Shown: piece by piece, positions 1-64,000 of the stretch | How positions within the stretch are numbered: the first letter of the stretch is position 1 | How the letters are laid out: every line of letters begins with the position of its first letter | Source of the DNA: Agelas oroides | Lineage: Eukaryota > Porifera > Demospongiae > Agelasida > Agelasidae | Assembly (NCBI GenBank): GCA_949130485.1 | Contig: OX422196.1 | Span: 4,322,889-4,386,888 of the forward strand | DNA: 64,000 nucleotides | Direction: 5' to 3' | Notes under the pieces: model-generated | Databases searched by the model: none | Told to the model about the DNA's origin: nothing | The model's input: only the letters and a program-made list of their open reading frames with translations | Translations under genes and position numbers: made by a program

Positions 1-1188
1 TTGATGTAGGGGATGGCTATCTTCTCCAAACACTGGTCTCCTCAATTGAGCAGTGTTTGGGAGAGTGTGTGATGTCCCAGTCAGGCGGAAACTGGTAGTT
101 GGGATGGCAGCATGGGGGTTTTCCCTGGTAGATGACCTGGATTGGTAGAAAATCTCCTACAAGAGAGCCACAAAGTACAACAGCTGTAATCTGCCGTTTG
201 TCGTTTGCTCCGGCGACATCCACTCATTTGGAACCTTGCTCCTCCATGGTCCACGTTTTGGATGGCACGATCTTTATCCCCGTCTGATCCCAGTTTAGAA
301 TCAGCTTGGATGGGATCTCCTCCATTTCTACTGTCGTCACTACATCCTGCAAAAATTACTCCTTCAGACGTTGGACCTCAGCCACTGCATGCATGCTCTT
401 AGCAGACGTCACATTCCGCTTAACAAAGTTCATCCTCTTTAGCAGCGAGTAGGCCCATGTTCAATATTACATGCCCACCAAACTCGGCCAGCCTTGAACT
501 GTCGCACGACAGGAGAATACCTCAAGCAGCAGCTACAGCAATCCATGCTGTTACCACTCCACCCCCATCCCGAACTCTTCTGAGGTACATCTGTACCTTG
601 ACATCCAAACTCTTTCCTAGAAGGACGGGTCTTCCTCGCTTTTGGTGAGGCAGCAGATCAACGTTCTCATCACTGTCTTCATTCGCTCACTTTCTCGTCA
701 CTTCCTGCAGGCAGGCTTTCTTCATGGAGTGAAGGGTAGTCTCGCTCACTTGATGGTCAAGCTTCCTTGTGAAGAATTTGGCAGCTGCTGCAACCCCATA
801 CTGACTTGCATATTTCCCCATCTCAGCACGTTCACTCGGAGTGTACCTGCAAATAGTAAATTCATTTATTCACCTGATACTGGTCTGCAAATGTGTACAT
901 GTACAAGCACTAGATCTATATACCAGTACTGTAGTTCTTCAATTTTATAGAACAAAGATATCAAAATTTGTGACTAGCTTCGCACCTTCTATACTGGCCA
1001 CGTTTCTTCTTCTTAGCGATCTCCTTCTCCACTTCCTTATTAGCCATGGCTATAGCGTTCGAGGCTACAGAGTTGCACAAGGGCCCCCTTGGATCCAGCT
1101 GACCATCTCGAGGTTTGAAGTACTGTCGTGTTGACATCGTTGAACAGCTGAAACGCTCTTGCTCTTGATCAAAATGGCTAGCGAGCAA
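1..1188 (-). pseudogene. Decayed pogo/CENP-B-like (DDE_1) transposase, cut by window edge
   Basis: Read on the minus strand from an ATG at 1188. A short first exon rich in Lys (KEIAKKKKRGQY) ends at 986; a 139-base GT-AG intron (985-847) follows; exon 2 opens with YTPSERAEMGKYASQYG. Further on, a basic stretch (HQKRGRPVLLGKS) leads to NWDQTGIKIVPS, the first catalytic Asp of the pogo/Tigger DDE_1 fold, and then to VVLCGSLVGDFLPIQVIYQG and FPPDWDITHS. Known family role: cut-and-paste transposition. The copy is dead: TGA stops at 687-689 and 522-524, a TAA at 356-358, a +1 shift near 437-441, and another shift near 20-40, where the expected LEKIAIPYI block lies in a different frame. Two of the stops are CGA to TGA type. 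The C-terminus lies beyond base 1. Recognition of the family is firm; the subfamily is not resolved. Confidence 0.85.
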
Positions 1189-1394
1189 GATAGAGTGACA
1201 ACCGTATATACGTATACTATCGGTATACTATAGTATAATATGTGTTCTAAACATTCGTTGTAGGAAATATTTCGTGTGTTTTATTTTCGTAGTCGCATGG
1301 GCCTACGAAAATTATTTGTTATGTGTGTACGAGAATCACATAGAGGCAAATTCCATGACATCAAGAACATGCATTTTGTTACTCTCCTCTACAG

Positions 1395-1507
1395 GCTTTG
1401 AGCCCATGAAGATGAATCAATACACCAATTTTGTGAACATTGGAGAGCGGTGTAATGTAGCTGGGTCCAAACGATTCTGCAGACTCATTACCTCTGGGAA
1501 ATATGAG
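1395..1507 (+). CDS. MTR: MTR exon: start of pterin-binding domain
   Basis: Acceptor ctctacag ends at 1394; donor gtgag starts at 1508. The exon reads [20 protein letters not shown] and on to LITSGKYE, the conserved opening of the pterin domain. It begins with two bases completing a codon from an exon outside the window and ends in phase 0. Confidence 0.95.
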
Positions 1508-1645
1508 GTGAGATTGAAAACCGTCAGGACATTACAAGTGTGAATAAACAATAAATCACAGAAATACTAGGAGTACACAGATCAATACTTATAAGTGGTT
1601 TTTGTTACTTTTCACCTCATTATAAGAGAGAGTGCCTGCACTGCC
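1508..1645 (+). other. Intron, left part
   Basis: Short intron stretch between the exon and the inverted-repeat element that begins at 1646. No coding or structural signal is seen. Confidence 0.5.
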
Positions 1646-2077
1646 TAACCTCGATCATTCCCAGGCTTTCCAACCATCCAGTTTTTGATCACTTTTAGTC
1701 TGTAAAAATGGAGGGGAAAGGCTTGGTTGATTTTATCACATGAATGTCTTCCTAGATAGAGGGGTTGACGGGGCTTGGGGGGAAGGGGGGGAGGGGGGGG
1801 ATCCCAACTGAAAGAACACCTTTTGCACACACATTCTTCATCCTGAACAATACGTGAGAAGTTTTCTCTTCGGAACTCTATATAGCACTTAGACAGACAC
1901 TAGAAGGAAAGGCCTTAACGCTTGTTCTTTGAGTTGGGAACCCCTCTCCCCTTGGTCTACCTATGTAGACATTGACATCATTAATGTGTTATCAAGTTGT
2001 CCAGGCCTTCCTTCTTCGTTTTTGAATACTGCAAGTGATCAATAACTGGACAATGGGAAGGCCTAGGAACGAGGTTA
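1646..2077. mobile_element. Miniature inverted-repeat element, TAGCCT family (old copy)
   Basis: The left end TAACCTCGATCATTCCCAGG and right end GGCCTAGGAACGAGGTTA are inverted copies. Imperfect similarity continues for about 95 bases on each side (the poly-purine AGGCCTT block and the CAGTTTTTGATCACTT block). Flanks gcactgcc and gcattgcg may be a degenerate 8-base target duplication. It has no coding capacity. It is the same family as 6437-7040 and the fragment near 44430. Confidence 0.7.
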
Positions 2078-2145
2078 GCATTGCGTTACTATACTGCATC
2101 ACTCCTGTAAATTTACTATCTACTTGTACTTGTCTCACTGTTTAG

Positions 2146-2286
2146 GAGGCACTGTCAGTGGCAAGACAACAAGTAGAGCTGGGAGCCCAGGTGCTGGACA
2201 TCAACATGGATGAGGGCATGCTGGATGGAAAGGCAGCTATGACTCGGTTCCTTAATCTCATTGCATCAGAACCTGATGTGGCAAAG
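2146..2286 (+). CDS. MTR: MTR exon: pterin-binding domain
   Basis: Acceptor gtttag ends at 2145. The exon is 47 codons, from [20 protein letters not shown] through DGMLDG-type sequence to [10 protein letters not shown], in phase 0 at both ends. Its 3' boundary is best placed at AAG with a GC donor (gcaagt at 2287), because the next exon resumes LPLCIDSS exactly in phase. Confidence 0.95.

Positions 2287-2292
<6 letters not shown>
2287..2292 (+). other. MTR: Apparent GC-type 5' splice site
   Basis: Sequence AAG/GCAAGT fits the consensus of the rare GC-AG intron class (strong match to U1 apart from the C). Using the nearby GT at 2291 would add four bases and break the reading frame relative to the next exon at 4285. 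Confidence 0.75.

Positions 2293-2368
<76 letters not shown>
2291..2368 (+). repeat. (GT)39 microsatellite at splice donor
   Basis: Thirty-nine uninterrupted GT units begin four bases after the exon end. The tract yields spurious open frames on both strands (Val/Cys and His/Thr repeats). Confidence 0.97.
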
Positions 2369-2370
<2 letters not shown>

Positions 2371-2533
2371 TTGTTTGTCTAGCCACGTAGTCAGATTTAG
2401 GTAAAACAAGACATGGGTTTTCACAGGTGTTTCTCTCATCATTGGGATCTTCTGACACTTTGATCTCTATAAGAGATTTTTGTATCAAGAAGTCCTCATC
2501 AGCTGCTTTGTATTTTGGGTTGTTTGGTAGCTT

Positions 2534-2597
2534 ACTGACTGACAGACTGACAGACTGACTACAGACAAACTGACTGGCAAACAGACAAACTGACTGG

Positions 2598-2635
<38 letters not shown>
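2534..2635 (+). repeat. (CAGA)n / CTGA microsatellite
   Basis: About 100 bases of CTGA- and CAGA-type tetramers, ending in a pure cagacaga run. It is simple sequence. Confidence 0.9.
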
Positions 2636-4284
2636 TGGCCATTTGATAACCTTGTTCCAGAGTCTTAACCACCTCCAGAGTTTGGAGAGCAAATACAGAG
2701 GAGGTAGGCCTGGGAGAGTTTGTCGTGTGGTGATGTAATGCCAGGAAAACACACGATGGGCGGTGCCTAATAAAGAATTTTGATATCCTTCCTTGTAACG
2801 TCTTGTCCACGAACTGAAGGTTGGAACATTCTCATTGTTTGGCATACTCTGACTGATCAATGCAGAGTTTGTAAATTATAGCAGTTGGGCACTGTCTACC
2901 AGACGTTACGTGACATCAACACGTATGAAAAGATCTCCTATACCTTATGCTCCCTCTGTATTTGCGTACTGGAAGTGTTCAGATACTGTAGGGGACAAAG
3001 ACTTACATGTAGAAAAGAAGCTAGTCATTGATGATTTCCATCCAGATGTGAAACTAAATCTAGAGAGATGTTTGTGGTTGGGTACAGTGGTGGCGGAAGA
3101 CACTGCAGATTAGGCGGTGCTGAATGATTACTGGGTGTGGAGGTATGCCCCACATGATTGACTCGTCCCAATCATCATATAAAAAATAGTGATTGCCGAT
3201 TCTACATATGTACATAGCCAATTCTACATAAGTGAGCATGTTGTAGATAGAAACTGAGACCTGTACACCTGCTTAGACTGCATTCAACTTTGAGACTCTT
3301 GCTTCTCTGTAAGTCTTGAATTCTGGTCATGCAGCTATATTTATTAGGTGACTGGTACAACAGCTCAATGTGACATCAAATGTAAATGGCAAAATACAAA
3401 TGCGGTTGCTAGATGTACTATGTATTTTTACTTAGGTGTACCATATTATGTGAAATGACACATTCATGCAAACATTGCAGAACAGGCCCCACCGCACTAA
3501 CTAGATGCCTTTGCAGGAGAGAGTGTAGCATGCCATCCAAGCATAAACGGCTGGTCATAGTAACACTGTGTTTGTCCTACGTGCTGCGGGTATTGCTCAC
3601 AGCTACATACGTACTTACTGTAGGTTTCACTTACAGACACTTACACTCAGTGCAACATTTGTAGGAGTTTGCTAGCCAAACATATGGCGGTAGACAGGAG
3701 TGGTAAATGCTAACTGTGAGTTCAAACAAAAAACTCACCAATTTTCAACAAAGTGCACTAGCACGCACCGCATAGTTTGAAATTGGAGTTACTATAAATG
3801 GAAAATATTTGTGTTTTGCCCTTTACAGAGTTACGTACGTACGTACATGCGTGGGTAACAAGTTACTATATTGGTAAAAGTAATAGCTTGGTTCCTGGTG
3901 CCGGGAACCAGGCTATATAGGTAACAGCATAACTCGTGCTATATAGGTAATGATGATTTCTATGTATTAGCTATGTATATCTATAGCAACAGTGTTGACA
4001 AGAAACCACTCGTATGCTTCGTAGCTTTACCTGATGCTAAACGAATGTTGGATTTGTGTAAAGCGAGTGTATCATTGCATACAAGTGAGTATACAAGTGA
4101 GTGCTAGCCTGGTTCGAACCTACGATGGTTGTTACAATAATCATCTGGTACAGTAATGTGACAAATACCTCCTTTAGCCACTTTAACACTACTTGTTTCA
4201 ATTTTAGGGAAGCAGTTCCCTTCTTTTTTTTTTGTAGTAACTTCTTAGGTCATATACAGCATGGAATTTGCTTTTCCTCTGTAG
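2636..4284 (+). other. MTR intron without recognisable genes
   Basis: AT-rich intron sequence. The only structure seen is a 32-base foldback at 3884-3915 (tagcttggttcctgg followed by its near-complement), perhaps the remains of paired element ends. No convincing coding sequence on either strand. Confidence 0.6.
3884..3915. repeat. Short inverted repeat (hairpin)
   Basis: Arms TAGCTTGGTTCCTGG and CCGGGAACCAGGCTA pair with one or two mismatches around a TG loop. The TAGC-type ends resemble the TAGCCT element family, so this may be an internally deleted copy. Confidence 0.55.
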
Positions 4285-4470
4285 CTCCCGCTTTGTATTG
4301 ACTCCTCCAACTTTGAAGTGATTGTGGCTGGCTTGAAGTGTACGCAGGGCAAGTGCATTGTAAACTCCATTAGTTTGAAGGAGGGAGAAGAGGACTTCCT
4401 AGAGAAGGCCAAGTTGGTCAAAAGATTTGGAGCTGCGGTTGTGATCATGGCATTTGATGAAGTTGGGCAG
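4285..4470 (+). CDS. MTR: MTR exon: pterin-binding domain
   Basis: Acceptor cctctgtag ends at 4284; donor gtgagc at 4471. The 62 codons include [33 protein letters not shown] and [13 protein letters not shown], diagnostic of methionine synthase. Phase 0 at both ends. Confidence 0.97.
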
Positions 4471-5227
4471 GTGAGCAGAGTGACAAATCACAAGATACAT
4501 CTGGGTTACTAGGCATGTGTGCAAGTTTAGCACACCATGTGTATAGCACGTGTTTATAGTCTATTTAGTTTGGTACAGCTGTTTTAGTCCTGTTCTGATG
4601 TTCTTGTGTGAGGAACCTCGGAAGGAGGACAAAGGAGCCTAGTACACACTGTTCATGCAAGCGTAAAGTTTCCTTGTTAACCAGCTTACACTAAAAACAG
4701 GCAGGTGCTTGTCATTATGAAGTGAGCCTGAGTGAGCACTACACGGATAGTTTCATATGTAGCTTGTCTTGGCACACAGACGTGCAGTACATGTCACTTA
4801 AGCAACATGCTTTGTCACTGTATGCTGTTATTGCTGAACTGCATCATGTGTAACTCCTTACATGTGATGAGGCAGCTTACATGGTGATGAGGGTTCTGGG
4901 TAGAAGTGTAAAATCACTTCTTGCACTCATGAGAAAGGAGCTCACAGACTGCGGTCGTTTTTTTGCCACTCAAAATGATGGTGTAGTATCTGGCTTTCCA
5001 TCCACTATCCGTTTCACGTTTAGTTACGTGAGGTAGTGACGTCAATTGCATAAGGTCTGTAGATTTTACATAACTTTCAGAAATTCTCGGAGAACTAGTG
5101 TTGTGCCAGGCTCTCTTTCTCCGATCACGTAGAAGAGCTTAGGAACAAAGCTGAACTGTTCCTAGCTATGCATGCCATCAGAACACTTTTCCCCTCCATT
5201 AGGCCTATGTATCTCTCATCCTTCCAG
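4471..5227 (+). other. MTR intron without recognisable genes
   Basis: No coding signal. A short stretch near 4722-4740 (gtgagcctgagtgagca) resembles the dispersed GAGCCTGAGCGAG repeat noted elsewhere in this window. Confidence 0.5.
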
Positions 5228-5407
5228 GCCACCTCTGTTGAGCACAAGGTGAAGGTGTGTGAGCGGGCCTACTGGCTCCTGGTGGAGAAGATGGGGTTCA
5301 ACCCTAATGACATCATCTTTGATCCTAACATCCTCACGATTGCAACTGGTATTGAAGAGCACAACACCTATGGCATGGCGTACATGGAGGCCATCAGGAA
5401 GATCAAG
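5228..5407 (+). CDS. MTR: MTR exon: pterin-binding domain
   Basis: Acceptor ccttccag ends at 5227; donor gtgggt at 5408. It encodes 60 codons, including [38 protein letters not shown] and AIRKIK. Phase 0 at both ends. Confidence 0.97.
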
Positions 5408-5550
5408 GTGGGTTGTTGCTCTACAGGATTCTGAGTACACTGAATTACATACTTCTGGCTTTGTATACAGAATGAACAAAGTACATGGGGAGTGAAGATT
5501 GGATTAAAGTTTAGACCCCTTTCTTTTTAAGCATCCAATTTCCATGGTAT

Positions 5551-6063
5551 TGCCATAGTCTCGTGAAAGAGCGCCCATGGCCAGAGCACCTTACAAATCT
5601 GGTAAAGAGGGGGGTGGGCACTCTTTCAAGTGTTTCTGAATTTAACCACGAAAGAGCGCCCATGTCATGTTTACAGCGACTTGATGCCCCTGAGGCAAAC
5701 AATTGGGCAAACGATAACGTCTAACAGAGCCGCCAGTGGTTTCGTCCAGCCAAGTCAAGTTTGATAGCAATCAACACTCTGAATGGCACCAAGTCACCAG
5801 GAGCATGCTGTAGCTCGCGGAGTGCGCCGCATTAGCTACATCTGTCTACGCAAAGCAACCTTATAGTAACCTTCGATTAAGTATAACATTCTTACCTCAA
5901 ATATGCATAGCGCTCTGGGCTGTGCTTCTCAAACTCCACGAATACACTTCATTAGTTATACGAAGCTCGCTCCAGGGTGGACGCTATTTCGAATAAACTT
6001 TGACCCTATACAGGAAATTGGGCCAAAAGTAGGGCATGGGCACTCTTTCACGAGACTATGGTA
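5551..6063. mobile_element. TIR element, family A (CCATAGTCTCGTGAAAGAG), copy 1
   Basis: Inverted ends ccatagtctcgtgaaagag (from 5553) and ctctttcacgagactatgg (to 6061), bounded by TG/TA. The interior has a second inner inverted motif (aaagagcgcccatg). About 513 bases, non-coding, reverse orientation relative to copies at 31505-32025 and 56841-57919. Probably a non-autonomous DNA transposon; the superfamily is not determined. Confidence 0.8.
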
Positions 6064-6436
6064 TGCCCATATTGTATCACATTGGAAGTTAAGTGCTGAC
6101 CATGGAGGTCAGTACTGGTCACTTAGCCATGCTTAGTGTAGTGACAAACACATGCATTTCTCAATAAACCTCTCACAAATTTTCACACAATAACTGCAAT
6201 TGTCAACATTCCTGGAAGTCAAGAAACATGGTGCAACCAGGCCACAGTGATTGTACGAAAATCAGCGGACGTTTGTCTGTCTGGCCCTTCTTCATTGAGT
6301 CGCTCTGCAATGTGTTCCTGTCACAAAGCTAGCAGAGCAATATTGACTTTCACACTTAGCACAGCACTTGACCTGCAATATGATGCAATACAGACATAAT
6401 ACCATGGAAACTGGATACTCAGAAAGGGGTCTATGG

Positions 6437-7040
6437 TAGCCTCGTTCCCTGGCCTTCCCCACCTCCAGTTTTTGATCGCTCACAGTATGCAAAAAAAAAA
6501 AACCGAGGGAGAAGGCCTGGTGAATCTTACCGCATGATCCGTGGCACACATGACGTCACAGGATCTAGACACGGAGACATATACACATTTATATCTCCAG
6601 CTACGGAGAAACTAGAGAATCAAGACAAGATCCAGCTGAGAGACAAGTCGTGCCTCTAGAACATAACCGAGTCTGAAGCAGAACCACTGAAGGATGGTTC
6701 CGCTGCAAGTGCTGCAAATCCAAAAACAGCTTCTTTTTTGCTACGCTAGCTAAATTGTGTCACTGTGGAGATTTCACACATGACGTTCAGCAACCCTTCA
6801 AAGTTATTCCTTCTAGCTCAGATATATTTTGTACGATTGATGTTGTTCTCCGTCTGAACTTGTCTCGTCTTCGTAGCTAGTACAGAACGCAAGATATGTA
6901 TTCTCGCTAGCATGGCTTGTATATAAGCGTGACAACATGTGACGCTTGTGCTGGTAAGATTCACCAGGCCTTCTCCCTCCGTTTTTGCATACTGCAAGTG
7001 ATCAAAAACTGGAGGCGGGGAAGGCCTGGGAACAAGGCTA
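6437..7040. mobile_element. TIR element, TAGCCT family
   Basis: Left end TAGCCTCGTTCCCTGGCCTT and right end AAGGCCTGGGAACAAGGCTA are inverted copies, and similarity extends about 95 bases inward on each side, including the ggtgaatcttacc motif. Flanking gtctatgg (6429-6436) and gtctatag (7041-7048) look like an 8-base target duplication with one mismatch. No coding capacity. The 8-9-base duplication would fit Mutator-like or hAT-like mobilisation. Confidence 0.82.
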
Positions 7041-8563
7041 GTCTATAGTGCATACTGTAAAGGCAGTGCACAGGCAATTGGATAAGTCTGCAACGATTGG
7101 TTACTAGGCAACTTCAGCATTTGCTGAAGCAGTAGCACACTTGCCTATCTTGTTTTTAGTAGAAAACAATAGCTTGTGTTTCAAGCAATGAGTAGATTCA
7201 TTGCTTGAATCATAACATAACAGAGACCGCCTTCCGAACGATGGAGACCGCCCCCTAACGATCTAGACCGCCTTCCGTATGGTGTTAACCGTTTGCGTTG
7301 CGTGTACAACATCGCCTTCCAATTATCAATAGTATATCAAGCAATTTTGACTTTCAGCCACTCGGGTGTTTAGAATTTGATCAGGTAACTGCACTTTAAA
7401 TTGCTTATTGCACACTAAGTGTGCATTAAATCATTAATGCACATGTTTTTTGACTACAACATGGAGTGATTTTTAGGCATGAAATACATGCAGCCAAGAA
7501 AAGTGCTAAAGCCAGCTTCTTTTGTGCGCATATGTGATCACACACAACGGAAAGCCTTCAATAGTTTTGTTTGCACTTGACAGATGAATGCCAAGTCTAC
7601 TATTCACTTCAAAATGCTCAATACTGCACTGAAAGCATGTACACAAACACAAACACAAGAAGTACTGAACAAGGTTTAGCTTACTTGATATTATCTTTTC
7701 AAACTTCTGTCACATGTCAACGAGCTCCCCCAACTGTAAAGCAAGTCTACTTGCACCAACAAAATGTTGTGGTGAAGGACATCAATTTGAGTGTAGTTCC
7801 AGACACAAATTCACCAGTCGTTAGGCCACCATGTTGATGTCACACGTACCTACCTATTTGCTCACCTAAATAACACTATGTACATCTGCCTTGTCGAGCA
7901 ACATGTACAACAACGACCCTCTTGACTGCTTGAATGTTTGAAAGGTTATTAAAGGACTCAGCGACAATAAACCTGCCACCTGATTGGCTAAAGATCACGA
8001 ATAGTGCCAGTAGCGCATAATAATAACATAAAAAAGCGGAAGGAAGAGTTGGAGCATGAAACAGCATGCAAATTGCTCACACATGTATGGCATACAGTCG
8101 TCCATGATTGCATTGATGCAAATAATGGCTGCAGGAGACAAGACAGTGTCCGTTGGTGCCACAGGATGTATTTCCCTACAGTCATCAACCCTAGAAAGTC
8201 AAGGGAACATTTTTTATAGCTACTGCTGACGCCTCAGAAGTCTCCTCACTTGGCTGTGAAGCAGCTGAATCCACCTAGTGCCTGCATCCCAGCCCCAAGC
8301 ATAGATACTCCTGTTTTTGAGGCTCAAGCTTTGGTATTCTTGTAGATCCCATTCTTCATGAAGTTTGTAATTCATGTGTTTGTGCATGTGCACATGAGCA
8401 ATAAAAATATTGACAAACCTACTGTGGGTAATTAAGGCTTCATATTTTGCGTGGTTGTTTCGCTCCAATTCTCTCTTCTGTTTTATGTCATTATGCACTC
8501 CTGATATTATGTATACTAGGTCCTTATATACTAAACATATGTATTGTGCTCTCTTTTGTATAG
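7041..8563 (+). other. MTR intron without recognisable genes
   Basis: Apart from three short near-copies of gagaccgccttccgaacgat at 7222-7280 (degenerate direct repeats), nothing is recognised. Small open frames in this stretch have no family features. Confidence 0.5.
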
Positions 8564-8680
8564 GATATACTTGCAGGTGCTCGTGTGAGTGGAGGCCTCT
8601 CCAACCTTTCCTTCTCCTTTCGAGGAATGGATGTCATTCGGGAGGCTATGCATAGTGTCTTCCTTTACCATGCAATTCAG
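8564..8680 (+). CDS. MTR: MTR exon: pterin-binding domain
   Basis: Acceptor ttgtatag ends at 8563; donor gttagt at 8681. It encodes [20 protein letters not shown] and then [19 protein letters not shown], 39 codons, phase 0 at both ends. Confidence 0.97.
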
Positions 8681-10507
8681 GTTAGTACAATTGTGCATAC
8701 GTACTTCTATAGAATAGCGAAACCTGTCTCTACTGGCTACATGTTAGAAATCACAAGAGATGTCTGCTGGATACAATACCTCTAGAAGATGCTTCAGCAT
8801 TGTGGGGCAAGCCTGAGCGAGCAGCACATTGTGCTGATTTGTGTCATGGCACACAAACCATGAATAGCAGGAGGGTTTGCGACTGTCAGTCAGGGCAGCT
8901 ACTATGACTACACATGCATGGACTAACCTTCACACCCAAATCATGGGCTGAATCTCTGGAACATACTTTGTGCATGGCCCTTACCTGAAGCAACTTCAGC
9001 CACCGTGCATACCGTCTGTGAGTAGTCTGCTGTGAAGTTTGTCTGTCATAGTCCGTACTTGCATACTTGTCATAGTCCGTACTTGAGATAGCTTACAATA
9101 AACCATACATAAGTTGCCATGCGTGCTTCAACTTGAGTTGTCTTTACTCTGAGCTTCTTTCACACACCCTGACAGTAGCCCTTCACTGTCTCTCTTGACT
9201 GCGCTAAAGTGCACATGGATGTTCAATCTTTCGGTGTTCAATCTTTTGTTAAATGTGCTCAATTAAGATTTTTGGTAAGTGGCCCCAAGCAAGTAAGCAA
9301 ACATACACACAAGCATGCACAATGTGGTCTCGCTAGTGTGGGGCCTGCCCAGGCTCACTCCAACAAGTACCCATTAGGTGCCCTTGAGCAAGAAACATTA
9401 AGTGTGACTAAAAGCAAGAGTCACTGCTAGATCAACAAAGACCCTTGCAAATTTGATTTGGATACTTTTGTTAGAAACTGGGGCCTCTTTATATTACAGA
9501 TAACACATACATATATCTTTACATGTAGATTTACCACAAGCTCATAAGTTTTGTGTGTACCATCGTCTTATGCCCAACCATATCTGTCTGGTAACATGAC
9601 AGCCTGAAGGAGGAATTGTCAGTGTGCATACCACATTCAATCGATATGGTTCTTATAGTAGAACTACAAAACCATGCCAAGTCAGGTTAACAGGTGGAAG
9701 ATGTTTGACTGCATGACCATAATTCCAGTGTAAACAAGCCTCATCGTGTGCAGAAATACACACAGCTTGCATATACTCTTCATGTAACATCACACGCTAC
9801 TGCATACAGTGTAGTGAGTACGCTTGGCAGCAGAGAGAGAGTGAACTTTCCCATCATATTGATGCTCCCAGTTGGTTTTCAGTCTGTTAGGAGTTGGCAT
9901 GAGATCCATGTGACACAAAAATGTACAGTAACAAAGTGCCACTGGCTTGCTTCTTTCTTGTTCATTGCGACACTTCGTTTGGTCCCGAATGCATGTTTGT
10001 GTACAATCGAAACCCCTGAAATGCAGAACCCCCCCGTATTCCGTAAACCAGACAGGTTCTCCAATCCCAAAAGTACCTGAACTGTACAAAATTCACTCGA
10101 TAATCCAGACACTCATGTACCTCTTTTGTAAAATTGTGCGCCACATTCAGTGGATTCAAAGGCCGGGCATTTTATATTAACATTGTCGCTCATCGTGCTA
10201 AACTTTCTCAACATTGTACGGCAACGGAAAGGTCCGAAAATGCGACCTCGTTGTACTCACCAGCCCAAGCACACATTACCAGTCCCACCAGTCCTTTCTT
10301 CTCCATTGACTGAACCTCCTAATGAAGCAAGTGCATCTCCATTCAGCATTAGAGAAAGCTCGGTAGAGATCTTCTGTGATACCTGCTAGGATACTAAGTG
10401 CTGTAGCTAGTGTAGATGTAGATATAGCTGCAAGGGACTTTTAGTGCCACATTTGGATGGCTTTCCACTGTTTCTAATACCATGTACACAATTCTTTCTT
10501 CTTCTAG
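8681..10507 (+). other. MTR intron without recognisable genes
   Basis: A copy of the dispersed repeat cattgtggggcaagcctgag lies at 8799-8818. No coding sequence with family features is seen. The open frames on both strands around 9790-10180 overlap each other and look like chance. Confidence 0.5.
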
Positions 10508-10648
10508 GTTGGAATGGACATGGGAATTGTGAATGCAGGTAATCTTCCAGTGTATGATGACATTCCAAAGGACCTCCTCTCGTTGTGTGAAAACCTGCTG
10601 TGGAATAGAGATCCTAGTGGTACAGAGAAACTCCTTGAATATGCTCAG
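10508..10648 (+). CDS. MTR: MTR exon: end of pterin-binding domain
   Basis: Acceptor cttcttctag ends at 10507; donor gtaggt at 10649. It encodes [20 protein letters not shown] and on to [18 protein letters not shown], 47 codons, phase 0. The intron that follows is about 21.9 kb and contains the large transposon at 10789-30733. Confidence 0.97.
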
Positions 10649-10782
10649 GTAGGTGTGGAAGAGAAGCACTATTATCTGTTGCTGCATAAATACCATTGAG
10701 CATTATATGTTATTATAGGCATTAGTCTCATTTTTAGGGTTTTCTACTTGATGGGCCTAGCCTAAGCGAGCTCCATACTGAT

Positions 10783-10788
10783 GATGAC
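10783..10788 (+). repeat. 6-bp target-site duplication, left copy
   Basis: GATGAC immediately precedes the inverted-repeat end TATGGGGGG. The identical hexamer follows the right end at 30734-30739. Confidence 0.8.
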
Positions 10789-10862
10789 TATGGGGGGGGG
10801 GATCAGTGTCAAAATAGGGGGGTGTAATCTGGAGGGGGTAGTTTCCAAAAGTGTAGGAGTAT
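10789..10862 (+). repeat. Left terminal inverted repeat of the IS3EU-like element
   Basis: Begins TATG plus a run of ten G in all, then ATCAGTGTCAAAATAGGGG. It matches the complement of 30664-30733 with few mismatches, chiefly in G-run length. Confidence 0.85.
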
Positions 10863-10864
10863 TA

Positions 10865-11195
10865 CGTTGAGAGGGGGTAGCTACACTTCATGTTGAGAGG
10901 GGGTGCACTTCATGTTGAGAGGGGGTACTCTTTACGTCAAGAGGGGGTGCGCTTCACGTCGAGAGGGGGTGCGCTTCACATCGAGAGGGGGTGCACTTCA
11001 CGTCGAGAGGGGGTGCACTTCACGTCGAGAGGGGGTACTCTTCACGTCGAAAGGGGGTGCACTTCACGTCGAGAGGGATACACTTCACGTCGAGAGGGGG
11101 TGCGCTTCACGTCGAGAGGGGGTGCACTTCACGTCGAGAGGGGATGCGCTTCACATCGAGAGGGGGTGCACTTCACGTTGAGAGAGGGCGTGGCA
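10865..11195 (+). repeat. Subterminal array of ~21-bp GAGAGGGGGTG repeats
   Basis: About 14 degenerate copies of a unit like cttcacgtcgagagggggtg follow the left inverted repeat. The array gives overlapping open frames in all three forward frames (LHVERG, FTSRGG, TSRREG), which are by-products of the repeat. At the right end of the transposon, related GAGAGGGGGTG and ATAGGGGGTATA motifs occur in inverted orientation (30558-30650). Subterminal arrays of this kind often bind transposase; that role is an inference here. Confidence 0.85.
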
Positions 11196-11278
11196 ACATA
11201 GCATGTGATTTCACAATATTGCAAATGTGGGTGTGGTTAAAGGTGTGGCTTTCATGGCAGTCAAAATCACACTGAATA

Positions 11279-12900
11279 ATGAGTTCCTGGGCAATAAGAA
11301 CCTTGAGAAGAGTGGCTACAGATTTGAGAAGTTATCAAGATGGAAGAAGAATACCCTTGGGTGTGGTTGATGCCTTTACCATCTCTTTGGAGCTGGTATA
11401 TCTAATAACTGGAGATCAAGAATATGAAGTGGTAAGACAAGCTCTTAGATTCTTAAGGAAGCTTCAAGATGAGCCATGCCCCACACATGAAAACCACACA
11501 CCTCCATTGCTGCACACAGGGTATGTTGGTCGTCTAAAATTTGAGATTTCATGTGGGCAGCTGACATTCCTGATTGAGAGCAGATTCAGTGCTCCTCAAA
11601 TAGCATATCCCTCAGCACTATCAGGAGAAGAATGGCTGAATATGGACTGTCAATAACAGCTGAATATGCAACATTAACAGATGAAGAACTTGATAGTGTG
11701 GTAGGAGAGATTCATCATGATTTTCCCATGTGTACAAATAGACAAATGCAGGGCCATTTGCTGTCTCGTGGTTATAAAGTTCAGCAGCAAAGGGTCAGGG
11801 AAGCTCAACGGAGAGTTGATCCAGAGGGTAGTCTAATGAGGCGTCTGCGTGTTGTGAATCGGCGGCAGTACCAAGTGCCTGTACCACTTTCCCTGTGGCA
11901 TATTGATGGTAACCACAAATTGATAAGGTATGTATGTTCATGTCATTACTATAATAGGTATACAATGTGCATAAGCAGGGTAGCCATGAAGGAAAGGCAT
12001 ATCTGAAGGTTGCATTATTTATTGAAGGGTAATTTTGTTTTATTATTGCTGGCTTTATTTGCAACAGGTGGCGATTCATAGTCCATGGTTGTATTGATGG
12101 CTATAGCAGGCGAATTATGTATCTCAAATGTTGCAGTAATAATCGAGCCAGCACAGTGTTGAGCCTTTTCTTGCATGGCATTGATCAGTTTGGTTTGCCA
12201 AGTCGAGTCCGTTCAGACAGAGGTGGAGAAAATGTGGATGTTGCTGCGTATATGCTTGATCATCGAGGGCTCGGAAGGGAAAGTTTCATCACTGGACGTA
12301 GTGTTCACAATCAGAGGATTGAGAGGTTATGACGTGATGTTTTCTGCAGTTGTACAATCTCATTCTACAACCTTTTCTACTTCATGGAAAGCCAGGTTCT
12401 TCTTGATGTGGACAATGAAGTGCACATGTTTTGTCTTCATTATGTGTTTATGCAGCGAATAAGCAATTGTTTGCGTATGTTTACTGATGCCTGGAATAAT
12501 CACACTTTGTCATCTGAGGGAAACCTCTCACCAATGCAACTATGGATCATCGGTCTTGCTGGAAACACCGAGCAGGACATACAACTGACACAGGTAAAGT
12601 TGGTACTGGCCACTTTCATACAACCATGTCAAAAAAATCATTGCAGTTGATCACTTTGTTTAGGGAGAGATGCAACATTATGGAATCAACTGGAATGGTC
12701 CCATGCCTGATTGTGAAGAAGAGGTAGACCAGGTAGTAGTTCCAGAGTGTGATTGCCCACTTTCTCCGGAAGACTATGACGACCTTGAGTGTAGTATCTC
12801 TCCTTCAGCTGCTAGTTCAAACTATGGAATAGACTTGTATACCTCTGCTGTTGCATTTGTGGAAGCAAAGATGACTCAGTATATATATATAGACAGTTAA
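11279..12900 (+). pseudogene. IS3EU-like integrase/DDE transposase, three exons, two lesions
   Basis: Exon 1 (about 11279-11927) contains an HTH-like region (LKFEISCGQLTFLIESRFSA, RRRMAEYGLSI), a regulatory-looking stretch (LTDEELDSVVGEIHHDFP) and the first catalytic Asp in LWHIDGNHKLIR. Exon 2 (12068-12593) has [20 protein letters not shown], the second Asp in [12 protein letters not shown] and the Glu in [10 protein letters not shown]. Exon 3 (12664-12900) carries the tail (YGINWNGPMPDC, ECDCPLSPEDYDDL). Introns 11928-12067 and 12594-12663 are GT-AG and keep phase. Lesions: a one-base shift at about 11605-11630, and TGA at 12330-12332 where the family has Trp (RLWRDVF). Known role: RNase H-fold strand transfer for its own transposon. 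It sits directly inside the left terminal repeat, as expected for the element's own enzyme. Confidence 0.88.
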
Positions 12901-13262
12901 TCTCGTCATCTATTCACACGCACATCCCAGCAATGTGATGGAGACATTAGTCATGTATTTGGAGGGAGGCCCTGGACCAGAGCTCTGCCCGTCAGTTAAT
13001 CATGATGAGTACATCATCACTTACCTGCAATTAACTTATTACCAAGGATATCAAACCATTTGTATGCCCTCCATTTTGGGGGGAAGGTTAATGGGGGCCC
13101 AAATAGGAGTCCCATCCGGTCCAGGGAGGAACTTGTTCCTCTCCCCCAAAACGTACTCTTATCCTTCCTTCTTTTATATAATATATATATATATACTATG
13201 GTGCGTGGGCGGATGAAAGGCGCCGCATGGGGTCATATATGGCATATAGACCGCGCAGCTGC

Positions 13263-13387
13263 GACCGCAGGGAGTATATTGCTGAGTCAGGGGTGTATAT
13301 TTCAACCGCAAGGGAGTATATTGCTGAGTCAGGGGTGTATATTTTCAACCGCAAGGGAGTATATTGCTGAGTCAGGGGTGTATATTT
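13263..13387 (+). repeat. Three tandem ~42-bp repeats
   Basis: Unit contains ccgcaagggagtatattgct followed by gagtcaggggtgtatat; three near-perfect copies in a row. Confidence 0.9.
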
Positions 13388-13925
13388 GGCAATCAGTCAT
13401 AACTGCAGCACAAAGAAACGGAAAACTTTTTGTTTCGCAATGGAATGGCCAATTCCCCCCAGTCCTCACTATAGTCTATAGGAGAGCCATTGCCAGCACT
13501 ATAGAGCCCCCGTACTCAGTACTAGCACAACAGCCAAAGCGTCGCACAAACTTGCCAGGTTATTCGTGCAGCGATAGTGCTTACTTGGTGTGTTGAACCA
13601 CGCACGGCTGGACAGACGCTACTGCTCTCCGGCAGCTAGCTGGCACTACCCTGACGGATGCTGACGATAATCATGAATTTCACTCGCCAGGCGGTTGATC
13701 CAGGGATAGCGCTAGGACAACTGCTAGCTGAACTGTGAGGCTGGGCGTTCTACTGCCAGCTCGAACCATTGTTTCATGATCGCCAGCTTCCGAGAGCGGC
13801 TAGGTAGCAACCTAGCTGCCCATCGGCATCATGGCCGAGCGCCAGTAGCATCTCGGTTTCAAGTCGACACGAGCGAAAGGCCCTTCGTCATGGCTCAGAC
13901 TCTGCCTTGACTGCAGAGATGTTTC

Positions 13926-13946
13926 GGGGGGGGGGGGGGGGGGGGG
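13926..13946 (+). repeat. G21 homopolymer
   Basis: Twenty-one consecutive G. Homopolymer length is often mis-called, so exact length is uncertain. Confidence 0.9.
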
Positions 13947-14097
13947 TCTTTTGGTCGCCTAAGCGTACTAAAACTCATCCTTTTCCAGTCAAAAAGCAGC
14001 AGCAACACACAACGAAACGACATTCAAATTCAAAAATGCAATACCGGAAACGGAACCGCTTACGTAATCCGCCCACGCACCATAGTATATATTATAT

Positions 14098-14276
14098 GAA
14101 CCATGGTAAGGCGGTGTATATCGCGAATCATACTACCCTCGACCTCGGTCATCGGAAGTTTGCAGTTAGATATACCCCTCGCCTGCGGCTCGGGGTGTAT
14201 CTACTGCAAACATCCTCTGACCTCGGTCTCGGGTAGTATATTCGCCATATACACCTCCTTACCATGGTTTATATAT
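14098..14276. repeat. Foldback element: ~180-bp near-perfect palindrome
   Basis: The whole segment pairs with itself around a centre near 14185. Outer arms accatggtaaggcggtgtat and atacacctccttaccatggt pair with one change. Inner arms include gacctcggt on both sides of aagtttgcag/ctgcaaac, and the core is CCCCTCGCCTGCGGCTCGGGG-like (14173-14193). It abuts the TIR element on the left and the gypsy LTR on the right. It has no coding capacity and would form a long hairpin. Confidence 0.85.
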
Positions 14277-14278
14277 TA

Positions 14279-14445
14279 TGTAACGCCGCTGTGGGCTAGC
14301 GTGGTTAACTGACTGTTATTCTTAGTCAAAACATTATCGGCAAAACAACAGACATACGACTCAACATAATATTTCTGAGGGACTGACTGCTGAGTATAAA
14401 ACTCACATACTTAAACTAACTTCCGGATTACATCACATAATTACA
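14279..14445 (-). repeat. gypsy 3' LTR (left copy)
   Basis: Begins TGTAACGCCGCTGTGGGC and ends CACATAATTACA in + orientation, so the ends are the canonical TG...CA. Near-identical to 19914-20081. Confidence 0.95.
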
Positions 14446-14462
14446 ACACCCGCCTCCTAATC
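14446..14462 (-). other. Polypurine tract of the gypsy element
   Basis: On the minus strand, gattaggaggcgggtgt lies immediately before the 3' LTR, the expected plus-strand primer position. Confidence 0.6.
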
Positions 14463-14605
14463 AGAAGGACGGCCTCGTACTTCGTATATTACAAACAAAG
14501 AAAAGAAACATGAAGCATAATCAAAAAAAGTTACAAAACTTGACATTAGCTAGCTTACGTGTACAAACCAGGATAACAATAACAACTAAGTCAGTCACTC
14601 ACGGT

Positions 14606-17600
14606 TCAAGTTTTACGAGTTTTCTTAGTCTGGCGTTTTCGTCCCAGCCAAGACTTATCAGGTAACTCCACTGGACACAGGGTCACTCGATCCAAATTAA
14701 CTCGGATAGATTTATCATTGGGACGGTCAACTGGTCGAACCGTGACGCCATTTGGATGTACTTCCAACACCCGATAAGGGCCAAAATATGGCCTGGAAAG
14801 CTTTCGATTCTTGCCCGTTTGCTCATAGGGCATATACACCATTACCCTGTCACCAGCTCAGAAATCTCTCTGCTTAGCGTGGCGATCATATTGGTACTTC
14901 TGCTTCTTTTGAGACCTTTGAATCTCTTTCCTGGCCAATTGCCAGGCCTCAGATAGCCCAAACACCAACTCTGACTTATAGTCATCAATATCGACTTGAT
15001 ATGCAGTGCGAGTTGTGGATAACGTGGTCTCACAGGGAATTCTAGCATCACGGCCATATAACAGGAAAAACGGTGACTCACCAGTGGATTCATGGGGTTT
15101 AGTTCGATATGCAAATAGCAAATGATGGAGGTGTTCATCCCAGTTCACACCAAACTTTGCAGCATATTTGGCAAGCATGGCCCTCAAAGTTCTATTGAAA
15201 TTCTCCACTAACCCATCAGCTTGGGGGTGATAAGCCATGGTATTCAACTTCTGCATACCGGTCATCTCACATACCTCCTGCATTAGAATTGACAGCAGAT
15301 TGGGGCCACGATCAGATATCAGAGCTTCAGGCACCCCATGCCGACATATCACATGATCAATCAGCAGCCTCACAATGGTCTCACTTGTTTGGTTATCTGT
15401 GGGAAATGACTCAACCCACTTGGTGAGATAATCGACAAACGATATGACATAACGGTTGCCATTCACTGTTTGTGGAAGCTCCATGATGTCCACGCCGACA
15501 CGATAGAACGGTCCTCCCACTGGAATAGGCATCAGTGGTGGCCTCACTCTCCTCCCTGTACCTCGATAGCTGGCACAAGTCAAACAGCTTCGACAGTACG
15601 CATGAACATCCTTATACATGCCGTCCCACCAGTACCTCTGGGCTAACATGGAGTACACTCCTTTGGGTGAAAAGTGTCCAGCAAACCTCCCACCATGTGC
15701 TTCTTTCATGAGTTCTCTTCTCATACACACGGGTACACACAAACGCAATCTGTTCTTCCTCAAGTCATCAATCCGATACAGCACTTTGTCCAGAACCACA
15801 TACCGACATTTCTCAAGAGTTAATCGTCTAGCAATACTCTCCTCAGGTGGTAATAGTCCTTGTTCCAAGAAAGTCACTACCGGTCCTAGCTCTTTATCCT
15901 GACGCTGGAGTTTCACCAGTTCCTCATTCTCCTCTGTAATCCCTTCACTGTCACTTACATCAGGAACAACTGCTCCCACTTGCACAGAATGAAACGCTTC
16001 GTCATCATCCTCCAACTCAGACTGACTGATGGGTGATCGAGACAGTGCATCAGCATTTGCATTTTTGCGTCTGGGGCGGTACTTCACTTCAAGATCAAAC
16101 TCCGACACCACTTCTCCCCAGCGAGCCAGTTTGCCAGAAGGGTGCTTAGTCTTCAAAAGAGATTTCACTGGAGCATGATCCGTGTAGACGATACACTGGT
16201 GTCCATAGAGGTAAGCACGAAAGTGTCTTAAGCTCCACACCACAGCCAAAGTTTCCAGTTCCGTAATTCCATACCGTTGCTCATGCGGTGACAAGGTACG
16301 GCTGGCATAGGCAATTGGATGATTCTTCCCATCAGCCTGCTCTTGTTCTAGGACTGCTCCCAGACCCTTGCCACTGGCGTCTGTGTGCAACACAAATGGC
16401 TTCAAGAAATCAGGGTAAGCAAGCACTGGGGGTGATGTGAGGAGCTTCTTCAACCGACTAAAAGCCTCCTGACAGGATTCTGACCACACAAATGGAACAT
16501 TGGCTCTTGTCAACATGTGCAGTGGTCCAGCTTCCTTGGCAAAATCAGGCACAAACCGCCGATAATAACTTGCCAAACCAAGAAACTCCCTCACAGCTCT
16601 GACATTAGTAGGGGTAGGGAACTCTTTGACCGCCAAGATCTTGTCCGGGTTAGGAAGAATTCCCTCAGCAGAAATAACATAGCCTAAGTAAGGCACTTCA
16701 GGACAACCAAGAACACACTTCTGAGGATGCAACTTTAAACCCACCTCACATAGACGGGAAAACACTTGGCGCAAATGTCCAATGTGCTCGTCAACATTCT
16801 CTGAGAAGACCAAAACATCATCAATGTAAACACTGCAAAACTTGCTCATCCCCACCAGGGCTCTCTGCATCAATCTTTGAAAAGTTGCTGGTGCGTTGCA
16901 GAGGCCGAAGGGCATAACTCGAAATTCATACAACCCATCAAATGTGACGAAGGCCGTCTTCTCCTGGGATTCTTCTTGCACTCTGATTTGCCAGTAACCT
17001 CGTTTGGCATCCAAAGTGGTAAAGATGCTCTTGCCCTTGAGCTGATCCAATAGGTCATCAATTCTGGGGAGTGGGAAAGTATCCTTGCGGGTCACAGCAT
17101 TGAGTCGCCTGTAATCTACGCATAAGCGTAGTGCCCCATCTTTCTTTCTGACAAGGACCACCGGACTGGCCCATGGACTCGCTGACTCCTGGATCACTTC
17201 CCCCTTCAACATTTCCTGAACCATCCTGGATATCTCCTTCCGCAAAGCGAAAGGTACTCTTCGAGGTATCTGACGTATGGGCTGGCTATCTGCAGTGTCA
17301 ATCACATGTTCAACACCTTTAGCCTCACCTCTTTCACCATCATCCAATGCAAAAGCAGCATGAAACTCAACAGCACAATCAATCAGTTTCTGAGCTCGCT
17401 CTTCAGTGAGATTACACTGGGGTGTCTGCAACATTGACGTCAACTTCCTCTTTCGTTGTTTGTCAGATTCTGAATAGGTAGCATAAATGCTTGCTGCACA
17501 GGCACTCTCGAGCTGTGAAACCTGCAGGTCTATCTCAGACTCTTCACACAAAGTACCTTCGCTCTCTGACAGTGCCACCACACTCCCAATGGGAACGTTC

Positions 17601-18721
17601 GGTTGCAACTCAACTGTCCCGGTAGAGTGGTTGCTAACAGGTATCCAAATTCGACCTTCAGCATCAGAGTGAATCACGGAGTCCTCAACTTCCACTCCCA
17701 TCGAAGCCATCCAGCCTCGGTTAGGCTCAAACAATAGTGAGCTAGACGGTAATGTCTCAACTTGTGCTTCCAGAAATGTTCCTTTCTGGCTAGGCACCCT
17801 CTGTGAATGCACCAACTGAACAATCGCAGTGAAATTGGATCTGTCATCCCCTCTACATGGTTCCACTCCAACAGCTGGGCACATCAGACCCAAAGGACCA
17901 ACAACATTTGTCCCAAGCAGACAGGGTTCTGATCCAGCGTGTCTTGCAGCTCGCAAGTAAATAGGGACAACAACACTCTTCCCACAGAACTCAACCTCAA
18001 GGTCTACCATTGCTCCCACCAAGATAGGCCTCTGACTGTAGTCACGCAAAGTAACTTCAGGCTTATACAGAGCACTCGCTGGAACCTGGGCCTTTCTGCC
18101 AATGGCTTGAAATACATCCCATGAGAGGATAGTCGCCGACGAACCGGTATCTACCATGGCCTTGACAGGCTCTCCTGCAATGTTCACCGTGCAGTAATAC
18201 AAAGGACCAACAGCCCCTGCAACTTTGTCAACGTTGGCCTTCCCTTCATAGCCCTGAGAAAGGAGCAAGAACTCAGCATCAACCCACTCCTGCCTTAGCC
18301 TTTGGCATCGATCTTCCAACGTCTCATGTGAGTGGGTGGCCGAAACTGCTGAACTGGTTGCTCGCTGACTTACTCTGTTCTTTCCCGGAGTCTCGCTAGG
18401 TGGCTTGCGTTCTGGGCAGTCACGCCAATGGTGACCAGGTCCACGGCACTCATAGCATAGGCCAGACACTTTGCTCTTTCTGGGTGCAGTATCTGGCCTA
18501 GCCAGCCTAGGCTCTCTCTGAAATGTTACTTGAGTCTTCTGTGTCCTTGCAGTGGCCATGGGTTTCACACTCAGGTTCAACTTTGTACCTGACCCTGAGC
18601 AATGGAGACTCGAGAGCTGCTTTTCCTGCTGCTCAGCTGCACGAGCTTGGTGCAATGCATCATGGAAGGTCTTGGGTGACGGTAGCACCTTCTCCTGCCA
18701 CTTCAACCACAAACCTTGCAC
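14606..18721 (-). pseudogene. gypsy Pol polyprotein (plus gag nucleocapsid), one stop near C-end
   Basis: One open frame of about 1287 residues (to 14858) contains the gag CCHC zinc knuckle (CYECRGPGHHWRDC), aspartic protease (MVDTGSSATILS), reverse transcriptase (ending in YIDDVLVFS), RNase H (LHTDASGKGLGAVL), the integrase zinc region (paired His in HGGRFAGH, CRSCLTC) and the integrase core (VDIMELP, ISDRGPNL, HPQADGLVENFNRTL). A TGA at 14858-14860 separates the last 78 residues, which include the GPY/F module (YFGPYRVLEVHPNGV). The stop lies in QRDF/AGDRV, consistent with CGA to TGA. The frame begins without an ATG because gag shifts into it at an A8 run (18722-18729 on +). Apart from the stop, the enzyme region is intact. 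Confidence 0.93.
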
Positions 18722-19803
18722 AAAAAAAATCTCTTTTCAGCATCTCCTTGCTGCTCTCATCCATTCCCTTCCTGCGTCCATAGCTACGCTCAAACAACTT
18801 CTCCAAATCTTGTGCAAACTCGTCCACAGATTATTCGGTTGCTGCTTGCGGCGCATCAGCTGAGCCGACACCAAGGCCTCTCTCTCTACTGGATTCAGCC
18901 TCTCCTGTAGAGCCTCTGTTGCCTTAACATAGCTCTCCTTGACATGGCTTGGCAAAACCTCATACACACGCTCAGCACGTCCAGCCAAATGCAACTCAAA
19001 CTGGACCAACTTTTCCCGCTCAGTCCAACACTGCAGCTCAGCATGCTTCTCCAACTTGGCCAACCATCTCTTTAACGAGTCAACATCATCCCTGTCATCA
19101 CCACTAAACTTTGGTAGTGCAGGAAGTTTCAAACGATTAGCACGGCTAAGGTCCTCTACAGCCTCTGGCTCATTTGACCCGCCTCCTGAGCTGTGCGATT
19201 CCCGTCCATTTATGACGGAGACCGTGTGCTCACCACTGCGTGGTTTTAGGGAACCCTCAGACACTTTAGCTTTCAACAACTCAATAAGCTCATCACGTGT
19301 CTTAATATCCCTCTTATACTTTAATTCAAGCTCTTCCCTCATGCTTTCCCGAACCTTCAACAACTGATACTCAAAGTCCCTTTTCATTCTATCCATCTCC
19401 CACTGTGAACGGTCCAAGGACTCTAAGGCATCGTCCCGGCATCCTCTAGATCCCTTATCAATGAACCCACCTCTAAATCGTCGGGTCCGCCTTCCGCGGT
19501 CGTACCTGCACGGCTTCTCGACTGGGCTTCACGCAAAGAAGCTTCGAGATCCTCCACCTTGTCTTGTGCAATAGACAATTCGACTGTCGCCTCATTCAGC
19601 TCCCTTTCCGACTCCGTGGCGCGTCGACGCAGCTCCGCCACCTCCTGCTTGAGACACCGTTCCGACTCTTGCAGCTTCCGTTCGGACTCTCTCGCTGAGG
19701 TCACCTCAGCTTGGGTTTTTGCTTGAACCTCTGCTAACTCCTTCTTAGCCTGTTCAAGTTCGTCTCTTAGCTGAGTCTTTGTCTTCTGCGGCATCTTGTT
19801 CAA
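18722..19803 (-). pseudogene. gypsy Gag, broken by frameshifts
   Basis: The N-terminal 126 residues (ATG at 19803) are a long coiled coil rich in Glu, Lys and Arg. After a one-base shift near 19423 the protein continues with more coil and the capsid-like region (LKLPALPKFSGDDRDDVDSL, LHLAGRAERVYEVLP). A second shift occurs near 18835, and a third at the homopolymer 18722-18729, where the frame joins the CCHC/pol frame. This length of N-terminal coil is unusual for Gag. Because the LTRs are nearly identical, some shifts may be sequencing errors rather than decay. Confidence 0.85.
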
Positions 19804-19895
19804 GTCGCTCTGGGATTTCCGGCCTGGCTACATCGACTCGCGGCGGGATAGAGAGGCAAAGTTCCGAGTATGCCAGGAATCACTTCGCTGTAGTC

Positions 19896-19913
19896 TCGGC
19901 AACGACCTCCAAT
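19896..19913 (-). other. Putative tRNA primer-binding site of the gypsy element
   Basis: Two bases after the 5' LTR the minus strand reads tggaggtcgttgccga, starting with the TGG that pairs with a tRNA CCA end. The tRNA is not identified. Confidence 0.5.
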
Positions 19914-20081
19914 TGTAATGCCGCTGTGGGCTAGCGTGGTTAACTGACTGTTATTCTTAGTCAAAACATTATCGGCAAAAACAACAGACATACGACTCAA
20001 CATAATATTTCTGAGGGACTGACTGCTGAGTATAAAACTCACATACTTAAACTAACTTCCGGATTACATCACATAATTACA
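19914..20081 (-). repeat. gypsy 5' LTR (right copy)
   Basis: Begins TGTAATGCCGCTGTGGGC in + orientation and ends AATTACA. Differs from 14279-14445 by C/T at the sixth base and one extra A. Confidence 0.95.
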
Positions 20082-20159
20082 ATTACATATAATGTTAGTG
20101 TGTGCATAAATGGTACCACGTAAAACACAGTAGCTATTAGCAACCATACAGAGTAGTGT

Positions 20160-20932
20160 CTACTGGTGTACAAGTGCAACAGAGAATTGAGCTAGATGTT
20201 CTCTTGGAGTACGGATGTATACAAGGAAGGCCGCACTGTTCCATCTTCCCAGTGTGCGTATTACTGAATCCTCAATGCCTGCTCTCGCAGCTGACGTGGC
20301 AGCTCCAATACGGAAGCTGTGACCTGCGAAATTCAGATATGGAAGGCCTGCTGCTTGTAGTGCTGTGCGGACATGTTGGGTGAATTTTGCCTTTGTCAAT
20401 GGTTGGCCAGTCTTAAATTGGAAGAAGGCACCCTCCTGTGAGCCCCGGGAGGCCACGTAAGCTAGAGTTGCAGCCACAGGGCAGAAACTGATCAGTCTTA
20501 GAACACGTCAGCTTTACCCTCAGCATTGTTGGATTATCTACCACTACATCTAGGCAATGATGAAAAGGCTCTTGGTTTTGGCAATCCTAAGGTGATCTGC
20601 ATGTGGCGGATGCCTGCCAGATATGTTTTAATAGTCTGTGGTGATAAGGTCTTGCATGCAAGATAAGATGAAAAATAACACAGTATGGATTCTGAAACTG
20701 GAAATGGTGATATAATAGAATATAATGAACAAAACTCAGCAAATTTACACAGTGCCGACTGGTAAGTTGACCGGGTTGATGGAGCTACTCCCTGAGAACA
20801 AAAGCAGTGAACTGTTGCATCCAGGTTGGAGAGGTCCCTTCCTGGTTGCTGAGAAGCCACTGCAAGAGTGAAATTGGAAGAACGGATGACACCACGTTTG
20901 CATCTGGCTTCTTTAAAAATGATGGCAACCAA
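20160..20932 (-). pseudogene. DIRS-like tyrosine recombinase, internally deleted
   Basis: The N-terminal SAM-like part reads STRSTYQSALCKFAEFCSLY and TLSPQTIKTYLAGIRHMQIT. The C-terminal catalytic part reads AGHSFRIGAATSAA, TLGRWNSAAFLVYIR, with the His-x-x-Arg pair and the nucleophile Tyr region present. The segment between about 20530 and 20480, which should hold the first catalytic Arg block, is missing, and the two parts lie in different frames. Known role: circularisation and integration of the DIRS DNA form. Confidence 0.85.
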
Positions 20933-21950
20933 TTTCTAGAGAGATCATCTGCCAATCTGTTGTGCAGGCCTGCAACATGTGACGCTGATATTTGAAACTG
21001 GAGGTATGCCTCCACAAAAAAAACAAGCAGCACAGCTGTTGCATCATAATCTTATCTTGGCAGTATCGCCGATTCACGACTGCTACCACTGCAGAATTGT
21101 CACAGTAAGCCACAACCCCTAGCTCCACGCAAATTGATTTCAATTTGTGCAAATACAGCATGCAGGTATCTGAGTCTGGAGGGCCTACTACTGAAAAATA
21201 TGTTCACCCCCTTCTCTCGCAACACACCATTCCACGGCATCAGCCACTGAATTAAAGATTTTTGGGGCTGATCTCAGGCCAAATGGGGAGCATCCCATCA
21301 ACATATATTTTGTTGTCCCACTTCATGCCAAGCCATTTGCGATCCCCTGGGTAGACAGGAATAAGGTGATATGCCGACTTAATGTCAGTCTTGGCAATCA
21401 TAGCTCCCCTTCCTAAAACTAATGCTGTAGCTGCAACTTGGTCCACTGTTATATAAGACATGGAGCATAACTCTGGATTGATAGCATCATTTACACTGCG
21501 ACCTTTGGGGTAAGAAAGGTCGGTAATAATCCTCCATTTCCCTGGTTGATACTTTTTTAGGAATTACCCCAATTGGTTAACATGTACTGGGGGTGCTGAT
21601 CCTGGTGCAAATGGTCCCAGCATATTCCCTTTCCCGACTTCAGCGTGCAGGTACTCTTCAATGACCTGGGGGTTTTGTCTTGCTGAAAGCATGTTCTGGG
21701 TTGCTGATTTAAACTCCCTGGTATCGTGTACCCCTATACGGAAGCCGTACTCAATACCACTCAGAATATACTTTTACATAGTCCTGGTCTGGGTGCTTCT
21801 CCAATTTCCTCTTCCAAGCTGGCAAGGACAACGGAGTTAACAACACTGAGATCTGCTGATCCACTGATGAGGCTGTTGAGTGTGCATGCGAATTCAATGT
21901 CATGAAGTCCTGAGCGTAGTGGTAACGTCCGTCCAGCCCTGTGAACATAC
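20785..21950 (-). pseudogene. DIRS-like reverse transcriptase and RNase H, frameshifted
   Basis: From 21950 downward are LPAWKRKLEKHPDQDYVKVY (a DIRS linker motif), IITDLSYPKGRSVNDAI, MIAKTDIKSAYHLIPVYPGD (first RT Asp block) and, after a shift near 21290, PFGLRSAPKIFNSVADAVEW. The catalytic YLDD box is not recognisable: the aligned bases read like IFFSVVGPP. The RNase H part follows (LGVVAYCDNSAVVAVVNRRY, SHVAGLHNRLADDLSRNW). Several stops and shifts are present. Confidence 0.82.
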
Positions 21951-22080
21951 AGTAACGACTATGATCATTTTATTTGGTATGAAATCTGTGATAAATCAAC
22001 AATGCAATAGCCATAAACCTGCTACGAGGTAAACCACATCCCCTGTGAGGATGGGTGATCACACCACATGGGCGGAGATT

Positions 22081-23962
22081 TTACAGAACTAAAAGAAAAC
22101 AAAAACCCAAGCACAGAAGTATTAGCCAAAGAAACCAATCAGCAGTTACTGTAGATGCATAATGGAAAACAAAATCGTTCCTGAGTGTGTTATCCCTGAT
22201 GTTATCTACTTTCGTCCCTTTCTTGCTGGTGAGTCCGATTGAAGCAACTTGGGTGGTGGTGTCCTGGACCTGCACTGTGAGGCTGGGTGAGAGCCTCGGC
22301 AAACAATGCAGACATGACCAAATCTGCAAGGGTTAAAGCGGCATATATTGCCCGCCTTGTTGTTGAAGAGATGAAAATTGGGGTGTATGGCATCTCAGGG
22401 GCATATGTACACTCTGATGAGATGTGATGCTCGCTTAGACAAAATTTACATCGAGCTATGGGTTTAGCTATATCCACCTGTCCCCAGTCCAGTGACTTCG
22501 TAATCGCTCCCTTCCTTCAGTAACAGGAGTCATATGTCACCCATCCATCTCCTGAGAAGGACCGGTAAGCCCTCACAATTGTCTTCTGATATACCATCAA
22601 CTCGGGTGTCTTTTGTGGGAAGCCTGAGGACAGTACCACCACCATAGAGGCATAGCATTAATTCCAGAACAGTATGTCTGTCACCGGCCCCCTACGTAAG
22701 CGCCTATTCTGGTGACAGCATTTGTTCTGTTCCTCATCTTGAAACCTCCAGCTGTCCGAAACAAGCTCTGCCATGTCTACATACTCTCTGTCAAGAATCC
22801 TCTTGACCAATTTTTCTGGAAGGGGGAAGGAATAAGGAGGCCCTTGCTGTGAAGGTGGGTGTAGATGGTGTGGCCAGGGGTATGAGGCTCGCAATGGACG
22901 GTGCTACTGCTCTGTGGGCATGCTTACCCAACCAGCACTCCACCACATGGCATGCTTGCCTGATCTGTGGGCATGCTTACCCACCTGGCACTCCATCACA
23001 TGGCATGCTTGCCGGATCTGTGGGCACGCTTACCCATCCTGCTCTCAGGCTTGTAATCATGCTTGCCTGATACCCATGAACAAGCTAACCCAACGAGTGG
23101 ATGGACACACAGGCATGCTCGCCTATTATGTGAGGGCACCTCTACCTGACTGGTGAATGCCTGACGTTTGGGCATGCTTTCCCAACCATCCACTGCATAG
23201 GCATGCTTGCCTGTCCTTGAGCATCCTTACCCAATCTGCTATGTGGGCATGTGTCTGGGCATGCTTACCCACAACCAGTCACATAGGCATGCTTGCCTGT
23301 TGCCCTTGAGCATGCTTGCTCAATCAGCGGACCATCACTTCAGTATGTTTGCCTCCATATATGTGGCCATGATATGCTTCCCCCCTTTCCCAGTGGTCCA
23401 TCTGAAAGGCATGCTTGCCAACCTGAGTGATGCATGCTGGTCACTCCCTTATACAAGCATATTCAGCTCCCATTAACTTTTGTCAATTTGCTTGGTTGTG
23501 CATTCTTGGGGGGGCATACTTGCTGACACGTCTCATGCTCATGGAGGACCTAAAAGCCTGTATTAATATTCTACCCGGATATGGGTTATGGTTTCCTGGC
23601 TGTCCATTCAGCCTTCTCCCCGCCGTAGCCCTTGACGCTAGACATAATGTAACTTGCATCCTTCCATTTCCGGCCCCGTCTTTTTAACTATTATGCTTCT
23701 CACCCTTTACTCCCCCTCCCATTTTAACTGAATACTCACCAATGGCGCCATGAACTGCTGTTGTAGCTGCCGTGACCGTGGTGCCCGATGAAGTTGAGCC
23801 GACGGAGGCGCCTGAGCTGACTGTGGTGTCAGACGTGGTCGTCACGGTGGAAGTTGGGGCTGCTTCTGAAATCTTGGTGGCAATCAGGCGCTTGATCCAC
23901 GCTTGCTGCGCCTCCGTGAACGAGGGAAGGTCTGTCTCTTCTTGATCTTGCCTGGACATCAT
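22081..23962 (-). pseudogene. DIRS-like Gag, fragmented
   Basis: The ATG at 23962 starts MMSRQDQEETDLPSFTEAQQ and a Ser/Thr-rich stretch. After a gap of repetitive DNA the conserved Gag block continues at 22830 (LPEKLVKRILDREYVDMAEL, RGPVTDILFWN) and then at 22490 (WGQVDIAKPIARCKFCLSEH, a CCHC-like knuckle with HHISSEC). Stops interrupt the frame between the pieces. Confidence 0.8.
22845..23480 (+). repeat. Degenerate tandem repeats around GGCATGCTTGCCT
   Basis: About 12 diverged copies of a 45-60-base unit containing ggcatgcttgcct or ggcatgcttaccca lie inside the DIRS-like element, between the two Gag parts. Confidence 0.75.
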
Positions 23963-24121
23963 TCGCGAATTACACACAATGCTGGAATTTGCCGTGAGTA
24001 AAGAGAAGCAAAAACCGTCTGCTGCTGTACGCGCCAAGCAGAAATGGCGTGGCATGTGCAATGCCTTACTGCACACCTGTCGTACACATGCGCATATACC
24101 CATTATGTATCCACCCACCAC

Positions 24122-24381
24122 ATCACATTAGTGCTTAGACCAGAGCTCCCAGCACCTTGGGCACATTCCTCTATTAACTGCGTTTAATGTTGTACATTAT
24201 ATCGGCTAATTTGCATGCAATAATCTTAGAAACTTATATATGATGTTTGAAACTGTCCATCAAAATCATGCTATAAAACCCAAGAGATAATTTGTCCATA
24301 CTGTAAGCTTGTCGTAAGGAGGATGATATACAAACAGTTACTATTACATATGTACAAACAACAGACCCAAGACCTACTGCA
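24122..24381 (-). other. Spacer between DIRS-like element and HECT gene
   Basis: AT-rich, no coding signal. It probably contains the boundary of the DIRS-like element and the 3' flank of the HECT gene. Confidence 0.4.
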
Positions 24382-27300
24382 CTACGACAGACCAAAGCCA
24401 CCATGACATATAAAAGCCAGGCCTAGGACAGATTTGAAAGGAGGATAATCTGTATACTTGGTTGGGAGGGTCAACTGTATTGCACATGTTGAAGCTGTTG
24501 GGTACAGAGCATCAGTTGAGCACTGGATCATGAGGAAATCCAAGAGGAGGCATCTCTTCTGCCCCAATAAAAAACGCCATTATCATTGGTAAGGTGACTT
24601 TACCTGGAATGCGTATAGAAGGTAACAAAATAATACAGGAGAGTTTGAAGCTAAATTTAAGGTTTATGTATTAGCTACAGTTGTTACATGCTACTGTTTA
24701 TTTTATCACTTTAGTTCCTCATGCTAGCTTGAACTTGACATATCAAACAAACAAGTTAGCTATATCACAAGTACTATATGAGAAACCACACTAAATTCAA
24801 TAACAGATTATACGAAAGGCCAGCATAATGCAGAGAGCTGCATCTGGCTTATACATAGATGCAGAACATAGAAACACCGCTGCTATTTTTATGATCAAAC
24901 ATGTTTCACGCTGACAAAATAAATTGCATGCAAATGGCATGATTTGAACTAGTGCTACCGTTAACATACTTATCTTGTCGCTTTCATCTTGAGTGCAACC
25001 ACCAGCTGCAGCTGCATTTATAGGACAAATGTGCATCACATAAATTCCAGAAGATATGAGGGAGTGCTGAAGGTGATCGAACCTTGCTCACATTCCTCAA
25101 GGTAATCCAGAAACATCATGTAAACATTTTCTTCCTTTTCGCGAGCATTTGAACCTCGTTCTGAGAAGCGAACATCCACAAACAACTTTCGGAAGGCATC
25201 TGCAAAAAGTGGTTAAAACATGAATGTAATCTGATGACATAATTGGGTATATCGTAATCTCCAAAATAGGTCCATTCTCACATGTTAAGCAATTACAAAG
25301 GCAGCTTTAAATATGCCCACTATATTTATGCTAAACAAGAAGTAGTACTTAGAAAGAGGTACGACTAACAAACAAAAGCAGAAAGATCTGCTGCTATGCA
25401 CAAGACTATTAACCTAAAGTTCAATACCCCAAGTATGTATTTTTAAGTTTAGGTGTCACCTGCTGTTAGATTCTGTACTGCTGTGTTGGTAAAGAAAGGA
25501 CTCATCAGGTCAGGATACTCTCTGACAGCATCCAGCACTCCTAATGCTTTTAGACCTTCACAGAACTGATCCATTTCTGCTTTACTTCGTAGTAGGACAT
25601 GATGAAGAGTCACTGTTTGGATCAGCGTAATCTTTTCATCCATTGTGATGCAGGGAATTGCCTTTGTGAACCCACATTCGGTGACTTCAGTACAAAATTC
25701 CATGACAGTGGTTCTGAGGGAGGAGTCATCACTAGTAGCTGCGATCTGGAGGGTATACGATGTATAGGTTTTTAAACCTAAGATGCAACATAGAAGTTCG
25801 TGAATTAACATCTTGTTCACCAATACACCTGGGAAAGATGCACATTATCCATTTACTGTAATCTCCGGAGGAAAAAAGCCCACACTTGAAATGAGCCCAA
25901 CCCAGGTTTGGAATGGAGTTCTTTCTAATAATTCGTAGTGCACCACCCCATTTATGTTGTAGTATACATGCAGTTCTGCAAGAAGCACTGAAGAAGAAGC
26001 ACTGTACAAGAGGAGGAACTACGGCAGACACCATTTGCTGTTAATGCATAAGCAAGCACATGACAAAAGAGGCATTGAAAATTACTGCATGCATACCTCT
26101 CTAGGGGTAGATTAAGTGGGTGTGTGAGGCGGGAGCATTTTCAGAAATTGTGGTACAAAGCAAGTTACAGGACCAAGATGTTCAATTTGTAATAGAGACT
26201 AGCTAATGACATACCTTTTCCAGCATTTCTCTCACGTCTGGGTCAGGTACTTCAGCAATAATGTCAGACACTGGCATGCTACTGAGGTAGCTGTATACTG
26301 AATTGCTCAGACCATATACAGTATTCCCAAACCTCCCTGTACCACAGACATGGCGACCAGTTGACCAATCTGGCGGTACACATATGCCTATTTTAATAGA
26401 GAGTGACTGATGAATTTGTGATGTGACAGATATCTGTATATACGTACGTACCTGAAGTGCAACAGCATTGTGTGTGCTTGAAGCATACAGTCCCATCAAG
26501 GTGAGTGGAAACCACACTCTTCCCAAAGAGTCTGAAGAATTTTCGGGTCAGTCCTCCAGTATCACTACCTGACTCACCGACAAACTCAACCTAACAACAA
26601 CAAACATACATGAATACTACATGAATGTAAAATTTAATAACAGTCACCTTAATCCACTTAGATGGACTGAATTGGTCTCTCCTTGCCCGTTTTAGTCCAT
26701 CTTGAAGCACATGACCTCTTCAAACAACCATATCATAATTTTATGTCTCCGTGGATAAACTGCCGGCTAGCCTTTGAACAATATCAGCAATAGATCTGCA
26801 AGTACAGAATAAGCAAATATTTATAAGTTCCTTAGAAAAATGGTGCATTTATTTGAATGAGCTTATAAAGCATACATAAGAGCAATGAAGTTCAGTTATG
26901 CTTTTGATTTGTGCAAAACCCCTCAAATTTTTTGCTGTTCCATAAATTAGAGTGAATAGGGTAGCTAAAGTTTAGTGACTTCTTAGTAGGTTCCTACATA
27001 AATGAAAAACATTATTTAATTGTTACATGCCAATGGCCAACTTGCATGATGACTTCAACGCCTTAGAGAATGTACGGGGATTTTGTAGTCCTCCTGATAA
27101 ACACCGTTATAACTTGTGATCAACAGTAGCTGTTCGCGCTCTTTTCGCATGCATTGACCACAGCAGAATGTTCTATCTATCAATAGTTTCTAGGCGCTTC
27201 AGACGTTGCGCAACGTTTGGCTAGCATGCAAAGCTATACAAGGCGCTCAAGAGTCCCAATTATAATCGTTACAACTGCCCTTGCAGTTACCTCAAGTTAG

Positions 27301-27403
27301 AGTCAGCGTCAGCAGTAACTTACCTGGCTTGAATAGATCCTGTAGAAGGAGCAGAACCCGCTGCTTCGCCCACATATACATGCACTCCCCATGATTTAGC
27401 CAT
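24382..27403 (-). pseudogene. HECT-domain E3 ubiquitin ligase gene, seven exons, damaged
   Basis: Exons on the minus strand: 27403-27324 (MAKSWGVHVYVGEAAGSAP), 26795-26648 (RGHVLQDGLKRARRDQFSP), 26590-26452 (VEFVGESGSDTGGLTRKFFR, the HECT N-lobe signature), about 26373-26215 (QLVAMSVVQGG, YSYLSSMPVSDIIAEV), 25745-25460 (EKITLIQTVTLHHVLLRSKA), 25199-25083 (FRKLFVDVRFSERGSNAREK) and 24603-24382 (VTLPMIMAFFIGAEEMPPLG, then PTASTCAIQLTLPTKY with the catalytic Cys). Splice phases mostly agree. The product, about 380 residues, is little more than a HECT domain and resembles the G2E3-like family. Damage: TAA at 26741-26743, TGA at 26720-26722, and shifts near 26320 and 24505. Known role: ubiquitin transfer through a thioester Cys. 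Its place inside the IS3EU-like element suggests transposon cargo. Confidence 0.88.
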
Positions 27404-28530
27404 GGTTCAGCCACACTTTGCCATGCCATATTTTAGAGATATAATGACTAAAATTGTACATACAGAACAACAGTTTAACACTGATTGTGCAAGTTCAGCT
27501 GTGCTCTTTCTTGGACAGAAGAGCTCTTCGAGGATTGTCTCTTGGGTCTGCACACAGCACAGTTCATGGTCGCCTTAGTCGGCAGTCAATTTTTGGCCCT
27601 GTGAAAGTGTACAGAGGGGAAGAGAGTCTAGTCTCTGGTTACTCTCTCCAAGAAAAAGCTGCATACCCACATGAAGTACAACAGCATCCCAGCAGCTGCA
27701 ACTAATTTAAATCATACAAATTCAGCTGTAAATCTGGCTTATTCATGCCTTCCCACCCGCCCCATTGCACAAAACAGAAATATTATGCGCAATATAGACA
27801 AAAAGGTGGCTTACAAACAGTTTCAAGACAGAGGTCTTAGCCGTTTTCCAGAAATAGTACAATGGAAGACATCATCAGCTGAACCGTCAGCAGCTTTCCA
27901 GTCAATTAACGCCACTCACCGTACGGCAATACAGCCATCGGACTCGCTTATGAATACACCAACTCTTTGGGTAGCAAATATTAGCACATGGAGACGATCA
28001 GTCTTTCCGCGTAGCAAACTGATGAATCTTCTCAACACGCGTTTGGAATTCCCCATACATTCTCTATGGCCAGCTGCCAAACTTTTACCCCAGCCCTCAT
28101 ACGTGACGTCATCATGCAAGTCGGCCATTTGAGTTCAGTTGAAGCATCAGCAAAGTTTTCTAACATCTCAGTATTTCTATAGCTAGTAGGTGTTTGTTTG
28201 AAATTTTCACTTACAAAAACTTCCCACTATTTGGTAGTATACACTAACCCTGCTTGTGCCTCAACCTTCTTTGTGCACCTGCTTAGCTGCAGGCCATAGT
28301 GCAGCATAGCATCATCAACATCCAGGAGCTATAATTATATCCATCCATTTAATTGCAGTGGAGTATATGCTGTTATTCAGTTTGTAGGTATATAACCTTA
28401 ATTCCAACATTGATTTTTTTTTTTTTGCCTAGGTGAGTTTCTTTAAAAAAATAGTGGTTGCATGAGTTCACAACCATTATCACACCCCTGGGGGAAGTGG
28501 TTCAGGTGGTGAATCAGTAATCCACACAAG
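27404..28530. other. No assured gene
   Basis: Upstream flank of the HECT gene. A 153-codon open frame (+, 27671-28132) and a 70-codon one on the other strand (28128-27916) overlap and have no family features. The strand and function of any gene here are unknown. Confidence 0.4.
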
Positions 28531-28539
28531 GCTCAGCTG

Positions 28540-29985
28540 CCCTTCTTCCACTCTGGACTCTTGCTGCTGCCTCTCACTTGCTTCCAGTGGCTGCCTGCTC
28601 CTTTCCATTGGCTGCCTATCACTTGTTTCCAGCGGCTGCCTACTGCTCCTTTCCAGTGGCTGCCTATCACTTGTTTCCAGTGGCTGCCTGCTCCTTTCCA
28701 TTGGCTGCCTATCACTTGTTTCCAGCGGCTGCCTACTGCTCCTTTCCAGTGGCTGCCTATCACTTGTTTCCAGCGGCTGCCTACTGCTCCTTTCCAGTGG
28801 CTGCCTATCACTTGCTTCCAGCGGCTGCCTACTGCTCCTTTCCAGTGACTGCCTCTCACTTGCTTGCAGTGGCTGCCTACTGCTCCTTTCCAGTGACTGC
28901 CTCTCACTTGCTTCCAGTGGCTGCCTACTGCTCCTTTCCAGTGGCTGCCTCTCACTTGTTTCCAGTGGCTGCCTACTGCTCCTTTCCAGTGGCTGCCTCT
29001 CACTTGCTTCCAGTGGCTGCCTACTGCTCCTTTCCAGTGGCTGCCTCTCACTTGCTTCCAGTGGCTGCCTACTGCTCCTTTCCAGTGGCTGCCTCTCACT
29101 TGTTTCCAGTGGTTGCCTCTCACATGCTTCCAGCAGCTGCCTACTGCTCCTTTCCAGTGGCTGCCTCTCACTTGCTTCCAGCGGCTGCCTACTGCTCCTT
29201 TCCAGTGGCTGCCTCTCACTTGCTGCCTCTCACTTGCTTCCAGCGGCTGCCTACTGCTCCTTTCCAGTGGCTGCCTCTCACTTGGTTCCAGTGGTTGCCT
29301 ACTGCTCCTTTCCAGCGGCTGCCTACTGCTCCTTTCCAGTGGCTGCCTACTGCTCCTTTCCAGTGACTGCCTCTCACTTGCTTCCAGTGGCTGCCTACTG
29401 CTCCTTTCCAGTGGCTGCCTCTCACTTGCTTCCAGCGGCTGCCTACTGCTCCTTTCCAGTGGCTGCCTCTCACTTGCTTCCAGTGGCTGCCTACTGCTCC
29501 TTTCCAGTGGCTGCCTCTCACTTGCTTCCAGTGGCTGCCTACTGCTCCTTTCCAGTGGCTGCCTATCACTTGCTTCCAGTGGCTGCCTACTGCTCCTTTC
29601 CAGTGGCTGCCTCTCACTTGCTTCCAGTGGCTGCCTACTGCTCCTTTCCAGTGGCTGCCTATCACTTGCTTCCAGTGGCTGCCTACTGCTCCTTTCCAGT
29701 GGCTGCCTCTCACTTGCTTCCAGCAGCTGCCTGCTCCTTTCCAGTGGCTGCCTATCACTTGCTTCCAGTGGCTGCCTACTGCTCCTTTCCAGTGGCTGCC
29801 TCTCACTTGCTTCCAGCAGCTGCCTGCTCCTTTCCATTGGCTGCCTATCACTTGCTTCCAGTGGTTGCCTCTCACATGCTTCCAGCAGCTGCCTGCTCCT
29901 TTCCAGTGGCTGCCTATCACTTGTTTCCAGTGGTTGCCTCTCACATGCCTCCAGTGGCTGCCTACTGCTCCTTTCCACTCTATCC
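28540..29985 (-). repeat. Minisatellite: ~30 copies of a 48-bp (2 x 24) unit
   Basis: The unit is two related 24-mers, ctgcctctcacttgcttcca+gtgg and ctgcctactgctcctttcca+gtgg; some copies use a 21-base version (ctgcctgctcctttccagtgg). All lengths are multiples of three, so long open frames exist in several frames on both strands. The longest, 493 residues on the minus strand (30014-28533), reads RQPLERSSRQPLEASE repeats and switches frame once near 29215. Expression as protein is unproven. Confidence 0.95.
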
Positions 29986-30019
29986 ACATCCCTTTTTGAA
30001 TGGAGGTAGTTCAATGTAA

Positions 30020-30660
30020 ACTATTGCAAGGTGTTACATTGCTCTATAATAATGATCGTACTACACACCTGTTGTTAGATTACTTAGCCATCAACATTGA
30101 ACGTGGGCAATTAGTATCCAACTAACACAAATCCTTATACCTTTTACATGTTGAAATGTGCTGTCTGAGGAGGGAAAGAGGCACTAGAGCTCCACACGCA
30201 AGGCACACCTCTTCAGGTACAAGCTCGAGGTCCTACAACAAAGTAATAGTCATAACTTGTACCACACACTGTGGCAATGAAATAAAAGGCTGCATGTGGC
30301 CGCCAAATGAGGCTAGTGATTTCACATTTACAAAACACTTGATGAACGACGCTCACTAACAGCATGCCCAGAAGACGCTTGCTATGAGGTATTTAAACAA
30401 ACGAAAATCAACTAAAAGAGGAGCAAGGATGTTTGCTCAAAGGGGACATATTATCGGGAAACTACATTGTATGACATGCAACTTGCACTTACATCAATAC
30501 TGCAAGGAGATACATCAAGGTCTTTCTGCAATGGACGAATGTAGATTTCGACATGAAGTACACCCCCTCTCGACTTAGATTATATCCCCTTTGAGATATA
30601 TACCCCCTATTTTAAACTGTATACACTTCCCAACTTGAGTTATACCCCCTATTCTAAAAT
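30020..30660 (+). other. Right subterminal region of the IS3EU-like element
   Basis: No convincing gene. From 30558 it contains inverted-orientation motifs (taccccctctcgac, ataccccctatt) that mirror the subterminal array at the left end. Confidence 0.6.
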
Positions 30661-30663
30661 GTA

Positions 30664-30733
30664 TACCCCTACACATTTGGAAACTACCCCCTCCAGATCA
30701 CAACCCCTATTTTGACACTGATCACCCCCCATA
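30664..30733 (-). repeat. Right terminal inverted repeat of the IS3EU-like element
   Basis: Complement reads TATGGGGGGTGATCAGTGTC and onward, matching 10789-10862. It ends at 30733 in CCCCCCATA. Confidence 0.85.
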
Positions 30734-30739
30734 GATGAC
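30734..30739 (+). repeat. 6-bp target-site duplication, right copy
   Basis: GATGAC, identical to 10783-10788, follows directly after CCCCCCATA. Confidence 0.8.
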
Positions 30740-31504
30740 AACAGCTGAATTTGTCTATCTCTAAGTAGGGATGGTGCAGGCATGATTATTAACAAGTGTA
30801 TCCACCATCCAACTTTGGCAGTTTGTGGAGTCCATTTTGAAGATAGGTTTACACTAGCAGAAGGAGTGGGATAGGGGGAGGTGGGCTGGTTTAGACAGGG
30901 GGCGTCATGCACATGATAACTGTCTTGGCTGGGTTTGGTTGGCACTGGCTGGACCATTTCTCTTTTTTTCTAGCACAAATGGATTATCATAAAGGCTGCT
31001 CCTCTCCCTTTGTAGGGGTTATACGGTTTTTGCTTAAGTATTGCATATATTGCGCATCCACGCCATCCCGACTAGGGAATCTACCGACTCTCTGATATAG
31101 AGTTGATCGTGGGACTCAATTCTTATAGAAGCTTCATATGCCATCACTGATGAACTTAGGTTACCAGTCTTATACTGATGAGATCAGCTATAAGTTTGAA
31201 AGATGGTGAGTGAATGAAGAAATACATAAAGAATCCTTTCTTTTTTAGTAGAGGGTGCAATATCTTTCTATGCTAGGCGAATGCGGTCCATTGTGGGGCA
31301 AGCGTGAGCGAGTTGTATCGTGTATGTATAGGCAGCATGGTAGTTACATATATACTACATGTTTGCAATGCACAATAGGATATTTATACAAATTAGAGAA
31401 ATCATTGACACTGCCAAGACAATTTTCACCAAAGTGGTATAGCATTGCAGTAAAATATTTCCCATGTTTTTTTCATGTTTTTTTGTTTGTTTGTTTGTTT
31501 TTAT
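30740..31504 (+). other. MTR intron without recognisable genes
   Basis: Contains a copy of the dispersed cattgtggggcaagcgtgag repeat at 31289-31308, and a stretch near 31040-31100 similar to 55000-55065 (tgcatatattgcgcatccac versus tgcatgtattgcacgtccac). No coding signal. Confidence 0.5.
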
Positions 31505-32025
31505 TACCGTAGTCTCGCGAAAGAGCACCCACCCGCAAAAGAGCGCCCACCCCCTACTTTTGGGCCAATTTAGGCCAAAGGGTCGAAGTTTACTCAAATG
31601 AACGCCCACCCTGGAGCGAGCTTCACGTGGCGATCAGAGCGCACTTGTGGAGTATGAGAAGCAAAACTTCAAGTGCTATGCATATCTGAGGTAAGAAACT
31701 TCGTGTTATACTTCACCGAAGGTTATTACACGGTTACGTTGCGTAGACGGACATAGCTTATGTGGCTTGCACTGCACGCTCACGTTGACATGGTTACCAT
31801 TCAGAGTGTTGTGTGCCATCAGGACTTGACTTTGAACGCACCAGCAGCTCCATTGTATGTTATTGATTGTCCAATTATTTGTTTAGAGGGCATTGAGTCA
31901 CTGTAAACGTGACATGGGCGCTCTTTCGTGGTTAAATTTGGAACACTCGAAAGAGCACCCACCCCCCTCTTTGACAGACTAGTAAGGTGCTCCACCCATG
32001 GGCGCTCTTTCGCAAGACTACGGTA
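31505..32025. mobile_element. TIR element, family A, copy 2 (best preserved)
   Basis: Ends TACCGTAGTCTCGCGAAAGA and TCTTTCGCAAGACTACGGTA are inverted, and GAGCGCCCAC motifs repeat just inside both ends. 521 bases, non-coding. The interior matches 57640-57840 in the same orientation and 5690-5880 in reverse. Confidence 0.85.
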
Positions 32026-32524
32026 CTTAGTTATTGTCGAAACCCCACCTATCAAATTATGGCACTTGGAAACTATGTATGTATCCTCAGGAGGATTTGC
32101 TGATTCCTTGGATATGAGATAATGCAGTGACAGGGGCTGATTTGCCGTGCATAGTATTATCTATGGAAAGAGATGACACCTCTGGTCTTTGTTTCTGGGT
32201 GAAGTGATAGGCTGGAAAAGACTAGTATAGAGGTGATCATTTCTCCTCTCATACGGTTTTGTTGGCCTGCCTCTGCACTACTCTAGCACTCTGACTTAAG
32301 CAATAGCCTTCAAAGACAGACACACTAACAGGCTTCAACTGGAGTTTAGATGGCTAGAAGTAACACCGTGATTTGCTTGCAGAAGAAGTTCATGGTTTTG
32401 TTTATGCCAATGGCTTTGTACTTGCGCAAGAAACACTTGACTTGTGTTTGATTGTTGGCTGTTTACAACCATGGTAGATCCCAGGTCTGTGAGGTCTTGA
32501 TCTTCCTTTCATCTGTTCTTGTAG

Positions 32525-32614
32525 TCAATTCAGAAGGGAACAAAAAAGACTGTAATGGGGGATGAATGGAGAAATGTCTCAGTAGAAGAAAGGCTGGAGT
32601 ACTCACTAGTCAAG
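32525..32614 (+). CDS. MTR: MTR exon: cap of the cobalamin domain
   Basis: Acceptor cttgtag ends at 32524; donor gtaatt at 32615. It encodes SIQKGTKKTVMGDEWRNVSV and EERLEYSLVK, 30 codons, phase 0. This is the first exon after the 21.9-kb intron. Confidence 0.95.
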
Positions 32615-32799
32615 GTAATTAAGTTTAACATGAGCGCAGGACTCTTCTCAGTATACTTATGTAGCCACAGTATTCATGTCTACAACAGTCACATCTTGAT
32701 TACATATATGAGATACCCAGTCTGTATGATTTGTAGTGTTAGTGTTGTACACTTCATGATGTCAACAGATGCTGTTTATGTGCACAATACCTTTTACAG

Positions 32800-32898
32800 G
32801 GTATTGACAAATACGTTGTAGAGGACACAGAAGAGGCTAGGAGCAACTCTGAGAAGTATCCCAGACCTCTGAATGTCATCGAGGGGCCACTGATGAAA
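32800..32898 (+). CDS. MTR: MTR exon: cap of the cobalamin domain
   Basis: Acceptor cttttacag ends at 32799; donor gtaaga at 32899. It encodes GIDKYVVEDTEEARSNSEKY and PRPLNVIEGPLMK, 33 codons, phase 0. Confidence 0.97.
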
Positions 32899-32970
32899 GT
32901 AAGATCACTGTTGGCTTACCTGTCAAGTGCCTTCTGACAATTACGTACAATTTTATTATCTGTCTTTTAG

Positions 32971-33024
32971 GGTATGAGTATTGTTGGTGACCTGTTTGGT
33001 TCTGGAAAGATGTTTCTACCTCAG
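32971..33024 (+). CDS. MTR: MTR exon: cap of the cobalamin domain
   Basis: Acceptor tgtcttttag ends at 32970; donor gtgagt at 33025. It encodes GMSIVGDLFGSGKMFLPQ, the conserved cap helix that shields cobalamin; 18 codons, phase 0. Confidence 0.97.
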
Positions 33025-33239
33025 GTGAGTGACATTTAATAAAGATCTGGTTAGTGTTGTGCACTAACCAGATCTGGTAAGGATCCTTTAAGATATGGTG
33101 GGAGATCGAAATTCCAAGAGTTGCTAGGCAAACATATGGCAATATAACTCACAATTGCTAATTCACAGCAAATTCTAGAAATTACTAAGGAAAGGATTAC
33201 TTTGTGCAATTATTGCATTTTTGCTTAGCCACCTTTTAA

Positions 33240-33892
33240 CTCTTTACCGACCGTAGCAAATTATTGCAATATTACGTGAATGACCACACAGGAATTCCGG
33301 AAGTGGCCTAGACAACATGTTGTATACTCCGTGTTATATCTCCAGTTGCAAACCAGCTACAGACTTGTGGGCAAAAACATTGGAGAGCCTTAGGCTTTGC
33401 CTAGCTTCACTGTAGTTTTGAAGCTTACCACTAAAGAACAAGCTTGGAGATAAGCCCGAACTTTTTATACCGGAAGTTGCTACCTTCGGTCTGTTCTGGT
33501 GCCTGTAACTTGGATGTTACAGTTCTGCTTCCTTTGAAATCTGAAGCAAAGTTGGAGCTAGCTATACATTGCTTTTTATCGCATCTTCGTAGCTTGTATA
33601 CTTCTCGAGATCGGTCGCAACAAACACGGCCCGCTCGATTGCGGTAGCACGATACGCTACGCTACATTCAACTTCCGCCTCATCGAAGTGCTTGTTTCAA
33701 TTAAAATATGCACGATTAGCTTCCGGTGGGTGTAGTGAATACTGTTACACGCGTGTCCAGTGCGTACTAAACCGCTATCTTCCAGGGGAAACACGCAAAG
33801 GCAGGTAAGTATTTATGACGCCGTTCGGCGTCATTGGTCATACAGGAACATTAATTTCATGACACCGTACGACGTCATTGGTCGGTAAAGAG
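33240..33892. mobile_element. TTAA-flanked TIR element
   Basis: Ends CTCTTTACCGACC and GGTCGGTAAAGAG are perfect inverted repeats and each is bordered by TTAA (33236-33239, 33893-33896), the duplication made by piggyBac- and Kolobok-type enzymes. 653 bases. The interior has short palindromes such as gacgccgttcggcgtc. Non-coding. Confidence 0.8.
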
Positions 33893-33896
33893 TTAA

Positions 33897-34395
33897 GCTG
33901 TTGATCCTATAGTTTTTACCACTTCGTTTTTTTTTTTTTTTCAAAAGTGGGCCAACCAGTTTACCAATTAACTGGATGATCAGTTTATAAACTAGTGACC
34001 TACGTACATGTGTTTACAAACCCAATTAAGTCCAGTTCACCACTCAAACTGTGGAAACAGTTGTGCAGTAGACCTCGCTAATCCTAATAGCCTTGTACCA
34101 ACAGGTGCAAAAAGTTGTTTAAATCAGTGAATTTGTTTGAGATAGTGCATTTTGAATGGATGGTTGCACTTTCTATTCAATGCTCAACAAATTTAAATAG
34201 TCATAAATGTATCATTATTTTGGGTGTTAAATTAGTGACGGTTCTGATAATGGGGTTTGGATTGGTGAGGATCTACTGTACACCTATATCTTGCTAATAA
34301 AATGAATTTTTGTATTGCAATATGTGTTCAGATCAAGAGCTATGAACCAGATAAAGTTCTGATGCATGTTCTTTGTGCTTTCTTTTCATACCAAG
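33897..34395 (+). other. MTR intron without recognisable genes
   Basis: AT-rich with a T15 run near 33930. No coding signal. Confidence 0.5.
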
Positions 34396-34515
34396 GTGAT
34401 CAAGTCAGCCCGTGTAATGAAGAAGGCTGTGGCTTACCTGGTACCATTTATGGAAAAGGAGAGGGAGGAGAATGAGGCAAAACTAAGTGCACAGGGAATT
34501 AAGATCACTGAGGAG
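34396..34515 (+). CDS. MTR: MTR exon: end of cap, linker to B12 domain
   Basis: Acceptor ataccaag ends at 34395; donor gtaaaa at 34516. It encodes [20 protein letters not shown] followed by the charged linker [20 protein letters not shown], 40 codons, phase 0. Confidence 0.96.
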
Positions 34516-35850
34516 GTAAAACATTGCTAAAGTGATTGTATAGACATAAGGCTGAGTTAACAAGCTCTTACTCCTTTTGATTACCTGGATACCAGTAGCT
34601 TCTTTTCTCTTGCTCTCTCAGTAGACTCTGTCCTGAAAAGCTACGTGATATTGTGACCCTATATACTCCCAAAATTGCACGCTTAATTAACCAACGCATG
34701 TTTCTGATCTGACAATCACAATATTGCTTTTTCTACAATTTGAGCAATAATTTGAAAACAAATACTGTCCCAAAAGTTGTCATTCCTTGCTGTAGCCATA
34801 AAAGTACTAGTACCTAGTACCACTATAAGAATAGCATTGAAATGCTCTGGGATAAGCGGTAGTGTGTTTGAAAGGTTAATTGCACTCCATGGCCAGCAAG
34901 ATTGGGCTATAGCTACTTAAATGGACCATTGTTCTTTCATTGCACACTACTCTAACCCTGGGCACCACTTTACTGCCTTGCTTCTGTCCTTATGCTTGAG
35001 ATAAACGTTGGAAAGTCAGTCTTTATAGACTGTCATTTGATTTTCAAAGACTGCAAAGTGGATGACTGTCACAGCTAGATATGGCCTGCAGCACCCACAC
35101 AGCCTGTGGCTGGGTAGACATAGTGCACAGCTGGGTAAGGGTGCTTACAGCTGATAGCTGGGTAAACACAGCACATAACTGGGTATGGCTGGGTCCACAC
35201 ATTATTCTTGAGCATGGGTACCACTCCAGTGGCTGGGTAAACACAACTCGCAGCCTGGGTATGGTTATCTATAGACAGGACAAACCAACAGGAACCTCCC
35301 CCCCGAAGAATAAATTGTTTCCAACTTTGTCAGTTGGTCTAAGGGCCAGACTACATGAGAGAACAGCTAGTTACATAATCACATGCACCTGTGAAGCAAA
35401 CTACCACTGCTTATGTGTGAGCCCACCTTTCTATTGACTTCGGTTTGTTAATTTTGGGACAAAGTTTGGAGGTGCTCTGCTATGTGCATCTGTCTAGGAA
35501 CTATACTGGGGCCTGACACAGCCTGTGGCTAAGTAAGCACAGCTCACAAATGGCCATGACCTTCAATCCCTTATAGCCATTAGCTGGGTAAGCACAGCTT
35601 ACAGCTCAGTATGGCTGTTTACAACCGGTAGCTGGGTAAACACAGCATACAACACTGTAAGGAGTCCACACTCTATCCCAAACATGGGCACCACTCTCAG
35701 CCAATAGCTAGGTAAACACGGTACATAGCTGTGTATGATTATCTACAGACAGAGCAAACTTCAAGTAGTCAACCAAAAACTTCTCGAATTAACGTATATC
35801 ATACACAACTCATTATGAGATGAGAGGGAGGTATTACATGCGCCCATGTG
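34516..35850 (+). other. MTR intron with diverged GCTGGGTAAACACAGC repeats
   Basis: Two diverged blocks (35080-35290 and 35518-35765) share the order cctgtggctgggta, several gctgggtaaacacagc units, gagcatgggtaccactc and ggttatctatagacag. It looks like an old duplication of a repeat-rich segment. No gene is seen. Confidence 0.6.
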
Positions 35851-35851
35851 G

Positions 35852-36612
35852 TTAGCCTCCATGAGAACATGCCATCTGGTGTACAGCCTCTCTCGACAGG
35901 TGAGTCAGAGGTTGAATGTAAACCTGGTTGTCATTGCTACGCCAGCGACCTAGTTTTAGGAGTAGTTGGTCAGAGAGACCTGCTGCAACTGCAGTAGTAG
36001 CAGCCCCTATTTGATACCTGTGGCTGTTGAAAGCCAGCAGGCCAGTCCATCTGAGGAACATTTTGGTGGTGTTTGATACGTCCTTGTCATGTACTGCCTC
36101 GTGGACAGAATGAAGAGAAGGCTATGAGGGCATTGGGTTCTCTGTGTGAGGCATTTTTCCATGACGTGTAGTGGGCAAGTAGAGCTACCACTGGCCCTGA
36201 CTGTTATTTTCCACTTTCTCAAAATATGTTGGGATACCCGAAATGATCAGTGAGAGTGTGAGATCAGCCTTTCTTATACCACATGTCTAATTTGGTATTG
36301 TGTGTTGCCTACAATACTGACATCATCCCACGTTCGCCCCGCCTTCTGATGCAACTTTTCCCTAATCTCATGCTCAGACTATGGTTTTGAGTGCTTGAGC
36401 ACTATCTGTACTGTTTGGTGTTGGAGTACCATATGGGAGAGGAGGCAGCAACTCACTACCCCAAAGAAAACCATAGAAGGGAGAGTAAGGCTTGCAGGGT
36501 GAAGTTTTAAAACTTGGTGAGCTGCAAGCGACAGCATCCACGAATGAGTTATCAACAAGTTGTACTTAGACCTTACATGAATATCTAATGAGTCAGAAAC
36601 TCTGATGTCCAT
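35852..36612 (-). pseudogene. Tyrosine-recombinase relic (DIRS-like or stand-alone)
   Basis: Read on the minus strand. A conserved region LRKWKITVRASGSSTCPLHV is followed, after a shift near 36030, by HRYQIGAATTAVAAGLSDQL and LLKLGRWRSNDNQVYIQ. The fold matches DIRS-type recombinases, but the active-site Arg of the His-x-x-Arg pair is Gln (HRYQ), and stops break the frame. The segment upstream (36612-36379) is only weakly recognisable. Confidence 0.75.
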
Positions 36613-36780
36613 GGTGGCGGAAAGTGCTTTATTTGTGCAGATAACCTACTCTATGACTTCCTAGATGTCTAACTGCAACTTACACACCCTCAGGTGTCTA
36701 ACTGCAGCTTAGATCCCTCCATAACCGAGTATATGAACAACATTACAATGTCAGTAAATAGCAGTCGATCAACATTGCGA

Positions 36781-37411
36781 TCAAAGCTGCCGAATGTTGA
36801 CAAAATTTACACACCAAGCTACATGCGTAGGAAACAGCCTGTTCAAAGTAATACATGCTGATGCGATCGTCAGCAGTTCCTTAGCCTGCTGGAAGGCTAT
36901 GTCGTGGGCTGGTGTCCAGAGGAAATCATTGTGTGTGCTCAGAAGCGGCCATAGTGGTGTTAGGGCTGGTGCAAGCTCGTTGGTGCAGGTCGTGAGCTGG
37001 TTGGTCAGGCTGATAAAGGAGCAGAGATCAGTGCGGCTGCTGGGTGTTGGAAAATTGGCGATTGCATCAATGATGTCACTGCTGATGGAGTACCCTTCAG
37101 AGGTTAGCATGAAGCCGGCAAAGCGGGCCTGGGGTCAGCAAATTTTGAATTTGTCACGGTTCAGAGAAATTCCTTTCTCTTCACAGCGGTGCAGAATCTC
37201 TCTGACATGTTCCACGTGTTGTTGTTCATCCTCGTCAAAGACAACTACGTCGTCAACTATCTTCCTGATACCCTGTATCCCAGCAAAGGCTTCATCCATT
37301 CGCCTGTTGTAGTGCTCACTAATGGACGATATCCCGTACAGTGCTCTCAGGTATTTGAATCGGCAGGTTGTCAACCTTTGGCTAAGGGGCATTGATGGTA
37401 GCCCTTTAAGG
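36781..37411 (-). pseudogene. gypsy element 2: 3' part of reverse transcriptase and RNase H start
   Basis: The minus strand reads RFKYLRALYGISSISEHYNR, IRKIVDDVVVFDEDEQQHVE (the RT catalytic box as VDDVVVF) and, after a stop near 37135, FAGFMLTSEGYSISSDIIDA and LWPLLSTHNDFLWTPAHDIA. The sequence stops being recognisable near 36781, before the RNase H core, so the element is truncated. The 5' part of the same protein lies at 42656-44056, on the other side of a hAT transposon. Confidence 0.85.
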
Positions 37412-37419
37412 CATCAAAC
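37412..37419 (+). repeat. 8-bp target-site duplication of hAT, left
   Basis: CATCAAAC next to the terminal inverted repeat CAGTGTTGTTTTAGT; identical to 42648-42655. Confidence 0.9.
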
Positions 37420-37560
37420 CAGTGTTGTTTTAGTATAGCAAACTTCTTCTAGTTTTGGTAGTTGTGGCACCTTACTTCCAATTCTGGTTTAGTTATGGTT
37501 GTTACACAACTGTAAGTGATAGTTATAGTTTAGTTTCCAAGTGATAATGCACTTTAAGTT

Positions 37561-38165
37561 ATTGGGGCGAGCCTGAGCGAGCCCCACACTAGCGTGACTG
37601 CATTGCGCATGTGTGTGTGTATCTATCTATGCTTGCTTGCTTGCTTGCTTGGACCGACCACTTACCGTAAATTTTAAATGAGCGCGGCACATTTAAATAT
37701 TTCACGAAGATCGAGGAGAGAACCTGGGGACAATGTCAGAGTGCAGCCTCGGCGACCCGGAGCGAAGACAACTGAAGTTGAAGCACGCGTGGCAACTTCT
37801 GGTTTGTGCTTCTGCCTACCATCAACGGCAGGCCGCTCATAGGCAGTACCAATTTAATACGGACGGTGGTTGAGGTCCGACGCTTCAGGTAAGGACCACG
37901 CATAAACGCCACTCATAAACGCCAGAAATTTCCCCATCATTTTGGTGTAAAGCTTAGTACATGCATGTGTAGCCACATTAGCTGCCCTGGCTGTAGAAAT
38001 GGCTGGCATATGCGATACTTAGCTATCTCTGGTGAAGACTTATCTACTTATGCATCATCAAGTTTAGCTTATTACGCTCATTTAACAGTAGACAATGACA
38101 ATTCCTGCTGTGTGCCATGACAAATTAGCAATTTGCTGCTTACTCAGGCTCGCCCCACAATGATG
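37561..38165. mobile_element. Small TIR element inside the hAT (GGGCGAGCCTGAG ends)
   Basis: attggggcgagcctgagcga at 37561 and its inverted counterpart tactcaggctcgccccacaa, ending at 38160, bracket about 600 non-coding bases. Single ends of the same family occur near 8799, 10754, 31289 and 4722. Confidence 0.6.
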
Positions 38166-38233
38166 AATCATCTCACTAGTAGTTTTGATTATAGTTGTAG
38201 TTACAGTTACAGTTACTCACACAATATACAAGA

Positions 38234-38990
38234 CAATGAGTACAATACAAAAACACAGCACTAAGTCATGAGTACAAGAGCCATTGCCGTAGCAACTAAG
38301 TCATGAGTACAATACAAAAACACAGCACTAAGTCATGAGTACAAGAGCCATTGCCGCAGCAACTAAGTCATGAATGCAATACAAAGACACAGCACTAAGT
38401 CATGAGTACAAGAGCCATTGCCGCAGCAACTAAGTCATGAATGCAATACAAAGATACAGCACTAAGTCATGAGTACAAGAGCCATTGCCGTAGCAACTAA
38501 GTCATGAGTACAATACAAAAACACAGCACTAAGTCATGAGTACAAGAGCCATTGCCGCAGCAACTAAGTCATGAATGCAATACAAAGATACAGCACTAAG
38601 TCATGAGTACAAGAGCCATTGCCGCAGCAACTAAGTCATGAATGCAATACAAAGATACAGCACTAAGTCATGAGTACAAGAGCCATTGCCGCAGCAACTA
38701 AGTCATGAATGCAATACAAAGATACAGCACTAAGTCATGAGTACAAGAGCCATTGCCGCAGCAACTAAGTCATGAATGCAATACAAAGACACAGCACTAA
38801 GTCATGAGTACAAGAGCCATTGCCGCAGCAACTAAGTCATGAGTACAATACAAAGATACAGCACTAAGTCATGAGTACAAGAGCCATTGCCGCAGCAACT
38901 AAGTCATGAGTACAATACAAAAACACAGCACTAAGTCATGAGTACAAGAGCCATTGCCGCAGCAACTAAGTCATGAATGCAATACAAAGA
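38234..38990 (+). repeat. 67-bp satellite, about 11 copies
   Basis: Each unit is two related halves, actaagtcatgagtacaaga+gccattgccgcagca and actaagtcatgaatgcaata+caaagacacagc. Copies are more than 95 percent alike by eye. The array lies inside the hAT element. Confidence 0.93.
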
Positions 38991-39002
38991 GCCATTGTTG
39001 CA

Positions 39003-39140
39003 TCAAAGATAGTTTCTATTCTTCTTGATTAGTACTTCACGTTCCAGATTTTTGTCTTGAAGGTGATTCCTTCTACCAGAAGTTACCACCCCTGCCGTAG
39101 AAAAAACTCTTTCCACAGGTGCACTCAAGGCTGTGATTAC
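39003..39140 (-). pseudogene. hAT transposase C-terminal dimerisation domain
   Basis: The minus strand reads LSAPVERVFSTAGVVTSGRR, NHLQDKNLEREVLIKKNRNY. This is the conserved hAT signature (A-P-x-E-R-x-F-S-x-A-G, then R-R-N-x-L). The upstream catalytic part is not found, so only a remnant is left. Confidence 0.88.
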
Positions 39141-39320
39141 AAGCATGTCTATATAAGACTAAAACAATACTGCAACTACAACTATATACTGGAACTAAAA
39201 CACTATTGCAAAAACATGGTAGTTTAGTTGTAGTTACAGGGTAAGTCTAAAAGTTTTAGTTAGTTGTAGTTTAGCTCTAGTTTGTTACAGTTACAGTTAA
39301 CTAAAATTTTTTGAGGCTTA

Positions 39321-42300
39321 GCGTAAAGACTCCTATTATCGCCGCTCTGCAGTCTTTGGCACTACACACGCACACATAGTACTCAAATTTGCAACTGTGG
39401 CAACCACGCAAGGTAGGGACAACCCCCTCCTACGCGCTTACAGACTTGCCGTTACCTAGCTCCACCCCCCTCTAGACTACGGAAATGAATTCACCTCTGA
39501 ACCCAGATGGCGATAATAAGGGAATGCCCCCAATTACCACCACCCCCGTAAACTGACAGAAAGCTACAACTTAGGCATAAACAAAGTCAAACCAAGGCAA
39601 ACACTTGATCAAACTGTACAAAACTGCATACTAGGAACAAAACAAAGACAGACAAAGCTAAACTGAGGCAAAATCTGGGTCAAACAGTACACTGGAGGCA
39701 GGTAGGTATACAACACATAGAATTATGAAGGTAAGAGGCAGGTAGGTATACAACACATAGAATTATGAAGGTAAGAGGCAGGTCTTATACACCATGACTT
39801 AACAAAATTGAATGCAATGCTCACATAGATACTGATGAGTGACATTATTCCGTCCAAAGGCACAATACGTATGCACCCACTTTCCACAAGAATCACAATC
39901 AATCCAGAACTATAAAACTTGCTTGCATCCCTCTGGCTCTCTAGCCTGGCACAGATCACACAGAACGGCATCATCATCTGAATCTGCATCACTACTATCA
40001 CGAAATCGTGATGGAAGTCGTATCTTCCGGGATGGTCGACTAGACTCTGGGACGCACTCACAGTCTGACTGACTGTCATCTGATTCTGTAGTACACTTGT
40101 ACTTGGACTTTGGAGCTTGCTGCAGTTTCTCAGCACACTTGCGCTTCCTTTCAGCTCTCTCCTTTTCCTGCTGCTTCTGTTCCCTGTCTCGTTTCTTCTG
40201 ATCCATTTCCTGTTTCCTTCTTTCCTTTTCCTGTTCTTTCTCTAACTTTTTTTTCTCCCTCTCTTGTTTCTTTGCTCCATTTCCTGCGTCTTTCGTTCTT
40301 TTTCCTTTTCTCTCTCTAGCTTCTTTTGCTCCCTTTCTTCTTTCCGCTTCTGTTTCAACTCCGCAGCTTCTTTTTCCTTCTTCTCCTTCTCCTCCATCAT
40401 CTCCACATACTCTCTTGCTGTCAATACCCTTGCCTTGGTTATTCTACGTACCCGCCTTTGAGTAGCAGCATTTGCAGGAGGGGTTGCAAGGATATCAGCC
40501 AGATGGGCTGGAATCAATCCTGCTTGAACCAACGGATTCATAATACCTGTGGAAGATGGTGCACTATCTGGTGGAGTATTAGCTACAGTTGTTGGATTAG
40601 CTTCTTGAGAGGAATCTATTCCAGATGAACTAACAATAGGGGAGGGAGTATTGGGTGCTAACACTGACGATTCAGCATCTGAACAATCATTTGAGCCAGA
40701 GTTGGTGGTGGGGGGATCACATGTTAAGGTGTATGAACTATTACTATTTGTAGATGGAATAGAAATTGAGTTGTCTGAGCCAGGGGAATGAAGAGAGGAT
40801 GGTGTTGACATAGGAGCAACAGAGTCTGAGCTAGGGGATGAGAAAAGGGCAGGTGTCGACATAGGAGCAACAGAGTCTGAGCTAGGAGATGAGAAAAGGG
40901 CAGGTGTCGACATAGGAGCAACAGAGTCTGAGCTAGTAGATGAGAAAAGGGCAGGTGTCATCGACCTTCTACTTGAAGAGGGTGATGGTTCATTGGATGA
41001 CCCACACGGTTCAGTCTGACTTGAGGAGCTTGCATCACTCAAGTCATGAAGAGTGGATGGAAGCATTTTGCTCTGATCAACTACATTACTGGAAATTCCA
41101 GATTTACGAAAGCCAGCTTTTACATTTGGTATGGAAAAAGCTTGCTCAAAGGGATCTTTTACTACTCGAGCAAAGTCACGTTTCGACACTACAAAGTTTT
41201 TCTTAGCAAATGACAGAGCTTTCACAGCTTTGGAGAAGTGATTCTTGAAGCTCTTGAAAACTGCAACGTCAAGAGGTTGAAGTGCATGTGTAGTGTGGGG
41301 CGGTAGGCAGAACAGTATTACATCATTATTTCTAGCCATATCTACGACATCAAGGTTTACGTGTGACTTATGCCCATCAACAAATAGAATTATAGGTCGT
41401 TCTGGCACAGCAAACTTTAAATCTTTTCCATCCATTTGATAAACAGCTCACTGTCTACATACCCAGACTCACTTTTCCCATAAAGAGCATCGTCTGGACC
41501 CTCAAAAGTGTATGCCCCGCCTGGGTATGCTTTAGGGTATATTATCATTGGTGGAAGGGGAAAGCCAGCAGCTGATGCAGTGCACAACATCGAAATGTGC
41601 TCGGTCGTGCCATGTGATTGGGCATACACATTCTTTGTATTCTTAAGTGTAACTACTTTCTCTCTTGTGCCATCCAGGGGTAGAAAAGTTTCATCACAAT
41701 TATATATCTGCCTTGGGGCATCCTTTAGATTGTTATCAGTAAGTACCTTATCAAGGAGATCAAAATATTCCCCTACTACCTCCGGGTTTAAACACTCTGC
41801 ACGGCTTCGATCTAATTTATCACTTTTCCGCAAAGTAAGCCAAGGGTGCCGCTTGCAGAAGTTACTCCACCAGTGCTTACCGGGTCCTAAGTCTGGATTA
41901 AATCTGTCAGCGGTGCCAGCACGTTTGGCAATTGCCCACGCAAACGCTATGGTCATTGTTCTTGTGAGAGGAAATCCTCTTTGGGCCATATACGTACACC
42001 AGGTAGGACATGAGGGCAGCTTCCTCCTCCTCAGTCAGAACAGTATCTGGGCCTGGTTTCGTTCCATGTTTCACCCTTCCTTTGATACGATCATCGAGTG
42101 TCTTTCGAGGTACATCGAAGGCCTTTGCTGCTGTTGACACCGATGTTCCCTGGGAAACTGCCTCCATAGCCGAAACCATGTCCTCCTCCTTCCACTGCTT
42201 GCGCTTCTCCTTACTCTGAGCCATTTCTAATGTCCAAAAAGAAATATATAACTCTCAAACACGTACACTACCAAAGCATGGGTAAATTGCGCACAAAACA

Positions 42301-42600
42301 CACATCCAGCAAACTAGAGAGTTCGAGTAATAAAATTGCATGTCAGAACTAACCTCAAAGGTAGCTCTACTCCGTTGCCTTGGGACGTATCAAAGAGGAT
42401 TTTGGTGGCTGTTGCGCAAAAATCGGCTTGTTGGTTTTCAGAAGCAGCTCCAGCGAGAGAGAAACTACCTAAATGAAGCACGTGGCCTAAAGTATCTACT
42501 GAGCGTGCGCAAACAAAAGTAAGTCCCCTCGATTTGCAAATATAATGTGTTGGCGATAATACGCACCTCACGTGCAGTGGCGATAATGGAGCCTCTACGC
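39321..42600 (-). mobile_element. pogo-like transposon inserted in the hAT element
   Basis: Ends GCGTAAAGACTCCTATTATC and the complement of the right end, GCGTAGAGGCTCCATTATCG, are inverted repeats, each bordered by TA (39319-39320, 42601-42602), the duplication typical of the Tc1/mariner/pogo group. Subterminal ggcgataat motifs repeat near both ends. It contains one transposase gene on the minus strand. 3,280 bases. Confidence 0.9.
39775..42224 (-). pseudogene. pogo-like transposase with C-terminal PHD-like zinc finger
   Basis: ATG at 42224. An N-terminal HTH (EEDMVSAMEAVSQGTSVSTA) and CENP-B-type DNA-binding region come first, then the DDE_1 core with three acidic residues: QIYNCDETFLPL, ILFVDGHKSHVNL, ALQPLDVAVFKSFK. 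A Ser/Pro-rich region follows, with three 17-residue tandem repeats (ALFSSPSSDSVAPMS; 51-base DNA units at about 40801-40950). Next are a long Lys/Glu coiled coil and a cysteine cluster CDLC...CDSCGKWVHTYC...CEHC that looks like a PHD finger. Lesions: shifts near 41985, 41420 and 40270, and an in-frame TAG within the zinc finger near 39918. Damage is light, so this is a fairly recent insertion. Confidence 0.88.
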
Positions 42601-42647
42601 TACTAAAACAGATTTAGTTATAGTTTTGATTAACTAAAACAACACTG

Positions 42648-42655
42648 CATCAAAC
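42648..42655 (+). repeat. 8-bp target-site duplication of hAT, right
   Basis: CATCAAAC, identical to 37412-37419. Confidence 0.9.
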
Positions 42656-44056
42656 ACAGTGAATAACTTGGCCTGTGACTGGTGAATGTCAGTGACTGCT
42701 TCAGCTGGCATCACAGAAGGGTAGCGCGATCTGTGCCTTTGTTGGGAGCTATGACGATGGGAGCGCACCAGTCAGTGGGCTCGGTCACAGGGGTGATAAT
42801 TCCTTGGTCAACGAGGAGGTCAATTTCTTGTTTCAACTTCTCACGGTATGCAAATGGAATGCTACGAGGGGTGGTCACACAGAAAGGGCGGGCATCCTCT
42901 GTCAAAGAAATGTGGAATTGCTCCCCTGGCATCGTACGAACTTGTCCATCGAACACTGATAGAAATTCTGCCATGATCTGATCAGCGGTTGGAAGGGGGT
43001 TGCTAGTGTTGTGACGGGTATGCATGGCATGGATCTGCCTTGCTGGCTCAGGATAGCACTCCGGTAGGATGCTAAGCTGTTTTGCTGTGGCCCAAGAGAT
43101 CAGTGCACTGGCGATCAAGTCATAGATGTGGACATCATCATGAACTGTTCTGCCACTGACACAGAAGGCAACATGTGGGAGCTTCCCAACTGGGTGTAGG
43201 ATGGAGCCATTGACAGCCCTGGGACAGATGCTGGAGGGGCCAGGTTATCCATGTACTCCCCAAGTGCTTGGACGAATTGGGGTCCTGCAGCACTAATCTC
43301 TGCCCCTGAGTCTGGTAAGATGTCGAGGGAACCCTGTCCATGGCACTTGCATGTTGACAGCTGGGGCTGGGGTGGCAGGTCCGTGGGCTAATTCAGAGAG
43401 CTCAACAACGGGTAACTCATTAATACTGAGAGCTTGTGCATGAGGGGTGGCAGGTTTGCGATACTGTCCTGCACTGGAGTGTTTCCGTGAGCACACCCTG
43501 GCAAAGTGCCCTGACTTACCGCAGCTGTAGCAGGTTTGGTTGAAGGCAGGGCATTTCTTGTGTCCTTCTTCGTGAAAGGCCTTGCCACATCCAGGGCAGG
43601 TGCTAGAACGGGTAGCAGGAGGATGTGTTTGAATGTGTTGACTTCTGGCGTCCCTTGAATGTCCTGTCGGGATTTCTTAACGGCTTCCAGTCCACGGCAT
43701 TTGGTGATGGCTTGGTCAAGTGGGAGGTCTTTCACCTGCAACAGTTCTTGGATGATTTCCCCGTCAAGCAGGCCCTCGATGATCTGGTCGCGTAGAGCCT
43801 TTTGGAGGCAGTCATTATTGCAGTCATTATTGCAGAAGTTGCATGTCTTGGCGAGCTCGCGGAGGGATACAAGGTAGTCATCAAATGATTCGCCGACCTG
43901 CTGTGTCTGTCGACAAAGGCTTCGTCTCTCGATGGTCTCATTGACTCGACCTTTGATGTGACATTTCAGGGCTGCAATGATTAGAGAGCAGCTGCTCGCA
44001 GCACCATGTAGGGAGGCCAGCGATTCCCAGATGAACAGTAACAAGGACAGATGCAA
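42656..44056 (-). pseudogene. gypsy element 2: Gag, protease region and 5' reverse transcriptase
   Basis: From 44056 downward: Gag helices (HIKGRVNETIERRSLCRQTQ, SFDDYLVSLRELAKTC), paired zinc knuckles (CYSCGKSGHFARVC, preceded by a second Cys cluster), a protease-like region near 43330 (LPDSGAE-type in another frame), and pol from 43118 (FLSVFDGQVRTMPGEQFHIS, YREKLKQEIDLLVDQGIITP, WCAPIVIAPNKG). The family resembles the K02A2.6-like gypsy group. Frame shifts separate gag, protease and pol. The RT continues at 37411 beyond the hAT insertion. LTRs were not found. Confidence 0.85.
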
Positions 44057-44430
44057 TAACAGAATGAATAGGCAAACAATGGTAGCTGATCAGCAGGTTA
44101 CAGATGCCACGAGATTGGGTTCACACATAAGAGTGATACATGATACATGTGACTAAGTCTCTAGGTCAGGGTTCAGAGTTCAGAGTTCACAACCTTACAG
44201 TCCCTTCCTTCTGCCTTTTTAGCACGCTGATGTCATTCAAAATATGTGGCCTAGCCTTGTTACTAGCAACATGGAGAGGCATCCCCTCAAATCTCACTAG
44301 CCTTCTTAGCTTCACATGGTAAATGCATATAGTCATTTACACACCACTAAAGTGGCTTTCCACATGCAATGAGTTAAGTACATTCACCTATAAAAATGTG
44401 ACAATCATCTCGTTTACACTGACCTGTTGA
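44057..44430 (+). other. Intron or retrotransposon flank
   Basis: No gene recognised. It may hold the 5' untranslated part of gypsy element 2, but no LTR pair could be matched. Confidence 0.4.
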
Positions 44431-44433
44431 GTA

Positions 44434-44530
44434 GTCTCGTTCCCAGGCCCTGCCCAGCATTCTGTCGCTTGCAGTATGGAAAAGCGATAGAGGGCCTAGA
44501 ATAATTTATCACGTGAATGACGAAGAGGGT
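44434..44530. repeat. Partial TAGCCT-family element end
   Basis: tagtctcgttcccaggccct followed by tgcagtatggaaaagcg and ttatcacgtga repeats the end structure of 6437-7040 and 1646-2077. No partner end is nearby. Confidence 0.6.
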
Positions 44531-45124
44531 AGAGAGAAGGTAGAGAGGACTTAATTGAGTGTAGGTGGATCATCGATATGCCCATGTACGTAGTTACGAA
44601 ATCGACAGTGCACATAGCTGTGTTTAGTAGGAGCTCGTTCTGGCAGGTTTTTTTCGAACAATAAGCGCAGAGAAGGCTTGAGCAAAGCCTGGGAAAGGGC
44701 CACCTTGCCATTTAATAGTGGCTTGAAAGCCACTTTCCCCTTTCTTTTAATTTTTGGTTCACACTCAGGGTCAAGGTATATAGACAGACAAACAGTTGTG
44801 GGAATCAGACTAGACCTAGCCATGTATGTGCAGAATGAAGCCATTTACACTGCAGCACTGTAAAATGATGCAGTATAACAATGTCCCAATTGTGTGTCAA
44901 AGCATCAAGTCTGGATTCCCAACAGTCATTCTTCAACTATCTGTCCACTGAAAAAATTACATGACGTCTTGCTTGACACTAGAATCTCATGAAGGACCTT
45001 ATTATAGGAAAATTGATACCAAATTAAGAGAAATCTGATTGGTGGTTATAAGTCACATGAATGAAATTAATTTATTCCTACTGGATTTTTGAACTTTTCT
45101 ATGCCCTCTTTCTTCATTATTCAG
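44531..45124 (+). other. MTR intron without recognisable genes
   Basis: Overlapping small open frames on the two strands (44496-44863) share no family feature. Nothing else is seen. Confidence 0.5.
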
Positions 45125-45225
45125 TCCCGCTACCTGGGCACTATTGTCCTGGCAACAGTGAAGGGAGATGTCCATGACATTGGGAAAAACATTGTGGGTG
45201 TCGTCCTTGGCTGCAACAATTACAA
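45125..45225 (+). CDS. MTR: MTR exon: cobalamin-binding motif
   Basis: Acceptor cattattcag ends at 45124; donor gttagt at 45226. It encodes [20 protein letters not shown] followed by [13 protein letters not shown]. The Asp-x-His-x-x-Gly motif holds the His that coordinates cobalt. It ends in phase 2, and the codon is completed by the exon at 49171. Confidence 0.97.
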
Positions 45226-46453
45226 GTTAGTATTGTGTGTCGTTAATTTATGTAGCCACCTGAATAGCTTCTGCTTGTGTATAGAGAGTGTATTGGGTAC
45301 CAATGTACACTGGTAGTCAGTCGGGGTGGCAGTAAACCATGGTCTGCAGCAGAATTTTCTCTGGTACCAGAAGTACACACTTTTGAATGTATCATCAGAT
45401 AGGTTTTCATGTGTCCACACTGAGCAGGTTTTGTACCACTGTGAGATATGAGAGGTGACAGTTGCCTCGTGACTGTAGCTGTCAAAGCACTATTTCACTT
45501 TGCTTGTCTTGTACATGTGATAGTCCTGGGTAGAAGTTGAACATTATTCAATTGTGTATTCCGATCATGTTACCGCATTCAAAGTGTTGTAGTGCAGAAC
45601 ATTCAGTGACTCATTGCACACAGCTGCTTTGAGGAGAAACGGGACTGTCCACTGGTTTAGTAATAACCGAACAATGTAATTTTGCTAAGTATGTGGTCCA
45701 ATAATTGCCACTTAGCCCACACGAAGGCCACTTATGTAGCCCACTTGTGTAGCCTGTCAAATACAACTCACCATTTACCATGGAACTAAATTCAATCTTA
45801 ACTAGACTTGGGGTAGGCCCTAAGTAGTAATGAGTCTAGACCACACCTTTTGACTAACATCATCACTTTGGAAATACAGGAAGAGGGCAATACTAGTTTG
45901 CGGATGATCATGAGTTTAGCCAAGGTGGTCGGACATGAAGCTTTTACCCAAACACAGAGAGCAAACAGCCTCCAGTTTTAACTTGCGGTACATAGGAGTT
46001 CTACCTTCAAACAACTTGGAAACTGGCTATAAGAGCTGTACATATCCGAGCTAGTCAGCTACAATGTATTAGCAAGCAGAGAATGGCTTCAAACAAGTAG
46101 AAATAGCTTACTTGGCAGTGATAAGCCACTTAGATAAACTAGTCCAGACTACACAAATCAAGCCACTGGCACTGCCCAGGGCTTACTAGCACACTTGTCA
46201 AACTGACTGACAATTTTCGTATTGCTAAACTGTAACGTGTAAATTATTTCTGCATGCAATGAGTTAAGGGCATATGAGCCCCATGTTTAGTGGAAGTTCT
46301 GTGCTACAGCACTCCAAACACAGTACGCAAGTACATGATGGAGTAATGTTCAATTTGAGACTACCACATAAAGTACTGAACTTATTGTAGCAAAGTGGTG
46401 TGTGATCTAACTGACTGGTAGAACTAATCTCTTATCTATTGCATTTCTTAGGA
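45226..46453 (+). other. MTR intron without recognisable genes
   Basis: No coding signal or clear repeat. Confidence 0.5.
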
Positions 46454-46895
46454 TGTTGTGGTGTTATTAGAGGTAATGTGCAGTGCTGGTGCTCCTTGCT
46501 GACATGTACTTATTTGGTTATTTTCTGTACCATTCCTAATTTAGTCAGTCCTGTATAGGTCAATTTCCTACCTCATTTCTTTTGTAAAGTTCATTGCTTC
46601 ACTTACACCTCTTTCACCTAGTTCATATTTTGATCTCTGTCAATCCAAATAGGTATACAATTTCCTGTACATTCAGCACTTCAGTTAGGATATTATCTCA
46701 TTCTGATTGAGTTCTGTATCACTCTTAGCTTTAAATCATTTTTAGTTTTTGAGTATATAAGGAGCACCAGAAATCTGTAGTTCAGTTCGATCTTGTGAAT
46801 TAGAATAACCTTTAAGTTGTTGTTGGTCTACCGGCTACCCATCGCTCGGGTGGCAGATTGGCGAACCTGTGCCTTGTCGCTCCGACTACGTTACA
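46454..46895 (+). repeat. Possible solo LTR
   Basis: A 442-base segment begins TGTTGTGGTGTTATTAGAGG, has a TATA box (tatataaggagc at 46754) with a G/C-richer transcribed part after it, and ends CTACGTTACA, so it has TG...CA ends. The layout suits an LTR promoter. No second copy or clear target duplication was found, so this is tentative. Confidence 0.35.
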
Positions 46896-49170
46896 CTTAT
46901 GTTCAATTCTAGCTGAGGGAAAATGCTCCCAATTGATGGGTTTTATGACTCATTTACGTATGTCTTGCATATGCAGGATCAAACACTTAATAAATAGTTT
47001 TAAAAATCAAAAAAGCACGTGTACAGTCTACACGTAGACCTCGAAATTTATTCCACCCGCGTAACCGCATGACGTCATCAAATCAGGTATGAATAAGTAA
47101 TGAGCTCATCGCACGGTGAACTTTCAAACACTGTATCTCCCAGTTAACAAGACGATACGTACGCGGCGTGTTGAGAGATCTGTCTACTGTAAGTTCATGG
47201 CGCTGTTATTTCTGCTGGCTGCTTCGTATGGTGGTAGAGGTAGTGCTTGCTCGCAAGATTCAGGTTCAGATATGGGCCATCTTTGGTTTGTGGTACAAAT
47301 AGGGGCAAAGTGGAGCTACAAGACGATCGTCACAGTGTGAGTACATTACAATCAGCAGTGTAACATACTCGAGCTAGAATAAAAAAGCTCAGATTCCACG
47401 GGAAATATGAAGCGTACAATTTTGGAAAAAAATGGCCTCGCAGGAACAAACGTACAAACGGTAGAAAACATGCTATGAACACACAGGCAACGCTGCCTAG
47501 CTCTCCTGGCCATTTAATATAGCTTACAAAAAGTCCGATTTTCATACCTATTATACTCTCCGAGATACAAGCACTTTTGCGAGTGCCCCTGGGACCATTT
47601 TCAGCGTTGAGCGTTTTTCAATTGTTGGTACAAATATGGGCAGTACGTCGAAAAACTCCGTGAATTTCTTTACACGTTTGTTATCACTTTGACTGTATGC
47701 TATTTGTATAACTAAGTGCTACTAGCAAGTTGTGGCTGAGCAAACTCGTAAAACTGTTCAGTAATGTGCTAAGATTTTCCCGGGAATTTTGCGGACTTGT
47801 TGCCGCAAAACTGAATTACAGCTGTATTGCAACCGGTGCGTAATCATAGTTTACACAAACTGTACTTTTAGTTGTCTGCTTGTAATTATTAATCTGATTT
47901 TGGAGGTAGAATAAACTGTATGTGAAGGCTGAGGTTTGCATGTGGACTGTGTAGGGGTGAGATTGTTAGAAAAAAAAGACAGTTGAAATTATTGTGAACC
48001 GTTGCTTCAGTTTGTCAATCATTCAATCCCTGGATGACTCACTGCTCGGAAGTTAACGGTCTCTGTAGTATTTCCTTCGAATTTGGTGGTCCGCATGACA
48101 TAGTCCCTTTGATTCAGGTAAATAGTCCATGGGTTAACCAAATTTCTTTTTATGTCAGTCACAAAAGTAGGTTTTTTCTTTGTCAGCACGTCTGAACCAC
48201 AACCCAAGACTCCATTGGGATACAGAGTCTTGGAGTAAAGAAGTGGCTTTCCCTGTTTAGCAAGCACCCTTTTCAAGCTTCTTGGTGAAGAGATGTAATG
48301 TTAGGTATTTTTTTGTTTGTTAAGTAGACAATAATTGGTTTTTAGTAGGCAGAATGAATATTGTATTCAGACATTGGATCAACTGCCTAGCTACATATCT
48401 TTTACACTCACGTACACTGTTTATTGACAGTGATGTTAGCACAAACAACAGACAGAATGCAACACCTTACGTATGTAGTGTCGGTGAGCCTCACCCATTA
48501 CTGTGGGAACTGACTGTGTGTACATGCTAAACTCGCAATTTAACACAAGTTTAACGGTTACCTAACTGTGTGCACTAGTCTCGTTTCCAGACTGACGATT
48601 GTGAGTTTCTGGTCTGGGAAACGTGCACATCCGTACAAAATTAGAAAATGGAATCCTACACAACAGAAAGCAGCTGCAGAATGCTGTGAATAACTTTATT
48701 GACCAAGGTGAATTTGAAGTTATGAAGATACTTAGTGGTCGTAGAGCTGCACACTGTGATTAGCATCGGCTTCATGATAAAATGATGGTAATTACTTGAA
48801 CCACTTTCTAGTTATCATTGTTGAACAAAGTGGTCTGACTTTTGCTACCACACACTTTTGCATTTTGTTGTCTTCCTAAGGCTTTTGAGCTACTCTGTGA
48901 ATCTTGCTGATTATAAAAACACACTCAAAGAGGAAGTATGGATGCTTAAATAATCTTTTAGCGTATTTGTAGTCAAGTGGTATGGCATTTGTTGCATGTC
49001 TGCACCATCCCTGTATAGAAACTTTCTCTGATAGGCATCTGTGTACCTTTTTGGGTGACTTGCATCACTCTTAACTGCAGCAAGCCCGTGTGCATTATGA
49101 CCCACATGACACCATAACTGATATGATACCAATGTAGGGAGTATTGAATGTTTTTGATTTTATCTTTCAG
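46896..49170 (+). other. MTR intron without assured genes
   Basis: A minus-strand 85-codon frame (48276-48019) is not recognised. A hairpin-like pair gtctcgtttccagac/gtctgggaaacg lies at 48592-48632. Nothing else is seen. Confidence 0.45.
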
Positions 49171-49238
49171 GGTTGTTGATCTGGGAGTGATGACGCCTTG
49201 TGATAAAATCCTGAAAACTGCAGTTGAAGAAAATGCAG
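49171..49238 (+). CDS. MTR: MTR exon: B12 Rossmann domain
   Basis: Acceptor atctttcag ends at 49170; donor gttagc at 49239. It encodes VVDLGVMTPCDKILKTAVEE and NA, with one leading and one trailing base for the split codons. Confidence 0.96.
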
Positions 49239-49800
49239 GTTAGCTGCTCTTTCTGTATTTGATATTTGGCATTTGAACAAATAGCACACTTTAACCTCCA
49301 GAGTAGGCAATCTAAGAACATAATGCTGATACATGTTTTTAAAATACTTTGTTAGCCATTTTCACTACTGCACCACAAACCCAACTGTCGCCGAATCATT
49401 CCCAGAATGTCTAATAGTCAAAAGCTAGCTTCAACTTGGGTGTTTGACTGTGCCAGGGGTTCCCTTATCTGGTTTGGCCACTGTTTGGTTACTTACAGCC
49501 CACTTATGAGGACCATTTCAACTACTCCCTAAGTCCTACGTACCCACAGCAGTAGCATATCTGGCTTCCCACTTTACCCTACACTGGATGTAAATACCTG
49601 CCTCTGTCTTCATGCAAAAGATTTCTGTTTACACATTATCATGTTTCACAAAATCGAGGGAGAGTACACATAGGGATCATCCAGTGCAACAGCCAGAACA
49701 AAAATAAAAACAAAATGAAACAAAGAAACAAAGAGGTGTGGCACAACCTACATATAAAGCCTAGACACACACAAGAGTAAGCATGGCTGTAACCGAGGCC
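49239..49800 (+). other. MTR intron without recognisable genes
   Basis: Only an A-rich simple stretch (49695-49730) stands out. Confidence 0.5.
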
Positions 49801-49809
49801 AGTTGCTCC

Positions 49810-50700
49810 CTCAGGAGTCGGATGTAGACTTGGTATGCCTCACTGGTCCACCAACCCAAGGCTTTTATCAAGTTGTCTGGGATCCCTTCGCCGCTGCAGT
49901 CATGGCTGCGCCAATCCAAAATGAGTGTCCAGTGTATCCGTCCGCTTGGACTCTGGCGGATGAGAGGGCCTGGCGAAACTCCGACACAAATGTCACCCTC
50001 GTCAATGGAGACCCATCGCTAAACTGGAAACAGGGGGCCCTCTCCAGAGGGGTGGTGGAATAGGTAGGACAGCACTGCAGCTACCGGGCAGAGCTCATTG
50101 TGGGTGGTGGCCATGTAGACAAAGGTTCCGTGTTTGTATTGATCTGTCTTAGACATTTTTATCCGAATCTGCAGCAGTGAGGAGGCAGTGTGGCAGTCAA
50201 CTGCCACGTCCTTGATGGCAAGGTGGCTGGACGAATCAAACTTTCCATTAGGAACTCTGAATTCGGCTGTCCGGAGGAAACCATAGAATTGTACGCAACA
50301 TGCTGTGCACATCATGGCCTTGTTTAGCCGACAGGAAGACTTTCCGCAAGCGATGCAACACAAGATGGGTCACCGGTAGCTTGACCTTTGGTGGGTGGGC
50401 CTTGACCCGCTGGATGCAGTTCATTACTAGGTTGAGCCAAAGTGAACCCGGAAGGGGATCAGGAAGCCCATTTGTGATGTGTAAGTTTCGGTCGACCTCC
50501 ATGGTCTCAGTGCTACCTCTCTGAGGTTGAGCATCTGGAACATTGCACTCGTCGTCACCACAACACGGGGACTCTTGCCAGCTGTCCACCGGATTTGGGA
50601 AGCTGGGAGGCTGGCATGGAGGTATGAAATGATGGTACCAATCAGAGTTTTTTTTCCAGATGTGCCGTACTACTACGTGTAACAGTTTGATGATATGCAT
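49810..50700 (-). pseudogene. DIRS-like tyrosine recombinase 2, inactive-site change
   Basis: The minus strand reads CCVQFYGFLRTAEFRVPN, IRIKMSKTDQYKHGTFVYMA, then in another frame SPLTRVTFVSEFRQALSSAR and GHSFWIGAAMTAAAKG, and after one more shift IPDNLIKALGWWTSEAYQVY. The first catalytic Arg is present (FLRTAEF), as is the Tyr, but the His-x-x-Arg Arg is Trp (HSFW), explained by CGG to TGG. A stop also follows FPV near 50019. Confidence 0.83.
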
Positions 50701-50892
50701 TCGACGATGACAGGGTTGGCTGTTGCTGTAACACTATAGATTTACTTGGGTCTTACTCCTATGGCATGAATCACGTTGAGAGGTGCATGGATTAAGGTAT
50801 TTGTACTCAATAATGCCCCCTCTTCCCTTCATGGGAAAAGGACGTCCTGCTCTTCTGGGAGTGCATCGATATCCAGGGTGGTTTGCTCCACA

Positions 50893-52296
50893 TCACTCAC
50901 ACAAGTGACGAAATCTGCATTGGGCTCCTCTCCGGCAGCGACCGGTCTGGTAGTTGAAGCAGTCCAACTTTGACTCTTCACTGTGACGTCTTGTGTCGCT
51001 TGGCTGCTGGTTCCTTCCCTTTTGACTCTGCTGTGGGCTCCTGTATGCAGTCTCCTGACTCATGGTCCAGGCTATGACAGTGCCTACACTCCTCTCTTGG
51101 CTCTGCTTTTGCAAACATGATTGCCCACAGGGAGGTGTCCACCACCTCTAAGTGGCGACGCTTGGCTGCTGCTACCTGCATCCGGAACCGGGTGTCATAA
51201 TCTTGCCATGGTGTTCCTTTAAACTGCCAGCTTGCCTGGATGATCTGGGCCATGTACGCTGCCAAGTCTGGTACTCTTTCGAGATGCTTCACTGCCATCA
51301 CCCCCATGTACACTGAGAATCCCAGTGACCACGTTGCTATTGACTGAATTGGCCACTTTGTCGCCTTTCTCTTATCATCTTTCTTCGTCTCCCCTTCTGG
51401 GGGTTCCGTGAGCCTCTCAGGAAGCAGCTCTGACATTGCGACCTATTCGCCCTTCCATATCCGCTCCGCTACCTTCGGTAGTATTGGGGGTGTGGATGAT
51501 GCCAATACCACTGGAGATGTTTGTTTGGGAAGTTCAGCTATGGCCGGGATTGGGGTGGCCATTGATCTTGAGGGAACTAATGTCCCGCTGTTCTCTGCCG
51601 TGCTGATTGCAAGCAGGTTGTGGATGTGCTGGTTATCAAGGGAATGGACCTCAGAATAGCGGCTGGAGGAATCTGTGGTTGAGGGGTGGCACTCTCTGGG
51701 GGACCCCCTGCCAGTGTGTTGCTGGGTGGTCCTAGGGAAGGTGATAGTTGGATGTGCTCACATAACTTTCCCCGTGGGGCTGCCACCCTACCCCTTCCAT
51801 ACTAATTCAGTGTTCACCATAAACTGCTTGTGCCCTCCTTCCCCACCAGGGATATGACACAGATTCATGCACACACCGTACTGACCCTCAACCCTTTGTG
51901 TCCCTACACCACACGCCATATCCCTTTGGTTACTTTTATCCCATGCCTGATCCCACCCTCACCTGTCGGCGGGCTAGAAGACGATGAGGGAAGAGACGCC
52001 TGCACCGCCGACACCAACTACTGCTGTTGACGTAGGAAAGAGGTGAAATGTTGGTCAAGGGCTCGCTCCATGATGCTCACTGTCGACTGAGCAACGGCTG
52101 TGACCAGAGCCGGCAGAGGGAGGAGAGAGTCTAGGCTGCTGAGTTGGTCGGGAGATTGGCGGGGCCGGTCGTCGTCGGCGTCGAGCCTGTCCCTCCCTGT
52201 TAGGGGCATTGTTAGGGGTGCTGCGGGGAGTTGCCATCTGCACATGTTTACTTGGAACTGTGACTCTCGACTAGTCGTTATGAGCTGTTTTGGCAC
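50893..52296 (-). pseudogene. DIRS-like Gag 2, frameshifted
   Basis: From 52296 downward is a Pro/Arg-rich N-terminus, then at 51436 the conserved Gag region (WSLGFSVYMGVMAVKHLERV, WQFKGTPWQDYDTRFRMQVA) and at 51000 a CCCH finger (CFNYQTGRCRRGAQCRFRH). The reverse transcriptase and RNase H expected next are absent: the recombinase relic begins within about 190 bases. This copy therefore has a large internal deletion. Confidence 0.8.
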
Positions 52297-53320
52297 CTCA
52301 CTACTTCACTGCTCCGCCCCTGCACGTGCCATCTCCCCTCATGTGTTAACATCATTTAACTTGGGTTAAATTCCCAATAGCAAACCAAGTTAGCTTCGCT
52401 TCTCTCTACATGTAATACCTATGCTTATTATTAGGAGCTGGATTGTGTACCTAACTCCGATCCCCTGTTCCACTTTTGGCCTAATTTAGCTAGGCTTCGA
52501 CATTATGTGTACCTCGTGAGTTAGCTTAATGACTCATTTATGCCAGAACAAGCTGATTTGTTTGCCTGCATCCAAGCCACCTGCATTCAAGTCACTGTTA
52601 GAATAGCCCATCTTCTGCCACTGACTCTTAGGTCACACCAGCTTTCCTCGCACAGACACACTGCTGCACTAATACATACTATATAGCTACTCAGAATAAT
52701 TGCTTACCTCCAAACTAAATATATAGTACCTTTTTCTTTGATTCTTTCTCATACATCAGGATTGACAAGCATTGGTGTGTGTGTGTACATACTACTGTGC
52801 ATGGGACCTGTCACATGCTCGGTGTACACCTAAGCTCCATGTGCAGTTTTAATACCCAGCTAGTGTATATCACAACAGATGTGAAAACCACATTTAGCAC
52901 TTAACCACTTGTTACTAGATAACAGCTAACATACTATACCAGCTCAGCAGTTGATTTTACCAGTTGGCACAACCTTTGTTGCTGCTTGCTCACCACCTGG
53001 AAGTGTGTGCCTCAGTGGATCTGCTTAATGGTCTGTTACGGGCAAGACGAAATGGACTGCCACCTACACCCAATATTTTGCGCTTGGGATGCATTTACCA
53101 CCTGCACCCCAGTCACCGTTTTCTTTCCACTTGGGGTGCGGTTATGCTCGAAAATATAACATAAAAAAGTGAAATGAAGCTTCAGAAGACTAAAGTGAAA
53201 CTCCAGAAACTTTTCATTTTATCCACAGAAACGTATTTGTGATTTTTAAGACACATATTATAGTCTTGCACCCACAAGCTGTGCACCTTGCATGTTCACC
53301 AGACTAGGGGTAAGCACTCT
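52297..53320 (+). other. MTR intron without recognisable genes
   Basis: No coding or repeat signal on either strand. Confidence 0.5.
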
Positions 53321-53321
53321 T

Positions 53322-53634
53322 TCATATGTTTTCAGATTCACCCATGAGTACTCACATTTACAAGCACACATGTTTTCAGATTCACCCATGAGTACTCACA
53401 TTTGCAAGCACACATGTTTTCAGATTCACCCATGAGTACTCACATTTGCAAGCACACGTTTTCAGATTCACCCATGAGTACTCACATTTGCAAGCACACA
53501 TGTTTTCAGATTCACCCATGAGTACTCACATTTGCAAGCACACATGTTTTCAGATTCACCCATGAGTACTCACATTTACAAGCACACATGTTTTCAGATT
53601 CACCCATGAGTACTCACATTTGCAAGCACACATG
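53322..53634 (+). repeat. 44-bp tandem repeat, about 7 copies
   Basis: Unit contains catgttttcagattcaccca and tgagtactcacatttgcaag; copies are nearly identical. Confidence 0.93.
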
Positions 53635-53750
53635 CATGAAAAGTGTGCACCACATTCACAAAGGGCTCAAAATGTGGTGTGGAGAGTGTTTGGCCCTTCA
53701 TCAGATTCCAGCTGGCATATTACATGCTTGGAACCACTACTGTGTTCTAG

Positions 53751-54738
53751 CTCAAGGGACTTAAGGCCTGGGTCCGTTTTTCTCGCGCGCACACCAAGAT
53801 TGCGTACGCACGCCGCATGTGGTTTTGTGGTTTCCGTAATAATCACATGACTTAGAATACTAGTTTTGGCCGTGTTTTAGCCGTTGTTTCCTATTTCTGC
53901 TTAGTTGCTCCTTTGCACAAGTTTGCAGCGACTGGTTAAGCTATACTGACAGCGAAATTGTCGAATCCTATGTTAGGTGACTGTGGTATAAACAGAAAGA
54001 TGACCAATACCGAACAAATGTTGCTGACTTCTGGAAACCACCTTAGTCTATCCGTAGTAATTTTGCTGACACCTCGAGATGGTTTATTCAGTGCTCTTAG
54101 AATGGTAAACAGACTAGCTAGGTACCCATGTAGTAGTTGTAAGCTACTTTGAAGCAAAAGCTGCATAAGGCACGTGATCAAATGGCCACATGCGCGTGAC
54201 AATGGCGTGCTGGGTAAATGGCCGCACGAAGGGGTGATGTAGCGAGTTGTGTAAAGGCGGAGCACAAAACGCCACCGTATGCAAGTTCCATTCTTGTAGC
54301 ACTATAGAGGTTGGGAAAGATGTACTATTCTGTCAGGTGACTTTTGAAAATAATATCTACAAGCTGATTAACTATGGCTTCCACACCTGCAGAAATTGCC
54401 GGTTTATATAGTTATGAAGGTCGTATGTCGTATTGAGAAGCCACCCGATGGAATGTCAGCATACATCACGTAAAACACATACATACTGTTCAGATAGCTT
54501 AAGACCATCGCTAAGACCTCCGCCTTGAACTTCCAAGTGTACTTAGGGAAGCTAGGAAGAACACGCCCCCTCCTGTATAGGAGCAGGGGGTGTGGCCTAA
54601 GTGTGGTCAAGGGACAAGTAGATGGGTGGGGCTGACATAAAGTAAATTCTCTGTACTTTTTTTTACCTGTGTCTTCATGTCCAACAACAAGCATGGATCA
54701 GGTCAAAAGTACTGGACCCAGGCCTTAAGTCCCCTGAG
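53751..54738. mobile_element. ~1-kb TIR element (GGGACTTAAGGCCTGGGTCC ends)
   Basis: CTCAAGGGACTTAAGGCCTG at 53751 and its inverted counterpart CAGGCCTTAAGTCCCCTGAG, ending at 54738, match over about 25 bases with one change. A TTAA lies within both ends, so a TTAA-duplicating element is one alternative. The interior has no recognisable gene. Confidence 0.72.
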
Positions 54739-55273
54739 AGGGTTGTGGTTACACTTGAAAAAAATATCCTTATTATTTAGGTCTAACTGTAACTGAGATT
54801 AACATCAAAAAAGTACAGAAACAGGAAAATAAGAAATGTAAAAAGATGCAGGGATGTCACGCCAAAAAGTATGCAGGGGAGATATAAAATTGAAGTAAAT
54901 AGTTATAGCCCTATCCACACATCATCTTACACTGCAGGTACTCTAGTGTGAAAAAGATGCAGGGATGGGGCTTTGTATATTTACCTTCACTTTTATTTTC
55001 TTTTGCATGTATTGCACGTCCACACCTTCCTTATATAGAGAGTGTACCGACTCGCTGATAGGGCTACACCTTCAGAAACTTTTTACTATATATACAAGAC
55101 CTTCCAAGTCTTCAGGAAAAGCCTTTTACTCATTTGGAAAAGCCATCTGTGTCTGGAAAAGAAACCATACCATTGGCAGTAAGGCTGTTCTACTAACACA
55201 CAAAATTTCCCAAGCATGACATCATTCGTTCACCATATGGTAACACTAAAGAACTTCATTTTGTGGCACCTAC
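54739..55273 (+). other. MTR intron without recognisable genes
   Basis: A stretch at 55000-55065 (ttgcacgtccacaccttcct) resembles 31040-31100. No gene. Confidence 0.5.
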
Positions 55274-55277
55274 TTAA

Positions 55278-55511
55278 CCACTGTAGGCTATTTACTAGAA
55301 GCCTATTATAGGCTATGGATATCTTCTTTGGTCTGTATTTCCACTTCTGGCTTGGAGCTAGCACTACAGCCACCCAGGCAGCTGCCATGTCTTGAAGATG
55401 CCCACCCACCTCCCTCTATCTTTTGCTAGCACAAAACCTATCTTCAAAACGGATTGCGACTGATAACATGCAGCCAAAATCAGACAACGCCTAAAGGCGT
55501 TATATCAGTGG
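55278..55511. mobile_element. Possible small TTAA-flanked element
   Basis: TTAACCACTG on the left and CAGTGGTTAA on the right bracket 234 bases. The inner right side (acgcctaaaggcgttatatc) resembles the right end of the element at 56991-57565. The terminal match is short, so this is tentative. Confidence 0.4.
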
Positions 55512-56039
55512 TTAAAGTGTTTTAAGTCACTGCACACGTAAAACTTTATACATCACTGTTCAGAAATTGTTCCTTTGTTAGCATTCTCGTTTCTGAGGTT
55601 CAAAGTGACAAGTGTGCTAACTAGCTCTGGACAGTGCTAGCTAGCAGTGTGATTTGTGTAGGTAACGAGCTGATAAGACAGCTGATCCCTATCAAGTAAG
55701 CTTTTTTTTGCTAGCTATTTCTCATAGCATATACTAGCAATTTTAAACAGTGTGGATTTCCCAATTTATGCAGAACTGCAATAATGTATTTGTAAATGCC
55801 AGCACATGCTTAAAGTTCACGTATCCAAGTTGTTGACCATATCAAAACGGTGAACAAGTATCATTGGGCTTCAAAGCTTCACATAGTAAGTGCACATACC
55901 ACTTTGTGGATCACTAAAGTGTCCCTCAGTCATCAAAATACCCCCACTTGCTGAAAGGAGGAAACTACTCAAAAAGTGTCATCTTTATAAACTTGTTCAT
56001 GAGTTCGTTGACTTTCCTAATGCACCATTACATGTACAC

Positions 56040-56178
56040 TGATTACTTCACAAGATACACACATCCTTTCACACTCATACCGCCACAGACTCGCACAAAC
56101 TCTTTCTTTTTCTCACGTGCTGTAGTAATCTGGAACACTTTACCATACTCCATTACTTTATCTCTTAATATTAATTAG
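56040..56178 (+). pseudogene. LINE reverse-transcriptase C-terminal tail
   Basis: Reads YTHPFTLIPPQTRTNSFFFS and RAVVIWNTLPYSI, the signature near the end of LINE-type ORF2 (Thr-Arg, then Ser-Phe-Phe-x-Arg, Trp-Asn-x-Leu-Pro). Nothing upstream is recognisable, as expected for a 5'-truncated LINE copy. The clade is not determined. Confidence 0.65.
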
Positions 56179-56643
56179 TACATTTACCAAAAGGTTTGTT
56201 AACTATAACTTATACTTTGCTATTTAATGTATATATTGCAGAAGTTGCTTATAAAGTTTCATAGAAAAAAAGAGAAGGTTTCCTACCCGCGGGTAGTGAA
56301 CTACTCAGTGTATAGAAAGAGAGACAAAGCACCAGTGATGAGAACTAGGTAGCTACTCAAGATGTCAACTGTCAGCATGCAACAAAATGACTATAGACCT
56401 ATGTAAGAACGTAACTGCTACAGCAAGGGAACAAATTAGTCTTACCTCACTAATTTACTGATGTTGGGATAGAGCTGTATCACAGCTAGGAGAAAATATA
56501 CACTTTGCAGTGTGCACACAGATAGAATTTGTAATTTTGCAGGTGTGACTTCCTTTTCATTTCGTTTCACTGTTTGTTTTTTTATTGACTACAGCCCAAT
56601 TTTTACCCACAGACTTGCCATTTTACTCATTTGCTCTCCTCAG
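56179..56643 (+). other. MTR intron without recognisable genes
   Basis: AT-rich. It may contain the 3' tail of the LINE copy. Confidence 0.45.
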
Positions 56644-56764
56644 ATATAGTGGGCTTGTCAGGCCTGATCACACCTTCTCTTGATGAGATGATCCATGTAG
56701 CCAAAGAGATGGAGAGAGTTGGCATGAGTCTCCCCCTGCTCATTGGAGGTGCTACTACATCAAA
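56644..56764 (+). CDS. MTR: MTR exon: B12 Rossmann domain
   Basis: Acceptor tctcctcag ends at 56643; donor gtatgt at 56765. It encodes [20 protein letters not shown] and then [19 protein letters not shown] plus two bases of the next codon. It is the last exon found; the following exon is not within the remaining 7.2 kb. Confidence 0.97.
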
Positions 56765-56840
56765 GTATGTGATTCTTATCTACAAATACTAGCTTGGTGT
56801 TGCTAAAATTTGCAGGTACTAACACTTTATTGTATCTACG

Positions 56841-57919
56841 TACCATAGTCTCACAAAAGGGTACCCACCTCCTACTTTTGATCCATTTCCTGTATTGGGG
56901 CATGGTTTACTCAAATGAGCACCCACCCTGAAGCAAGCTTTGTGTGACTAATAGAGTATGCTCGTGGATTTTTGAGAAGTACAGCCTTAACCGATTATAC
57001 GCTAAGTTCATTGGAATTTAATATTTAATTTACCCCAAACGCGGAATTTTTTAATGCCACGTGAGGTCAACAAATATGAAAGCTTTATCTGAAAATATAA
57101 GCATCAGAGAAGTTGAACATAGCTCTACAGAGTTTAAAAAGGGATTTGAAAAGCTTCCTATCACTTAATTTGTACCTAGGTAAGTGTTTGTGAAGCACAC
57201 AGCAGCTGTTTTTGCCGAGCGCTTGTTTGTTGCTTGCCGTGTGTACCATTTTTGGCTTTTCTCGTTGACAGTGAGATGTAGCCTCGGAACTGTCTTGATA
57301 GGTATGAAGCCTGAGGTCCGCTGTACCTCTGTAGCTAGCGTTGTGTCTCTCTTCATAGGTGTTGAGAAGAAAACGTGGCCAATAAGTCACTTTCGCAATC
57401 GAGTTGATCGACAACCTACTGGCTTCTCACGCTTACTTCACTCCGCCCCTCAAAGGCTTCTGAACGAAACCTCACATATTACTAAGGGAGGCCCCACTCT
57501 AACCACAGTGCACGGCTGTTAGCAAGCTTAAGCGTATCCGTGACGCCTATAGGCGTCTATCGCAGTTAAGCGCTATGTAAATATCTGGGGCAAGAAATAT
57601 ACTTCACATAAGGTTATTACAAGCTGGCTTTTTAGATAGATGTAGCTAATGTGGTTGCACTTTGCTAGCTACACCATGCTCACAGTGACATGTTGCTATT
57701 CAGAGTGATGTGTACTGTCAGGACTAGACTTCAAAGGCTGGTGGCTCCAATGTACTTCATGTTTGTCCAATTATTTGTTTTGAGGGCATTGGGTAACTGT
57801 ATAAAACATGACATGCATGACATGGACGTTCTTTCGTGGGTAAAAGCAAAAATGCTTAAAAGAACACCCATCCAAGACTGGTGCTCTACTCATGGACATT
57901 CTTTTGCAAGACTGCGGCT
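56841..57919. mobile_element. TIR element, family A, copy 3, with internal insertion
   Basis: Left end taccatagtctcacaaaagg; right end tcttttgcaagactgcggct. It matches 31505-32025 on both sides of a 575-base extra segment (56991-57565), so it is the same element plus a later insertion. Confidence 0.78.
56991..57565. mobile_element. TTAA-type element nested in family A copy 3
   Basis: Bordered by TTAA at 56987-56990 and 57566-57569. Removing it and one TTAA restores alignment with the sister copy at 31670-31690 (gagaag...cttcaagtgctatg). The ends are only partly inverted (CCGATTATACGC versus CTGCGATAGACGC). A 112-codon + frame inside (57184-57522) is not recognised. Confidence 0.7.
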
Positions 57920-58389
57920 AAAAAAAAAAACATTAATACTTAATAGCTACAGTATTATACTTTTTTATACTTTACTGGGAAAAAAGTGTAATACTAATCT
58001 GACTGGTCATTAGTGTGGTAATTCAAAATGATACCACATTTTGATATAGGCATTTTATAAAGTAACTTTAATATGAATGCTACATGGATGCAAAGTATAG
58101 GCGGTAAGCAAAAACGGTGCTGATGAGTGCCTTGTAGAACTGAGAAAACTCATCACAGGTTGGCATGCTTTGTGTTTCTATTCGGCTTGAGCTTGCATGT
58201 TTTAAACTTTGGCCACCTGCAGTACTGTGAATGTTAGTAGGTCCTACAAGTGGCAAGCACTATGTGAAAAAACCTGGATACAAAGCTAATAACTTTCACA
58301 TGTCTTGTCACAGAAGGTCAGTGATGGTGCATGACATCTAAGCACTTTTTTGATGGCAGTTGACACTGTGATAAGTAACAAGATAAGTA
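57920..58389 (+). other. MTR intron without recognisable genes
   Basis: AT-rich with an A10 run at 57920. No coding signal. Confidence 0.5.
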
Positions 58390-58556
58390 TTATAACATAT
58401 GGTTTGCTGTGGTATTCAGGGATTAAAAGCACTTGTAATGCAGTAAATTGTACTGTAATCTCTTGAGAATACGCCCACCCTCGAAAATACACCCACCCCC
58501 CTTTTTGGAGAGAAGTTGTTTTGTAGGGTGGCTATCTCCCAAAGATATGCCCACCC
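58390..58556 (+). repeat. Dispersed repeat, copy 1 (TACTGTARTCTC...ATACGCCCAC)
   Basis: ggtttgctgtggtattcagg, then tactgtaatctcttgagaat and acgcccaccc, recurs in the same orientation at 61397-61580. The TACYGTAGTCTC start links it to family A. Confidence 0.6.
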
Positions 58557-58918
58557 CTCAGAACCAGCAGCACGCTAAATCCATCATTAATGTTTGAATA
58601 TATATGATCAGACAGTATAAAACAACTAATTTCTCAGAAACAATTCTGTCAGTTTTTGAACATGAGACAGCTTTTCGGTAAACACGTAGGTACAAGGTAC
58701 TTCAAAGCCTTTCTCAGAACGCTTTCTTTTATCGGTGATTTTACAGCTGATGCAGCTGTCCCACACTCAAGAAAGTACCACGAAATTCTCGAAATCTTCA
58801 TAGCCATGTGCCCCATAGTCTGTTCTCCTTTAACCCCATTCACCGATATGCATGTGCAGAAATCCATCTCGTGGTTATGAAAGAAGCTACTAAGCGACTT
58901 TGTGTAATGTTGATTCAT

Positions 58919-59465
58919 TGCCGTATAGCGGGAAATTTTTGCTGGTGCAAAATTTCACAGAAATGCGTCCAGACTCTTCAGAAGAAGTTTTCGCGGTTTT
59001 TATGTTTGCGGAACGAATGCATGATGCTCTGACCATACCAGTTGATGCCCACGCCCCACATGCGAACCGAATAAACGACACTGAACGATGAAGCGAAGAA
59101 GCAAGCTTGTGCAACAACGGCCTAGTCTTCCTTTATGTGGAGGTCTGCGCAATTACAAAAATATCAAACCTTGCTGTGAAAAAAAGCCTTTGACAACTTT
59201 GGAGCATCTCTTATGGGTTCGTTGCCATTTTGTATAGTAGCAGGCTGATTGTTCTCTACAGCAACCATTTAGAGGGCAGGCAGACTGTAGAAAACTTGTC
59301 TCGTTCACACGGGCACTAGTTCATACGTATCAATGTATGCACATAATGACATCACAATTTCCGTTCTTACTTAATTTTTTTGCAGTTCTTATTTTTGCGG
59401 AAGCAGGTCTGTCCGCAAAAACCGCGACAATTTGCACCCAGCAAAAATTTCCCACTATGCGGTAT
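58919..59465. mobile_element. TIR element (CCGTATAGCGGGAAATTTTT ends)
   Basis: ccgtatagcgggaaattttt, then gctggtgcaaa, is repeated in inverted form at the right end (tttgcacccagcaaaaattt, then cccactatgcgg). About 547 bases, with GCGGTTTTT motifs repeated inside both ends. TG/TA borders fit a TA duplication. Non-coding. Confidence 0.8.
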
Positions 59466-60218
59466 ATCTTTTAAAATAGCAGAGTTCAGACAACGATAGT
59501 TAGGCTTAGCTTGGTTGAAAGCAACCTACTTTGCTCAGGACGTAGTCAGAAGACCAGCTTCACATCAACTCCATCATCAGTTCTGAAGACCCCACCATCA
59601 GAGCGAAGACACTCCTACAATGTAGGATTCAAGTTGATGATTGTAGAGTTACATCACAACAACGGAAGAAACGTGTCGAAAACAGCTAGGGAATTTCACA
59701 TTGATCGAAAGTGAGTCTGAGACTGGGAGAGCCAGTATAATAACTTGTTTCAGCGGAGCATTGGCAAAGAGGAGAAACGAAGACATCTTTGGCAGCGGAA
59801 GAGTCCACTTTCCGGCAACCTTGATCAAAAGGTCTTCGAGTTCTTGAAGGATGAGAGGTCAGAAGGGAGACCCGTAACAAACAAACAGCTCAAAGCTACA
59901 GCTTTGCAGATTGCAGGAGGAATGGGGCTAATAGTCCTTTAGTGTGAGTGATGTCTGGCTCAGTCGGTGGAAGCAAAGATTCTGCGTCAAACACCACTGC
60001 TTTACCAACACGTCACAAAAATGCCGAAAGACTACGCAGAAAAATTTCAACACTTTCGGAAGAACATCATCATGATCCAAAAAGCATAGGCTATCCCACC
60101 AACACAGATTATAAACATGGACCAGATGATGTGCCACTTTGACATGCCGCTATGCGGGACCAATGACAAAATAGGCAAGAAACTATCAGAGGCAAGATGA
60201 CAAAAGCTGAGAAGAAAG

Positions 60219-60227
60219 GATTCACGG
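60219..60227 (+). repeat. 9-bp target-site duplication, left
   Basis: GATTCACGG directly before TAGCCT; the same nonamer is at 60829-60837 directly after AGGCTA. Confidence 0.88.
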
Positions 60228-60828
60228 TAGCCTCATCCCCGGCGCACGTGAAAAATGGAGGAGCACCTGGTACACACTGTTTGCGCATGCGTTTAATCTC
60301 CCCAAGATGTGGGGAGTCCGGGCTATTTTCTGATTCTTCTGTGTCATGTGACGTCAGAGTTCGGACTCAATGTAGTAAACTTGTCAGGATAATATAATGG
60401 CGTGTAATGAAAGTTCGAATTTTCAGCAAGCGATTTCTCATGCCCTTCAGCGACTTGCGACCCGAAGTATGTTTCTCTGAACTTTCAACTCTCCACTTGC
60501 ACTTCGCACACATGAGACTCGGTAAGCCGTCATCGTTCAACGTTATATCCAACGAGCGCTTATCCTTGATGCTAGTCTTTCCTGGCTAGCTTTTTTACCA
60601 AACAATGCTCTCTATGGTGGCTATAAGCCACAGAGGATCTGCAAAGGCAGCACACCGATGCCATTTTCGCTAACTGGGCCACGTTGGGATGTTTGCTACT
60701 TAAATTTCGTCAGAGCACACGCCCCTAAACAGTGTAAACGTCATAAACGTGAGCAATGCCATTTTTAATTAACTGGAAGCGCATCAGTGTGTTCCAGGTG
60801 CTCTTTCTCCGCGCCGGATACCAGGCTA
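60228..60828. mobile_element. 601-bp TIR element with 9-bp duplication (Mutator-like size)
   Basis: Ends TAGCCTCATCCCCGGCGC and GCGCCGGATACCAGGCTA are inverted; GAGCACCTGG also occurs inside both. It disrupts the transposase gene exactly between two copies of GATTCACGG. A 9-base duplication is typical of Mutator-like elements. Non-coding. Confidence 0.88.
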
Positions 60829-60837
60829 GATTCACGG
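60829..60837 (+). repeat. 9-bp target-site duplication, right
   Basis: GATTCACGG, identical to 60219-60227. Confidence 0.88.
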
Positions 60838-61396
60838 TAGCCCTGGCAGCAACCATACTTTTCGAAGAGAAAAATGGGGTTCTGGGGCGGAGAGTCATGA
60901 GCAAGCTGTCTATTCCCAATAATGTTTGCATCAACAAACGAATGGATGACACGTGTGGAGTAGACCATTGGCTGACCCATGTCTTGAAGACTAAGATGAG
61001 TGTCGATTACTAGTAGTAGACAGCTACAAGCCTCATGTCTCAGAAGAGAATAGGGAGATTGTAACTAGTGAATCTAACTTTAGTTTAGTTATCATTTCTG
61101 GAGGTTGCACCACAAGTGCGCAACCAATGGACAGGCATGTGAACAAGTCGTTCAAACACAGCATGTGGGAGAGCTGGATGGCATGGATGAAGTTAGACCT
61201 ACAAAAATAGGCAATCTAAAACAGCCGAGACAAAAAGCTATCATAAGCTGGGTGTTTTTGACCGTCTGTTTTACTGCCATTATCAATTGACATTTAGTGC
61301 ACACCTGTTCATAATACGGGAGTTATTGCATGGCTGATTTCTTGATCTACCATGCAAAATGCAACAATTGTATTCATATATATATATATACATAAT

Positions 61397-61580
61397 AGCA
61401 TGTTTGCTGTGGTATTTGGTATTTAACGCAGAAATACGTAATCGTATGAGGCACAGCCTAGTACTGTAGTCTCTCAAAATACGCCCGTGGGCAATGAACT
61501 TAAGTGGCACCCCAAAGAGGGGAGTTGGTGTATTTTCGAGAGAGTTTGGAGATTTCTCTCGAAAATACGCCCACCCACCC
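61397..61580 (+). repeat. Dispersed repeat, copy 2
   Basis: Shares tttgctgtggtat and tactgtagtctctc, then aaatacgccc, with 58390-58556. The part from 61520 contains an inverted echo (attttcgagagag). Confidence 0.6.
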
Positions 61581-61679
61581 ACCCACCGTAGACACCCTCC
61601 TGATCACACCAGGATGTGTAATGTAATAAGTGCATGTAACAAGAATAACAGCAATAGCAGTGTAATAAAGTCATGTAAC

Positions 61680-61930
61680 AAGATTCAGTGTAGTTCAGTT
61701 TCAGAGTCAGTTTCATCCTTATTGTCCATGTCATCAGCATCACCATCTGAATTGTGGGCTTTCTCATCTTCAGTTGTGTCATCTACCTCCAGTGGTGGGG
61801 TGTCACTGTTCACACAGTTGTCTTCTGATCCATCAAGAGCATTGCTTATGTCACAGCTCAGGAAAGATTTCGTGATGATCTCCACTTTGATGGATGCCCA
61901 TGCCTTCTTTCAGCCAGCAAAATTTGCATC
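61680..61930 (-). pseudogene. C-terminal tail of a pogo-like transposase, inverted
   Basis: The minus strand reads KKAWASIKVEIITKSFLSCD and ISNALDGSEDN followed by a very acidic tail (DADDMDNKDETDSETE). This is the conserved end of DDE_1 transposases (aromatic Ala-Trp, then Ser-Phe-x-x-Cys-x-Ile, Asp-Gly). It is exactly the part missing from the + strand relic ending at about 61290, but it points the other way. A TGA interrupts it near 61915. Confidence 0.75.
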
Positions 61931-62664
61931 CTTTTATAATGTACACAGTGGTAGTTGTGAAATGCATACTAGCCAAGAAACTATGTAGCTGAGCTAGTTC
62001 ACAGAAACAAGGGTTAATAGGGGCATTCCAAAACCACGCCCCCTCCATTAAATTTTCTCCCAGCATCTTGATCTACCTACCATAGTTAGTACTCTATGGC
62101 TGCAGACTGACTTGCAAATTTCAGCTTTATACCATGTTTCATTCGTTGGATATACAGGCTTCAAGTTTGAAACTTTCCTGTATATTTAGATGGAGATTGG
62201 GGCCAGATTGGGTCCTAACTATTTAAATGTATGGGAAAACTGAAATTTAGAGTGTGCAGATCTCAGAAACTAAACATGCTATCCAGCTCAAATTTTCAAC
62301 TTAGTCTCTTCCTGATGAGCACTAAGTCATATCTAAAATGCAGGACAATCAGAGGTACTCCCCAAAAGTGGGTGGGTTTTGGAAAGCCCCCTATTCAGAC
62401 AGGTGCTGACAGACTGACACAAAATTATGAATGACATAGGTAGATAATTTCATGTTTATTGTCCAGGTAATGAGTCCTTGTCACAATATGCAAACCTGTT
62501 CATTGAAGAAGACCACATGTGTTCAACAATTAACTTCAACCAGCACGAGACCAACACACACCAGTGCATGTCAACATACAGCTGCTGCCCCAATCGCTTC
62601 ACCATCCTGATCCCATACTGCTAGGGACTGAGACTCTGAAGAGCTGCAGAGGAAGAGCTAAGTA
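61931..62664 (+). other. MTR intron without recognisable genes
   Basis: No gene features on either strand. Confidence 0.5.
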
Positions 62665-62989
62665 ATGATCAAACAACTGAAAACCCACCTACTGGCTCAA
62701 GGCAACCAGGCATCGTCCATCCAACAACAGATCCAGAGAGTAGTTTGTACATTCCATACAGAAGTTCTGCAGCCCCACCAAGCAGCACAGCCACACCAGC
62801 CATGCCAAGTGCTCTTAGCCACCACACACTGCCCAGGACTGGCTGGCCTGATCAAAGTTATCAAAGGCTTTTGATTTGCAAATGCACCTTTAGCATTCAG
62901 CCACCTGAAGAAGAGCTCCACCCACTAACACTGGCAGCACCAAATACTATATAACAGATGCTGCAAATGCTACTATAGACATGTAGTGC

Positions 62990-63340
62990 ATACATCAACA
63001 CAACTAGCTGACAGCACAACATCAAATATATCACTTGCAAAACAAAAAATCTAGTCTATCTGATACCATGCAAGAATTGTGGCCTGCAAAACGTTGGGGA
63101 CACAGAGAATGCCCTGCATATTGGAATGAACAGACTCCAGTCCAGCATCAGGACACTGAAAAGAGTGAAGACAGAGAAGCCCACTTCTGCCAACCAGACC
63201 ACACGGTAGAGACCTGGAAGTGGAAGAAACTGTAAAGATCCACAGCAGTAACATCTCAACCAAGAAGAGAGAGAGAGAGTTACTGGATTTTCACACTCAG
63301 AACTCTGTCCCCATACAGAGTAGTTGTAAATGAGTGAAGA
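62990..63340 (+). pseudogene. GIY-YIG endonuclease relic of a Penelope-like element
   Basis: The + strand reads YITCKTKNLVYLIPCKNCGL and QNVGDTENALHIGMNRLQSS, a GIY-YIG-type nuclease (Val-Tyr-Leu-Ile, Gly-Leu-Gln-x-Val-Gly, then a helix ending near Asn-Arg). After one shift it continues DHTVE-type sequence and, in a third frame, KIHSSNISTKKRERE. Such domains sit at the C-terminus of Penelope-like reverse transcriptases. The RT itself is not recognisable upstream (62665-62990), and stops and shifts make this copy inactive. Confidence 0.7.
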
Positions 63341-64000
63341 TGGGGACACACTGTCTGGTGATGCAATTATGGCGCATGCTATTGTGGCATAAGATTGATA
63401 CATTATTGTGACACCAAGATTCTGGGCTAGTTTGCCTGTTTTATAATTTAAGTAGCCACTGTGTGTATATACATTGTGTATTTGTAGAGTGTCTAGCACT
63501 GTATGTCTGAAGAAGGTCCCTCAGAATTACAATTTTGCCAAGAGTATGATGAAGTTTTGTGTATTCAAAAGCTGCTCTGTCAATTTGCTCACTTATATTT
63601 TTAAAACTGTCAGAATGCTTTCAGAACTCCTGAATACCGGTAACCATACTAATAATGATGTATTACATTGCTGTTGGTATAAAACATAATCAACAAAAAT
63701 ATCATTGTGGAGATAATATTAGCTTGACTAATAGGTTGTAGAAGTGAAATAGGAGTATGGGAAAAAGTGTGTCAGTCTCATTTTTTAATGACATGTCCAT
63801 GTCTGCTCTTGTCCATGAAGGATTCCTAATCAGAGTAAAATGCTTATCTGATTTAAAACTTGGTTTACCTGTTCTGCTTTACATCTTCTGACAGTGGAAC
63901 CAGTCATTATTTAACCTTGTATTGCACCCATTCCCCAATTTCAAGTGCCAATACCATTGCAATGATTTGAAATGTCTCAAATGGATTGGTATGTTTCTGA
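63341..64000 (+). other. MTR intron without recognisable genes
   Basis: AT-rich, no coding or repeat signal. The next MTR exon must lie beyond the window. Confidence 0.5.

Follow-up and report, generated by a model that had tools for sequence, protein, structure and literature searches.

We identified in the sponge Agelas oroides what is, with a probability of roughly 0.88, a degenerate IS3EU-type cut-and-paste transposon, of a kind whose recurrent second gene is a HECT ubiquitin ligase. Ubiquitin ligases are enzymes that attach a tag to proteins and in many cases mark them for degradation. Across this genome, such elements commonly consist of an inverted end, an inward-reading integrase-fold transposase gene, a convergent HECT E3 ligase gene and a second inverted end. 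The copy lies in a 64,000-nucleotide stretch of contig OX422196.1 (the window), where the following features were defined.

10783..10788, no strand: left target-site duplication GATGAC
10789..10870, + strand: left terminal inverted repeat
10884..11188, + strand: subterminal 22-bp tandem repeats, resembling repeats inside other copies of the end
11276..12897, + strand: transposase gene in pieces, with rva_4 integrase core, both catalytic Asp residues and one internal stop
14279..20082, - strand: nested Gypsy-like LTR retrotransposon, foreign to the transposon, with nearly identical LTRs (14279-14446 and 19914-20082) and ATTA on either side
about 20163..22516, - strand: nested DIRS-like element, foreign to the transposon, with tyrosine recombinase pieces
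24382..26794, - strand: HECT ligase gene in exon pieces, with stops and frame breaks
26794-26206, - strand: HECT N-lobe piece
25844-25452 and 25212-25039, - strand: HECT middle pieces
24670-24382, - strand: HECT C-lobe piece with the catalytic Cys
28566..29977, no strand: minisatellite (24/48-bp) between the HECT gene and the right end
30662..30733, - strand: right terminal inverted repeat
30734..30739, no strand: right target-site duplication GATGAC

The window element

The element is bounded by inverted TATGG...CCATA ends 19,945 bp apart. Its left end, TATGGGGGGGGGGATCAGTGTCAAAATAGGGG, starts at base 10789, its right end finishes at base 30733, and a perfect GATGAC duplication flanks the two (10783-10788 and 30734-30739). 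The ends align to each other over ~70 bp with few gaps (a 45-nt arm at 91% and a 27-nt arm at 96%), and their 20-bp core has exactly two exact occurrences in the window, inverted to each other, where 0.01 would be expected. Coordinates and end alignment confirm the initial annotation, which had placed inverted ends 19.9 kb apart between perfect GATGAC hexamers. The proposed size of ~20 kb agrees with this spacing but is not native: about 8 kb consists of nested retroelements, which account for the added length and rule out a native 20-kb giant transposon. Reverse-transcriptase and zinc-knuckle matches in the DIRS-like element were weak, below Pfam cut-offs.

Both genes of the window copy are broken, and the copy is decayed. 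The best transposase exon matches PF24764 (rva_4) in Pfam with an E value of 8e-41, bearing out the integrase-fold transposase predicted beside the left end, but the gene carries an internal stop. The HECT gene is convergent with it, 12.9 kb away, with the retroelements in between. None of the five window HECT pieces sent to Pfam matches HECT on its own; the pieces align with intact relatives, C-lobe cysteine included. A convergent 'HECT-only' ligase had been proposed: the convergent HECT is present, but its gene is broken and the 'HECT-only' label is doubtful, because in relatives HECT is accompanied by an N-terminal region.

Genome-wide pairing of HECT and transposase genes

The pairing recurs throughout the genome. 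Twenty-seven of 35 HECT clusters of the window type have a related transposase no more than 5 kb away, against a chance expectation of 0.16, and 25 of these close pairs are convergent and two tandem. The remaining eight clusters, among them that of the window, lack one in this range. Among further HECT clusters, 6/33 are also paired. The transposases of the pairing lineages differ by at least 36% at the amino-acid level (eight lineages compared). On the strength of this recurrence we rejected a host HECT gene that merely lies between the ends; the ligase seems to be a recurring component of the element and not an accidental passenger.

Copies of the ends without HECT, together with HECT genes of this type outside such elements, had been named beforehand as evidence against this reading. 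Part of that pattern is seen, as none of the other fetched copies of the window's own ends has a HECT or a transposase core and 8/35 HECT clusters are unpaired, but most HECT genes lie beside a transposase. Viewed from the transposase, 8 of 23 near-full cores were without HECT by the searches run; four of these eight have another gene in the slot. At one locus counted as HECT-free, a highly diverged HECT occupies the equivalent position.

A young family with open genes

The HECT gene moves with the element, and in one young family it is open and constrained. Two copies, L030 and L032, are 98.7% identical, 5.7-5.8 kb long and bounded by perfect 126-bp inverted ends with the same TATGG..CCATA termini as the window. 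Their 6-bp duplications differ (GTGTCA and GATAGT), and the unfilled target of the GATAGT copy is present in a related (paralogous) repeat. Both copies have an open transposase gene and an open 636-aa HECT gene. Such near-identical copies at different duplications, taken with the recurrent convergent pair, support the earlier proposal that the ligase travels as cargo.

The spliced L030 protein scores 53.4 bits against the Pfam HECT model (curated cut-off 23.9). Compared with a third copy, the two young copies gave dN/dS values of 0.33 and 0.25 for HECT and 0.29 and 0.29 for the transposase, values that rest on few differences; L030 and L032 are too close to each other for such a comparison. 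Complete pairs of ends with their duplication were read in two lineages only; in two window-type copies with both ends read (L025 and L009), the duplications were a near match in one case and no match in the other. For the L029 lineage, the DNA that was fetched contained no recognisable ends.

Possible roles of the ligase

The transposase presumably acts on these ends, and the ligase is presumably made and active. Removal of host silencing factors and regulation of the transposase had both been suggested in the initial annotation. The most likely role, at somewhat under even odds, is a trans-acting one in favour of the element: the ligase would ubiquitinate a host protein that restrains it through silencing or repair. 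More tentatively, in a branch of IS3EU transposons HECT may be a long-inherited second core gene that degrades host silencing or repair factors, a counter-defence that would work through the host proteasome, with a cargo slot that can be swapped between lineages.

The next most likely role, though a less probable one, is that the transposase or its complex with DNA is the target of the ligase (for turnover, dosage control or product release) and host defence is not. Recurrent pairing with a transposase gene is in keeping with this, but HECT distances are larger than transposase distances in every one of the 36 pairs (nine lineages), as would fit a changing host target and, equally, weaker constraint.

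We consider it improbable that the HECT genes are chance cargo, taken from the host on several independent occasions and playing no role for the element. In one transposase lineage an unrelated gene occupies the HECT slot; the trees of transposase and HECT are only partly congruent (Mantel r 0.32, p 0.05, eight dereplicated lineages); and for the transposase core at C1:18564855, one of the eight cores without HECT, which sits in a copy with young-family ends (C1:18561892-18569489), the HECT of that family gave no match. Against repeated capture stand the convergent order in 25/27 pairs, the dN/dS values below 1, and a middle region common to the transposon HECTs, several of which also share the N-terminal region. 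The C-lobe cysteine is likewise kept in 17/17 loci whose C-lobe could be aligned, that of the window among them; in an eighteenth, L049, the HECT did not align there. Both transposase Asp residues are present in all 14 loci that cover them.

That the two window ends are separate insertions flanking an unrelated HECT gene is very improbable and was rejected, although their subterminal parts differ and most related ends elsewhere are partnerless in the fetched DNA (13 matches in each of two genome searches with the window ends), given the perfect 6-bp duplication exactly at these ends, the genome-wide pairing and locus L019. At L019, the end nearest to the window's right end (89%) leads directly into the 5' part of the transposase, whereas the corresponding part in the window adjoins the left end; both end types therefore belong to one family.

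Relationship to known systems

IS3EU/GingerRoot DNA transposons are described in the available text of PMC10045372 as having TA..TA termini, usually 6-bp duplications and an integrase-like DDE transposase without the HHCC motif. The present elements share these features: TA..TA termini, a 6-bp duplication and an integrase-fold DDE transposase without the HHCC zinc domain. The initial IS3EU-like assignment fits that description. The L030, L029 and L049 transposase proteins match PF24764 and PF00665 but not Integrase_H2C2 in Pfam, with additional HTH matches in L030 and L029. A difference is that HECT and ubiquitin are not mentioned in the main text of PMC10045372.

Fungal TET-positive IS3EU elements have TAYGG..CCRTA ends and 6-bp duplications and, like ours, carry extra genes, one of which (an alpha-kinase) is opposite in orientation to the transposase (PMC12730594, available text). 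They differ in that the extra genes are a TET/JBP dioxygenase and the alpha-kinase, and the hosts are fungi; HECT and ubiquitin are absent from the available main text. Among the open papers searched, none pairs IS3EU with HECT.

The transposon HECT resembles HECT E3 ligases in its N-lobe and C-lobe matches and catalytic cysteine, with a domain score above cut-off in L030 and below it in the window pieces. Its best-scoring solved relative is UBE3A/E6AP. It differs in its diverged middle region and its own N-terminal region. Predicted folds were poor (pLDDT 34 for the N-terminal region and 42 for the alternative cargo exon). The word stem 'transpos' is absent from the available main text of Marin's 2010 paper on HECT (PMC2837046). 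Burro giant Gypsy elements likewise carry a ubiquitination-linked domain, MATH_TRAF_C, but are retrotransposons and have no HECT ligase in the available account (PMC6431247).

A cut-and-paste transposon that keeps a ubiquitin ligase open offers a way to test what elements of this kind must overcome in the host. To our knowledge, cases of transposon-encoded counter-silencing are few. Such counter-silencing has been proposed for the fungal TET-positive transposons (PMC12730594, available text). The finding may also be relevant to the multi-copy HECT genes of other species, such as the G2E3 match among unclassified repeats in a fish study (PMC5638112, available text).

Searches of viral contigs found no relative. 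Among prokaryote genomes, three contigs had a transposase match, all labelled sponge-symbiont MAG; no HECT was seen on them, but they say little on pairing because each contig continues downstream of the match for less than 2.3 kb. The protein database yielded 1,412 transposase relatives. For HECT, scoring was limited to the 7,994 candidates with the most words in common and gave one relative (P0001), perhaps because exons split the gene.

Recurrent convergent pairing of transposase and HECT genes

Inverted ends, 6-bp duplications, an unfilled target and a recurrent convergent arrangement of transposase and HECT genes are seen among the IS3EU-type elements of Agelas oroides. The initial annotation had proposed that the HECT ligase gene travels as transposon cargo, and this was borne out by the recurrence of the pairing across the genome. 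Transposon-type HECT matches formed 35 clusters; the queries were the HECT middle regions of the window and of L030, a young complete copy (25 matches each), and the L030 C-lobe (16 matches). Transposase matches (77 with the window protein and the best 150 of 153 with a family query) were merged into 115 clusters. A transposase cluster lay within 5 kb of 27 of the 35 HECT clusters, against ~0.16 expected by chance; because some clusters belong to the same family as copies of each other, the number of independent lineages is smaller (eight were compared). The pairs were convergent in 25 cases and tandem in two, and the eight unpaired clusters included the window itself. A Pfam search (97 matches) supplied almost all of another 33 HECT clusters; six of these were also paired, and many of the other 27 are presumably ordinary host HECT genes.

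Conversely, 15 of the 23 near-full transposase cores had a HECT within 5 kb. The eight without HECT by these searches included four with a different gene in the slot, and the locus L049, where a HECT middle region that has diverged strongly (profile E 2e-10) stands in the convergent place, together with a stretch that weakly resembles a C-lobe (E 0.07); Pfam gave no match to this HECT-like region. At C1:5431598, one of the 27 unpaired further clusters, a transposon-type N-terminal region lies close to HECT without a transposase. Two transposon-type HECT matches of equal score, C7:7890808 and C7:7990715, lie ~100 kb apart, each beside an N-terminal region and with none of the listed transposase matches nearby; they may represent a segmental duplication or a HECT kept without its transposon.

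A second gene in the convergent slot

In L050, a locus of a further lineage (C4:4207500-4211000), an unrelated 140-aa exon fills the convergent slot. It occurs at four places, 95-100% identical and each convergent with a HECT-less transposase core:

L050:1313-1732 (C4:4208812-4209231), second-cargo exon
C11:3019708, second-cargo exon
C3:3097212, second-cargo exon
C2:8051683, second-cargo exon

A fragment of the exon adjoins a fifth, fragmentary transposase. Pfam gave no match to the exon, which has 13 unnamed database relatives. Its presence in place of HECT indicates that more than one kind of gene can occupy the slot, HECT being the main occupant. A study of fungal IS3EU elements describes an oppositely oriented alpha-kinase gene (PMC12730594). 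In the open literature searched, we found no paper pairing IS3EU with HECT or ubiquitin, or treating HECT as the passenger of a DNA transposon or together with an integrase; earlier notice in Repbase or Dfam is possible. No HECT-carrying transposon was described among the matches listed (titles and abstract openings from the IS3EU, GingerRoot, HECT and G2E3 literature).

A young family with both genes open

In one recent family, both genes have stayed open and under constraint; two of its complete copies, L030 (contig C2) and L032 (C1), are 98.7% identical:

L030: 5,736 bp, perfect 126-bp inverted ends, duplication GTGTCA
L032: 5,831 bp, perfect 126-bp inverted ends, duplication GATAGT

The unfilled L032 target, with a single GATAGT, was found in a related repeat within the flank of L031, a third copy (C9, ~96%) that has a ~1.5 kb insert in the first HECT exon and lacks a few transposase codons. 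The transposase would act on these inverted ends. In L030 and L032 the transposase frame of 389 codons is open and a predicted 636-aa HECT frame (eight exons, GT-AG splicing read by eye) is unbroken. By the NG86 method, HECT gave dN 0.013 and dS 0.039 for L030-L031, and 0.010 and 0.042 for L032-L031 (547 codons, with 89 set aside, mostly before the L031 insertion). The transposase values were 0.008 and 0.027, and 0.007 and 0.023, respectively (385 codons). Between L030 and L032, the seven changes in HECT (dN 0.0020, dS 0.0094) and four in the transposase (dN 0.0033, dS 0.0038) are too few to judge.

The L030 end had 18 genome matches, including the three HECT-bearing copies. Ends of this type surround a transposase core at C1:18561892-18569489, inside which the L030 HECT queries gave no match, and a single end lies beside a transposase fragment at C1:12936417. 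At the ends on C19 (two places), C11 and C3, no transposase core was among the matches listed. Ends lie 9.7 to 19.4 kb apart at C19:3985969-3995631, C19:4119408-4129066 and C11:5245926-5265344, and these are possibly larger non-autonomous or cargo-bearing copies.

Protein features and co-inheritance

The L030 transposase contains HTH and rva_4 domains. Both catalytic Asp residues were present in all 14 loci covering them, and the Glu of an RIER motif, which we take to be the third catalytic residue of a DDE enzyme, was invariant in the 13 sequences compared. The L030 HECT protein scored 53.4 bits against PF00632 (cut-off 23.9), with UBE3A as its best solved relative (E 1e-7), and the C-lobe cysteine was kept in 17 of 17 aligned loci (18 looked at). 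The N-terminal region of L029, from another lineage, had 20 genome matches including itself, at least eight of them by paired HECTs and some by unpaired ones.

HECT distances exceeded transposase distances in all 36 pairs among nine lineages. The two trees concur on the close groups L047-L048, L040-L044, L030-L036 and L043-L045-L046, and disagree on the placement of the window copy and of L047-L048. The Mantel correlation was 0.89 for 12 loci with close copies included, and 0.41 (p 0.015, nine loci) or 0.32 (p 0.05, eight loci) after dereplication. From the partial tree agreement and these correlations, transposase and HECT were likely co-inherited over a long period, in part, and exchange may also have occurred. 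The ligase is predicted to be made and active, and would serve the element. We favour a host protein, of silencing or repair, as its target, with a probability of about 0.4; the transposase itself is a less likely target, and the remaining probability goes to some other target or to none.

The window copy and its relatives

The genome searched comprised 259 Mb in 141 contigs, with the window at C14:4322889-4386888. The anatomy initially described for the window element was confirmed by its inverted ends, the GATGAC duplications outside them and their 19,945 bp spacing. The 20-bp core of the ends occurs exactly eight times genome-wide, versus zero for a backward control. The ~20-kb length is not a native size, given the nested retroelements and minisatellite (1.4 kb) within, and the element is not intact: the transposase core has one internal stop, and the HECT gene several stops and frame breaks. 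The gap between the matched stretches of the two genes is 12.9 kb, versus 0.02-2.8 kb in other pairs within 5 kb.

Just inside the left end: 22-bp subterminal repeats
Past the 22-bp repeats, + strand: transposase exons (rva_4, PF24764)
14279-14446 and 19914-20082: near-identical LTRs of a Gypsy-like element between the transposase and HECT genes, ATTA either side
Between both genes: DIRS-like element; tyrosine-recombinase matches score close to the cut-off, while those to reverse transcriptase and zinc knuckle fall short of it
24.4-26.8 kb, - strand: HECT gene exon pieces

Perfect 26-bp inverted repeats separated by 0.85 kb, with a further inverted pair adjoining (13189-14282), may mark a small non-autonomous transposon that inserted into the element. 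Remains of a Pogo/Tigger-like transposase (DDE_1 and Tc5 HTH domains) lie at 40245-42034 (- strand).

Each window end had 15 genome matches, two of them the window's own, and both searches together gave 14 other places. Around these, 20 stretches were taken, reaching ~20 kb inward for eight and 10 kb for two, plus two short regions, L025 and L026, that each contain a pair of ends. By tblastn with E up to 0.01, no match to the transposase core or HECT lay in any of these stretches; L019 and L026 contain fragments of the transposase 5' part. In L019, an end most similar to the window's right end (89%) directly precedes the transposase 5' part that adjoins the left end in the window, and both end types therefore belong to one family. 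L025 is flanked on both sides by GATTAT, offset by a single base. A second end lies ~1 kb from the first in L009, whose flanks showed no matching duplication. The other copies of the window's ends look short or internally deleted.

Transposase relatives are also encoded on three contigs of a Cycloclasticus sponge-symbiont MAG (L051, L052 and L053; LWTN01000118.1, LWTN01000139.1 and LWTN01000127.1), one of which also encodes a retroelement-like pol frame; these contigs are possibly contamination from the host sponge.
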